From positions 62,001 through 126,000 of the forward strand of contig JADDTR010000006.1 in the NCBI GenBank assembly GCA_015345905.1: a stretch of 64,000 nt of DNA, in the 5' to 3' direction. Of this stretch, positions 1 to 64,000 are shown one piece after another; positions within the stretch are counted from its first letter, which is position 1; each line of letters begins with the position of its first letter. Origin of the DNA: Aotearoamyces nothofagi. Taxonomy: Eukaryota > Ascomycota > Leotiomycetes > Leotiales > Tympanidaceae. Position numbers and translations under genes: made by a program. The notes beneath the pieces are model-generated. The model was given only the letters and a program-made list of their open reading frames with translations. It searched no databases and was not told where the DNA came from.

Positions 1-97
1 CCCACAGCTTCGACGGCGAGCTCGACGAGCCCGGGAACCTGCATGCCGATCCGACAATCGCGATGGGTTCTTCAGGGCGTCGCTGCTGTTGAGCCAT
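1..97 (-). CDS. 5' end of a polyketide synthase (probably a PKS-NRPS hybrid), partial
   Basis: The minus strand from base 97 reads 32 codons starting at an ATG and running off the left edge. Residues 11-23 read [13 protein letters not shown], followed by a stretch ending in PSKLW. This is the N-terminal edge of a beta-ketoacyl synthase domain of fungal highly reducing PKSs and PKS-NRPS hybrids. The KS begins almost at the first residue, so there is no starter-unit ACP transacylase domain in front, which fits a reducing rather than a non-reducing PKS. The gene is divergent from a trans-acting enoyl reductase 1 kb away; PKS-NRPS hybrids with a dead ER domain use such a partner. What is seen is only the KS start. 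PKS-NRPS rather than plain reducing PKS is an inference from the neighbours. Confidence 0.85.
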
Positions 98-1140
98 GGC
101 GCCAAGAAGAACAAGAGAGTCCTCGCAACGAGACCGTCGAGACGCTCAGAATAGGGGTGGGGGGGGGGGGGGTTTAGAACTCGAAGACCCGGCTAGGAGG
201 AGGAGAAAGTGTGTGTATAGATGTATGCATGTAGTATCATATTAAAGCTTATTCAGAGACCGCTATGAGAGCGTGCAAGTGCTGTGATCCTACATCAGAA
301 CACTCGCAGCAGAGAGGCTACAAGAGAGAGAGAGTATATGTGTATAGAAATCCCATCCAGCGCTTACTGTCAGCCCGCCCAGGTGTGGGGTCTCCCCAGC
401 GCCCAGAGCAGAGGCTCTGTAGGATGCACACGAAGCAGACGCTCCATTCTCCGTCCAATATTCCGTCGCGGGCCCCAGCGATCACTCCGCGCCACGACCC
501 AGGCCGTGCAATCCATTTTTCCCAATCACCGCCCCTCCCCCCCTTTTTTCCTCGCCCTCGCGCAAATTCCCTTCTTCCCGCGCCTCGACACCCCGCCGCA
601 CGCCCCCGAAACGAATATTCCGAGCCTCTCTCTCTCCCCGCCACGGTCACAGCATCTGCAGCCAGGACAGCCCCGAGGCAGGCGGATTCCCCGGCCCCCG
701 GCGTCGCATCGCGGCCCCCGTCCCCGTAGCGTACGAGGACGCGGGCGGTGGATGCAAAGGGGCAGGCCGGGACGGGGGGGGGTGCTGGGCGTGGGAAAAA
801 AAAGTACAAGATGGTGGATTGGGGCCCCGTCTTCTGTTCGCGGTCGCCCTCGTCACGCCGGAGCTGAAAATAGCGGCCTGAGGCACGATACCCCTATCTT
901 TATTACCCCCTATCTTTATTTACCCCCTATTTTTATCTTTATACGTCTGGGGTAGGCGCTCTTTAGATAATATTCTGCTATAGAGTATTGCTGCTGCTTC
1001 TATTCTACCTCTAGCAGTCACCCTTTAGCCAGACTAGCTGCGAGTATCACTATCACCAGGAGGCACCAACAGACCATTATCAAAAGAAAAAAAGAAAACC
1101 CGCCAAGAAGAGCCCCATCGCGACCGAGACCCCTATCGCA
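98..1140. promoter_or_regulatory. Divergent promoter region between PKS and enoyl reductase
   Basis: About 1 kb lies between the two divergent start codons, so both genes probably share it. It holds a 13-base G run near 163-175, a pyrimidine-rich block (530-650) and a short tandem repeat (891-942). Open frames across 265-955 on both strands have no domain resemblance and low-complexity Pro/Arg/Ser composition, so I treat them as chance. I cannot place transcription starts. Confidence 0.6.
891..942. repeat. Short tandem repeat in the shared promoter
   Basis: Three imperfect copies of a 15-18 base unit of the form CCCCCTATCTTTATTTA follow one another, about 200 bases upstream of the enoyl reductase start. 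The function is unknown; it could be a regulatory array or only local slippage. Confidence 0.7.
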
Positions 1141-2295
1141 ATGGCCCTCTCCGCCGTGCTGCCCGCGACCCAGTCGGCGCTCAAGATCACCGGCCCCAAC
1201 ACCATCGCGCTGTGGGCCAGCGCGCCGCTGCCCGAGCTCGAGCCGGGCGAGGTGCTGGTGCGCGTGTCGCACGTCTCCATCAACCCCGTCGACGGCAAGT
1301 CGGCCGACATGTCGCCGTCGGCGGGCGCGACCAGCGGCACCGACTTCGCGGGCAGCGTCGTCGCGCTGGGGCCCGGCGTCGGCGCCGACCCCTTCCGCGC
1401 GACCCGCGGGCTGAGGGCCGTCGCCGTCGGCGACCGCGTGCTGGGCTTCGTCTTCGGGAACGACCCGCAGAGGCGCGACAACGGCGCCTTTGCCCAGTAC
1501 GTGGCCGTGCCGGCGCGCCTGGTCTGGCATGTCCCCGAGGCCATGCCCCTTGCCACGGCCGCGACGCTGCCGCTGGCGATCGCGACCGTCGGCCTGGCGC
1601 TGTTCCACTACCTGCGGCTGCCCATGCCGTCGGGTCCAGGCCGCGAAGAAGCCGCGCCTGCGACCCCTGGCGAAGCGCCCTTCGTGCTGGTGTACGGCGG
1701 CGGCACAGCAACGGGCGCCATGGCGATCCAGATCCTGAAGCAGGCGGGCTTCACGCCCATCACGACCTGCTCGCCCAGCTCGTCGGCGCGCGCCACCGAG
1801 CTGGGTGCGGCGGCCACGTTCGACTACCGCTCGCCGACGTGCGGTGCCGACATCCGCGAGCACACGGCCGACTCGCTGACTCTGGCGCTGGACTGCATCA
1901 CCGACACGGCGTCGATGGGGATCTGCTACGAGGCGCTCGGCTCGGCGGGCGGGCGCTACATGGCGCTGGATTCGTTCCCGGTGCGCGGCCACACGCGTCG
2001 CAGCGTGGTTCCCGACTGGATATGCTCGTATACTCAGTTTGGGCACGCCATCGCCTGGGCACCGCCGTATAACTTAGATGCGCGTCCGGATGATCGAGGG
2101 AGCGCCGAGGCGTGGTACGCGGTCGCGCAGCGGCTGCTAGACGAGGGCCGTATCAAGGCGCATCCGAGCGAGGAGAAGAAAGATGGGCTCGCAGCGGTAG
2201 TAGAGGGAATAGAGGCTGTACGAAGAGGAGAGATCAGAGGGAGGAAGTTGGTCTTTCCGATTTCTGAGGAGCTGTATAATGGTCTAGGTAGATAG
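1141..2295 (+). CDS. Trans-acting enoyl reductase (LovC-type, zinc-independent MDR fold)
   Basis: A single exon of 384 residues, the usual size for this family. The N-terminal GroES-like part has the motifs INPVDGK and GTDFAGSVV. The nucleotide-binding part has VYGGGTATG followed by ATCSPSSS and then ALDCITD, all hallmarks of the stand-alone enoyl reductases LovC, ApdC, TenC and IccB. These NADPH enzymes reduce enoyl intermediates on the carrier domain of a partner PKS whose own ER domain is inactive. The ATG at 1141 is the first in frame after an A-rich leader and gives a good family N-terminus. It lies divergently next to the PKS start at the left edge and next to a Zn2Cys6 regulator, so it is very likely the ER of that megasynthase. 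GC-rich third positions match the other cluster genes. Family assignment is firm; the partner is inferred. Confidence 0.93.
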   Translation: MALSAVLPATQSALKITGPNTIALWASAPLPELEPGEVLVRVSHVSINPVDGKSADMSPSAGATSGTDFAGSVVALGPGVGADPFRATRGLRAVAVGDRVLGFVFGNDPQRRDNGAFAQYVAVPARLVWHVPEAMPLATAATLPLAIATVGLALFHYLRLPMPSGPGREEAAPATPGEAPFVLVYGGGTATGAMAIQILKQAGFTPITTCSPSSSARATELGAAATFDYRSPTCGADIREHTADSLTLALDCITDTASMGICYEALGSAGGRYMALDSFPVRGHTRRSVVPDWICSYTQFGHAIAWAPPYNLDARPDDRGSAEAWYAVAQRLLDEGRIKAHPSEEKKDGLAAVVEGIEAVRRGEIRGRKLVFPISEELYNGLGR

Positions 2296-2525
2296 CTGAT
2301 ATATTAAGATAATTGATAAAAACGAGATATATATATATAGAGCTCTGAGCTCAGTGACTGAAAGAAAACGACTAAAACGTCTGTATCCGGGTATATTATC
2401 TGTGAAAATCAGCAATGCAGACCTGATTACCTTGAAACACATCAGGAACCCGGTGATCTACATCGACGCTCCATGCTGATCAATATCAGTATCCGCAGCA
2501 GGTGTCAGACTTACCGCTAAATCAA

Positions 2526-5147
2526 TCAAGCATCCCATCTATTCCGACAAGTACAGCCCGGCTCGTGAAAGGCCTGAGTAAATCCCAAGTCTTGAAAGTC
2601 AAGCTCTCCGTTTCTGTCGCCGCCTATGCTATCCTCGTCACGGCCATCGCTGTGCATCCACATCTGTATGTCCTCCTCGCCTTGTCTATCCAGGCTCTCG
2701 GTCCAGGCCGGCCGCTGCTGGCGTTCTATCACCTTACAGCACAAGGTCAGCGCCGCCCGTGCCGCTTCGGCAATGGCCTCGTCGATGTCGCGCGACGGGC
2801 GCCCACGCTGCATGGCCTCGATGTACGCGCTGGCGCACGTAAAGATGAGGAACTCGCGCGCCGATTGTGTGCCGCCAGCCGCCCGCATGCGGTGCTCGAA
2901 CAGGCCCACGGCGCCCCGCACGACCTCGCTCAGCTGCCGCCACGAGGCGCTGTCCAGCGTCGGGAATGCCTTCTGCTCCAGCTCGCTGATCAGATCCAGG
3001 CACAGCGTCGCCGTAGCCTGTCGCTGCACGAGCGCGAAATGCCCGTTCCCGTGGGTCCGGAGCGCTGCGTACGCATCGCCTATAGCCGTGCTGCCGGAGA
3101 TTGTTTTCAACGTAGATGCGGATGGCATGGTAGTAGTCGCTTGGCCTGCTGTCTCTACAAGGTTAAGACCTGGAGCAGAGTCCTCGGCTGACGTGGGCGC
3201 CGGTAGCAACGGATGTGCCAGGAGCAGCGCCGAGACCTCCATGCGCATCCGGCGTGAATAGTAGTATGCCGGCTTGGCAGTGGCCTGGTCTGCAAATGGC
3301 CCGTGGAGCGCAAGCACGAATGGCCGCGTGAATATATCCAACAGCTTGATCTGGAAGTCGGCCGGCCTGGGATTCCTCATGGAGCGCAGCATATCCGAGT
3401 TTATACAGCAGGCCGCGTTCAGCTCGGCTGCCAGCTGGTGGCTGTCGTCGTAGGCCTTGGACGCACCAGGAGCGTTGACGAGGTGAAGGATCCGGAGTCG
3501 AAGTCGCTGCGTGCGTGCCAGGAGGACAAGCACGGTCGACGGCGTAGAGCCCAGGCGCTCTGGCTGGCCCGGACACAGCGCGATGTCCTCGTCCGAGACA
3601 CAAGACGGTGCCTCGCAGTCATAGCTCTCGGGCGAGAGAGGTGCCGGCAGGCCTTCGTCAAAGCACAGCTGCAGGGACAGCTCAACCATCGTCGCCCACA
3701 GCCGCCGACGGATCTCAGCTTCTAGGGGCGGCATAGCCGGGGAGCAGACCCGCGGCTCGCGGTGCAGGCCCATCTGAATACCGATGCGCGTCAGGTCATG
3801 GTCTCCAGGGAGCCAGCCAGCGCCAGCCGCGGCCGGGCGGCGATGCGTGTGCTGCGCCAGAGCCAGGAGGCACATGATCTGGGCCATGTCCAGGTCGGCA
3901 CGTGAGCCCGCGACCATCCTGCACGTGAGCCACTGCTTGCCATGCGCGATCCAGCCGCAGGCCTGCTCTGAAGCGCCCCGCGCCTGCGCCTGCGCCTGCT
4001 CCTGCTCCGAGTCCACGGGAGGCTGGGTGCTGCGGCACACGCAGGATCCCAGCGCCATGGCGACCAGCAGCTTGCACGCAAACGGCTCGTCCGCGTCCCT
4101 CGACCGCGCCAGGGAGCCTCCCCAGAAGCGCTCGTAGTCGCGCAGGAACGACGGGACGTGGAGGATGCGCAGCACCGACTCGAAGGTGCCGATATACGCA
4201 TCGAGTAGCGCGTCACACGTCGCCCGCCGCGGCAGCAGGTCCCGCGCCGCACACGCCGTCAGGGTCGCCGTCAGGGTCGCCGTCAGGGTCGCCGTCGCCG
4301 GCCAGCCCCAGCCCCACGAGCCGCGCGACGACCTCGCCCTGCTCTCCTGCTCGCGCTGGGCGGCGCAGTCCAGCCGGTTGAAGGCCTCCATCAGCGGCCG
4401 CAGCGCTTCCTGCTCCGGCAGCAGCGGGCCCTCGTCGTCGCCGGCATCGCCAGCAGCGCCAGCAGCGCCGCGGACGAAGAAGCGCAGCCTCGCGCAGCGC
4501 GCCAGCGCGTCGTGCCAGCTGCCCCTATACCCGCCGGCGCCGGGCTCGACGGCCGGCAGCTCGGAGCCTGAGGCCGAACTCCACGACAGCTGCCGCTGGT
4601 CCTGGTCGCCCTGGCTCGGCGTCGGCCCAGCCCGGCTGCTACCTCCGGCCGACGAGCGTCTGCCGCTTGTCCAGGCCGGCGATTCGTCCACGTACGCGCG
4701 CGACGCGTCTGCGAGCGCCGGCTTGGGGTTGGCAGCATAGGCGCCGCCGCCGAAGTAGTCGGCGAAGCTGGCGTCGGCGTCCAGCGCAAAGAGGTCCAGG
4801 TCTGCGACGTTGACGTTGTCGTCGAGGATCTCGGGCCGCAGGACCGACGGGCACTGGCCCAGCTGCCCGAGTGCGCCGTGCTGTATCCGGCAGTCGACGT
4901 GGCCTGGGTTCGGGATGTTGTTGATGTTGTTGATGTTGTTGAGGTTGTTGAGGCTGTTGAGGCTGTTGATATTGCTGATATTGCTGATATTGCTGCTGCT
5001 GCTGTTGTTGTACACGCATCGCAGGCCCTCTGGCGCTCTCCTACACGGCCCGCACGGCGCCGCCCGGTCGCATCGGATCTTCCGCCGCCGACACTCCGTA
5101 CACGCGACTGCCGGCCGGCGGCGCTTATGTGCCGGCCCGGGCTCCAT
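2526..5147 (-). CDS. Zn2Cys6 transcription factor, candidate cluster regulator
   Basis: One exon, 873 residues. A binuclear zinc cluster sits at residues 16-44 with spacing C-x2-C-x6-C-x5-C-x2-C-x8-C (ACTECRRRKIRCDR core), preceded by a basic arm. A Ser/Asn-rich low-complexity stretch encoded by trinucleotide repeats (about 4915-5010) follows. The middle homology region characteristic of fungal-specific transcription factors starts near residue 300, with a segment reading ILHVPSFLRDYERFW. A 12-base repeat around 4257-4300 encodes three to four TATL units just before it. The gene is convergent with the enoyl reductase, their stop codons being 230 bases apart. As the regulator closest to the megasynthase it is the best candidate for pathway-specific control, but this is inference. 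It has no intron, unlike the other two regulators here. Confidence 0.92.
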   Translation of the reverse strand: MEPGPAHKRRRPAVACTECRRRKIRCDRAAPCGPCRRAPEGLRCVYNNSSSSNISNISNINSLNSLNNLNNINNINNIPNPGHVDCRIQHGALGQLGQCPSVLRPEILDDNVNVADLDLFALDADASFADYFGGGAYAANPKPALADASRAYVDESPAWTSGRRSSAGGSSRAGPTPSQGDQDQRQLSWSSASGSELPAVEPGAGGYRGSWHDALARCARLRFFVRGAAGAAGDAGDDEGPLLPEQEALRPLMEAFNRLDCAAQREQESRARSSRGSWGWGWPATATLTATLTATLTACAARDLLPRRATCDALLDAYIGTFESVLRILHVPSFLRDYERFWGGSLARSRDADEPFACKLLVAMALGSCVCRSTQPPVDSEQEQAQAQARGASEQACGWIAHGKQWLTCRMVAGSRADLDMAQIMCLLALAQHTHRRPAAAGAGWLPGDHDLTRIGIQMGLHREPRVCSPAMPPLEAEIRRRLWATMVELSLQLCFDEGLPAPLSPESYDCEAPSCVSDEDIALCPGQPERLGSTPSTVLVLLARTQRLRLRILHLVNAPGASKAYDDSHQLAAELNAACCINSDMLRSMRNPRPADFQIKLLDIFTRPFVLALHGPFADQATAKPAYYYSRRMRMEVSALLLAHPLLPAPTSAEDSAPGLNLVETAGQATTTMPSASTLKTISGSTAIGDAYAALRTHGNGHFALVQRQATATLCLDLISELEQKAFPTLDSASWRQLSEVVRGAVGLFEHRMRAAGGTQSAREFLIFTCASAYIEAMQRGRPSRDIDEAIAEAARAALTLCCKVIERQQRPAWTESLDRQGEEDIQMWMHSDGRDEDSIGGDRNGELDFQDLGFTQAFHEPGCTCRNRWDA

Positions 5148-6584
5148 GCCGCAGCTTCGTCTGATCTTCCCTTGCAGGCTCGCCGTCTCGCAGTCTGGCA
5201 GTCTGGCAGCAGTCGGCGGATCCGAGGATCCAAGAGCCCGCGACTCCCAGAACCCAAGAGGCCCGCGAAGCTTGGATCCGTATATGTATCCGGGTGATGT
5301 CGTGGCGGCTGCCTCTTGGCCGGGCAGGTGGGCGTGCCAGACGTGTCAGACGTGCCAGAAGGCTTGGTCTGCGAGGCAGGCCTTATGTGACACCGAGATG
5401 GGCGGCATCAGACGGTACCACGAAGCGGCCTGCACTCTCACCTCGACGGCAGCAGTGGTGGTTCGCAGCCCAGCAGTCTCGTCTCGCCGACCCGAGAGTC
5501 ATCAGAAAGTCCTCAGAAAGTCTAGCCAGAAAGTCCAGCCAGCTACCTGCTGCCAGCCGCTACATGTTATATATCTACACGCAGATACGCGCACCTCCTG
5601 TCCCGCGGTGCCTGGCCCCGTACCAGCACCGCACTCCGGCCAGTGGCAGCTGCCTCATCCGGCACACTCCCCTGGGGCGAGGCCGGGGCGCCAAGGCTCC
5701 TCGTCTCTCGATTCGCGCTCCCCATCCATCGTCACCGTTGCATCCCATCCGCTTCCAGTCGTCCAGGCGTGGCGGGCTAACTCCTGCTGGATCCGCGGTG
5801 CATGGTCAGCCTCGGGGCGGCCGTGGGGCGCCAGCAGGATCTGGCACACGCATGGGAGCTCTGCCTGTAGCCCGTCCTGGCTGTCTTGCTGGGCTGGGGC
5901 GGCTTACGGCGCGTGGACGGCGTGCAATACCATACCACCTGCCGTTGTCAGTGTGAGATTTGGCAATACCGAGTGCAGGCAATATCGAGGGCAGGTAAGA
6001 GTCGATGCTCTACGCGGATTCGCTGGTGGCAGTAGGGCTTTCTCGCCAACCTTTACGACGTTTGTAAGATGCCTCCAGGAGCCGTCTATGTAGGTCTCAT
6101 CTATCTATCTTGTCCGTGTCCTAGGCAGTGTAGTCGGCCAGTGTATCCAGCATAGGCAGTGTAGCCATCTCACCCATCTCACCCGGCACAGCCAGCACAG
6201 TCCAGTAAACACAGCGCAGAGCAGCCAAGTATAAGCTGACTACGTAGCACGCCGCCGGCCGGCCACCGCCCATTGGCTTTTATAGGAGAGATACTGCCCA
6301 GATGCTAACCACGACATACGACGCTTGTGAAATCTACGAAATCTGCCATCTGCCAGTGACGCCATTTCTGCACTGCTGGAATGGCGTGCAGGTGCAGAGC
6401 AGGTGCAGAGCAGGTGCAGGATACCGGGAGAGGTGAGCCAGCAGATTTCCTACTAATAGTAAGCATTACTACGCTGTACTGCACTGCACTGCACGGTACT
6501 GTACTGCACGGTACTACCCTGCTCTGTACCGCCCTGTACCTCCCTTCCCTGTCCTCGCCGCGCAGAAGAATTTTGCCGATTCTG

Positions 6585-7030
6585 GGATCCCGTGTGGGCT
6601 ATTTCACAGCCATGTCTTCCTTTCTTTTACTATACTATACTGTAGATGGGATCCCGTATAGCTGTTTTACAGCCTGTGTCTCTTCCTTTCCTTTGCTATA
6701 CTACTATCCCCCCCCCCCCTCCCCCGAATAATCTTGGACCGGGGGGAGGGGGGGGCACGACCAGGATATAGACTGGGGGGCTGAACCAGTAAAATTGTTT
6801 GTTTCGAAGGGTCGAGAAACAGGACGAGCCTCGAAGAAACCCCCCCCCCCCGGTCCAAGATTATTTAGAGGGGGGGGGTGGGATAGATGGGATCCCGTGT
6901 GGCGGTTTTACAGCCTGTGTCTTCCTTTCTTTTGCTATACTGTAGATATGCCGGCTAGAATCCTATATAGCTACTTTACAGCCTGCATCTCCCTTTTTTT
7001 TACTATACTATACTGTAGATGTGCCGGCTG
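6585..7030. repeat. Tandem array of about four 60-75 base units, interrupted by a foldback element
   Basis: The phrases TTTTACAGCCTGTGTCTTCC, TTTTGCTATACTGTAGAT and GGGATCCCGT recur in the same order starting near 6585, 6645, 6890 and 6950. The units differ by point changes and small length changes. The second and third units are separated by the 6704-6886 foldback element. The origin of the array is unknown. Confidence 0.75.
6704..6886. mobile_element. Foldback/MITE-like element with about 40 base inverted repeats
   Basis: The left end (6704-6746) begins CTATCCC, runs through a C tract and then ATAATCTTGGACCGGGGGG. The right end (6840-6886) is its reverse complement with a few mismatches, finishing GGGATAG. 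The 183-base unit therefore has long terminal inverted repeats, has no coding capacity and can fold into a hairpin. It interrupts one copy of a tandem repeat: the flanking sequence continues across it from TTTGCTATACTA to ATGGGATCCCG. A TA target duplication is possible but cannot be distinguished from the repeat ends. A non-autonomous DNA transposon is the simplest reading. Confidence 0.6.
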
Positions 7031-9535
7031 GAGGATGCTGCTGCCAGGGCAGGACCGGTGTACAGGTCTGTCGGGTTCTTGGCGGATAGGAGTGATGGAT
7101 GGATGGATGGGCGGATATCCAGGATGGCTGGGCGTGCTAGGCATCTGATGTCTTCCTGTGCATTCCTGTATCTCTTGGCATCTCATCCATCGTGAGCATC
7201 CTCTGCGTCGTACACGCCGTGCGCATCCTATTCCTATCTACCGTACATGCCACATCCTGCATCCGATCTATGCCACCCGTTACATTCCCCCCTCCCCCCT
7301 CCCCCGTCCCGCTTACCAATGCCCAATCTGCATCTCGCGATTCGCAGCCGGAGGCGAAGCCTTGCTGTCGTGGCACGCCAGACCCGGCATCAGGGAAAAG
7401 AAAAATGACATCAGATATGAGAGATATAGGATACCTGGGAAACAAGTGCCAGAAGAAGCAGGAAGCAGGCAGGGCCACGCATCCGGACTCCATAAGCGGA
7501 CGCTGGCTCCAGTTCTCGGCTGCGTGTCTCGACGGAGGGGGGGAGAGCTGAGCCTCTCTGGTGCACCCCCTTTGTTCCGAGCGGCGGGCCAGACACGGCG
7601 AGGCAGGGAAGTGTCTCTGCGACGGCGTCAGGATATCCCAGCCCAGTCATCGACATCGCCCACCCAGCAAGCCGCCGTCGCGCCATACCACCAGTCGAAG
7701 CCATGACAGAAGCCGCACCCAGGCGGCAAGTCGTAGCGGCCGTCGTAACGGCCTCTGCGCCACGGCCCAGCTGCCGTCTTAGTCAGCACGCCCTGCGGCA
7801 TCCGCAGACGGCACTTGGGGCTGGCCGGTGCCATGGCGATCATATCGTGGTAGCTGGCTGGCCGGCGGCGGCGTGACGGGGGGGTCCAGGGCGCGCAGGG
7901 AGGCCGGGCCTGGGAGGTCTGTCAGGTCTGTCGAGTCCAGGCACGCATCGGCGAGGTACGGGCCGCTAAGCGGGCAGGAGATGCAGATGCGATGAGGCAG
8001 ATGCAGACGTACGTGTATGTGTGTATGCAGATGCATATTATTATGCACATGCACCAGACGCACATGCATATGCATATGCACATGCAGATAACGCTAGCGC
8101 TTACTTACTTCACGCTGCGCATCGCCCGGTCCAGGATTCGGGCCTCAGGCGTAGAATGGACAATGGCGGATTGCGTCAGGACGGAAGCTATAGCACGGCA
8201 TCAGACAGCCAGCATGCGAGACAGCGAGCACGGCACTCGATCGAGTCTCCCACCTGGCGTGCGCCGTTGCGTGTCTTGGATACGATACCGTGCCTTGGCT
8301 GCTGCTCTGGATATGCTGTATATTGCACGGTTCCTTCTGGGTCTGGGTCTCCTGCACGGCGATACTACGTTGCGGTGGCAGAGTCCCGCGTCGTGCTCGA
8401 AGAATGCTGCCGCATTAGGACCCAGCGCGTAGGCGCAGTCGGGGGCCCCGGTGAGGGATCGCGAGGGCGGCTTTTCATGGGGGATGCTCCCCCAGACCCC
8501 CTGGGTCTCGCTGCGCTCGCTTCGTGTTCCTGGCCGAGTCCGTTCGAGTCCTTCGAGTCCTCGAGTCCTTCGCGTCCCAAAGGAGCCGCGACGGGATCCA
8601 CGCCAGCCGCTCGAGCGCCCGCGCCTTGCCGGACCGGGCCACCGCGGCCTGGGCGCGGGAATCTCTGCGGCGCCGCGATGGGCCAGCTAGGCGCGCGTAG
8701 GGGGGGGTGGGGCGATGCGAATTGTGGGGTCGGGTGGGGACCGAGGACGACGGGCGGGCCAAGGCGGATAGTCGCACCCCCCCCCCCCCCCCGGACTCCG
8801 GCCACGTAAGCAGGCCCGCGACGGCGACGAGCCGGCTGCGACCTCAGATGCCAGGTGTCGGAGCGGAAACTTGCGAGCCCAGAGGTCTGCAGCTGCGGAG
8901 TGCGATGGACCTGTTTCTCGCCGTGCCTGGTGGGGCTCTGGAGAGCGCGTGCTGCGAGATCTATTGCTGCGAGGGGCCGCCTGGCAGATGCATTTCCTGT
9001 ATACTGTACCTCCTCCCTGTTCCCCTGCGCGGCGGCTCGGCTTTGTGAGTGAGGCCTGCCTCGGTCTGACGAAGCAAGCATGGAATGGAATCATATCAGC
9101 AGCTCCTCGTCGGCTTGCTCGCTGTTCACAATGTCCTCTACGACCAGGTACGAGAACAGAGCTGTATATTACAGCTATCACCGCTGCCGTAGCCTCTCTC
9201 TCTTTCCTCTCTTTCCTCCCTTCCCTCTCCTTCCTCCCTCCATCCTATCTCCTATTCTATACGCGCCATCCTACAGCCAACGACGCCCACCAGCCCATCT
9301 CCCAGCCTGCTCGTGGAAATTTCACCAACGAACGACTCCGCCAGTCAGCCTGTCGGATGCCAAGACACCGCCCAGACGCAGCGTGGAGCGGTAGTTGGTC
9401 AGACGGGCCAAACGGTCTACGATGAATGGTATCTGACGCAGTTTGCCTGGAGCGCAGGATTGGATCTGGGCTGGATTGGCCAGTGCTGGATCTCTGCGCG
9501 GGCACTCTTTGGCATATTTTACTTTGACGCATCCA

Positions 9536-9675
9536 GTACATCTGTCACTTCTCTCACATCTCTCCCCTCTCCCCTCTCTCACATCCAGCCACCTGTCACT
9601 TCTCTCACATCTCACGTCTCTCCCCTCTCTCACATCCAGCCATCTGTCACTTCTCTCACATCTCACATCCCCCCC
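9536..9675. repeat. Pyrimidine-rich tandem repeat
   Basis: About three copies of a unit of 45-52 bases built from CATCTGTCACTTCTCTCACA and CTCCCCTCTCTCACATCCAG. The copies are nearly identical, which points to recent slippage or unequal exchange. No gene overlaps it convincingly. Confidence 0.8.
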
Positions 9676-10254
9676 CTTACGCCGGAGTCCGTATCCCAAT
9701 CCCAATCCCACTCCGCCCAACCCCACCTCCCACACCAGCTGTGTAACGTGACAGCCCGCCCCATCACGTGCTGCAGCCGGAGAACCGAGCGCCGTCGGGG
9801 CGATTTGAGATCTGCGGATGCGCACTGGTGGCTATTTCTGCCAGGAGCCATATATATAACGGCCGCGGTGCCGTCTTGTCCCATCTGGCGACGACTGCTT
9901 CTATGCCAGGATCGAGTACTGTGTACGCGGCTGGTTTTTGGTACGGTTTTGGGAGTTGCTTGGCTGGCATGTTTTCTGCAGGTGGTATTGGAGGCGTAGG
10001 ACTGCACAGGCTATAGTCGCGAGGTAGACGTCTCGTCTGCATCTGTCGCCGAGGAGGCTTAGATAGAGTAGTTATATACTAGGCAGGCAGGCTGTTGGCG
10101 CTGAGACATTACAAGTCCTGTAACAGATAGAGCTTCTCTGCCAGCGATGACTGTGGTGGTTTATTTATTTTCGTTTATTCATTTCGTCTATTTTTTGAGT
10201 TGGGCTGTAGATGCTTTGGAGGTTATACTGAGTGTATAGTATTATTATTATTAT

Positions 10255-10364
10255 TGTTGAAATAGTTGCTTGAATTATTAAAAAGGTTTAAGAGTATAGT
10301 AGTTTCTATTTACTAGCTGGTAATAGTCTCTATTTAGACTATTAAAAAGTTCTAATTTCTAATA
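10255..10364. repeat. Left long terminal repeat of the fossil element
   Basis: A 110-base direct repeat matching 13139-13244 along its whole length, with many transitions and one short length difference. It is preceded by ATTAT. Confidence 0.78.
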
Positions 10365-11344
10365 TTCTTTTTTATAAATTAGAGATAGACTATAGTAAGA
10401 ACTAGTTAAACTACAATTGCTAGAAGGTTTAATACTTCTCTAAAGCTATAGTATAGATAACTAGCAAGATTATAAATTATATTTCTTTAGAGTTATTAAA
10501 AAAGTAATTTGGATTTATAAATATACTTTATACTATACTTCTTCAAAAAGACAAAAATATATATATTTACAAATATACTTTATACTATATAGTTAGATAT
10601 AGAAAGTATTTATTATATTCAAAAGTCAATTATCTAACTTTGAATTAGAATAACTCAATTATACAATATTAAAATAAAATAAAATAATATCTATATAATT
10701 ATTTAACTAGTAATAATATAATATTTAATTGATTTATTTATTACTTTAATATAGAGATCAACTCTCTTTAATATACTTTATAATAATATTACAAGAAATT
10801 CTCTTTTAAAAGAAACTATTTATTTCTCAATATATTCTCTATTTATATAATATTTTATAGCTATTGAATCTTTAATCTACTTCTAAAGATTTTCAATTAG
10901 AATAAAATTTGATAACTAAAATAACTATTAAAGTAGTTAGACTTTCTAAAACTTCTTATAATTTATTAGTTTTAAGATAGTAATATCTTATACTATCTTT
11001 TTACAACTAAATAAAAGATTTAAAGTAATTAAATTTCTATTATATTTTCTTATAGAAAGAAAAGTATAATATAAGGTTTTAATACTTCTTTAGTATAATA
11101 AAATTGATTTATTCTTTCTTCTTTCTCTAGAATTACTAATAGATCTAATTCTACTTTTATAAAACAACTCTAAATAGAAACTAATATTTGACTACTTTTA
11201 AAGATTGATTTCAAGTTATTTTTAAGATATTCCTCTTTTGGTACTTTTATAATCTAGTAATTTCAGCTATTATATCTAATCTTAAAGCTATATTCAATTA
11301 TACTTTTCTAAAAAGATAAAAAGATTTGAATTTATAAATATACT

Positions 11345-11890
11345 TTTAATTAGACTAGCTAGACTGAACTGTAAATAAATAGTCTAGACTAGACCAAACT
11401 ATAAAAAGCAGTCTGGTCTAGTCTTTAAATATCTTGATTTTTAAATAGTCTATATTATAGTCCTTGAGACCAGACTATAAATAAATAGTCTAGACTAGAC
11501 TGAACTATTTAGAAACGGTCTAGTCCAGTTCTAGAGATCTTAGACTATTTCTTTTCTAAATACTCTAATTACTACTTTTTTTATAATTCTAATATTAAGA
11601 GTATTACTATTGAGTGTTACTGTTCTATATAGACAAAGAAAGTTATAAAATCTTTTTTCTAAAAATAGTTATAAGAGTTCTAAGAATAGCTCTTTATAGT
11701 CTAGACCAGACTATATAGTCCAGTTCAGTCTAGACCAAACTGTTTCTAGAAATGGTCTCTATTTTCTATTTGAGACCAGACTGTTTATTTATAGTCTAGT
11801 CCAGTCTAGACCTAAATGGTCTAGTCTTTGAAACAGTCTATAAATTACTTTTGAGACCAAACTAGACTAGACTATTAAATAGTCTACTTT
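11345..11890. repeat. Cluster of GTCTAGACTAGAC-type inverted repeats inside the fossil element
   Basis: The phrases AGTCTAGACTAGAC, GGTCTAGTC, GAGACCAGACT and their reverse complements recur about a dozen times in 550 bases, in both orientations. The rest of the element does not show this. It may be a second, nested repeat that decayed together with its host, or an expanded palindromic array. Confidence 0.6.
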
Positions 11891-13138
11891 TAATATACTT
11901 CTCTAAACTTTAAAAAGAGATCTAAACTATACTTTAAATTCTTATCTATACTTTGATATATAGAGTAAAATTATATAGAAGGTATATAACCAATATATAT
12001 AATCAATTGAAGCTGTTGCTTCAATCTCCAATTATAATTAATATATATATTTAGTCAAAGCTATAGCTTTGATCTTTGACTATAGTACTACTATAGTAGT
12101 ACTTTGCTTAGAAGAGAGATATTTAGAAATCTTAAGCTTCTAAAGCTTTCTAATTCTTTAAGAATCAGTTTCTATATAGATTAGATAATCCTTAGCTAAT
12201 ATACTCTTATAAAAATCTATAAATCTATAACTTCTCTTATTTTTATTATCTATCTATTTTAGTTTCTTCTTTAAATATTTCTTTTTATAATTCCTTTTAT
12301 AATTTATTTTATTATAGATTTTGAAAACTAGTCTTTTCTTTCTTTTAATATTCTTCTTTTCTCTATTTCTCTATTTTATTCTACTATAGAGAAGAAAATA
12401 TATTTATTTAGTATTATAAATCTTCTTCTCTATCTTAATTCTTTAGACTTCTTTTCTCAATATTGAGATTATTTATTCTTTAATAATACTAAAGAGTTGT
12501 ATTCTAGATTTAAACTAATGATTAAAATCTTAAGTTTACTATATCTAGATCTATTATTAAAACTAGATATATATATTTATCAAAGTTAAATTTAATCTTA
12601 ATAGTATCAATTCTCTTATTGAGGATTTTAATATAAGTAAAATAGTTTTTAATATTTTCAAAGTAGTAAAATACTATAGTAAAAGGTTTTTAAATATTAT
12701 ATATAAATATTATCTCTATAGTTGAAATAAATAGCTTCTGAAGTTTTGATAGTATTAAATAGCTATTATTGAACTTAATATTATTAAGCTTTATTTTGAC
12801 TAAAGTAAAGATTAATATTATAATAATATCTACTACTTCTTTATATTTAAAAGTAATTTTCTTGATTATATCTTCTATAACTAACTTTTATATATATTTC
12901 TATAACTTCTTCTATTTTAAAACTATTTATATATCAATTAGCTAAATATTGAAATTATCTCTAGTAAAATAGAGGATCTATAAAATAATAGACTTTAATA
13001 TATTAGATATAAGGTTGAAAGTAGACTTTTAATTTTCTTTAGAGGTTTTTATACTCTAGAAATAGAAGATAAACTAAGAGCAGTATTGAATTCTAAATCA
13101 GAGATCTAGTAGTTAATTTATAACCTAGGCTTATAACC

Positions 13139-13244
13139 AGTTGAAATAGTTATCTAAATTATTAGAAAGATTCTAGAGTATAGTAGTATCTACTAGCTAG
13201 TAGTAGTCTGTGCTTAGACTACCGAAAAGTCCCAATTTCCAACA
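13139..13244. repeat. Right long terminal repeat of the fossil element
   Basis: A 106-base direct repeat of the left end, less AT-biased than the left copy. It is followed by ATTAT, the presumed target duplication. GC content returns to the genomic level within about 100 bases downstream. Confidence 0.78.
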
Positions 13245-15281
13245 ATTATCATCTTCTTCAATCTATTCTTCCTCTCTTTTTGTCTCTGGAGTATTCTTAG
13301 GGTTAAGTCCTCGTCTAGAAAACATCTATATTATACAATCAATATACAATAAATATACAGCTCCGGCCTCTGCGGCAGCAGCCCCCGGAGGGCCAGCGGA
13401 GCGTCAGTTGTTGATTAGACGGTATTCTGAGGCGGGAGGCATTATTGGAATCCTCGCTAGATAACGATGCGCTTCGGAGACGCCGACGATGTGTTGCACG
13501 AAGAATGCGACTCTCTGATCTTTGGCATTCGATGGGCGTTTCAGATGATATGCTAGGTGGTGTAGCTTTATTTTCACGGCTGCGCGAGGCGTTCAACACA
13601 GGGATCCAGCGAGACAGAGGGGGGCCAGGGGAGGTGAAGCGTGATATCAGAAATTGGGTCAAGTTGTCGCTGAGTATATGGCTGATGTCGCCAAGGAGGA
13701 GATGCTTTTCAGCCTGGCCTTGCTGCTATCAGCGATGATAATCACTGATGTCGGTGAGCTTGGCAGCTGGATTGGTCCCTGCAGTTTGAATCACGTCTAA
13801 CGAGTATAGGGATTGCATTAGCACTCTAGAGAGCGTAGCGCTGGGGTTTGCAGAGCATTGAATGGTGCTACTAGAGGTGCAATGATACTGCATAGCAGAG
13901 TAGCAGCCTCGTCTACACTACGATGTCACGAGGTAAAGGAACGACTCCCGACGCAGAGTCACGTGGCAGCTCCTCCACGGCACTGGTGACGGGGCAGAAC
14001 AAGGTCTATACGGGCTCCACCTATGCGAATAGAAAAGTGCTCCCACTGCGGGAATGCTTCCTGAACCAGGCCTTGTATATCAAATCCTTCACCTTGTCCC
14101 ATGGCGAGCTCCATCCGCGATCCCCTGCATGCAACACCCTAGCAAGCCGGCGTCTGCGTGGAAAGGCAGGAGTCTTGCACAGCGACGGACTCCGGAATGC
14201 TGGGCCACGGCATCCTTCTGTAGACTGTTCCATATGTCGAACAGGACGTCAATCGACCCTGAGGCATAAGGCTGTCTCAGACTGTGAGTCCGGCTATACC
14301 TTCCTGCTACGGCTGTGGCTTTGGGCTGTCGTTGCGAGCGTTGTGGAGAGGGATTCAGGGCTGAAGATGGCGTTGCGAGCCTCGGGTCACTAGGAGTTGT
14401 TTAGGGTTAGGGTTACAGCCTGCTTTTGCCTGGAAAGCGCGGTGTGTCATTGTGTCATTGTGTCATTGTATCATTGCGGAGTGAGGAGTGGAAGGTTCGC
14501 GATCGGGATCGGGATCGGGATCAGGATCAGGATCAGATAAGCGTCAGCGCAGGGCTTGGCGTAAGACGGATATCAGATGCTATCTACTAGCTATCTGTCT
14601 GTCTCATAGCGGCCCCTGCACTATATCACATCGGCGCTGACAGGGGCGGCCTGTCAGCGGCCTGTCAGCGCCCCCGTCAGCACTACCGCTAGTGCCGATC
14701 AGATCCCGGCCCGCAGGCCCCGCCTTCGCAGCTGGGATAGAGCGGGGACAGACGGATGTGCCTGGAGATCTCCCGCCCCGCTATTCGCAGCTGCTCAGGC
14801 GCGTGCGGAGTCCCGACTCGTCCACGACTCGGCCGTAGGGCTGACGTTCCCCACTCTTCCCACACGGCACGCACCCCGGCCTGCTGGCTTGGCGTCCGCG
14901 CTACCCCGACGGCACGAGTCGTATACTCGGCCAGCGGATCCTTGCTAATCAGATGGAGGGGTGGGGCAGATGCCGTCTTCTGACTGGTGCGTGGAATATA
15001 GACCGCGGCCAGGCTGGTGGGTGCCGAGTCGAGTGATGTTCTTGGTGCCTGCATGCCTAATAATATTCCCCAAGGCTCGACTTGGACTCTGCGATGCTTA
15101 CTGTATCAAAGGGAGGACCACGATGGCTTACGTGGCTACGCCGATCTACCGGAAGCTGACGCTGCTGCTGGTCGTTGAGGGTGGTAATCCATCTGGGCGA
15201 CCTGGGATGCTCTTGATAGTGGTAGATGTTTGGCTAGAATGGGGAGCGTCGGTGGCTGCTGTGACAGTGGATGAATGGCTT

Positions 15282-15338
15282 GGAACTCTATAAATTAGAA
15301 CTCTATAAACTAGAACTCTATAGCCTGGAACTCTATAG
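15282..15338. repeat. 15-base tandem repeat, four copies
   Basis: Four consecutive units of the form GAACTCTATAAACTA differ at one to three positions. They are intergenic and of unknown function. Confidence 0.8.
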
Positions 15339-15592
15339 ATTCGTACTGGTCTTCCGGCCAAATCAAGAACAGGATCCAAGGTACCCAGATGGAAACCAAA
15401 AGAAATCACATGAACAAGAAGCCGTTAATGCAGCTTACGAACAGAGCCGCAACGTACCCGTCTGACAAGGCAGCCCTAGACGGGAGGATCAGGATCTAGA
15501 CAGAAGCTAGCGCCGGCAGAAGACCCGCATGTTACCCCGCCTTTGTGCTTCCCATCGATCCACCCCGGTCCGGCCTTGAGCCGCCCAGCCTT

Positions 15593-15642
15593 CGGGAAAT
15601 CCTTCGGAGAATCCTACGGAGAATCCTACGGGGAATCCTTCG
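15593..15642. promoter_or_regulatory. 12-base CGG array, candidate Zn2Cys6 operator upstream of the first P450
   Basis: Four tandem copies of CGGAGAATCCTA-like units place CGG triplets at 15593, 15605, 15617 and 15629, all in the same orientation and one helical turn apart. It lies 350-400 bases before the P450 start. Zn2Cys6 proteins bind CGG half-sites, and a related CGGAGTATT array occurs at 20217-20285 in the promoter shared by the second P450 and the reductase fusion. Operator function is inferred. Confidence 0.45.
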
Positions 15643-15990
15643 ACGCCTCCGGCCCGCTCCGCTCCGGTCCGCCGCCCGCTGTGCCCATACTCCGCGTCGT
15701 GTACCTCTCTTCAGCCTCTTTGGCCTCTCAGGCGGACACGGTGACGGGTAAGGCTATCGATACGGCTGTGGTTCTTGCGTCAGTCGATGCTGGTTAGATA
15801 TCCGCCTTGGGACTTGAACAGGAGCTGTTTACTGCTTCTCAGCGTCCTCCGGCGAGTCTCCCTCGAGAGCCTTTACTTCTACCATCGCTTATATCACCTC
15901 GGTCATCTCTATCGTCCCTACCGCTCTATCAATATCTTACGACGGCGAGTACAGTCGTGACGCCTGCTATTCTATTCGCATCGCAGCAAT

Positions 15991-17611
15991 ATGATCACCC
16001 TATACAATCTGCCAGTGATCGTTCTCTCCTCCGGCTTCCTGGCCCTCCTGTTGAGCAGAGTCTTCGGCCATGGCAAGCAAGATCGCAGAGCAGCGGCCAA
16101 GGGCTGCCAGTCCGAGGCCCGCTACTGGCAATGGGATCCCATCTTCGGCCTCGACCTTGTATTGAGCCAGGCCAGGGCCCTGAAGCAAAACCGCTACCTC
16201 GACTGGCTCCGGAACTTGCATGCCAACATGCCAAAGACCTTTTCCATCAATTATGTCGGCATACGCTGGATCTACTCGATCGAGCCCGAGATCCTGAAGG
16301 CGGTCTACGCCACCAACTTCAAGGACTTTGGCGTCGAGCCGATCCGCCGTCTCCCGCCCGGCATGATGCCTTTTGCCGACAAGGGCGTCAGTACCACAGA
16401 CGGCGACGACTGGTCCTTCAGCCGCTTCCTCATCAAGCCCTTCTTTGAACGTGACGTGTATAGCAGCACCGACCGCATCACGTCGTTCGCAGACCGTTTC
16501 ATGACACTACTCCCCCAGGACGGCGAGACGTTCGACATACAGCCTCTGATTCAGCGCTGGGTGAGTTGAGTCCGGACCTGTTCGGATCGAGGCTGACCCT
16601 GAGCAACTAGTTCTTCGATCTCAGCGCCGAGTTCATCTTCGGCAAGTCCCCCGACGCCATGCTGTACCCGGAGCGCGCCAAGGTGGCCTGGGACATGACG
16701 GACGTGCTCCGCGGTGCTCGCCAGCGCGCGCAGATGTTCAAGTTCCTCTGGGCCTTCAGCTGGGACTGGTGGTTCAGCGCCGTGTCCGAGGTCCACACCT
16801 TTGTCAATCCGTACATCCGCGCCACGCTCAAGGAGCTCGACGAGCGCGAGCAGCGCATCAGGGACGGCTTGCCGGTTGAGCCCGAACGGACCGACCTCCT
16901 TTGGTCCATGGCTACGCACCTGAGAGACGAAGAGCTGTTGAGGTCGCAGCTTTGTCTGATCATTGTGCCGAATAACGACACCACGTCCATCTTCCTCAGC
17001 AACTGCATCTGGTATCTTGCGCGCAACCCGGATGCCTGGGAGAAGCTGCGCCAGGAGGTCGCGGCTCTTGGAGACACGCCCTTGTCTTTCGAGGTCTTGC
17101 GAAACATGAGGTACCTCAATGGGGTAATGAATGAGAGTCAGTAGCTTCCCTCCCCTGCCCTATCTGGTCCTGCCATACTAACCATAATATCACAGCCCAC
17201 CGCCTCATCCCCAACAACGTCACGCAGATACGAGCCTGTCTCAACGACACCGTCCTGCCTCTGGGTGGCGGCCCCGACGCCCAATCGCCCATGCTGGTGC
17301 ACAAGGGCGACATCGTATCGGTGACCAAGACGGTCATGTACCGCGACCGCGACTACTGGGGCGAGGACGCCGACGAGTACCGGCCCGAGCGCTTCGACGG
17401 CCTCCGCGGCACCTGGCACTTCCTGCCCTACGGCGGCGGGCCGCGCCGCTGCCCCGCCCAGATGATGGTGCAGACCGAGGCCGCGTACATGCTCGCCCGC
17501 CTCGCCAAGATCTACCGCCGCATCGAGGCCCGAGACCCGGCGCCCTACACGGCCGTCATGCGGATCGGCCCGTCCAGCAAGAACGGCGTCAAGATCGCCC
17601 TGTATAGATGA
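15991..17611 (+). CDS. Cytochrome P450, CYP52/CYP539-like
   Basis: Three exons (15991-16560, 16611-17136, 17196-17611) give 503 residues, normal for a microsomal P450. A hydrophobic N-terminal anchor (about residues 4-22) is followed by the P450 fold. The I helix carries NNDTTS with the oxygen-activating threonine, the K helix carries ETHR (ExxR) split by intron 2, then YRPERF, and the heme loop reads [14 protein letters not shown] with the thiolate cysteine. The GGGPRRC form is typical of the CYP52/CYP63/CYP539 alkane and fatty-acid hydroxylase clan. It would oxidise a hydrophobic chain at the ER membrane, plausibly the polyketide tail. It is convergent with the second P450. Its promoter holds a four-copy CGG array. 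Family firm; substrate unknown. Confidence 0.92.
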
Positions 17612-18358
17612 TTCTGGCGGCCGCTGGCGGATGTCTCTCCTAGGCGTTCTCGGCCGGAACAGGCGCCGGCCGTGATGGGTTTCCTTGTGCACATTTCTGA
17701 CTGGCAGTTCAGGCTTAACGAGACTAGTGTTGGGGTGTTGGACTGCACCAAGACGGCGTCGCTGATCTCGAACCCGAGACTCCGAAAATTGTAGCTTAGT
17801 TTCGATAGTAGAAAATGCACTCTCGTTTTAAGGACGCACTCTTGAAGTCTAGGATGTCTTGATCTCATGACTGGCATTTCTATCTTTTGTTTTATATCTT
17901 AGACTCGATTGCAACCTCCTGTCATTGCACCGCAGAGGAAAACGCATATAGATCGCGCCTCAATAAGGCTAGATATAGTATTTATCTAATATCTCGGCAG
18001 CTAGCTAGCTATCTTTGCTGGCTTTCGGCGTATGAAATGCCGGCTTGCCATTGGAGTGAAGCGGGATGGAAAAATCATCCCGGATGCGCTTATGCTCGTG
18101 TTTGTTTTCGGTACTGACTGGTGTGAAGTGGGTGCGGACAGAACCGAAGGGCTGCAAGTGGGAGGAGGGATGTCGTACAAGCTGTTGAGAGAGAGCATGA
18201 AAGAAGAGGCATCTGCACGTTGGGAATCTTAGTGTAATAGGCATATATGATAGCAATATCAATTATTCCACAATGGCAAATATCTAAAGAGTCTCCCGCC
18301 CGACAGAGCAGATGCGGTTCAGGAGATCCCGGCACCGACATCGAGAGATACACGGAAT
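17612..18358. other. Intergenic region between convergent P450 genes
   Basis: About 750 bases hold the two 3' ends. No gene-like frame, RNA or repeat is evident; short frames at 17887-18262 have no family resemblance. Confidence 0.6.
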
Positions 18359-20030
18359 TTACAGCCCCTCCTTGCGCCTCTTGACCCTGATCTTTGCCCC
18401 TGGAGGCGGGATGGACAGCTCCGCCACCCACGCATTGGGCGGCTGCTTCCCGCCGTACGCGATGGGGAAGTCGATATCGTAATGCGTCAGCACGTATGCC
18501 ACGACCATCTTGAGCTCGAAATCGACCATGAAGCGGCCGGGGCAGGCGTGCTTGCCGTGTCCGAACGGCAGGTATTGGGGCGACGTGGTCACGAACGTCT
18601 GCGGGGTGGGGCTGGGCGTGGCCTCGTGCTCGCGCGAGTACCGGTACGGGTCGAACTTGAGCGGGTTCACGAATTTCTCGGGGTCGACCTGGGCGGGCGA
18701 GGCGAGGAAGGAGATGACGCTGCCCTTCTGCAGGCTGAGGCCGTCGCGGGTCACGATGCCGTCGCGCATCACTTTGCGCATCGAGCCGCGCGTGCCGAAG
18801 GGGAAGTTGAGACGCATCGTCTCGCGCGCGATGCTGTCCGTCTTGATCATCTGGGCGAACTTGTCCTTGTTCCATTCGGCGCCATCCGTGTCCCCCAAGA
18901 CGTGCGCGACCTCGGCGCGGAGCTGTGAGATGGTGTCGAATTCGGCGTCGGACCCGATGATGTTGAGCACCATGTTGGTCGCGGCGATGGTCGTCTGGTG
19001 CATACTCACGAAGCTCGATGCGCAGACGCGCCGAGCTATGATGTGCAGGTCGTCGAGCTCCTGGGGGCGTTTCTTCTGCGCGAATCGAAGCATCATCTGG
19101 AGCAGGTCCTGCGGCTGAGGCGTGGCCGCATCGTCCTTGTCCTTCAAGATGGCGAGGCGCTCTCGATACAGCGGCTCCAAGAGCGTCTGCACCCTTTCGA
19201 TGTTGCGGTGCGTGTGCCAGCTCGCGAGACGTCCCGTGATGGGCCGTAAGAAGTTTGGGAACGGGACCGTGGCGAAGATCGTGGTCATGACGCCACCGAT
19301 GATCTTATACGTCCGATCCAGATACTCCTCGTCGCGACACAGCGGCAGCCCCACGATGAAGCGGCTCGATGCCTGCGCCACGATCTTGCGCAGCGTAGGC
19401 TCAAGCTCGACCTCCCTCCACGCCTCCGTGTCGGTGCCGAAATGCTTGTCGAAGGCATCGTGCAGCTCGTCGTCCAGCATCGGCACGAGGCTCTGCAGGA
19501 TGGAGTTCAGGTGCATCTTCACCAGGCTGAATTGCCACGGGTCGGCCCAGTAGCGCGAGTGCCCGAGACTGTAGACGGTCTGGTTGAGGTCGAGGAAGGC
19601 CTGCGAGACGCTCAGCGCGTCGTCTGGCTGCGCCATGGCCCAGTCGATCGAGTTCTCGGGCATCACCATGCCGCTGTGGAAGCCGACGCTCGGCACCAGC
19701 ACCGCCTTGCCCTTCTTCGCAAACTATATCACAGGCTCAGCAGGTTTTCTTTCTCTGTCATATATTTGTCTGCTGGATACTTACGTTCTGGTACGCCTCG
19801 TTGAACAGCGCTGCGCAGTCGGTGTAGTATCGCCATCTTGTTCGCAGGCTGAAATATCGCCGCCCCGCTGGCTCTCCTACTAATGGCAGCGTCGGATACG
19901 CCTCGCGGGCGAAGAAGATTTTGTAGACGATGGCGACGAGAGCTGCGATAGCAGCAACCACGGCTATATTATTATAACGCCCGAGATCTGGTATGAAAGT
20001 TCTCAGAGGCGCCATTGCTACGACGTGCAT
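18359..20030 (-). CDS. Cytochrome P450, CYP68/ent-kaurene-oxidase-like; candidate ring-modifying enzyme
   Basis: Two exons (20030-19785, 19723-18359) give 536 residues. A membrane anchor lies at about residues 22-38 after MAPLRTF, and an alternative start is the second Met (20015). The I helix reads FVSMHQTTIAATN, lacking the common AGxxT glycine but with the threonine, as in CYP68/CYP503 and ent-kaurene-oxidase-like fungal P450s. ETMR supplies ExxR, FDPYRYS the meander, and YLPFGHGKHACPGRF the heme loop. This group includes the ring-expansion P450s of tetramate-to-2-pyridone pathways (TenA, ApdE, IccC type) as far as I recall, so with a PKS and trans-ER nearby that role is attractive but unproven. 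It shares a divergent promoter with the OYE-SDR gene. Confidence 0.9.
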
Positions 20031-20853
20031 ATCTAGATCTCGATTCCGTAAAAATGAATAATTCCGTATCTTTTCTATGTTTAATTTTCATTCCTTTTTT
20101 TCCTTTTTGGTCTTTCGCGGAGGAGACTCTCGAATGTTTCTTTCTACGGGAGTCCCATTGCGCTTTTGGGATGCTTGCCATGGATTATGCTCAGCTCAGC
20201 GGTGTCTGATGCATCACGGAGTGAACTACCACGGAATATTGCAGCGGAGGGAATGGCGGGGTATTCCGGAGTATTGCGGAGTATTACGACGTATCCGATG
20301 CGGGATACTGAGGCTCGCGAGGGTGGGGACTCGAGAGTGAGAACTTGTTTGTGTTAGGCGATGTACAAGACTTGCCCCGAGAAAAGCTATTCGGGGTTTG
20401 GAGTAATCTGATTCTAGAGTACCTAGATTGATATTCTGTCCGCTGAGGCTGAGCTCTGAGGATGGGCATCTGTTTACTGGAATAGCTACCTAGTGAACAG
20501 TAAATACATTAGTAGAAGATACAATTAAGTCTATCAATTTATATACTTACTGGCTAATATAGAACCAATCCTGGTCTATGGTCTAAGGCCAATACTTACT
20601 GCTCCTAACAGGCAGAGACAGGACAGACTGCCTCAGGTCTCGCAGTCCGTAGAGCATATAAGAGCTATCTCGGTTTAGTACTACTAAAGACTAAGCCTTC
20701 TTCATATGCCAGGTAGTCTATGATCCGACGGCGCACAGGTACCCGCTTGTAAAACCGACGATATCATCTCCATTCCACCCCTCCGCATCTCTGCTCAGAG
20801 ATATGATAGAAAGACAACTCGGTTACTGAGAGATACGATAAAAAGACAAATCA
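20031..20853. promoter_or_regulatory. Divergent promoter of second P450 and OYE-SDR gene
   Basis: An 820-base region separates two start codons facing away from each other, so co-regulation is likely. It contains a run of CGG triplets (20217-20285). No gene-like frame is present. Confidence 0.6.
20217..20285. promoter_or_regulatory. CGG cluster, candidate Zn2Cys6 binding array
   Basis: Six CGG triplets in the same orientation lie at 20217, 20232, 20245, 20257, 20267 and 20277. The last two are in direct CGGAGTATT repeats 10 bases apart. The motif resembles the CGGAGAATCC units at 15593-15642 upstream of the other P450. A shared regulator is inferred. Confidence 0.45.
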
Positions 20854-23394
20854 ATGGCCCTGAGCATCGCCCTGCCGCTCACGCTCAAATGCGGCCTCAC
20901 GCTACCCAACCGGCTCACCAAAGCCGCCATGGCGGAGAACTTCGCAGACAAGGAGCACCTCCCGAGCAGTAAGGAATGTCTGGCCGCGTATGCCGAATGG
21001 GCTCGCGGGGGCTGGGGATTGGTAATAACAGGTGAGTCAACGGCTCTGTTTTCATAACTAAAGTTCTCAGCGTCGCATCGGCTTACGTATGGCAGGGAAC
21101 GTGCAGGTCGACCCGGCCTACCTCGGCGGCGCCGGTGATATTGCTGTCGATAATGCCATGCCGAGGCATAAGACGCTCGCGGCCTGGAAGGACTGGGCGG
21201 ATGCGTGCTCGCGGAATGGCACCAAGGCGATCGTACAGATCAACCATCCGGGTCGCCAGGCTCCGTTCACGAGCGGCACGATTGCTCCGAGTCCGGTCCC
21301 GATGGATTTTGGGAAGGGCGTCATGGCGTGGCTCGTCAACTCGTTTGTCTTCCGCATGCCGCGTGAGATGACGGTCGAGGAGATCGAGGATGTCGTCAGA
21401 AAGTTCGTATATGCGGCTTGTCTCGCTGCTGAGGCCGGGTTTGCGGGCGTTGAGATCCATGCTGCGCATGGGTATTTGCTAACGCAGTTCCTGTCTCCCA
21501 AATCAAATGTGCGGACGGATGCATACGGGGGGACGGCTGTGGCGAGGGCTAAGATCGTTGTTGATATCATCCATGCCATCAGGGCTGCTGTGCCGCCTGG
21601 TTTCTGTGTGGGCATCAAGCTCAACTCTGCGGATCATCAGTGCTCGGCTGATATGAGCGAGTGCATCGAGCAGCTGAAGGCTATCACGGATGCCGGTGTT
21701 GATTTTCTGGAGATCAGTGGTGGGAGCTTGGCGGATCCGACGTTCAACACGGGGCCTGCGGGCGAGGAGAAGGCGAGCTCGAGGGCCCGCGAGGCTTTCT
21801 TTCTCGACTTCGCCGCCGCCATCAGGGTTGAATTTCCTCATATCCCTCTCATGGTTACGGGAGGATTCCGCACGCGCAAGGGCATGGAGACGGCGGTGGG
21901 GGAGGGCAGTTGTAACTTCATCGGTCTTGCCCGGTCATCTGTGCTGAATCCGATGCTGCCGCGCGCAATCCTGCTCAATGCAGACATACCAGATGATGAA
22001 GCTGTAGCCTATGCAAAGAAGATCCAAGCGCCGAGCTTCGCTAGGCATACCGGGATCAAGATCATCGGCGTGGGGCCGGAATATGTAAGTTTATGGCGGC
22101 GAGAGTGTGAGCAGAGGGGTGGGTTGCTGATGCTAACTCTGACACGAATCGTGATAGGACTGGTACACCAAGAAGATTCATCGGCTGGGTGCAGTGAAGG
22201 GCTCGATACTGGTCACCGGCTGCAATGGGGCCCTGGGCAGTTCCATCGTCGGCCGCATCCTCAACCAGCCCTACCTGGCCAAGCAATATCACGGCCTCTA
22301 TGCAATACGCAAGCTCGAAAACGCGACAAACGTCCGTAAGGTACTTGGCAAAGCTGAGTCGAGGCAGCACTCAAACGAGATGCTTCCCATCGACCTCGCA
22401 AGTCTTGCCAGCGTGCGCAAGGCCGCCGAGGACATCAACAGGCGCGTTGCATGCGGCTCTCTCGCGCCCATCCAAGCACTGATCTTGAATGCTGGGTGGC
22501 AGGAACAGACAACGCAGACCTTCACCGCGGACGGTTTCGACGAGTCGTTCCAGGCAAACTACCTCGCGCATTTCCTCCTGATCTTGCTGCTGCTACAGAG
22601 CATGGACAGGCAGACCGGACGCATCGTGGTGCTGGGCAGCTGGACGCATGAGTAAGGAGCCCATGTTGAGGTTGTATACGTGGAGCACGAAAGGCTAACA
22701 TAACTACCGCGCAGCACGACACATCCTAATAACAAGCTCGGCGGCTTCACTAATATGTACGAAGCAGAGAAGTATAGCCAGATCTTCTGCGATGCGGACG
22801 ATATAGAGAGTCTGGCGAAGGGGAGGTGGAGTTCCGAGAAAGCGCATCCGGGTGATCTGAACGCCGGCATCAGACGCTACGGCGCAGCCAAGCTGTGCGA
22901 GATCATGATGTTGTAAGTCCTCTCTCTCCCTTACCCTCCCTCCCATCCATATCCACGAAAGCGCCTCACCTTAACCCTCCCTACGCAGCCGCGAGCTCTC
23001 CGCCCGCATCGCCGCCGACCCCTCCCTATCCCACATCGCCGTCCTCGCGCTCGACCCAGCCGCCATGCCAAGCGGCCTCACGCGCCGCGACAGCTGGGTA
23101 CGCAGCGTCCTCATCTCCCATATCCTGCTCCGCATCCTCTCCACTCTCGCCCTGTTCCTGTATCCCAACGGCGCCTTTCGAACGCCCTGGAAATCGGCTG
23201 GGGATGTATTGCGCGCGGCTTTTGATACAAAGGAGCTGGGGGAGTGCCCGAATGGTGTTTATCTAGATGGCGAGAAGAGCGCGGACGTGGGCGAGGAGGC
23301 AAAGGACGTGCGGAAGACGGAGAGGTTGTGGAGGGATAGTTTGGGCTATGCGCAGATTGAGGAGGGAGATACTGTTCTGGCGCATTGGCGATGA
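20854..23394 (+). CDS. Fusion of Old Yellow Enzyme (FMN ene-reductase) and short-chain dehydrogenase
   Basis: Five exons (20854-21031, 21096-22084, 22158-22651, 22715-22912, 22989-23394) keep phase and give 754 residues, about twice either family alone. Residues 1-400 are an OYE TIM barrel of the YqjM/NADH:flavin type: [20 protein letters not shown], and [14 protein letters not shown] with the substrate-binding His pair, ending [10 protein letters not shown]. The next residues enter an SDR Rossmann fold: TGCNGALG (about 409), LNAGW, a GS catalytic serine (about 549) and YGAAK (about 610). No stop, and no ATG that could start a separate SDR, lies between them; intron 2 (22085-22157) joins the OYE tail to the junction exon in phase 0. 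A two-step reduction of C=C and C=O, or OYE-type isomerisation plus ketone reduction, on the pathway intermediate is plausible. It is divergent from the second P450. Two separate transcripts remain possible. Confidence 0.82.
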
Positions 23395-24261
23395 TGGCGA
23401 GAAAGGATTTCTGGTGTTTGGCTTTTCGTTTTCATGGACAGCTGGATTATACTCTGTTCATTTCTCCATCTATTCTCCTTTTTTTATCCTCTCGCGCCCA
23501 ACAACAAGAAATAGCCTCCTTCTCCCTCGCCCTCGCTGAATCTCAACGCCCAGAAGAATATATTAGCAGAAAAGTCGAGAGGAATATAGAAGAGGTAGGA
23601 GAGATTTAAGAGCCCCTAATTGAAGATGAACTAGAAATAACTGCAAGTTACGATTGTGAAGCCATGAGCGTGGGATGTACAGTAGATAGTAAGGGAAATC
23701 TAACATATAATTATAAGAGATTATAATTAGAATTGTTGTTGTTGCAATGTTGCAATGTTGTTGATGAATTAACCGTAGACCCCGCGTAATAGTGGAGTAT
23801 CGACCCGATTCCCTTAGCGCGGCGGGGTAGCTTCGACACACTAATTCGGCTTCACTCATTGATGAGAACTTGGTTTTTTCTTAAATCAAAGCCAAATTCT
23901 GAATTAAGAGTTCATTAATTGAAAGAACCAAAGCTCTGAATAGAAATACACTGTTTTCAATGAGGGGATCTAAAAGTCGGCTTTCAACTATAAAAGAGGT
24001 TTTGAAATTTAGAATCAAAAGATTTAGACATTGCAAAGCAAATTATTATGAGAAATTGATATAATAGAAACTCATTGTTTCGAAGCTATATAATACATCA
24101 TTGAACAAAGCAGCTCTAGTAGTAGGCCTCCCTGCCATATACTGACCTATTAGCTATTGGTATACGCTGAGACCCGCGAAGAAAATATTTATCAATCAAT
24201 CACTAAACGCCCAGTTGTGATGCAATATGACGTCTTCCATGAGCTAACTAGCATCCGAGCA
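23395..24261. other. Intergenic region between convergent genes
   Basis: About 870 AT-richer bases with 3' ends on both sides. No frame, RNA or repeat of note was seen. Confidence 0.6.
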
Positions 24262-25657
24262 TCATACCTTCCCCAGAATACCTTGGGATGTTGTGAGCTT
24301 GGTTAGAAACGCAATGATACCACCAAACATACACATGGCACCGCTGAACATGGATGATTGAAAAAATCCTCCATAGTGGCTGACAAGCACTCCATTCAGC
24401 GGAGGACCTATCAGACCTCCAATAGCGCCAAGAGCCATTCCCATTCCCGCGTATGTGCCCATGTCTCGGGGGTCTCTAACACAGACAGTAAAGGCCACGC
24501 TAGCTCCAGAGATGATGGTCCCCGAAGTAAAACCAAAGACGACCGAATATACGATCAGCGCTGCATTACTTTGTGCCGAGTCCATGCAGAAGATTACGAT
24601 GCCTGTGATGAATCCCCCAGTTGCGTAGGTGTTCAGTTTCCCATATTTATCTGCTAGGATACCCGGAATAATACGGCCAAAGGTAGAGGCCCCGTTAAGG
24701 ATCGCAGACAAGTAGCCCGCAAGTGTTGGATCCATGCCTCTTGTGTTCGCGTATGTCGGGAGGAAGAAGAGTGGCGTGAACATGCCCATGAACGTAAAGA
24801 ACATCGAGACGGACAGGCCGATAAGTGTTGTATCTTTGAAGGCTGCTGGGATCCAGAAGGAGGTTGTTCTCGACGGCAGACGAGCCTTGACTGTCACGAG
24901 CGCGAAAGCTATAAAAGGCATGATAATAAATCCAATGACTCGCACTGACCACCCAAAGCCCAGAGAAGAGCTGTTCAACATCTTCGACACTGCTATAGGG
25001 ATGATGATGCCACCGATGGATGATCCAGATACAGCCACTCCAATAGCAGCTCCTCGATTCTTGTCAAAATACTGCGACACTGCGGCAATTGCCGGGAACT
25101 GGAGGAGGCCCATAACTATGCCCATCAGAATGCCTTGCACGAGCATGATTTGCCAGTATGTTCTACACAGGCTCAGCATCATCATGGCAAAGACATAGAT
25201 GACCGCGGATGGCCGGATGACCTGCCACTACGTTAGTACACTGGCTCAACCGTCAAAGGGGAATAGATGTACATGCCTTTGAGCCAAAGCGATCAAACAA
25301 TGGCCCTCCGACCATGCCTGATGCAAATTGTAGGAAAGCCGACAGAGATCCAATCCAAGCAATGTTATTTGGTGATTCCCCGCGGAGCTGATTTGTCAAA
25401 TAGAATTCTGTAAAAGTGCCAAAGGAGTTGGCGAAGCCCAGACAGCAGAAGAATAGGCAGGAGCCCCCCGCCGCAACTAGCCATGCTTCACGGCCTCCAT
25501 CTGGCGCTGGCCCAAAATCGAGATTGCCGGGCTGTGTTTTCTCTCGACTGAGTTCGGCGGCGGTGGTTGAGTTCTGTCCCTCACCTTCGACGGTGATGAT
25601 TGGATTCTGTTCTTCGCCCTCGCTCGGAGCTCTATGCTCTGTTCCGGTAGTCGCCAT
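24262..25657 (-). CDS. MFS transporter, monocarboxylate-porter (MCT/MCH) family
   Basis: Two exons (25657-25277, 25221-24262) give 446 residues. A charged N-terminal tail of about 50 residues precedes PDGGREAWLVAAGGSCLFF, the opening of the first transmembrane helix in fungal MCT proteins. DRFGSK then follows between TM2 and TM3, and about twelve hydrophobic segments can be counted. The intron is best read as a rare GC-AG intron: the donor is AAG|GCATGT, and only this choice joins DRFGSK to VIRPSAVIYVF in frame as the family requires. Members move monocarboxylates, riboflavin or unknown metabolites across the plasma membrane. It sits between the reductase fusion and a regulator, with a 391-base promoter shared with the latter, so a role in product or precursor transport is plausible. 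Confidence 0.88.
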
Positions 25658-26048
25658 GTTGCAATAAGAGGTATGCAATTGCTGATTATTGTAATTGCAG
25701 ATTATTGAAACGACAGGTGAGATTCGCTTTATGACGGAACGATTTACATCAAGAGTGAGAAGAAATAAAAGTCGAAATTCATTATATATTGTTGTACTCT
25801 CGGAGATAACAATACACGGGTTGCGGGCACGGACTCGGTGGTCGGACTCGGCAAATTCCAATAGCGGATAGCGCAGATGCCGACCCCGACTATTTCTCGG
25901 ATCAGATAAGACAACGGTCGGTCGGAGATGCAACGACAGGTCTCAGATATATTGTCCGCCCACTTGTACATGACAGTTCGGACGGCCCAAGTGTGAACCA
26001 TAAGGGACATAAGGGAGATAAGAGACATAAGAGACACAAGAGACAGCC
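25658..26048. promoter_or_regulatory. Divergent promoter of MCT transporter and second Zn2Cys6 regulator
   Basis: A 391-base gap between divergent start codons with several CGG/CCG triplets (for example around 25828-25850 and 25914-25922). A near-perfect hexamer-like stretch of AGAGACATAAG/AGGGACATAAG units lies at 26000-26045. Confidence 0.5.
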
Positions 26049-28507
26049 ATGGCCGAGCCCGAACGTCGGCGCCGAAGGCCACCTGTGTAGGTTGGATTGC
26101 CCTGTCTGTCGGTGCTTGGCGCTGAAAATAGAGGAATATAGTTCGTGCTCTCTCTGCAGGAGACGTAAGATCCGATGCGATCGAGGAAGTCCCTGTAACA
26201 ACTGCCTACGGTCTAGAAACGGGATTTGTGTCTATGGAAATGACTTTTCTCAATCATCCCCGCGGCAACATCTTGGCCAGGGCCAAACAGCTGGATTTAG
26301 CCTAACCCAAAGGTCCCAAGAGTCAACACCTGTGGACAGAGCTTCTAGTATAAGTAGAGGCTCGACAGTGTCAAGTCATCCGTCAAGCTCATTTGTGACT
26401 AGTTCAACAAACGCATCGACTCCTACGAGTCAACCGTCTGCTCAGGATATCGAGTCTATGAAGAGCAGAATTAGGCAACTTGAAGAGCAGCTGTCCAAGT
26501 CGACTCTAAGGTCGATCCAGTCTCCTGCATCGACTCCAGATTCTAATATAGAGACAACACCGCCGAATATAGGTGGAAGTTTCTACTTTCATGGTGAAAG
26601 CCGCTTGTTCGGCCAACCTCATGTCCTCGACCGCAGTGTGATGCATAAGACCCGTCTGTTTGGCCAAAGCCATTGGATCAATGGAGTTGCACTGGTAAGT
26701 TCTTGGGCTATCCATTGGCCTTTCGTTGGAAAAGTAGGTAGCTTAACAACCATTAGTTGCGGGACATGATGGAGATAATGGAGCCGTATGTGCAAGAGAC
26801 ATCAAAGGCTATTTCTGGCGTTCTAAGGTGTAAGGCTTTGGCAAGAGTCATCAAATCGCAACGGGCACCTCTGTGGCCCACAGCACCAACAGCCGATTTA
26901 CCTCCAAAAGCTGTGGCAGATGAGCTCGTCGACTGTTACCTTCGGACTACAGAGACCGTCTATCGAATTCTGCATGTTCCTACCTTCAGAAGGGAATATG
27001 AGGCTCTCTGGGTATCTAATACCACTCCCAGTACGGCATTTCTGGTGCAATTGAAGCTAGTGCTCGCCATCGGAGCTACCATATACGATGAGAATTTCTC
27101 CCTACGTACCTCGGCTGTTCAATGGGTGTATGAGGCTCAAACTTGGCTTTCAGAGCCGGAATTTAAGTCACGACTACAGATTCAATCTCTGCAGACTAAT
27201 CTCCTACTTTTGCTGGCTCGAGAAACAGTAGGTATGGGCGGAGACCTTATCTGGATCTCAGCCGGCACACTATTCAGAATAGCAGTCTCTATGGGGTTGC
27301 ATCGAGATCCAGCGCGTCTGCCAAAGAGGACAACTTTCGCTGCCGAGATGCGCCGAAGACTATGGAATACAGTTCTAGAGATTACTCTGCAATCGAGTGT
27401 GACCTCGGGTGGGCCTCCCCTCGTTTCCCTGGACGACTTTGATACTGAGCCGCCCGGAAATTTCGATGACGACCAGCTTGTGGCTGAGGATCCGGTGCCG
27501 AAGCCGGAAGACTCCTTCACTCAAATGTCCATCGCAATAGCTCTCCGTAAGTCGTTTCCACTCCGTCTTGCAGTCACCAAATTTTTAAACGATCTCGGCT
27601 CCCACGGTACATACGAAGAAACGCTTCGACTTGATGCAGAGCTAAGGGCGTCATACAAAGCGATATGTCGAACCCTTCAAGGATGCACTTCTAGCACTGG
27701 ACCTTCACCCTCCCGGTTTGAAATACGCGTAGTTGATTTCCTCATGCATCGCTACCTCTCGTGCCTTCACATTCCTTTTTTCGGCCCGGCATTGCAAGAG
27801 ACAGCCTATGCATTTTCTAGAAAGGTGGTGATCGAGACTTCGCTCAAGATTTGGTGTGCAGCGCACCCTTCCTCATCTGTCATGGCTGTTCAGTCCCGAA
27901 GTGATACGGCTTCATCAGATCCAGATGACTTGGCGAGACTCATAGTCTGCGGCTCTGGATTCTTTCGCACCATTTCTTTCCAGGCTACCTTGCTCATAGC
28001 AGTGGAGCTTAGAACGCAACTTCAAGAGGAAGAAAGTCTAGGCCCCATACCTTTACGACCAGATTTACTTTCTGTATTAGAAGAATCAAAAACTTGGTGC
28101 TTGCGGTCTATCGAGGCTGGAGAGACCAACGTCAAGGGCTACTTGCTCATGTGTTTAGTTGCTGCACAGGTTGATGGGCTTATGCGAGGCGTTAGAAATG
28201 ACGAGGTTCCGGAATTGTTAGTTAAAGCTGCAGAAGACGCCGAAGAAAGATGCTTGCCGATACTTGAAGAGATGGCAGCGCAGGGCCAGGCCGACGGAGC
28301 TGTAGATGAACTTAACCAAATGTCTTCAAACACGCCGCCTGAGGTAATGGAAGACTGGGACTTTATGGTAAGTAATGAGTCTCCATCAAGAGCTTACCCA
28401 TCACTTACAATTTATATTAGATGTCAGATGCCCTGTTAAATTTCAGCAATGCGGAGCCAATGAGCTGGGTGTTTAATGATGAAATTACGCAAATGCCATC
28501 GTTTTAG
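26049..28507 (+). CDS. Zn2Cys6 transcription factor with fungal-specific regulatory domain
   Basis: Four exons (26049-26086, 26142-26694, 26757-28367, 28421-28507) give 762 residues. The first exon encodes only MAEPERRRRRPP plus two bases; splicing creates the basic arm directly before the zinc cluster (C15-x2-C18-x6-C25-x5-C31-x2-C34-x7-C42). A Ser/Thr-rich linker and a short coiled coil (RIRQLEEQLSK) follow, then the middle homology region with YRILHVPTFRREYEALW. The last exon supplies a 28-residue tail that ends in an acidic, hydrophobic stretch and could be an activation segment. It is divergent from the MCT transporter and may control it. Its lower GC and different codon use from the 2526-5147 regulator suggest a separate history. 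Confidence 0.9.
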
Positions 28508-29628
28508 CGACGATGAACTGCGGACCTGACCTGAATCCGAACAGATTTTAGCAGGCCGTGAAAGGGAAATTGTTTCATTAGAACCGCCACTCTATACAGC
28601 TAAGTGGCGATTATACTCAAGCGTATATCAGAGACCTTGACTGGGAGTAATCCATTAGCGTCTAGCAGGCATGATCTTGACCAGAACTTTAGATAGCCAG
28701 GAAGCTAGCTTTACAGCATGAGATAAGATATGAGCAATCATTTGGGTGCCAAGCCTTTTAACTATACAAAGCAATTGAGTACCATCCCGAACTGCCCTAG
28801 CCTTTATCTAGTAGTCAGGATACCAATCATCTACTGTGAAGACATCCCTGCTACGTCTTCTACCTTCTATCAACAATAAGTCCTCTATTTACCCGTCAAA
28901 TCATATCCCTATGATCTGACCTCCTACAACCACCCGCTCCATCGAACGCATCTACAAACAAGCGACACGCGTCTTACTTTATATGCATAGTCCATAACCC
29001 ATGCTTCTGAACCTCGATTCCCCTGCGCGCAATACGGAGCTTACTACATGTCAAATGCAGCTTCTCCTTATCAGTCCCTCTGCGGAACGAGTGTCTATTT
29101 GGGGTTCTGGATCGGGAGTGTCTTGTTGTCTGTGGTGTGGTGTCGTGTTAGGCTAGAGGTGCGGGATATGCAGCTTATGTTTCTTTTTTTTTTGCTTTTT
29201 TTATGGCGGGCTGGAATATTGGGATGGGTGAGAGGATGGGAGAGGGGATGAGGGGATGTCTAATGAGGCGAGGGTTGGATAGGGAGAAGGAAGGGTGGTT
29301 AGGGTAGGATGTATGGTAAGCATAACGAAAACGAAAGCCGAGATATGATCGGGTACATCATGCAGTTAAGGATACCAATAAATTTTGCAATGATAACTTT
29401 TGTATTGTTTAGATTTGAAGATGGCAAGTCTCTGTAGCAATTTCTCTTTAATATCAGCTTCTCTGAACTTTCTTCCTAACCTCCAACTAGAAGCTCCAAA
29501 AACTATCAGATGAGGACAGCGACTTCGCTTTTGACAGGTCTTTTCGTAGAGGGATTTAATTTCTTTACTGATAATAGTAAATGGTCTAGCGAGGACTTCG
29601 TTAATTTGTAGGACAGCATACGTGTTCA
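28508..29628. other. Intergenic region between convergent genes
   Basis: About 1.1 kb. A frame at 29366-29629 (87 codons, minus strand) abuts the next gene's stop but shows no family motif, so I do not call it. T-rich runs near 29185-29205. Nothing else was seen. Confidence 0.55.
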
Positions 29629-31481
29629 TTACATGGGGTCGAATTCGGTCGACGTGGAGACGCCTTGAGGGATGGGAATTGTATCGAGATATATAGGATC
29701 ATCGGACGGATCATCCCAGCCTTCTCTCTCGTCCTTCACCATTCTTACGAAGAACGCATCCAGGACGACAGCTATCATGGCAATGCCAGCACCGAAGTAC
29801 AGGGCGGCTCTGAAGCCAAGGACTTGATCGAGCTTGTCCTTATATACCTCGGTTTCTATTGTTCCGGCAAATCCCAGCCCGAGACTGGTGCCGTAGAGGT
29901 TGAGGGTGCCGATGAGGGAGGCGGCGACGCCCTGCTGGCTGCGCTTGACGCTGTTGCTTGCAACGATCTGAGCCGCGACGTAGACGAAGTCGGGACAGAA
30001 AGACATGAAGATCGTGGCTGGGAAGACTTGCGCCCAGTATGTCTGCTGCACTGGCATCGTAGCCAGGAGGATATTGGCGATGAAAATCGTCGCGGATCCA
30101 ATGGCCAGTATCCATTGTGAGGCAATGCGTGGGATCAGCCACGCGGCAATGAAGGTGCCGATGGTTGCAAAGATCCCAAAGGGCGTCCACTCAACTGCAA
30201 ATTGGAGGACGCTCTGACCGCGCAGGATCTGTAGCCAAGAGACCATGTACCAAAGGAAGATGCCATTGGACATGAAGCTTAGGAGGACGACAAAGTTCAA
30301 AGGGATAAAGGACGGCGCAGTCCATATATCGAGTGGCATAATTGGTGTCTTGGTGAACTTCTGTTCCCAGACGCCAAACAGCACAATGACGACGATAGAG
30401 ATGGCAAGTATGGCAATTACGAATGGAGTATTCCATCCACTTGCAGGAGCTTGGCTGGAGAAAATTAGCACGAGTGCTCGAAACTCGAGGGCAATTGTCT
30501 TACTTCCAAGCAACATTAAAAAGAATCAAACCGCCTGTTCCCAACGCTGCACCGATCCAATCAATCTTACCATTTCTATCAATAGGATAGTCATAAGGAA
30601 GGAGAAGTCTTAGAATACCAAAGACACAGGCTCCAAAAATTGCCCTGGAAATGTTAGCCCATGGCAAGCATAGACGGGAGATGTCTCTCTCACAAACTAA
30701 AAAATATCCAGTTCCAATTAGCAAACTGCATCAAGATACCGGCCCAGATGGCCCCTAGGTAGCCTCCTATTGGTGCAGAGGCCCCAAAGAAACCCAATGT
30801 GATATTTCGCGTCTTTCCTGGAGGGATAGTCGTACTTATCAGCGCTACAGCATTGGGCATGATCAAAGCACCTCCTATACCAGAGAAAGCTCGCGCCACG
30901 TTGAAGGAGACAAAACTCCTGCAGAAGCCGGTTACTACGGACCATATAACTAGCCATACAGCGCCGACAACCAAAACATTGCGGTGGCCGTATACAGCAC
31001 CAACCCGGCCACTTATCAAGACGAATGTTCCCTGAGTTAGCCTGCGGTGGGAATAAAAGTCAGTGTGATCTCATAGAGGAGGTGGACTGTCGCTAGGAGG
31101 ACGTACGGGTATGAAGCCGCTGCCCAGTTTGCTTGACCTGGACCTACAGCAACCCCTAATGATTTGCTAATTTCAAGGCCTGCAGCGAGGCCAACCATAT
31201 TGGATATCATCTGGATCTCGTAAGAGCAGAGCCAAAAAAAAATTCCGGCAACAAAGACTGACCTGCACCATGTTGCTAGATACAATAAAGACTATGATAG
31301 CCAGCCTGCGCCATTTCCCGATCACATTTGCCGGGACTACTTCAAAGGTATGTCGATTATGCGTAGGAGAGCCATCTGTTATCCCTTCAAGTCCGCCCGG
31401 ATGCTCCCGGGGCGATGCGGATGACGGATCCTGGCCAGAGATTGTCGATTCATGGGTCTGGAGTTCTTCTACTTGAGACAT
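29629..31481 (-). CDS. MFS drug:H+ antiporter, DHA2 (14-helix) type
   Basis: Five exons (31481-31263, 31210-31107, 31041-30694, 30644-30504, 30454-29629) give 545 residues. Phase-correct joins restore family segments: QANWAAASYPLTQGTFVLISGRVGA across intron 2, WIFFSLAIFGACVFG across intron 3 and FNVAWNQAPASGW across intron 4. The LTQGTF...GRVGAVYGH stretch is the TM2-TM3 signature of the aminotriazole-resistance/Atr1-like DHA2 transporters. About fourteen hydrophobic segments follow a 60-residue polar N-terminus. An upstream ATG at 31493 adds four residues and is an alternative start. Such proteins export toxic or self-made compounds from the cell, and in a biosynthetic cluster this is commonly the self-protection pump. 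Membership of this cluster is inferred from position. Confidence 0.9.
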
Positions 31482-31493
31482 GGTCAAATACAC

Positions 31494-33323
31494 GCCGCAG
31501 CTACGAGTCTGGGTATCAGCGATCTTGGAAGATGAAGCAAGTAAGAGGGAGAGGGTGGAAGGCGGGATTGCATTATCAGAGAGCGTTCGTTCAGCCTTTA
31601 TATCCTCGCCGCAACACGTGGAGTCTGCTGCGGTGTACCCAGAACCTTACATAAGCCATCAGAACATGTTCTACGCCTGACGGTAGCCTGTACGAGTGCT
31701 GCATGTGGAAAAACCTCGGGTATGTCGGCGGGGAAACTTCGGTTGATAGCGGAGATGTGGGGAAGATCTGATCAACAATGCATCACCAGGAAACCTCTGC
31801 CGCGGCTCGAGTCCGTCTATGTAAGGGTCATCGGCTTTGTATCCCGGTGTCCCCGACACTATGTCTTGCGCCATGAGGGAAGAGTTCCTTTCCTGGAAGC
31901 ATGCCGCTTCGTGGCCACTCTGTACGGCTCTAATCTAAAAGCTGGGGAGGCCGGGGAAGGGTTGCTCTACATTATGTCCCCGAAGCCGGCACGAGATTTC
32001 ACTTCTAACGGCGCTGGAAAAGACGGCTGATCGTTCAACTATGCATTACCACCTGGGTACTCATCTATAAACCCTAACCCTTCGTCCCTGAATGGAATGT
32101 CTATTTTGCGTCTGAAGTAGTCAATTCGTACGTCACTATATCATTTTGTTTAAGAAGCTATATTATTATCCAGACAAACCTATCGCTAAACTCCAGGGCC
32201 TTGGTCCCTCCTTGATCGCCGATTCTACAGCTTCAGGGCTCTCCAGCGATGGCAATTAGGCATTCCAGCACAGCGACGAGGCACTAAGTCATCATTCAGG
32301 GGTCTATCGGCGCCGCAATCCTCTGCCTCATTAACCTTGGATCTACACTCGCCTTCTACATCATCGTCCTTCTGTATATAAATAGTGCACTCTAGATTAG
32401 TTATATTTAGCATTGATAGAACAGAACCTTAGCATGGGATATTTCGGAAAGACTTTGACAGCCGTCAAAACAGAGGCAGTGCGGTCTTGGAAGAAGTTCG
32501 GCAAACCTACAGTCGGCCGGGGTAAAACAGCATTTCCGAAGTCCCAGAAAGAGTTAGAGAGAGAGGCTCGGAGTACACTTCGACTACGGTGGCGAAGTGA
32601 ATCGGGACGGCATCGAGTACCACAAGTATCACGTCCAGCCGCACGCTAGTAAGGTTCCTGCCTCAATCCAGAATTAGAGAAAGAAAAATGGTGGCACCTA
32701 TGCTGTCATGGGTAGTATTTTCGTGAAGAATAGGACTGATAAGGGTGTTGAAGTAGGTGTCAAAGAAGGTTTAGATGAGATAAGAGGGTATGTAGTAAGT
32801 GGTATACTGTATTTTCTGTCGATTATACTACTATAACACTTCCTCTTGACTCTAAGATAGGATTTAGTGTGAAAGAAACCTGACTGTATACAAATTCCAT
32901 CCGTGAAGCTTGATTTGAATATGAAACTTGACTTGAACATTGAGAGCTGATGAAAATTTCCTATAGATCTCAATACGTCACGTGTAAATTTGGACACATC
33001 CACCAGGAGGTTACTTTCCCTGCATCAGCTTATAAGTATCAAATTATCCACACTTTTTACAGGGGAGCATCAGCTGTCATACCCCACCTATGCCTAAAGA
33101 AAAGTGATCTCATATTAGCATAGAACTAGGAGCAATGGTGACTTCAAGCCATAGTATAGTATCGTATGGAGTAGTGCAATGGCGCTATCCGTTCATCTTT
33201 ATCTATTGAGTCTGCCTCGACGTTGTATCTAGTCAGCAGCAAATATGCTACATTCTCTTGTTTGGTTCTCTTTGTTACTATTGTTTATGTTTCGGAATTT
33301 CTAAAGTATAAATTCCTTCTGCT
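31494..33323. other. Mostly non-coding 1.8 kb with one decayed frame
   Basis: Promoter of the DHA2 gene on the left and 3' end of a regulator on the right. Apart from the coding-looking remnant at 32413-32650, I see no gene, RNA or repeat. Confidence 0.5.
32413..32650 (+). pseudogene. Possible remnant of a small protein gene
   Basis: An ATG frame encodes about 55 Lys/Arg-rich residues including SWKKFGKPTVGRGK. At about 32570 the coding-like signal moves to another frame that reads VHFDYGGEVNRDGIEYHKY before stopping. Together they look like one small gene with a frame disruption or an unrecognised intron. I do not recognise the family. A chance frame is a real alternative. Confidence 0.3.
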
Positions 33324-35129
33324 CTATAGACTGTCTGTCCATCGTTTCGAAAATAAACTATATTCGCTTGCAAGGACTTTCGAGCTGCCATTATCCAGTC
33401 CCCGTCTGTATAACAATGTGATATCTCCCATGGGGTCATCTGGCAGCAATACTTGGACTTCATGTATCCTATAAATATCTGGCAATACAGGCAGTAAGAA
33501 GTCTCGTTCTTCAGGAACATTGCAGAAATCGAAGTCGTCGGCTGTGTAGATATCCATATAGAAGTCCCCTTCTTCAATCTCCATGACTTTTCGCGCAATA
33601 GATGCTGCTGTTTCCGCTTCCCAGATCCCTTCACGATGTGAAGTGGAATTGAGCAATCTGATGGCCTGGAGTCTGACGCGGTGAACTCGGCACTTGAGAG
33701 CTATGTAATAGAGTGGCGCAATCCAACCTATATCAACAATCGACTTGGACATTTTTGTTTCATCCTCGAACAATGTGTTGGTAGTCGACGGGACGACCTT
33801 CCGTAGGTATATCGCCTTGGTTATCATAGACACAAAGTCGTTTGTGTGAGAGTCGAATATCGATTCGAATGCTGGGAGGAGACAAGTATGGGCCATGATT
33901 TCTGTCATTGTGTGATAGATATATAGCAGCTGGTAGGCAAAGTTATCGCGAACAGGCATTTGAACCTGTAAGCTAGCCCTAGACTCTTTATATATAACAA
34001 GCCAGGATACAAGTTCTACTCGAATACGCCTCTGACGGTCAACCAAGTCAGGAGGATATACTCCATATCTGTAAATCCCCTGCCGTCGGCTCTGCTCCGT
34101 CAGACAAAATATTTGATCTAGCAATCGATACAGATGTTGCCTTGCTTGATTCATAGAATGAAATTTGAAAGTCGGAAGTTCGGGTTCAGAGGCCTGCAGA
34201 GCTAAGTACGGATGGTGGAAACCCTGGTTAAAAAGTTCTACTTGTATATGTAGTCTGGAAAACGAATCGATGATCCAATCATCGATTAACTCTTGAGAGG
34301 GCTTCCGGAGAAGAATATCATTGTCTACAGTGCTCGAGAAGGCTTGAATCTCTCTAAGGAGCGTCAGTCCGTTTTGAAGATAGCTTTGGGCGGTCTTGTA
34401 GTGTCCACGGAGAAATTCCAGGCAGATGAATACCACGCAGGTAACGAGAGCGACGCGAACGGATGCTATGTTCTTGGCCGCCAAAAAATGGGGCTGAAGA
34501 TGGCTGATTGCTTTGCTGTATTGCCGCAACATGAACTGCTCCTGTTCATCCGGAATGTTATCTTTTGTACCTGGACTATTGCCATCAAGGATCTCCTTCT
34601 TGTGAACAGAGGTCAAGGCCAGGATAGCATGCAATACTGCCGGTTCATCTGAGCTTGCCTGGAATACCAGTTTGTTCCAAAATGATGAAATGAAGATGCC
34701 TGGGATTTTTTTAGCTGTTCGGCACTTAAACCACTCGAAATGTCGTTTCTCCTCGGAGCTTGTGCTTGGACTTGCTGCAAGTATGGAGCCGGGTAAAGTA
34801 TGCAACGAAAGGCTGTTGGACTCCATAGCCTTTGGAACAACAGAACGATGGCCGTAGGTATTTCCCCCTCCACCCCATATCCCATAACCATCACAGATGC
34901 GACCTGTAGAAAGACATCGGTGGCAAACAGGTCGGCCTTCATCACACTTGACCTTTCGGATCCTGCCCAAAGAAAAAGAGAGGTATATTAATATGCTGCT
35001 CTGTTTTCTAAAGGATAAAGGTAAGGTAAGGTAGACAGCTTACTTGCAGGTACGGCATCCAGACTTGGCCTTGGCTCTGCCTGTACGAGAATTCTTCGAG
35101 GGCCTTTCCAGCTGTGGGCCTCCCGCCAT
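33324..35129 (-). CDS. Zn2Cys6 transcription factor, Fungal_trans_2-like
   Basis: Two exons (35129-35044, 34962-33324) give 574 residues. The intron splits the zinc cluster. Exon 1 ends SGCRTC plus two bases and exon 2 continues IRKVKCDEGRPVC, giving C25-x2-C28-x6-C35-x6-C42-x2-C45-x6-C52, the spacing of the family with a Fungal_trans_2 (PF11951-like) C-terminal region. That region is seen as PAVLHAILALTSVHKKE and the helical repeats after it. Such regulators are common near secondary-metabolism and catabolic genes. It is divergent from the aldo-keto reductase 1.1 kb away and could control it. Whether it belongs to the cluster on its left is unclear. Confidence 0.9.
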
Positions 35130-36229
35130 GACTGTTACCTGCATCTTTGGCATTGAATCGCCGTGACCAATCGTTGCCTAGTATCGATTGCTTCACATGA
35201 GGACAGTGCTAGGAGAGGGGTAACGTGCGGCCTTCAAGGTCAACAGTAACTAAATCACGTGCTCTTGAGGGCCATTTATTTACTCGAGGTGCTGTAATTA
35301 TGCGCGATAAGGTGGTGCTCGGCAAGGTTGCATACGTGTGAGCGAGCAATGGATTAAGCCTATCCGGAGAAATGAGGTGAGGTCTTAACTCGTCGTCATG
35401 ATAGTCACGTGTCGCTCTCAGAATACCGACCCGTCAGCAGTTGCGCTCGCGCGGGTCTTCGGTCTCCCTATTGACCCGATCGTGGGGCCGACGGTTAGTG
35501 CATTTATAATTATGCATTTATGACGGTATAACGTTGTAGGCATTTATGATTATGTATTTACAGCTACCTGCCTGACCTTACGGACATAAGCAAGGTACCT
35601 GACGTGATTCGCTCGCTCGGACGCTCTGCCACTTGATTGGCTAGAGAGCGAAAAGTGGGCCTGGCCAGCCCCGTTGCTTGACTCCCATTAGTCGGATCGG
35701 ATTTCTGACAAGCTGATTGGCCAGTCCTTGTCATGCCCAGATCGCGCATCAATTAAGACAAGGTATTTCACTGAAATCTTCCGTTCTCCTAACACCATGT
35801 ATTCATCCAGCAATGAATGCGGTCATAAGACGTGAGACATAAGACGATGGCAGAAGGGCAGAATTGTGCGCCGGTAACCCGATTGGCAAATAGATACACA
35901 CGATGTACACATGGACCCGGCGATGACGCACTTGCGAGACTTGGTCTCCATTGTGGTGGATAATGGAATAAGCTGACGCCAATCGTGGGTCGAGGGAGAA
36001 GGGGAGGAGAGATGAGAGAGGGGGGGTGGGAGGTCTATAAAGACCATGTTCCCGTCTTCTCCTCGCTGAGCAGATTCTGAGCTCTACCGTACAGTATATA
36101 CAAACAAGCATATCCATCGCTGCCTTCAATAACCCTTTGGCTTTGAAGGTCCACTCCTCATTCCTCAACAAGTACAAGCACATCTCACATTCCCATCGTC
36201 AGTTGTTATACGGTTGCATCAATATCAAT
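35130..36229. promoter_or_regulatory. Divergent intergenic region of regulator and aldo-keto reductase
   Basis: A 1.1 kb promoter region with CACGTG cores at about 35257-35262 and 35406-35411, and a GCATTTATGATTATG-like repeat near 35500-35560. A leader of 100-150 bases before the AKR start is likely, after GGTCTATAAAGACC (36031-36044). No gene-like frame is convincing. Confidence 0.5.
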
Positions 36230-37582
36230 ATGTCTGCCAGATCTACCCCCCTCCGCAAGCTGGGAAAGGACGGTCCAAGCGTACCAGCCTTGGGGTTTGG
36301 ACTTATGCCCATGTCCATGGCCTATGGGACGATCCCCAGCGATGAGGATCGATTCAAAATCCTGGACCGTGCCGCTGAATTAGGTGCAACATTCTGGGAC
36401 AGCTCTGAGTAAGACATCCAATCCAAAAACTTTTCATCTAAGATACCAAGGACTTCACTAATGACGGATTGCATAACTACAGTCTTTATGGTGACAATGA
36501 GGAGCTATTGGGCAAATGGTTCAAGCGCACTGCAAAACGCGATGAGATCTTCCTAGCGACCAAGTTCGGATTCGTCAAGGGTGCCGCATATAATGTCATT
36601 GACAGTTCTGCCAAGTATTGCAAGGAGGCTTGCGAGAAGAGTCTCGAGATACTTGGCACTGATTATATTGATCTCTGTGAGTTATCCTTGTCCTTCACGT
36701 TGCCTGGCTCCTTTTTCACGTCTGTTTCAAGACTTTGAATGCATACGTCCGCAAACCTATATCTCCCTAAATCTCTCCTCCAAGTACTATTCAAGCAGTA
36801 CTCTTAATTATACCCGGTTTATTCTACCAGTTGCAATTGCTAACGACGCTATTAAATAGACTATCTCCATCGTGCCAATCCTGACACGCCTATTGAGGAG
36901 ACAATGCGAGCATTGGTCGAACTGAAAGCGTAAGTACATCAGCCGCCGAATGTCACATCTTGACTGCACATTCCTAACAAGGTACTCTAGGGAGGGTAAG
37001 ATTAGACACATTGGCCTGTCGGAAGTAACCTCCGCCACACTTCGCCGGGCTCACAAGATCGCGCCCGTCGCCGCTGTCCAACTAGAGTACTCGCCCTTTG
37101 TCCTTGACATCGAGAACTCCGCTGGTACCAACCTTCTTGCCACTTGTCGCGAACTCGGCATCACCGTTGTCACATTCGCACCTCTGGGACGCGGCCTACT
37201 GACTACAACATTCATCAACAGCGACTCCGTCACCGACAAGAATGACCTTCGCCAAGCCTACTTTCCTCGATTCATGGAATCAAACCGCGACGCAAACATC
37301 AAGCTCGTAAACCAGTTCAAGACCCTCGCTGACAAGAAAGGGTGTACCACATCACAGCTAGCCATCGCCTGGCTCCTCAAACAGGGCGATGACATCATTC
37401 CGATTCCCGGCACAAAGAGAATCAAGTATTTGGAAGAAAATTGGGGCGCGCTTGATGTGCATCTTACTGACGGCGAAGAGGCTGAGATCAGGAAGTTTGT
37501 CGAGAATGCTGAAATTGCTGGTGGCCGGAACCCGGCAACGATTACCGATTCGAGCCTTGTAGACACCAAGGAAGAATCCTAG
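36230..37582 (+). CDS. Aldo-keto reductase (AKR13/YakC-like)
   Basis: Four exons (36230-36408, 36483-36676, 36860-36929, 36991-37582) give 344 residues, typical for the family. The N-terminal strand reads LGFGLMPMSMAYG. The catalytic tetrad is visible as Asp in FWDSSD, Tyr in LYGDNEE (joined across intron 1), Lys in LATKFGF and His in YYLHR (joined across intron 2). The C-terminal cofactor loop reads IPIPGTKRIKYLEEN. Enzymes of this type reduce aldehydes or ketones with NADPH in the cytosol. Intron 2 is unusually long here (183 bases). It is divergent from a Zn2Cys6 regulator. It could be a tailoring enzyme of the cluster or an independent detoxification gene; sequence alone does not decide. 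Confidence 0.92.
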
Positions 37583-40006
37583 ATAGATCTTGCGATTTTA
37601 ACTCTGTGTCTTCTTGGTTCGTTAGCTTTAGGCTCTCAGTTGCTATTATCTCTCTCAATTGATCTTATTTACTATTATCACCTTCCTTTCTAAGACAAAA
37701 CCCTTCCGATGAAGAGGCAGTTGAGCCTTTGATAGGCATTAGCAAACGCTTTTAATTGGGTATTGGAATATCATACATGCCCATTTAATCTATCTGATTA
37801 CTCACCAATGGATGAGACGCAGCCGCATTGGTTCTTCGGATCCTGCACTCCTACGCTGACTTATGGCTACTTCAATAGCTCTCATATTTTGTAGATGTCT
37901 TGCCGAGGTGTTGATATATCCTGCTTCCTCGCTCCGTCTTTCTACTTCTACAATTTCAGCAATGCTAACGATGCTTCGCCAGGCGAAGGAATTAACGTGA
38001 TGTGTATAGGCTTTGATATAAGCCTAGGAGGATCCTCAAGCCCATGCCCATACATTCTCTCAGTATTCCGAAATGAGAAATCTAAGCATGTAAACGGACG
38101 AAATAATAATGTATTGGCGAGTGGTTTCCAATCTTTGTCAACAGGTAGTGGAGTGAGCCAATCTCTCGTTACCTCCTGGGGTCCTGACTCTAGTTGGACC
38201 TATCTATCAGTTGAGGGGTCGGTAGTACTGCTCATCTGTTTTTCTCGGGTATAGTGAATGACAGAATTCATCTCCTCGAACTCAAGTTGTGGTATGTGCC
38301 TTTTAATGTAGTTAGCGTTGCCCGGCGTGTCGGATTTAGGTCTGGCCGTTCCGAATCTGGCCTTGCGGCACAATTGTTGCCACTTGTAGAGTTACATTTG
38401 ACAATGCCTTAGTTCTCGAAAATGTGTAGATATTTATTGCAGCAATGCAGTGGACATGTCAATCCTAAGACTTTGCTATGAATTTGGTGCTGCAGTATTG
38501 AGCAGCGTCTCATCTGCCAAACAGACACTGACCTTTTGGTGTCTTCGTTCTACGAGGAAGAACCCCAGCGAGCAGATTCAGTCGAGCTCCCTCGTGGCAT
38601 ATATTCAGAGCAATTGTTCGACACATTACGCACTGCGCAGTGCAATCCATTTTCAAAATACAGCAGCCAGCTACTTTGAGACGAAGGATCAACAGCAGCG
38701 GAATTTCACTCGGGGTGTTCGCAGCCCTGTCGAGGATAGTGCAGGTTTCCAAATCACGATCAAGAAAACCAGGATTTTGGTACTACAATGGGCCTGGTTA
38801 TTTCAGAGGGGGGCAGCATTCAGCTATGAGATAAGATCAAGGTCCTTGAGGCTCTATCGACGCCCTGTTGAGTAATACGCCAGCCAAATCTCTAGATACC
38901 CTTCTTCCGAGGCACCATCTTCGGACATCTGGAACATCTGAATACAGCACTTCTTGACTATCATGCGTCAAGAAAAGAAGAGGTAATAACAACCATATTT
39001 GCACTCGCCAAACAAGGAGAGTAATCGTGTGCGTTTTGTTTGGCAATCATATTAACGATACTATAGATATAATTGCTGTTTTATGTATAGGATATTGATA
39101 CCGCTTGTGTGCTACTCGCCATTCTGACTTATTAGAGATCGGGTCGTGGCCCGTCATCTTTGAAGTCGAGCCTTTGGCAGCATTGCTATACAGCGCAAAC
39201 AAACCCGAACATAAGATCGTCTGAGGAAAGCAAAGCTGGTAAGAATCTATGATCGCGGCAGCAATTTGCCTACTTTGAACCTTGGCACCTGGTAAAAGGG
39301 ACTGGGGCTCGCATGGGTCTAGCATATTGATAAATCAATCATAACACTACCTATCCGATCCAATTGAAGTAACCTCGGGGTGTGGAATACGCGCATATGC
39401 AGCCTCATCACAGCTGAATACTGGGATCCGAGCGGCTTGCTACTTGTCGGATCAGCGCCTCGAGTCGGCGTAAACTGCCAAAAAGGACATAAACACATAC
39501 CTCATTTCTCTTGAGAGCGAAGCGCAGAAGACGCTCAATGGTATGTGGAAGCTTCTCTCTTTCTGTCATTCTAAATGGCGATTGTGAGCGTTCGCCGGTG
39601 CTGGAGGCTGAGATATGGCGTGGTATGTGCGAGGTCTGATGATCGTATGCTCTTGATCTGTTTCTGGGCTAGCTGTTCCTTGCTGTAGGAAAGTTGACAT
39701 TCGCAAGGCGCACGAAACCCGAAAGGAATGGATTGTGTCCAGGTGTTTTTGGAGTGGCGAAGCGAGGGACCTCTGGAGGGTAGTTTAAAGCAGGATGTGA
39801 CTTTGGGGTTTTGAGCGGGGCTGGGGAATCGAGCTGATGGGCCACAGTACACCGGGGTACGGCCGACTGGACCTGATACTGATTTTAAAGAGGACGACTC
39901 TTGTTATATTAAGATAGGAGATTGCCTGCATTGATATCCAGAACTCAAATTCATTTAGCATTCGTGTGATGATCCACCTTTTTGATTTCAATATTATATC
40001 AGAACT
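37583..40006. other. Gene-poor 2.4 kb
   Basis: No complete gene. Short stretches around 38540-39010 on the plus strand look weakly coding across several frames (for example LPRGIYSEQLFDTLRTA), possibly a worn-out gene, but I cannot assign a family or borders. Frames at 37895-38254 and 39047-39852 show no family resemblance. Confidence 0.5.
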
Positions 40007-41194
40007 ATGCCGTCCATTGTCCGTACCCCTCTCGAGCGTTACTTGTGGTCCCAGGCTCAGTCGAATAATGAATGGGCTACAACCAGATTCTGGGAGCACA
40101 AAATCCGTGGTGAATACCAAGTTGAACACGGCTGAGTAGTCGCTTCGCAGTAACTACCGACCGATGATTCTAGAGACTGTAGAAGGGTCGAGCTGGTTGT
40201 AGATCGGTGGGATGGACAGACCACACCCAGATTATTTATTTTGGAAGCCAAGAAACATAAAGCAAGCCAAACCGAAATCGACGAGCTGGAACTCCAGGTT
40301 TACGAAGCGTGCCTTACACACCTGAAGTACATTGGAAGAGATCAGATGTATGCTATGACAGTGATTGGTACCAGGGCACGGCTGTGGGTTGCGCATCGAG
40401 AGGAGGATTACCTCATCCCATGGCGACCTAAGAGCACAGATATATCGGACAAGCACAGCTATATCGAGGCACATAGCAGTGACGGAACCGAGATGGAGGC
40501 TGGCTAGCACTACATGAAGAAATACAATCAGATGCCCAGGTCAAAATTGGACCGGCTTCGCGAAGCCCTACATATTGCCGTCGAGAACAAACAGCCTGCC
40601 AACGATAGCTCTGCCATTCTTAGCTCCGGCTCCAGCCCTGATCAAGGGACCACCTATACAACCAATCAGTACAATTCCAGCTCGGCTTTTGCTTCTAGAG
40701 CGGGCCCCTCTAGTATCCCAACTGTTCAGTATTCATCAACACACGAAAATGCAGGCTCTGACAACCCCGCTGTTGATACTGGCAACCCTCAGTACGATTC
40801 CAGCTCCGCCTCTGCTAGAGCGGCCTCCTATACTTTCCCTATTCATTCGTCAGCATACGGAAGTGCAGGCCCTGACAACCCCGCGGTCAACACAGCCTCT
40901 GCAGGTGGTGCTATGCCTGATGATCACGCTGATGATGCGAGGATCTCTAACCCAAGTGAAGAAGGTTCACCAGGTGAAGAAGCTGAGGAAAAGCTTCCTC
41001 TTGTGCCAGAGGACGCGAGGTTTGTTGAGGTAGAAGAGGCGGGATCTACCATTTTTGGATTGGGAAAGACCATTACAAGAAAGAAAGTGGTGAGTGGAAA
41101 GAGGGGCAAGTCAAATATGAGGACGGCAAAACCTATCCTTGCTTTTTTTGCAGTTGGAAAAAAACTCGCGAGACATTTTACACCTGGCGTCTAA
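40007..41194 (+). pseudogene. Decayed fungal gene of unknown function
   Basis: A single frame runs from the ATG at 40007 to 41194, 396 codons, interrupted by three in-frame stops. The reading on both sides of each stop stays coding-like. Early parts read WSQAQSNNEWATTRFWEHK and RRVELVVDRWDGQ, the middle LFILEAKKHKASQTEIDELE and YAMTVIGTRARLWV, then YIEAHSSDG, and a Ser/Thr-rich tail with two imperfect repeats (SDNPAVDT and PDNPAVNT contexts). This resembles a fungal hypothetical-protein family that I recall only by its pattern of a charged beta/alpha core and a VxxVGTxxRLW motif. C-to-T changes could account for the stops, compatible with mild RIP. An unrecognised intron could remove the first two stops but not the third. 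Confidence 0.6.
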
Positions 41195-41291
41195 GCGATG
41201 TCAAACAATATCAGTCGAAGGGGAAAGGAAAGGGGAAGAAGTAAAGAGGTAGAGAAGGCTCATTCTGATCAACAATATCCTTCAATTTCAA

Positions 41292-41882
41292 TTAACATAC
41301 CTCCTTTGAATGTTGAGCTATCATCGAATACCATGCAGTAACAGCGCAATACTTCCATAAGAGTGATGCTTCGCAATAGCTTATAACCATCTGGCGGAGC
41401 TCCGGGGGTAGCTTTCTTAACCTGCTTATAATATCTAGTATCTCCATCTCCCCAAAGCCCATCCTAGTGTGCTTCGCTAGGTCTGGAAGAGACCAAGATG
41501 TTCGGAGAGGGTCAAGCTTCATGAGCTCGTTGAGCGATATAGTAGGCATGATGGACTTTACCAACTTGAAACAATCCACATGGAATAGGGAGGTCTTTGG
41601 TGATTTCTGACAGGTTGAGCAAGGCGGGTAGCGACATAATCGCCAGTCCTCCTCGCTTTTATTAGCGTAGATTGCAGTATACTCGATTTTGTGCCCATGA
41701 GGAGGAAACGCGAATGGCATTGTGATAGCTGTTGGATTTCCTAGTACTATCGGACATGAGTTAGTCGACCACGTGTAAGCGTATGATAATAGCATACCGG
41801 CAATAATTCTTTCTCCTTTTATTATCAACCGCTGGCAACAGATACACTGTGCGTCCTCCCTGAGCCGTATGTGTTGTGACAT
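41292..41882 (-). CDS. Small cysteine-containing protein of unknown function
   Basis: Two exons (41882-41798, 41740-41292) give 177 residues; the 57-base intron has GTATGC, GACTAAC and TAG signals. Read through, the frame stays open, so retention is also possible. The N-terminus has CICCQRLIIKGERIIAG, and a second cluster reads CRYPPCSTCQKSP followed by LFHVDCF, giving a likely zinc-binding knuckle. The C-terminal part is helical, with LRKLPPELRQMVISYCE resembling an F-box-like helix. It resembles a fungal family of uncharacterised proteins with CxxC, GE and HxDC motifs. The frame stops just after a possible donor, so a further 3' exon is possible. Confidence 0.6.
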   Translation of the reverse strand: MSQHIRLREDAQCICCQRLIIKGERIIAGMLLSYAYTWSTNSCPIVLGNPTAITMPFAFPPHGHKIEYTAIYANKSEEDWRLCRYPPCSTCQKSPKTSLFHVDCFKLVKSIMPTISLNELMKLDPLRTSWSLPDLAKHTRMGFGEMEILDIISRLRKLPPELRQMVISYCEASLLWKYCAVTAWYSMIAQHSKEVC

Positions 41883-44800
41883 AGCTGGAGTTCGAGGAGG
41901 GCGGCAATGCTGGCTCCTAAGCGGCAGATCTACGAGGCCATGTGATGGAATAGATCAAAAGTTGTAGGTACTCTCAGATTAGCCCCGAGTGATGGCCGGC
42001 CAAATATTCGCGATTGTAAAGTTGGATGGAAAATCAAGTTGTTGAAGTTGATGCTGACACGAAACAGTTCCAGGCAAATGCTCAATTGTACGCCAAGAAC
42101 CGAGGGTTAGAGCCAATCACTACGTTTTTGACCTGTCGGTCGCTCATGTTCCATAGACTGAGGAGAACTGGGCTTAAACTGGGCAATGTATCTTTTAACT
42201 AGCATAAAACAGCTATCTGCTATCACATATATAGGGATATACAGGCATAACCATAACTCAGGGCTGGCTGCTTATAAAATAACGCATCCTCGCCACTCAT
42301 AGAAGGACGCATCACGTGGTGCAAGTGATGCGGTCACGGGATGCGAGGGAAGTGAACAGGGTACTCACATCACGTGGAGCCCTGATACGGAATATCTAAA
42401 TCTCCGACCGCGTGCCTAGGAATTGAGGTATGCGCAAGCAATTTCAAGCGAGCGTGCCTTTTCCCTACCAAGACCTTGGCTCGCCTTGAATATCGCGTAT
42501 AGCTTCCATGGAGTCAACATACACTGCAGTATCCGGCCAAATAAACGTGGGGAGAATTTTTGAGACGGGGGGGTTATCGCTTATGGTATTTCTTCAATGC
42601 GTTGGTTTCTTCTGCATAAGGGGATTTGAGCTGTGGTTTTTGATACTTATTTGGCTTGATTGGTATTAAAGTAGATTTTATTGATATTTATTACGTCTAA
42701 TAAAAAGGGGGGTTTTGAATCATCTAATCCAATTATATATAACGTTAGCAAGTAACTTAACCTAGTATTATCATCTATCAAACCTTATCACATAATCACG
42801 CGGTTATTTCGCGTGCTGAGAACAGTTTCGATTATAACTAGAATATCTTTCTATATAGGATTAACAATCAATACTCACCATTATTAGCATACTAAGATCT
42901 CCTCAATTAACCTTAGCTGGTACCGGTTCTGAAAGACGCAAAAGAAGTCTGAGTACCATGATTTTCACTCTAGGCCAAAGGAGTCTGAATTGTAGTGCTG
43001 CGATATTATAGATTCGGCTGAGTATAGCTTTGGGCACACCCAGAACTTAGCATGGAGACATGAGTAGCTATAGCTTGTAATACGAATGAATTTCTGTCAG
43101 TGGATATAGCCTTAATAGATGTCAAGAATCTAAGTCCGATTATTGCCAGGGCACAGCACACCGCCACAGCCCGCCACCACGGCCGCACTGGCCTGGGTTG
43201 ATGCCCGTCCCTCGTGTATATAAGAATCCTGATGACCCCGTGTGGATGTGGTGAGAGGATAGTCAGGAAGTTTCGAGGGCGCTGGGTGGACGAAACTCTC
43301 AAGATTGAGATGGAATCTGTTGACTAGAGTAGCCTCTACATGAGCTTTTCGCCTGTGGGAAGCTCTGCAGGAGTACACTGTAATGCGTGATAAGTCTTCC
43401 TCGTTGCCAACACCGTCGTCCCTTTCAGTCTCGCCTCGGATTCAGCCATCTTCGCCAGCGCTGGTATCTGCTATATCACTAACAACCATTTTCTGGGAAT
43501 TCTTACATACTTTGACTCAATCGATCGTGACTTCTCCAGCTCTATAATGTCAGCAACCCTGATCCACGAACCTTTCGTCATGGATATACTCCATAGTCTA
43601 GTGGTGTTTCTCACCCCATATGTTCAACAACACAGGGTGTTATTTCCTATCATATATGGCTTCGCTGTCGGCGATTTTGCTGAAATATTGCCATCTCAGG
43701 TCTGTGTCAGCACTGGGCCTTCATGATGGAGGTTTAAGCAAACGCACGTCCTGAATTACTTACTGGCGTGGAAACAAAAGACTGTCCAACATACTCGAGC
43801 GGACGACAATAACTGAGTGAAGGATAACAAGGCTTCTGGTTAACAGCAGAAGACCGCGAGGTAGGTAGGTAGATAGTGGCAGCAGTGGAAAGGAAACGGC
43901 TTCTCCCTACTCGAGTGACAAAAGCGATACATAGGGGACGAGGAAAGCAGCCCAGCTGCGAGCGGGCCGGCACGAGCTCCAACTTCAGCTGCCAGGACTG
44001 AGTTTTAGTCACGTGCCAAAGTACTGTAGAGTCCCTTTTAATAGAAGATCCCAAGAACCTTACCTAGGAAGTCGTCCCGTCTATTTCCAGACGATACCTC
44101 GGATTATCTCCCTCTTTGCCCGCCAGAACTCGAGACCGGATTGTCTCCTCAATTCCCCTGCCACCCATCAAAGCCGGCGTTCCATCTTCTATTTCCACCT
44201 TCTACTATTCAACCACCGCTATATCGCTCACGGTGCAAGTGCCCGTCTCGGCTATCCAAAGCAGCCGCCGCGTATTCGCAGAAGCTTCAAACACGACACA
44301 GACAGACCAGCTCATGCGGGCCGTTTGACACGCCGACGATCATCCGCTCGCTACGGCCCCGCCAGCTGCCAGCACCATTCACCGCGCCGCCAGACGCAAA
44401 AGCACGTTTCACACGCAGCTGCCGCGTCGCATTCTGTTTCTGCTGCTGTCGGATCTCTGCGACGCTGCCCTCGCCGGCGCTCTTTCATGCTCTTCGTCGC
44501 TGGGGCCCTGTGTCGCACCCAAAACATGCCCTCGGCTGTCGTCGCAACTGGCTGTCTGGAGGCTGAATGTGGGTTGGGGGTCGTGTTGGCCGGCGAGCTG
44601 GTTTCGCCAGGGCCACTTTACCCCATTTCAACCCATTTCAACCCATTTCAAGGGCGGACCTGTGACAGCTGTGTAGGGTTTGGCACTGCGACGCGTAGAT
44701 CGCATTGTAGGAGAAGCCATTCTCTGTGTCGTACATGTGGAGTTGGCCTATACCGGGCTCGCTGGGTCTGGCCTCGAATCCCTTATAAGGTGGCCGTCTG

Positions 44801-45002
44801 TTCCTCAATTCTTTCTACATCTCCATCCTAATATCATCTCTTCATCTTCTGTTCCTTACTCACCCAGCATCTTCCCCATTTCAATTCTTGAATCTTCGGC
44901 CGGCCCGATCTTTTTTATTGTCCTTAATCTTTAAATCCGTCCTCGTACCTTGCTTCCTATCCCCACCTACTCCAACATCTCGAGCATACTCCAGCCGCCA
45001 AA
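41883..45002. other. Gene-poor 3.1 kb
   Basis: No frame resembles a protein family; the frame at 44013-44831 (272 codons) is Arg/Ser/His-rich and is more likely a chance frame in GC-rich promoter sequence. CACGTG cores occur near 42316, 42372 and 44010. ACCCATTTCA is repeated three times at about 44622-44652. A CT-rich stretch (44815-44900) directly before the next gene is a typical strong fungal promoter feature. Confidence 0.5.
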
Positions 45003-45729
45003 ATGCAGTTCACAAGCGTCTTCATTTCTCTCCTCCTCTCCACAGCTGTCCTCGCCAAGGGTGGGAACAAGACTACCAAGGCGACCTCGGACAAGAGTCT
45101 CTGCAAGGAAGTCAGCAGCTTGACCGAAATCATCGCCCTCGCTGCAAACACGACTAAGCTTGAGGCCAAAGCCAAGAACAATGCCACCAAGGTCGCTGAA
45201 TTCGAGGCCAAAGCCTCCAAAGCGTCTACCAAACTTGCCACTCTATCATCCAACTCCACGCTGATGGCGACCTGTGCTGTGATCGACGCTGCCGCGAAGA
45301 CCGAGGATACCTGCGACAAAATAGATGACTTGCAATCCCTCATCTCCTTGGCTGCCAACTCCACAAAGCTCGATGCAAAGACGAAAGGAAACGAGACCAA
45401 GATCGCCGCCTACCAAGCCAAGGCCTCCTCCGCAGTAACCAAGTTGGCAACCTTGACCAGCAATTCGACTCTTGTATCAGCATGCTCCTCGATTGCGTCG
45501 GCCAAGGAAGCAAAGAAAGGTACGTTATTGTATTAGAAGCCGTCATAAGTCAATTACTAACCCTGTTCCTTCTGCAGCGGCTAAAGCTAGTTCATCTTCC
45601 TCGTCCACTAGTACTGCTGCTGCTGAAACGGCAAGCTCGACTGCTGCCAGCAGCGGTATCACTCTAGATGCAAGGGGCAGCATGCTATCTGCTATTTTCC
45701 TCCTCGCTGCTGGAGCCTGGATGTTGTAA
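45003..45729 (+). CDS. Secreted, probably GPI-anchored cell-wall protein with internal duplication
   Basis: Two exons (45003-45519, 45578-45729) give 222 residues. A signal peptide (MQFTSVFISLLLSTAVLA) is followed by two homologous modules of about 70 residues. Module 1 has LTEIIALAANTTKLEAKAKN and KLATLSSNSTL; module 2 has LQSLISLAANSTKLDAKTKG and KLATLTSNSTL. Each begins with a cysteine and ends near another, and NxT/NxS sites are frequent. A Ser/Ala-rich stalk and a C-terminal hydrophobic tail (AIFLLAAGAWML) then follow, as in GPI-anchored proteins. High-frequency codons and a CT-rich promoter suggest strong expression. The role is presumably structural or adhesive at the cell surface; no enzyme motif is seen. 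Confidence 0.85.
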
Positions 45730-46308
45730 AGCAGAGTTGGAATAGGAGGGAGATAGGAACAGGGGTGACGGGTAGAAAAGACAAGCATGCTTTGCTCCTT
45801 CAATAGTATAGTATATAGGACAAATACACAGTTGTTGCAACAACCAATGCATCCCTCCCCTTGTAGAGGGCAGGTATCTCTCCTGTTTTGCGTTTTACCT
45901 GACTCCCATGAAACGAGTATGCTTAGCATGTCTTCCGTAGAGCCTCAGGCGCCATCGCCGAGAGTCTTACCTTGCAGTATCGATCATCTCCAGCTCACCA
46001 AGTCCCCGACAACGATGTTCGTGCATTGTTAAAAGCTAATTCTGTGGCTAAAACATCACTTGAATCAATCATACTCGTATGTACTCCACCGGACTCCCAT
46101 GTACTAGAAGTTCTGAATATTAACTAGAAGCCCTTTTGCTTATAAATGAAAGAGGCTTTATTCCTGCAGAAGTTTGCATTATCTTTAGTTCAGAATATAT
46201 AAATAGAGCCACATTCGTGCCGGTACTAAATAACCCGAATCAACTTCTTGATTATCTCATCTATCATTTGATAAAACATTTACTTGATTATATCCTCAGT
46301 GGCACAGC
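45730..46308. other. Intergenic region between convergent genes
   Basis: About 580 bases holding two 3' ends. Nothing else was seen. Confidence 0.6.
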
Positions 46309-49178
46309 CTAAACCATAACCATATCTTGGTCTAACTCCGCAGTACCCTCGACAGCCTTCATCTCAACATCCTCTCCAAATGCAACCGCGTCCATCTCGC
46401 GTAGCGTGTACTCGATAAGATAACTCTCGTCAACCAGCTCTTCCATCCGGCGATAATGTCTTTCCGTGTAGGCCTTCAGAGCATCGAGGACTTCCTTCAG
46501 ACTCTTCTGCCCTTGAGCGCCCTTGACCTTCAGATTTGTGAATCGAGAGGCTGGATAGCTCTTAATCAGTGTCCACAGGATTCGCTGTGCGACAGGCGCA
46601 CTTCTTGCATTCGTGTTCCAGTCTCTCAGACGAAGCAGGAGCGTGAAGATCTGCTCGTCTGCTAGATTGGCCAATACGGTGTCGACAGCCAATAATCCAG
46701 TGAGACTCCCTTCTTCTGGAGGATTGGTTGTAGCAACTGAGGTAAATAGTGTGAGAAGTCTCCCCGGATGGTTCAGCTGTAATGCGAGCGTGATGGCATC
46801 CCGATACGAGCCAGCATGAATATAGTTCTGTAGCTCTTGCTCCTGCTCCACAAACTGTGTCGCTGCAGCGCTAGATGCCGCAGCAGTCGAGCTTGTGGTA
46901 TCAGTCCAGAATGATACCGTCGAGTCTCCACTTCCTGAAACAATTGTGTTCGTTGTAGGATGTACGGTCAAAGCCCAAACTCGGTCTTCGTGGTTGTCCA
47001 AGGTACACTCGACTTCTCCTGAACTTGCATCCCATACTTTCACGAGTCCATCACCGCCAGCACTGGCTATTTGCACGCGTCGCTTGTTGTGAGAGTCTGG
47101 CTTTGGAATATTAAGCCAGGCCACTTTGAGGACGCTGTTGGTGTGACCTTCAAAGGTACGAAGACAGCTATAGTCAGAGAGACTCCAAATCTTCAACGTT
47201 TTGTCACCACTGCCAGTCAAGATGACACCCTTGCCAGCCGTCGGACCATTCTCGCCAATAATTATCGGCGTGTCTTTTGGCGCAAATTTTACAGACCACA
47301 CACCACGGCGATGGCCGCGGAGAACACCTATAACCTCGCCCTCCTCAACAGACCAAATCTTAACAGTTCGATCTTGTGACGCTGAAGCGAACAGTTGTCC
47401 GTTATTACTGATATCAATGGCGTTAATGTCCTTGTCGTGAGCTTTGCGCGTGTAGAGTGCCCGTGGAGCTTTTTGAGCTTTGGCTAATGCTAGTGGGCTT
47501 GGAATTTCCCATCGCTTGATTGTGCGATCTTGTGAGCCTGTAAGAAGGTATTGAGGAGGATGATCTAGAGGGTTCTTGTAGCCAGCGGAGCTCTCAGGCG
47601 GCGGAATATGTGGGAGGGCTATGGCACCAAGAGATTCTGCATGTCCTGTAAAAGTTGCATAACAGGTGAACGAGTTCCTCTCTGGATCAATGCGCCATAA
47701 TCGCGCAGTATTGTCCTTTGCTCCGGTAGCAATCCAGTGACCGGACCAATCAATATCAAGACAGATGATAATATCGTCATGACCTTTCAATTGGGCGACA
47801 TCTGCGCCGAAATATGCCGATGAAAGAGTCGTTTCACCTGATGACTCGTCAGATTGTGCAAGAGACACAATTCGAATCTCTTCTGAATTCGTAGCAAGAG
47901 CAAGTAGGGAACGATCTGGGAGCAAGTACCCAAGATCGATAATCTCGTCGTGAGTTCCCGAGATGCGCTTTAGTTGGGGTAGAGGCGCAAGAGTCTTGAT
48001 TTTGGTCAATTCGTCCAATGGTGCTAGTGAGTGTACAATCAAGACTTGATCGGCTTGAACTGTCATGACGAATGGAAGGCCTGGGAAATGGAGACTATCG
48101 ATAATGCTTTCTGATTCGGCGCCAGGAGACTGGGATTGAGTAACCTCTCTGCCACTCTCTGTTTGCCATAGTCGCAATCGACCATTCGCTCCACCAGTAT
48201 ATGTGACAGCCCCAGATTTCAAGAATCCAGCTGTCTCGACCTCCTCTAAGACTGGAACGACTTTTCTAACTTTCCATGTTCTCGCATCCCACCACATTAT
48301 CGTCTTGTCTCTGCTAGCAGTCATCAAGGCATTTTCCTCTGGTGAGTAATCGAGTGCTCGGACGTCGGAAACGTGGGAGTCGAGCACCGATGTGCAATTG
48401 CGCTTGTAAAGATCCCATATACGAACTTTGCCATCTTGACTTCCTGATGCCAGTCTAAAGCCTCTTGCTAGCTCGCCAGCATCAGCGCCTTCGCTCTCTT
48501 CGATATCTTGGCCCGAGCTCTTCCTTCTATTCTTCTTTCTGTTGCGCGCTGAGATTCCAACCTCCTCTTCTCTATTGCTGGCGACAAGTTCGAAGAAGTG
48601 TAGAGCAGAAATCAAGACGTTGGGGCCCCGGAAAGTGTGTGTGACATATCCTCCGCTTATATCCCACACTTTGACTACTCCATCAGCTGCGCCAGTTGCC
48701 AACAACGTGCTCGTCTGATCGACAGCCAGTACGATGACAGGTGTAGTATGTGGTTTGACGGTGCGCAAAAGCTCGACATTGATGGTATAGGTAGAGGATG
48801 GTGAAGGCCTCAAGGCATATATGCGCATCGATAGCGATCGGGAACAGATAATTAGGTGCGATGCAGAGGGAGTTACTATGTTGTGTCAGCGTCAATCGAT
48901 GGCGGGGCAATGAGGAGCTTACGAGTCAGCGTTGATATAATTTCGCCATCCTAGATAGTGTCAGCGTAAGCCAGTATACGATTGAAGCCTTCAGTACATA
49001 CCCCTTCTATTCTAGCCAGTTGCTTTCCCGTGTTAAGATCAGTGAGCAACGCATCTTCGCCAAGGCAGGTTGCTAGAATACGCCCACTGTTGTCGAGAGC
49101 AACACTGCCTCCCGTATATATGGGCTGGATGACTCTTTCAGCCTCGAACGTGGTCTGATAGCTGGACTTGGTAGCCAT
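46309..49178 (-). CDS. UTP13: UTP13 homologue, U3 snoRNP (small-subunit processome) WD40 protein
   Basis: Three exons (49178-49002, 48950-48923, 48875-46309) give 923 residues. Two tandem WD40 propellers can be followed: GAADGVVKVWDI, SGSQDGKVRIWDL, TASRDKTIMWWDA, GAKDNTARLWRI, SASQDRTVKIWSV, GSGDKTLKIWSL, ASAGGDGLVKVWDA and GSGDSTVSFWTD. The C-terminal helical Utp13 domain then follows (EEQELQNYIHAGSYRDAITLAL onward, ending with LEVLDALKAYTERHYRR-like helices). Order and content match yeast Utp13 and human TBL3. The protein is part of the UTP-B subcomplex in the nucleolus, needed for 18S rRNA processing. Exon 2 is only 28 bases. A basic insert (RNRKKNRRKSSG) within the second blade region may be a nuclear signal. 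An upstream in-frame ATG at 49235 is a less likely start. Confidence 0.93.
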
Positions 49179-49538
49179 CGCGGTGAGTGGGCGTTTAGAG
49201 TTGATGTGAGGGTATTGCACGCAATGCGATCGCAAACTGGGCCGAGAAATTGAAGTTCTTCAAAATCTCAAAACTTTTAGATCCTGTGCAAGGATCTGAT
49301 AACCTTAATTTTAGCTCCCGCTTCCACGACCTCTCGTAATAATGATCGTGACGGCCAAAGGTTTTTTGTCCACGCGGCAGCTCCTTCTTCGACAATCTAA
49401 ATGAAGTCCGTGATCGTGAGACAAACAGCATATTTTACTCGATAATGATGATAGTAAGGGCATCGTAAAATGCCACACAACCTGGTACTTTCTCAATTAA
49501 TGCATATAGCCGAATACGTGTAACAACACCCACGCAAG
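49179..49538. promoter_or_regulatory. Divergent promoter of UTP13 and a membrane protein gene
   Basis: A 360-base gap between divergent starts. No striking motif apart from short A/T tracts near 49270-49320. Confidence 0.5.
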
Positions 49539-51308
49539 ATGGGGAGGTTAGAGGCTTTGATTGTATCAGCTCTAGTGAGTACTTTTGATAATTATTCATC
49601 TTCGCGCCCTCATTTTTATCAGGGCCGCTCGCCGTACGATGATGAGGTCGTTGTAGCTCAGAGCTCATCAGATGGTGTTGTGGAGACTGGCCAACGTTAC
49701 GATGAGCGAGGTCACCCCGTCAACTTAGAGACGCGCGAAAGAATGAGAGAGCATGTTCGCGCTTCCAATGAAGTCATGCAAGCTGCTGGTATCATTGAGG
49801 AAAAAGGTGAGGGAGATGCACGTGACAAGGCGGCGGAGAAGAGTCTGCAGGATGAGACCGAAATGGGTTTCCGACGACTTGAGATAGGACGAGTTATCCT
49901 GGTCGCGGGGGTATGGGGAGTATGTGGTCTAAGGCGGAGGATACTGGTAAGTTCTATAGTCCAAGTTTCACACCTATGCTGATGACATTTAGCTGTACAA
50001 GAGTTACTCTAGTAGAGGAGTTCTAGACATTCTTCAGAGCGAGAGGACTGTGTATTCCATGCCACACATCCTTGGCTCCGGACTGCCAGCGCTCGGAATA
50101 TTTCAGGGCCTTGAGTGGATAGGTCTTTTATCACGTGCTTTGGTCAGTGGGCCGTACACACCGAACCCACCACGAGAGAAAAGCTTTAAGGCTTATGGCA
50201 AACTGGCTCTGCGTCATTTGTAAGTTAGCCATTTGATAGCTAAATTAATCTAACTCATTACAGGCTCGACTTTGGCCTTCCTTACGTTATGATACATTTC
50301 CAAATGTTTGCTGTTCTCCAGCAACTGAATCTTATCTCGTCGGATAGATGGGCTCCTGCTTTGAGGTCCCTCATTCCCTTTTCGGCGAATTCACCCCTGC
50401 AGCCTCCTCCTTTTCCTAGCCATCGCCACCAAATTCTCCCATGGGCTACTGCACTTCTTGCGACCACTTCACCAATGCTTCTCGTCTTTGCGTATACCAA
50501 AGTCAGTTCGATTGTATCAACCGTTATTTACCGTCCACTCTATCACATATTGCCCAGGCCGATCAACCGGGGCGAGAGTCTACACGCAACAATCCAAGAT
50601 ACTTTGGCTGAGATACGACAGTCGCTAGAAGATGCTGGTGTTGACACGGCGAATGTCCCGTTGAATGAAACTTTGCGGGAGGCATCTAGGACATCCGATG
50701 GCTACGAGTCTGCGCATGTGCCGACAGATGACAGCCCTGCACAACGTATAGCTACTCTACAGGCCTTGGAAGGTCGGGCAGATGCTCCCCAGAGAGATGA
50801 TTCTAGCGATGATGAGGATGAAATAATGCAAGCTGCATTGATCAGCTTTGACGTAGAGGCTACCGAGATTTCCGAAGCTTCTGTCGGGACCTGGTCCGCG
50901 GAATTGCGAAGCACGAACGACATGGTGCCTGTATCGAAAGAGACGGTTTACCGCATAACAGCGTTAACTATGCTGCCACCTCTCCTGGCTGCTGAAGGAT
51001 TCTCAACCGCTCTGACCGGGCTCATACTGGTACCCCTCGAAGCGCACATGGTGCACGCCATCGGAAGGGGTTTTTGCACGAGTGCCGGTCTCGAGACGGC
51101 AGATCTCTTCGACCCTGCATTCACCCTCTCCCAGCTATCCTGGCAACTCACCTCGAATCTCCTCATCGCTCACGCTGCCGAGCTTGCCATCACAGGAGCC
51201 CTCTGGGCTGCGTACACGATCGGATCACAGTGTCTGGGAGGGGCCGGGCAGATGAGAGATGCAGATCCGCAGGACCTAGAGCCAGGCAGGGATTCGCAGT
51301 CATCGTAG
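49539..51308 (+). CDS. Multi-pass membrane protein of unknown function
   Basis: Exons 49539-49574, 49623-49946, 49993-50219 and 50264-51308 give about 543 residues. The first intron is 48 bases and leaves the frame open if retained, so that border is less certain. Hydrophobic segments lie near VILVAGVWGVC, MPHILGSGLPALGIFQGLEW, LPYVMIHFQMFAVL, LPWATALLATTSPMLLVFAY and, at the end, VYRITALTMLPPLLAAEGFST and ELAITGALWAAYTIG. An acidic, Ser-rich loop (around residues 360-420, with DDSSDDEDE) separates the two hydrophobic halves. I do not recognise the family. The architecture looks like a conserved ascomycete membrane protein, and its position beside UTP13 suggests a core rather than accessory gene. 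Confidence 0.75.
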
Positions 51309-52015
51309 ACTAGTGACCGAGACCCTTGGAAGATAATGACTCAACGATAGCCTTTTTTTTTTCTTTTTTTAAGAATTACAATGTATAATCTGGTGGCGGC
51401 GCTTGATGCTCCGCCAGGTTATGGCTCTCCCTCTTCCTCCCCTCGAAGGCGATGGTCCTGTTTCGTTTCGTCTAGCTAAAGTTTAGACAAGCTTTAAATC
51501 CTTTACCGGATATCCAGATCCGTATCCTAGACAGCTAAATCATACCATCTACATGCATAGCATGTCACGAAACGAACGAGTGCACCGAGTATTAGGAATT
51601 CCAGATAGAGTCCAGAGAACAGTTGTTTGTTTTACAGAAGCAATTACCCAGTCTGACATTCCCTCGTGATTCCGTGACGATCCGCTGGCCTGCCGGGGCC
51701 CGCTGCCGCGGAGGCTGAGCAGGTGGCATAAGTTCTTCATCTTTTATATCATGTCCGAGGCGAAAACAGAAAACAGTTTCGCTTTTTTAATAGATAACAA
51801 TTTTTCTTCTCATGTCTCATATTCTTGTCTTGTAGACTGAGTAATGGATCAATCCACTGAATATTCTTGTCCCGAAAATCCTCATCCGTAACAGCGATGA
51901 GCTCACGTTAGAATTCCTCAATGCCCACTGCTATTCAATGCGGCTTCTATCAATTTTGAAAGACCAAAAGTAAAAGAATAAAGAGCTTGTCCCTGTCCAG
52001 CCTGCCGGCCTTGCT
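51309..52015. other. Intergenic region between convergent genes
   Basis: About 700 bases with two 3' ends and T-rich runs near 51353-51368. No gene-like frame was seen. Confidence 0.55.
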
Positions 52016-53765
52016 TTATATTTTCAACAGCGCCTGCTCGAAGTCCCAGATGATATCGTCCTGGAAGAAGTCAGGCTACAGCTGGTAGTTGGTAGTGGGC
52101 AGAATAATAAAGAAGGGGAGGGGTTAGAGCAGGAAAGGAGCCGAGGGATGAATTACAATATGTTCCAGACCGAGGGAAATATAAATACTAGTCTCGGCAT
52201 CCTTCGTAGCGTCTCTATTTGGAGAAATAGATTTGGGATATGGCTGGATGATTAATGTCCTAGCGACTACTGTTAATAATTCTGAACTGCCGATTAGATC
52301 GGCTTACTTTGTCCCTCCAATGCTATCATTTGTCAGCCTTAGACGGTACAGAATATCAACAAGAGTACTCACGATTCAGCTGGGGTAACGACTGTAAAGC
52401 CCTGCACGAATTTCGAGAAATCATCTATTCCCTTCTTCAAGCTAAAGGCCAAAACAGCACCCGTACCATGCGGCAGATATTTCTTTGCCAGCTGGTGAGA
52501 CGGGTGAGATGGAAGTCCTAGACATATAAGACGAGCTTCAATTGTTAGAATCAAGACTTACCGGGATACAAAACCTGCTCTACCTCTTCCTGCCTCTCCA
52601 GCCATCTCGCCAATGCTAGTGTGTTGCTAACATGTCTATCCATCCGAACAGAAATCGTCTGGAGGCCCGTGATCAATTCTGCCGCTGCAAAGGGATTCGA
52701 GCAGGGTCCGACATCGCGGAGGACAGCAACACGGGCAAAGATGATGAAGCTCGTATTGCCAAACTTCTCCCAGATGTTGAGGCCGTGGAATCCGGGCGAG
52801 GGTTCAGTAAACTGCGGAAAGCGGACGCGGTTTTCGTGCCAGTTGAAGTTGCCGCTGTCGATGATGATGCCAGAGCTGCCCTGGCTGTTTACGCTTAGCC
52901 AGGTGGCCGAGTTGTGAATGACGATGTCGGCCCCGTGAGCTATGGGTTTGATGAGGAATCCACCAGCTCCTGGTGTGTTGTCGCTATAATGGTCAGTTGT
53001 GGAATTTGAAGGCCACGCTTGGCTTACACGACAAGTGGCACGCCTGCTTTATGGGCCACATCTGCTATAGACTCGAGTTCAGGTATGATGAGGCCGGTGG
53101 CGGAAATACTCTCAATGAAGATGGCCTTCGTTTTCTGATCTATTGCATCTGCAAACTCTTTTGGGCTGTTGACATTTACGAAACGTGTTTCCACACTATA
53201 CCGCGGTAGACGGTTCTTGAAAAGGCTCAAGGACGATTCTGAGACGACGGATGCGGAGATGATGTTATCTCCTTTGCTCGATAGAGCTAGGATAGTCATT
53301 AATAGAGCGGCTTCCCCGGATCTGTGTAGTTGTTAGTATATTCAAGATCAAAGGCACTGGTGTACGGACGCAGCAGCTAAAGCTGCGACTCCGCCTTCTA
53401 ACGAGGCAACACGCTTTTCGAAGACATCTACTGTAGGCTGCTGGTATCAGACACATGCTCCTAGTGAGGGGATCATAGACAGACATTGGCAAGACGACTA
53501 TAACAAAAAGATTTATCGTTCATGCTAAAGATGGCAGCTCCATGGGCACTGTTGTTGAAGACAAACGACTGTCAGGACGTCAGCTAGCCTCCTCGGACGG
53601 GTGACATGGATTACAGTTGAAGCATATATGGGAACTTGAGGGTTTCCGTCTCGCAGCTGGCTATTAGAGCGGGATTGTCAGAAGCTGTCAAAACGATGAC
53701 GGCTTGGATGCTCACCCAGCATGGACTTGCAGCGTCTCGAAACGAAGATCCTTTGAGCCGGACAT
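52016..53765 (-). CDS. Cys/Met-metabolism PLP-fold protein lacking the catalytic lysine (O-acetylhomoserine sulfhydrylase-like)
   Basis: Ten phase-consistent exons (53765-53716, 53660-53615, 53568-53485, 53437-53370, 53321-53028, 52983-52562, 52517-52373, 52322-52308, 52259-52157, 52060-52016) give 423 residues, full length for the family. Preserved motifs: ETLQVHAGQ, YASTSFVFNN, YSRLANPTVDVFEKRVASLE, AASGEAALL, FIESISATG, the PLP-ring Asp in VVDNTPGAGG (D182) and the C-terminus GLEHIDDIIWDFEQAL. The site that should read SATKW...GHG reads HNSATWLSVNSQG, so the Schiff-base lysine is absent. The arginine that binds the substrate carboxylate (xxRxSxG) is Tyr401 (SIYISLG). Exon 8 is a 15-base microexon. 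With the frame intact across ten exons, a pseudoenzyme or changed function is more likely than decay. Start at 53765 is the first good ATG; a further 5' exon is possible. Confidence 0.82.
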
Positions 53766-55281
53766 CAGGACGAATCTTTCCACCAGGGATAGATGTAAAG
53801 CTATGGACACCGAGAGGGTCTGGTTAGTCAAGATTATCCTTTCCCATACAGTTGGAGGTGTACCCGTGGCATTACGGCTACAGAGTAGATACAGCAGTAC
53901 CGTACAGTACAGTACACAGCATCATCGGGGGACAAGCAACGCCAAAACAGGGTGCAAAGAACGGGTGTGCCATTGTGACTGTCTTACGTGGTATTGTGCC
54001 TGGGTCTTTTAACAACAGGAATGATGAGAAAGCGCAAGAAATAATCGAGGCAAGGAGATGTCAGGATGTGCGATCTATGCGGTCTGGGCAGTATATAGCT
54101 GGGGTGTATGCGGCGGGGTCCCGATGCGCTGTTCCTGCATGCCAGCCAGACTGCTCTGTGCTGCAGATGCCTCACACAGAGCCTGGGGGTGGTCCCTGGG
54201 GCATTCCTGCACGGCGTGTTTAGGTCGCTGTAGCACAGCGGACTGGAGGCGGAGATGGCTGGACGGTGGGCGAGGATGTGCTGGACGCAGTACTGCGAGC
54301 CACTGTCGTCCGCTGTCGTCCGCTGGCAACTATCCACTGCCATCCACTATAAGTCGCTATTATCCACCGGCAACTATCTACTATCACCCACTCTAACTCG
54401 CTGTCGTCTACTGGCAACTATCTACTATCACCTACTGGAAGTTGCTATTATCTACTACTAACTATCTACTGCCATCTACTGTCACCCACTGTAGGTCACC
54501 ATCAACTGCCATCGCCTGCTATTGTCCACTGCTAACTATCCACAGCCATTACAAGAGACTGGCGAGTTGACTACAGAGGGCATGGGTATTTTAGTGTTGA
54601 CAACACAACGACATCAAACTATTCGAGGTGTTCTTGGTAGGTGGAAGGGGTGCCCAGATAGGGTTCTGTCGCTCTGACGGTTACAGCTCTTCTCCCTTTC
54701 TTCTCATGTTTACTCTCTGGGACTTCTTTGCCCTTGGATTCGAGTACAGCGTTTCCAGACTTCCCTCTCCCTTGTCAAGAAGAGAGGATGGAAGATGGAG
54801 AATAGAGACGGTGTCTACTGCCGAGGTACTGTGCCATGAGGCATGGGCTGAATGATCTTCACGCCGACAGTCCTTGCAGCGCATATGCTCCTTCCAGCAC
54901 CCCCAATCCCTCTCCCGGGCAGCTCGCGGGACCAAGTAGGGATTGAAGTAGCTATTGAAGCACCGAAATACCTGGCACGACGGCCGTCTGCACCAAGACA
55001 GCAGGTGCTCCGCCCGGCGAGCAATGTCGTCTTCCAATCCGACTATCTCGTCATCCCCTGCCTTCTCGAGGTGCGTTATCGTACAGAATGTCCGATATGC
55101 TGCATCGGTCAGTCCTCATTGCACTGCACTTCCAGCCACTTGCTAATCTGGTTAACCAGGTTCTACAGATGTCGCCATCCCCCCCCCGAGGATATATGAA
55201 GCTCTCCGCTTTCCCTCCTTTCGACTCGGTCCGGGAACTTCGCTGCGTGCATCTGACCGGGCTTGCCCAGGATCCATCGCC
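53766..55281. other. Intergenic region, promoter of two divergent genes, with a minisatellite
   Basis: A 1.5 kb gap between the PLP-fold gene and the ACS transporter, which are divergent. It contains GTACAGTACAGTACACAG near 53900-53920 and a degenerate repeat array at 54290-54560. No frame with a family resemblance was seen. Confidence 0.55.
54290..54560. repeat. Degenerate minisatellite
   Basis: Phrases such as CTGGCAACTATCTACTATCA, CCACTGCCATC and GTCGTCTACTGGCAACTATC recur every 30-40 bases about seven times with variation. Built from 10-12 base submotifs of the form (C/T)ACTATC and CCACTG, it looks like an old expanded tandem repeat. Confidence 0.75.
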
Positions 55282-56891
55282 ATGGTACTTTCGGTAATTA
55301 AGAGCTTCTTCTGGGGGCCGCCTTCAAAGGATCGGTCGCTGGTTATCAAGCTCGACTTCACTCTTCTGCCCTACTTTTCGCTGATATGGTTCCTCTTCGG
55401 CATCACGCGCGCCAGTTACTCCAGCGCCTATATCAGTGGCATGAAGGATGATTTGGGCTTCGTCGGTAAAGACTACAACTACATGACGACCATCTACCTC
55501 GTTACCTATGCCGTCTTCCAAATGCCCGGCACTTCGCTCTTGACGCTTGCGCCTCCAAAATACGTCTTTGTATCCGCCAATGTCGTGTGGAGTGTCTTGA
55601 CGCTCGTGACGTACAGGATGAATCATGTCTATCAATTATTCGTCTTGAATGCATTCGAGGGTGCTTTCTCTGCTATCGCCTAGTGAGTCTTGTGCATTGA
55701 ATGGAGTGCGACAGGCAGAACTGATTCCCACAGTGTTGGGGCGCACTTTATCTATGCGTCCTGGTATAAGAAGAACGAACTTGGTACCCGCGCTGCCGTC
55801 TTTTGCTGCTTTGGTCATCTTGGAAGCATGGCTGCGGGCTGGATTCAAGCAGGTCTCCTGCAGGCTTTAGAAGGGAAGGGTGGGTTACCTGCGTGGAGAT
55901 GGATTTTCATCGTAGTCTCCATCATCACAATCCCTGTGGCTGTTTTCGGTGAGCGATATTCACCAAGAGAGGCTTCACATACTAACACATCTTCAGGATG
56001 GGTTGTCATCCCCAATCTACCCGCTCACCGTAGCGCGTGGTATCTCAATGCAGAGGAGAAAGAACTTGCTATTTCGAGACTGGGGAATCCTCAAAGGACT
56101 ACATGGGATTTGACAGTTTTCCGCCGCGTTCTTATAAGCTGGCAATTCTGGCTCCTGCCGTTCCTCTTTATGCGTAAGTACAATTCCTCCCAAAGAGGTT
56201 CTTGCCTAATAGAACAGTCTACTCTCTCTGTGTACAATCTCTGGGAAACAACGTCATGCCATTATGGATGGCATCACGTGGCTACACTGTTATCCAACAG
56301 AACAACTACCCAACCGCCATCTACGCCACGGCCATTGTCGGCACAGTCATCTACGCCGTCGTATCCGACAAGATCCAATCCCGCTGGAAGCCATCCATCG
56401 GCATCGGGCTCACCTTTGTAATCGGCAGCGCAATCCTCGTCTCAAACCCACCCAGAGACGCCGGCTACTTCTTCGCCTTCTACCTCCTCGGAACGACCTA
56501 CGCACCCCAGGCACTCTGGTACTCGTGGATGGCCGACGTCACAAGCCACGACGTCCAACTCCGCGCCATCACCACGGGCTTCATGAACTCGTTCGACTTT
56601 GCATTCGTCACCTGGTGGCCGCTGATCTTCTACCCCGTCACCGACGCTCCCGACTACCACAAGGGCTACATCGCCAGTCTAGTGACGGGCATCCTCACCC
56701 TCCCTCTGATCCTCCTCATCGCGTGGTTGGAGAAGAGGGACAGGGCGAGCGGCAAGATCGGAAGACTCTACAACGCGGACGAGGCGAGGGACGACGAGGA
56801 CGCCACCAGGGACGACGAAGACGACACGCGGAACGACGGGGTCCAGACTGCGGCTCCTATCTTCATCCCCGTCGTCGCAGATAAATTGTAG
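55282..56891 (+). CDS. MFS transporter, anion:cation symporter (Dal5/FEN2/YCT1-like) family
   Basis: Four exons (55282-55682, 55734-55948, 55997-56173, 56218-56891) give 488 residues. The N-terminal helix reads LDFTLLPYFSLIWFLFGITRA, followed by an external loop YISGMKDDLG and TTIYLVTYAVFQMPGT, the TM1-TM2 signature of the allantoate/pantothenate permease (ACS) family. YVGAHFIYASWYKKNELGTRAA is restored across intron 1. A 45-residue acidic tail with two DDEDxTRDDEDD-like repeats closes the protein in the cytosol. Members import small organic anions such as pantothenate, nicotinate, allantoate, cysteine (Yct1) or sulfonates. It is divergent from the PLP-fold protein; a link to sulfur metabolites is possible but not shown. 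Confidence 0.9.
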
Positions 56892-57231
56892 CTGCTGGGT
56901 TTCCCCGGACTCGGCTTGGAGATGGAGGCACAGATGGGCGAGGAGATCACGTACGCCGGATACGCGATAGCATGGTCTATGAAGGTTAGAGGAGGCGTAG
57001 AGAATCAATCACCTTGGTTCATCTCTGATGCTCTGGTGCTCTGGTGTTCCGATGCTCTAATCCATCTATAATATAACGCATCCGTTCGATTTATCCCATC
57101 CGAGTCATATATGCCTCCTTCCTCCCTCCTTCTCATTTCGCGGCCCCCTCCTTTTTCCCTCTTCTCCTCTTCCCTTCTTCTCATATCTTCTACAGCCCCT
57201 CTACTGCATTCATTTTCTTTTTCTTTACAGC

Positions 57232-57423
57232 CTACTTTTTAGCTCGTTTCTTCCCTTCTCCCCTTCCTCCATTCTTCCCATCCCCATCACCATCCCTCTT
57301 CCCCTCTGCAACATACTCCAGCGCCACCCCCCAAACCAACAGACCCAGCCCAGTCAAACCGGACACACCGAGCGCAGCCTCCAACGCCGCATCTTCATTC
57401 GGTCGTCTGGGTTTCGATGTCAT
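57232..57423 (-). CDS. Possible small single-pass membrane protein
   Basis: A frame of 63 residues from MTSKPRRPNEDAALEAALG contains one hydrophobic segment (VSGLTGLGLLVWGVALEYVA) and a Gly/Lys-rich basic tail ending KKRAKK. The frame is open further upstream, but that part is made of GA-rich repeat sequence (57445-57485), so the internal Met is preferred. Topology is like small mitochondrial or ER membrane proteins. No family is recognised and a chance frame is possible. Confidence 0.4.
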   Translation of the reverse strand: MTSKPRRPNEDAALEAALGVSGLTGLGLLVWGVALEYVAEGKRDGDGDGKNGGRGEGKKRAKK

Positions 57424-57851
57424 ATCAACTTTAATGCCTCGCTCCCGTCTCCCAATCTCCCAATCTCCCAATCTCCCAATCTCCAACCCACCAATCTCAG
57501 TACCAAACCAGCACGAGAGATGCATGCACGCACGCACGCACGCACGCCACATCTACTAGGCCAATAATTTCACGGGATCGATATTGATGCAGCAGCAGCA
57601 GCAGCAGCAGTTCAGCATATGCGGTTCGGGGTGTTCATTCAAGGGATGAGGGGGGGAGAGGAGCACAAGAAAAGATCATGGCGTGGTATCATGTTTGATT
57701 TGATAGCTTCCGCGGGAGCGAGCGGTTCTCGAGAAGCCGGTCTATGAGAGCAAGAAGAAAAGGTAGAAAAAAAAAATCCATCGTCTCCCGTGCACTACGT
57801 CGACGATGTCTTTTTTTTTTCCAATCTACTGTAATCTAGGCCCGGGACACG
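57424..57851. other. Intergenic region with simple repeats
   Basis: Contains CCAATCTC units (about 57448-57485), a GCAC tetranucleotide run (about 57524-57546), a seven-unit GCA microsatellite (about 57591-57611) and the 3' flank of the SPP2 gene. Nothing else was seen. Confidence 0.65.
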
Positions 57852-58997
57852 TCAACGCCTGCGATCCCGATCCCGATCCCTGTCTCTGTCTCTATGGTCG
57901 TCTCTCTCCCTATCCCTTCGATAGCTGTCGCCATATCTCTCGTCGCGGCTCTCCCTCTTCCGCTCCTCGCGTTCCCTGTACTCGTTCGCCCTGGGTCTTC
58001 TCTCTCCACCTCCGCCTCCGCGTCCGCCACCGCGTTTGCCAGAGCCTAGCCTCTTGGTGTCGCTGTGTTGGACCCAGGCGCCTAGCTCTTCGGCACCCTT
58101 GAGCTCGCTGGCCCCGAGGCCGAGGAGGTTTTGTCTCCTCTTGATCTCTTTCGGTCTCTCGACGCGTCCTTTTTTGGCGTCGCCTTCCTTCCACCCCATG
58201 CCGCGTAGTAGTGCAGCGCCGAATTCTTCAACGGGTACGCGCTCATAATCCTCGAGGGTAGAAACATCAGGAGCTGCACGTATTGCTCGTCGGTATGCAT
58301 CTCCTTCGCTCATTGGTGCCACGTATTCCTCTTTGGCATCTGCAGCTGCAGGAATGACAAGATCTGGTCCCTTCTTCTCACTCCTTACACCCATAAGCGC
58401 TTCAATAGCGCGCTCGTCCTCCGTCTTCTCTCGCGGCGCTTCAGCCGGTTCAGTCTGTTCCACCGCCTCGGCCTTCTCTACGACATCGGTCGTCGCAGCT
58501 GTTTCAGCATCAGCATCCTCGGTCCGCTGCTTCTTCGTAATTGACAATCCCCATTGAACGTCCTCTCCTGAATCAACAACTTCTCGAACCCCCTTCCCAC
58601 TTCTTTGCGCCTGAACTTCAGGTGGCAAAATGTTCTTCCCCTTCCCACCACGACCCTTCCTAATCTCTTCCCTCCAGTCCTTGTTCTTCATCGCGGGAAT
58701 CACCAGTGGTCCAGATGCTTCCTTTCCATCCTTCTTTTTCAACGCGCCGCCTTCACGGATATCAAACCCCGTCACTTCTTCATGGCGCACCGGCCTTTCA
58801 TCATCCGAGTCGTCGGAGACGTCATGTAGTGCCGATCTTGGTCGTTTGCCCAGTGTCGTCGAAGGCGAGGATTTGGCCTTTGTAGAGAATGAAATAGGTT
58901 TGGAGGACGGCTTCGCAGAAAGGGAAAAGCCTTTGATTGCGATTCTCGGAGGCGCAGACTCTGCTGCATCCATGACGATGGCTTTACTTGGTGACAT
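57852..58997 (-). CDS. SPP2: Pre-mRNA splicing factor SPP2 homologue (G-patch/DExH-binding region)
   Basis: One exon, 381 residues. The N-terminus has IAIKGFSLSAKPSSK, and the middle has KVTGFD-like VTGFDIREGG. The conserved core is YERVPVEEFGAALLRGMGWKEG, the G-patch-like helix that in yeast Spp2 and human GPKOW binds and activates the DEAH helicase Prp2/DHX16. It is followed by RRQNLLGLGA. The C-terminus is a Gly-rich then Arg/Asp/Glu-rich (RDRDRDRD) tail typical of spliceosomal proteins. The start at 58997 is chosen because family N-termini resemble it; the frame is open upstream without similarity. A TCACGTGA palindrome lies 110 bases upstream. It acts in the nucleus at the catalytic activation step of the spliceosome. 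Confidence 0.92.
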   Translation of the reverse strand: MSPSKAIVMDAAESAPPRIAIKGFSLSAKPSSKPISFSTKAKSSPSTTLGKRPRSALHDVSDDSDDERPVRHEEVTGFDIREGGALKKKDGKEASGPLVIPAMKNKDWREEIRKGRGGKGKNILPPEVQAQRSGKGVREVVDSGEDVQWGLSITKKQRTEDADAETAATTDVVEKAEAVEQTEPAEAPREKTEDERAIEALMGVRSEKKGPDLVIPAAADAKEEYVAPMSEGDAYRRAIRAAPDVSTLEDYERVPVEEFGAALLRGMGWKEGDAKKGRVERPKEIKRRQNLLGLGASELKGAEELGAWVQHSDTKRLGSGKRGGGRGGGGGERRPRANEYREREERKRESRDERYGDSYRRDRERDDHRDRDRDRDRDRRR

Positions 58998-59106
58998 CTT
59001 GTCTGTATTGCCACAGGCAAGTTTGAGATTGTGGTTAGCAATAATGTTTTTCGAGAACCAAGTCATTCTTAGTTTGCATTGTTTGCACAAAGTTTTAGGC
59101 ATACTG

Positions 59107-59114
59107 TCACGTGA
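59107..59114. promoter_or_regulatory. TCACGTGA palindrome upstream of SPP2
   Basis: A perfect 8-base palindrome containing the CACGTG E-box core, 110 bases before the SPP2 start codon. Such sites bind Cbf1-type bHLH factors in fungi and are frequent in promoters of core genes. Binding is inferred. Confidence 0.45.
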
Positions 59115-59265
59115 TATGGTTTCACAAATCGACCATCTAATTGTTTGAATCTTATTCTTCATTGTTCGTTGGATGCACTGTACGACTTTTGTGTACAGGC
59201 ACCTACGATGTGGAAGCTACCTTATCCTCTGCTTGCTCTACTCTGCAGTGCAACGTCCTGTAATC

Positions 59266-62200
59266 TTACTTTCCCAATCCTGACCCCGCGCTTGCGCTTC
59301 TACTTTGATTGGCCGCTACCGCCTGCCTTTCTTGTTGTGCTCTCAGCATCTGAGCATATTGTTGAGGGCTATTCTGCATTCCATTGGGCATATTAGCCAA
59401 CGGGCTTCCGTTGCCAGCAGCTGCGTGCATGGCCGATTGAGATAGTTGTTGCCTTTGTTGTGCTAGACTCTGGTTGAGAGAGTCGCCTACCAATTTGCGG
59501 ATCTGGTCTTGCGTGGCATTGGGATAATTGGCTCGGAACTGAGCTTCGAGTTTGCCCACTTGAGAGACGTTACCGTTGGAGTGTTGTGGTTGTTGATGAT
59601 TTTGGCTCATTCGTGGTGATCCTGCCGAGCCTGGCACTGGGCCATTAGAAGCATTCAGGCCATTCGCAGGCGGTGTTGATACACCATTGGAGTTTGCGGC
59701 GTTGAAGGCCATCATGGCTTGGCCATTTTGCATAAATGATTGCTGGTTCATGCCATTCATGTTACTCCGCATGTTTGGTGGGGAGTTGTGAGGATTCTGT
59801 CCTTGGTGCTGCAGTTGCATTTGGATAGTTTGGCGTTGTTGCTCGGAGATTTGACGTGCTTGCATAGTGAGACGAAGATCCGGTACAGGATTCGGCGCTG
59901 GTATTCTATGCTGAGATGGAATTCCTTGCATACCTGGCATACCTTGCATTCCCTGCATCTGAGCTTGTGGGATGCCTTTTAATGGCATCTGAGGAATACC
60001 GCCTTGACCGTTTGGCATAGCATTTTGAGAACCCATCCCATTTGGAAGTGGCTGCATTGGGACTTGCGGTAACTGGCCAGGAACGGCGAGTTGATTAGGT
60101 CTATTTGGATTGGATGTTTGGTTGACTGGAGTTCCACCATTGGCATTTGGGTTGCGTTGCTGTTGCGGAACTCCGTTTAGATATTGCTGAGGATTCTGCT
60201 GGGGGTTCCTTTGCTGCTGTTGCATGGCCTTGGAATGGTTAGCAACAGGTAATACAAATATGAAATTATCATTGGTAGTAATATGGATGATCTAATCTTA
60301 CCCTTCGCTGTGCCTCTTGCTGGGCTTGCATCCGATTCAAACGTTCCTGAATTTGCAACTCTCGTTCGTGCTTCAGTCGACTGAAGTCTTGGGGAGTATG
60401 TCTAACTACCTGAGGTTGAGGTACTTCATTGGCCTTGCGCATTGCGGCCAAGCCAGCAGAATGTTGCTGTTTTTGCAGGGATGTCTCTCTTTTCTTGGCC
60501 AGTTTCCTCATAGCATCAACCAGGGTCAAATGCTTCTGATTCCTCCTTCTCTCAACCCGGACACTGGTGGTCGTCCTTCTGCGAATTGGAGTGACAGCTC
60601 CTCCTGCGGCATTGGATTGGGGTGGCGCTTGGGCTGCTTGCTGCAGCAAATTTCTTTGTGCAGCCTCTAGCCTATTGTTATATGCTCTGAAATAGTGGGT
60701 CTTTTGCATGTCTGCAGGCAATCCTTCGAGGTGAACCCATCGTTCAAAACACTCCCATGGAGTACGTCGCTCGGCCCCTGAACTAAATAATGAGCGAGTC
60801 ACCAGCATACTAGATATGAGAGACCAGTTGTACTGATACTCGCGTACCAGTGTCCTAAGCTCGTCATCTTCTGCCCAAGTCCATTGCGAAGAACTGCGAC
60901 TTTCGAAGAAGCTTTGCAAAGGCATAGGGAATTCCGAAGGCGGCCGGAATTGGTGCCCATTGTGGATACGATCTCTGATGGCCTTGTTTGCTGGATTGAA
61001 AAGTGCAACGTCAACTTCAACAGGCTCTAAATGTCTATTCTGCGACCCATGTCCCCCAAAGACTACATGCTCGTCATCGTCGTCCTCTTCATCGTATTCG
61101 TATCGGCTTTTCTTCTTTGGTGGTCCATCATCCTTCAACACTATCTTGCCCTCAAGATACTTGCTAAGCGGTAATGCCGGGCGTCGCCATGAAGCATCTG
61201 GATCTACCTCCGAGGTTGGTAGATCAGATTGTGGGACCTTCAGAGGAGACCCATACATCGGTAGCTCTTCTAGGAGTTTGTCGGTTGCAGGCGACCTCCT
61301 AAGGCCAAATACAACATCGTCATCGCTCAAAGAAAACATGGCAGTTGGCGCTACAGCATCCAGAAGGCTAAGCCGTGGTTCTTCATCAAAATCATAGCCG
61401 GGCGAATCGTTATCTGCAGAGGCAACAAGATCTGGCGTAGGGTCACTGATATCAAGATCAGAAGTAACCTCTTGCATACTGACATATAATGCCGTATCCC
61501 GTTCCACCGAAGTAGGTGGTGTTGCTTTCACCTGTAGTAATTTCCGATCATCTAGATCAGATGCTACCCATTCTGCGCAGGCAAATGCAAGATTCCTTGC
61601 CACGGCATATTTCCATTTTCTCTCCTCCCTGAAGTCCGTTCGCATCCACTTAGCCTCTTTAAGTAGCTCGTCCCAATGAGATGTTTGCCGATTAGGCTCA
61701 GCAGAACGTTTTGGTTGGCGGAAGGACCATTTGTCTTGTCCCTGGAGGTTGTGGATACGCCTGAGAACTTTGTGGGTCTGGTGCTCGTGAAATGGAACGT
61801 AGGCATTTGAAGTTGTGATGGTCTTGTGGGCTTGTGATAAAAGAGTCTCTAGTGGTTGCATTCCCCGAGTGGCACTATATGCCTGTGATAAAATAAGTGG
61901 CATGAAATAATCAACAGAGGCTTGATCTTGAGCTCTTGTGCCGGCAGATATTAAAGCAGATCTAGTTGGCAGTCCTTTGGGGGGCTGCTTGGCGAACACG
62001 ACGGTGGATAGTTTGCTCCGCTCCTTTTCTTTTGCGCGTTCGACCATGCTTCGGAGACGGCCTGGGGATTGTGGGGTAGTAGATCTTGAATGCGAAACCG
62101 AGTCTGTTGAAGATTCTGTCGTCGTCGATTTTCCGATCGCTGGGCGGTCCGCAGTAGTATTTGGCTTGGCAATCTCGCCAAGTATTTCAGATACGGATCT

Positions 62201-64000
62201 ATGCTTTATAGCACCTGAAGAAACTCGAGTAGTCATACGATCGAATGTTGGAAGTGTTGGGGGTGTTAGAGCGGTTCCAGGCGGTGTACGCTGTGGGGTT
62301 GGTATTGATGAAGTAGAAGATAATTCCCTCTGGCTAGCTGGTCGTCGGTCGTGAGACTCTGCAGCTTCTTCGGCGGTAACAGACTCCTGCTTCGGTATGG
62401 TAGCTGTCGATACAATGGCAGGTTCATCGCCAACATCTATATCAACGTCCATATGATCCCCGGCGGTAACCAATTCGGTGGAGGTTTCAACCTTGGTAGG
62501 TTCTACCGTTGTGGATTCCGGAGCTGGTGCTCCCTTATCTTCAGGAGTAGGGACACCAACAACCTCGTCTTCTTCCTCGTCCATAATATCCTGCCCTGTT
62601 TCAGACACTACGTGAGCTTCAAGTGATGGCTCGATTCGGGGGGGGGCAGCCTGTTTTTGATCACCGCCCACCTCTTGATCTTCGTTTGAAGCGGTAGCAG
62701 CTTGTTCCTCCTCAAGTCTTAACTGAGCATCTGCATCCGTGGGACTACTACCTAATATCTCGGCTCGTATTGCTTCTATTTGTGCTTTTTGTAGCTTATC
62801 ATGTTCCTTCTGCTCTCGGACTTCTTCTTGGCTAGGAGCAAGCTCTGGTGGTGTCGATGTGCAGACCTCTTTCTCGTCTAATCTGTCACCATCGTATCGA
62901 GGACCTTCATTATCAGGGCTTGTATCAGTTGATGCTTCGTGACCCGCAGGAGTAGTGGCTGAATTAGCCCCAGTTATAGATCCTAGTGATGACATAGCAT
63001 CGGCAATCCGCGAGCTGTGCGGCGGAGGTTTGATGGATAATGTCCCAGCATCCTCTCTCCGTTCTTCTCTTGCTCGATCTGCCATGACGTGGTCCAATTT
63101 ACGCAGGCGCCTCTCTTGGACTTCCTTCGGCGGGAGATGCACGGTAGCAGCCTTGTGATGTCCATCCTGTGATCCATTGACGACCTTTCTAGGCAGCTTT
63201 CCTACATCTTCAGGTGAAATTGGTATAGCAATAATGGGATTAACTCCTGGGCTTCCTGGCGGTCTTTCCACATCCTCAATACGCTCCTGCTTTAGAACCT
63301 CTGATGGCACTCCAGCTTCCGGAAAAGAATGTTCGGGTTCAATTGCTTCATCTATCGTTTTGTCGACAACGGTATCTAATATTAAAGCCGTCTCCCTGGG
63401 AAGCTGCGTCTTAGAGCTCCGTGGCGAAGCTTTGTGAGCAACAGGCGATGCGGTGTCAGAAGAGCGTGTTCGTCGCAGCGTGTCCCGCACATCTGGATGA
63501 GTACTCGTTGGGCCATCCACGGGCTCCTTCGCAGGTGTGCTTGGCCTGCTCTTCCTAGATCCATCCTCGCGATTTCCTCTCGATGAAGGCCGCGATAACT
63601 CCGAAGATGGCGCATCTTGAACAGGTGCACCAGTAGATACTTTCCTTGCTGTGTCAGATCGGAGTTGTCGTCGCGTGGGGATTGAGGCTTCGTTCAACAG
63701 GCGACCCCTGTTTGCGATAAGTTAGCATTCAATTCAGCCAACGCTCAACCGATCGAATAAATTCAAATCGCGACTATTTAAAAAGCGAACTGACTGTAGA
63801 ATATCATTGTCCTCGAGAAATCGCGCTTCTTCGGGCGTGGGAGTGGACGTGTCGGTCTTGAGGTGGGATATTTGTGGAATAGGTGTGTCGCGAGTAACAT
63901 TATACAACTCCCTCAACTTCCTCTTGCGAGAGGTAGCAATTAATCTATGAGGATCATAACGCGTCAGCAACAACTCGAAATATGCATGATCAGCGACTCG
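59266..64000 (-). CDS. VID21: VID21/EAF1 homologue, scaffold of the NuA4 histone acetyltransferase, 5' partial
   Basis: Three exons lie in the window (64000-63795, 63707-60302, 60228-59266), over 1500 residues; the 5' end is beyond the right edge. The first visible exon has HAYFELLLTRYD and SRKRKLRELYNV, the family N-terminus, joined through ILQ to GRLLNEASIPTRRQL by intron 1. A long acidic Ser/Thr/Pro-rich region follows. The HSA domain reads SHWDELLKEAKWMRTDFREERKWKYAVARN (shown here as its parts: SHWDELLKEAKWMRTDF, then EERKWKYAVARN), which binds actin-related proteins. A SANT/Myb domain follows (WTWAEDDELRTLVREYQYNW ... WECFERWVHLEG). The last exon encodes a Gln/Asn/Pro-rich tail. Eaf1/Vid21 is the platform that assembles NuA4 in the nucleus, acetylating H4 and H2A. 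A further short intron near 63945 cannot be excluded. Confidence 0.93.

What the first reader, a model, noticed from the sequence alone, without database searches (positions are those of the whole stretch)
20854..23394. Old Yellow Enzyme fused to a short-chain dehydrogenase in one reading frame
A full OYE barrel ends in its usual WYxxxxxRL tail and the SDR Rossmann motif starts about 10 residues later, with no stop and no start codon between. Both active sites look complete (HAAH; TG-x3-GALG, S, YGAAK). I do not recall this fusion from described clusters. A bifunctional enzyme could reduce or isomerise a C=C bond and reduce a ketone in one step, and would replace two genes of 2-pyridone-type pathways in which a stand-alone SDR reduces a ketone before dehydration and cyclisation.
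Basis: partly seen in the sequence, partly recalled or inferred. Interest (0 to 1): 0.75.

Follow-up and report, generated by a model that had tools for sequence, protein, structure and literature searches.

The report
Two-in-one reductase in fungal pyridone cluster
A fungal gene beside a polyketide-peptide synthase makes one protein with two joined reductases, a flavin enzyme for double bonds and a second enzyme for ketones, which probably work in turn on the same ring; relatives in other fungi have kept or worn down the second half.

Summary
Window 20854-23394 (+) is a five-exon gene for a 754-residue protein: an Old Yellow Enzyme (OYE) barrel followed directly by a short-chain dehydrogenase (SDR). 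The joint lies inside one open exon, without stop or usable start. Catalytic residues of both halves are present; one glycine of the SDR cofactor motif is alanine.

It is not unique. Of the 120 homologues listed (of 2469), 16 carry both halves in this order: 5 with SDR Tyr and Lys intact, 11 with a degraded SDR half, among them a protein deposited as ApiH. The 15 fused OYEs put in a tree fall in one clade (100/100) with a Fusarium group, probably OsdN, which a review says makes two consecutive reductions after a P450 oxidises the phenol in oxysporidinone biosynthesis.

Best reading, inferred: the OYE half saturates the dearomatised tyrosine ring of a 2-pyridone and the SDR half reduces the remaining ketone. 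Between intact fusions both halves are equally conserved (59.3% and 59.1%); between degraded ones the SDR half has diverged (66.2% and 43.0%).

Novelty: new variant of a known kind. No transcript, activity or product was tested.

The parts
20854..23394 (+). whole OYE-SDR fusion gene, 754 aa, stop codon included
   Evidence: spliced translation without internal stop
20854..21031 (+). exon 1 (start of OYE barrel)
21096..22084 (+). exon 2 (most of the OYE barrel; H181, H184, Y186)
22085..22157 (+). intron 2, one residue before the WY of the OYE tail; GTAAGT..GCTAAC..TAG; database models of two fused relatives (P0013, P0014) and six Fusarium OYEs diverge at the same residue
22158..22651 (+). exon 3: OYE tail and SDR Rossmann start in one open exon (the junction)
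22715..22912 (+). exon 4: SDR, YxxxK (Y609, K613)
22989..23394 (+). exon 5: SDR C-terminus with hydrophobic stretch aa 659-677
18359..20015 (-). P450B, 531 aa, two exons; sister to a group of five that holds the protein labelled fumoB
15991..17611 (+). P450A, 503 aa, three exons; role not assigned
1141..2295 (+). trans-acting enoyl reductase-like protein (ADH_N, ADH_zinc_N), 384 aa
1..97 (-). first codons of a PKS-NRPS whose open frames run to C6:49858, about 12 kb to the left of the window
2526..5345 (-). Zn2Cys6 transcription factor (open frame)
24262..25227 (-). MFS transporter (open frame), next gene to the right

Best explanation
A real, single-polypeptide OYE-SDR of a PKS-NRPS (probably 4-hydroxy-2-pyridone) cluster. 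Shown by sequence: the fusion, its conserved junction, the catalytic residues of both halves, and equal conservation of both halves among intact relatives. Inferred: after a cluster P450 has dearomatised the tyrosine-derived phenol to a dienone, the FMN of the OYE half reduces ring C=C bonds, and the NAD(P)H-dependent SDR half reduces the remaining ring ketone to an alcohol, giving a hydroxylated cyclohexyl substituent. A hydrophobic C-terminal stretch, also present in stand-alone SDR relatives, may hold the enzyme at a membrane beside the P450s. The fusion probably arose once, by joining an SDR gene to the last exon of an OYE gene; in at least one lineage the SDR half then lost its catalytic Tyr, and it may have been deleted in others.
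For: Gene model and junction within one exon. Both Pfam domains. 16 of 120 listed homologues have both halves in order. OYE tree of 61 rows: the 15 fused rows plus 11 rows without an SDR match in one clade at 100/100, the 35 other rows outside it. The clade includes six Fusarium proteins 61-64% identical; five of the six carry a FAD oxidoreductase domain (PF01266) from what looks like a merged neighbour, as the osd gene list has OsdN and the FAD enzyme OsdO; OsdN is said to make two consecutive reductions after the P450 OsdM oxidises the phenol (PMC10967133 passages; OsdM and OsdN in dearomatisation also in PMC10381429 passages). SDR tree of 90 rows: 16 fused rows plus one stand-alone protein separated from 73 other stand-alone SDRs, SH-aLRT 96. 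Halves equally conserved among 5 intact proteins: 59.3% and 59.1%, 10 pairs. Cluster context: PKS-NRPS, trans-ER-like protein, two P450s. Adjacent locus tags for a fusion and a P450B relative in Monosporascus MG133 (DL767_010588, DL767_010589). Model of the 63% relative P0001: pLDDT 85.8, pTM 0.77, OYE tail helix 380-399 and first Rossmann strand 402-406.
Against: No transcript, activity or product data. The SDR glycine motif has Ala414 for the middle Gly. P450B is sister to a fumoB-holding group (SH-aLRT 100) and TenB is an N-hydroxylase (PMC8669486 passages); P450A was not compared with TenA or OsdM, so no phenol-oxidising P450 is demonstrated. Tyrosine as the loaded amino acid was not tested. 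That the Fusarium group is OsdN is inferred from its neighbour, not from the OsdN sequence. ApiH, if it belongs to the apiosporamide cluster, has no SDR Tyr although apiosporamide has an oxygenated cyclohexane ring (PMC5983305 passages), so another enzyme can do that step. P0001 has Thr for N523. The intact rows do not form one supported clade in either tree.
Confidence: 0.47

Rival explanations
1. Fused and bifunctional, but the SDR half reduces a ketone on the polyketide side while the OYE half acts elsewhere.
For: The cluster is PKS-NRPS with a trans-ER-like protein; the SDR half has general relatives such as an iccH-labelled protein at 48%. Stand-alone SDRs for polyketide-side reduction are recalled from other 2-pyridone pathways, not looked up.
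Against: The two halves meet within two residues in the P0001 model, which suggests a shared substrate; the OYE half groups with probable OsdN, reported to act after phenol oxidation.
Confidence: 0.2
2. The SDR half is mainly structural or a membrane anchor, and only the OYE half is catalytic.
For: 11 of the 16 fused relatives have a degraded SDR half that stays in frame: the Tyr is missing in 10 of 11 and the eleventh, P0013, ends before it. The hydrophobic stretch survives in the longer ones. The ApiH model keeps Rossmann-like strands. The window itself has Ala414 for a motif Gly.
Against: N523, S550, Y609 and K613 are all present in the window, and among intact proteins the SDR half is as conserved as the OYE half.
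Confidence: 0.18
3. The OYE half works as an isomerase or desaturase rather than an ene-reductase, with the SDR half trapping the product.
For: Other functions of OYE-family enzymes in fungal pathways are recalled, not looked up.
Against: All three OYE catalytic positions are conserved; nothing here favours isomerisation.
Confidence: 0.1
4. Two separate genes or a gene-model artefact.
For: Merged neighbours are seen among database models of this family, e.g. OYE with FAD oxidoreductase in Fusarium and OYE with P450 in P0073.
Against: In the window the junction is inside one open exon without stop or usable ATG, and the same junction occurs in four named genera with intact and three with degraded SDR halves.
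Confidence: 0.03

Closest known systems
OsdN, flavin oxidoreductase/NADH oxidase of the oxysporidinone cluster, Fusarium oxysporum (PMC10967133, passages)
   Same: OYE-type; PKS-NRPS 2-pyridone cluster; the probable OsdN group lies in the same 100/100 clade as the window OYE half
   Different: Described as a flavin oxidoreductase only. Oxysporidinone keeps a ring ketone, which I infer from its dimethyl ketal (PMC10381429 passages; PMC13431433 passages). The true C-terminus of the Fusarium proteins could not be read because the models run on into other sequence
ApiH, Apiospora montagnei (P0007; name from the database record)
   Same: Same two halves in the same order, same junction, 46% identical
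   Different: SDR half has no counterpart of N523, S550, Y609 or K613 and no Pfam SDR match; it keeps the glycine pattern GxxxGxG but has Leu for T409
iccG (OYE) and iccH (SDR), labels of database records P0043 and P0201
   Same: Relatives of each half, 54% and 48% identical
   Different: Separate proteins; P0043 falls outside the fusion clade
Old Yellow Enzyme6, PDB 7fev (I take it to be ArOYE6 of PMC4002455, passages)
   Same: Closest solved structure of the OYE half (1.2e-53; top Foldseek match for the P0001 model)
   Different: No SDR half
2,4-dienoyl-CoA reductase, histamine and trimethylamine dehydrogenases
   Same: Foldseek matches longer than the barrel; that they join an OYE barrel to nucleotide-binding domains is recalled
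   Different: No CxxC motif in the window protein, and its second half matches SDR families

Membership tests
Old Yellow Enzyme (PF00724) | Pfam domain over its curated cut-off | tested here: met
   158 bits against a cut-off of 27, aa 8-351
Old Yellow Enzyme (PF00724) | catalytic His pair and Tyr | tested here: met
   H181, H184, Y186
Old Yellow Enzyme (PF00724) | binds FMN, NAD(P)H-dependent ene reduction | not testable with these tools
   needs protein
Classical SDR (PF00106) | Pfam domain over its curated cut-off | tested here: met
   47.1 bits against 26.6, aa 406-552
Classical SDR (PF00106) | Asn-Ser-Tyr-Lys | tested here: met
   N523, S550, Y609, K613 by alignment position
Classical SDR (PF00106) | strict TGxxxGxG | tested here: inconclusive
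   TGCNGALG: T409, G410, G416 present, middle Gly is Ala414; P0001 has Ser there, P0002-P0004 and P0014 have Gly
OsdN-type ring reductase | same clade as the Fusarium proteins | tested here: met
   100/100 clade of 26 rows
OsdN-type ring reductase | Fusarium group is OsdN itself | tested here: inconclusive
   inferred from the adjoining FAD oxidoreductase sequence and the osd gene list
OsdN-type ring reductase | phenol-oxidising TenA-like P450 in the cluster | tested here: inconclusive
   two P450s; P450B is fumoB-like, P450A not assigned
2,4-dienoyl-CoA reductase / TMADH type | cysteine motif for a 4Fe-4S cluster (feature recalled) | tested here: not met
   no CxxC in the protein
Leporin-type ketoreductase step | SDR half groups with the leporin SDR | not tested
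   no such sequence was fetched

The most novel reading that the evidence does not exclude
One polypeptide turns a dearomatised phenol into a saturated cyclohexanol in two steps without releasing the ketone, and the state of its SDR half (intact, degraded, absent) across fungi sets, together with other reductases, whether a 2-pyridone carries a cyclohexanol or a cyclohexanone ring. The degraded half would be an unrecognised pseudoenzyme domain.
Probability: 0.33. Interest if true: 0.7.

Novelty: new variant of a known kind. Interest (0 to 1): 0.55.

Why it matters
If true, it would be a natural ene-reductase/ketoreductase fusion for ring saturation, of interest for biocatalysis, and a sequence feature that helps predict the ring oxidation state of a 2-pyridone from its gene cluster. 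It also shows an SDR half that Pfam misses in six of six degraded relatives scanned, so such clusters may be misannotated.

Tried and rejected
Gene-model artefact: rejected because the junction lies inside one open exon and recurs across genera. 2,4-dienoyl-CoA reductase/TMADH type: rejected for lack of a cysteine motif. A further domain-bearing gene between 5401 and 15200: six-frame Pfam scan gave 0 families at E 0.01. Second copies in the genome: PF00724 gave 8 matches on several contigs; elsewhere P450A reaches 43% and P450B 30% identity at most; a second OYE-SDR was not searched for with the full protein. Foldseek listed only OYE-barrel proteins among the best 50 for both models, so the SDR fold rests on Pfam and on sequence matches to protochlorophyllide reductases (best 3e-11). 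P450B rows known to sit with an OYE of the clade do not form one clade (7 changes, shuffled mean 7.4, 34 hand-picked of 120 listed P450s plus the window). The adenylation-domain code was not read. The fungus was not identified.

Literature: ten searches, of which I saw the listings; none of the listed titles and abstract starts describes an OYE-SDR fusion. For 'ApiH' 20 of 136 papers were listed, all unrelated. Only open-licence papers are held. Passages only were seen of PMC7421883, PMC13431433, PMC10967133, PMC6412548, PMC6631495, PMC11895301, PMC8705728, PMC13043937, PMC5983305, PMC4002455, PMC8954901, PMC8669486 and PMC10381429; no paper was read whole. The primary oxysporidinone and ilicicolin papers are not held, so OsdN is cited from a review. 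Three ilicicolin papers gave no passage on an SDR or flavin reductase for the terms asked.

Rows dropped or partial: only the best 120 of 2469 homologues are listed, and proteins under about 415 aa could not be candidates, so many stand-alone OYEs are missing. The OYE tree took ids up to P0060 plus P0093, without P0014 and P0070 (too short). The SDR tree used 74 of the 120 listed stand-alone SDRs (of 232 found) and left out P0070; three degraded rows fill under half of its columns. The halves comparison used 5 intact (P0014 left out) and 6 of 11 degraded proteins (P0007 near-duplicate; P0010, P0013, P0020, P0070 partial), of which P0009 and P0093 are themselves incomplete models. Against 'the degraded half is invisible': P0009 still gives a weak NCBIfam protochlorophyllide reductase match, 1.8e-4. 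The aligned Ser is kept in 6 of 11 degraded rows.

Full report
What is there. The window lies on contig C6 (bases 62001-126000) of an unnamed 25.5 Mb genome with introns and fungal-type regulators. The gene at 20854-23394 has five exons and codes for 754 residues. Pfam finds an OYE domain at 8-351 and an SDR domain at 406-552. Intron 2 ends one residue before the WY of the OYE tail. The next exon, in a 165-codon open frame, holds the rest of the OYE tail and the SDR Rossmann motif, with no in-frame ATG between them. OYE H181, H184 and Y186 and SDR N523, S550, Y609 and K613 are present; the SDR glycine motif is TGCNGALG, with Ala414 where four of five intact relatives have Gly.

Neighbours. A PKS-NRPS on the minus strand starts near window position 97 and its open frames run to C6:49858; in the parts scanned Pfam finds KS, AT, methyltransferase, KR, carrier, condensation, adenylation and terminal reductase-type domains (about 2.3 kb between C6:57678 and 60001 was not scanned). 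A trans-ER-like protein, a Zn2Cys6 regulator, two P450s and an MFS transporter follow. GC content is 0.62 in 1-10 kb, 0.56 in 13-23.4 kb and 0.49 in 30-64 kb, which suggests a cluster edge near 23.4 kb.

Relatives. Of the 120 homologues listed (2469 found), 16 have a C-terminal part that aligns to the window's SDR half. Five keep Tyr and Lys of the SDR: Arthroderma uncinatum, Monosporascus sp. MG133, Sarocladium implicatum, Akanthomyces lecanii (whose model lacks the Ser segment) and one metagenome fragment. Eleven, from Aspergillus, Apiospora (with ApiH) and Colletotrichum, are degraded: the Tyr is missing in ten and the eleventh, P0013, ends before it; the aligned Ser is kept in six. Pfam finds no SDR in the six degraded proteins scanned, though one gives a weak NCBIfam match. 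In the 22 OYE rows whose motifs were printed, besides the window, the second catalytic His is replaced only in P0093, by Asn.

History. In the OYE tree of 61 rows the 15 fused rows sit in one clade of 26 (100/100). The clade also holds 11 rows without an SDR match: six Fusarium proteins and five from Monosporascus, Bipolaris, Ophiobolus, Alternaria and Microdochium; the other 35 rows are outside. Intact fusions occur on both sides of the deepest split, but that split is weak (92/30), so one fusion followed by decay is the simplest reading, not a proof. In the SDR tree 16 fused rows and one stand-alone SDR from Cadophora gregata are separated from 73 others (SH-aLRT 96), and nine of ten degraded rows form a clade (95). 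The Cadophora SDR has its own start, and its locus tag is four from a relative of P450B (ONS95_011584, ONS95_011580), which fits a pre-fusion or split arrangement; its OYE was not seen. Database models of two fused relatives and six Fusarium proteins diverge at the position of intron 2, so the SDR was probably joined to the last exon of the OYE gene.

Constraint. Among five intact proteins (10 pairs) the OYE halves average 59.3% and the SDR halves 59.1% identity. Among six degraded ones (15 pairs) the figures are 66.2% and 43.0%, with the SDR half lower in 15 of 15. So the window's SDR half belongs to the set under ordinary constraint.

Structure. The P0001 model has pLDDT 85.8 and pTM 0.77; the OYE tail helix runs to residue 399 and the first Rossmann strand starts at 402. 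The ApiH model (pLDDT 78.7) still shows alternating strands and helices in the second half; its alignment contained intact relatives, which may guide the model. The most hydrophobic 19-residue stretch of the second half lies near the C-terminus in the window (659-677) and in nine of the ten fused relatives scored (in P0007 it lies elsewhere). The four stand-alone SDRs scored also have it, and three OYEs of the clade without an SDR match, P0011, P0017 and P0019, end in a hydrophobic stretch.

Function. A review says that in oxysporidinone biosynthesis OsdM, a TenA-like P450, oxidises the phenol ring and OsdN makes two consecutive reductions (PMC10967133, passages). The Fusarium proteins in the clade are probably OsdN. 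From this I infer that the window's OYE half saturates a dearomatised tyrosine ring and its SDR half reduces the ketone left behind. An oxygenated cyclohexane ring on a 2-pyridone is described for apiosporamide and its analogues (PMC5983305, passages) and, from recall only, for militarinone A. What is missing is a demonstrated phenol-oxidising P450, the NRPS substrate, and any activity data.

Known or new. Each half belongs to a known family, and the fusion already exists in generically named database records and in ApiH. In the listings of ten searches of an open-licence library I saw no description of it. I call it a new variant of a known kind.

Noticed in passing
window 10001-13000: AT-rich island (GC 0.18-0.24) inside a GC-rich cluster region.
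   Followed up: partly
L017:7106-8680 (C6:47106-48680, +): Open frame of 525 aa that looks like a siderophore-type MFS transporter beside the PKS-NRPS; label by eye only, from the translation.
   Followed up: no
P0021, P0022, P0023, P0025, P0026, P0073, P0244: Database records that look like merged neighbouring genes: OYE with FAD oxidoreductase, OYE with P450, ADH with P450.
   Followed up: partly
P0011, P0017, P0019: OYEs of the fusion clade that end in a hydrophobic stretch after the tail, possibly a remnant of the fused C-terminus.
   Followed up: partly
window 24262-37579: Block to the right with two MFS open frames, two regulators and an aldo/keto reductase at background GC, probably outside the cluster.
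   Followed up: no
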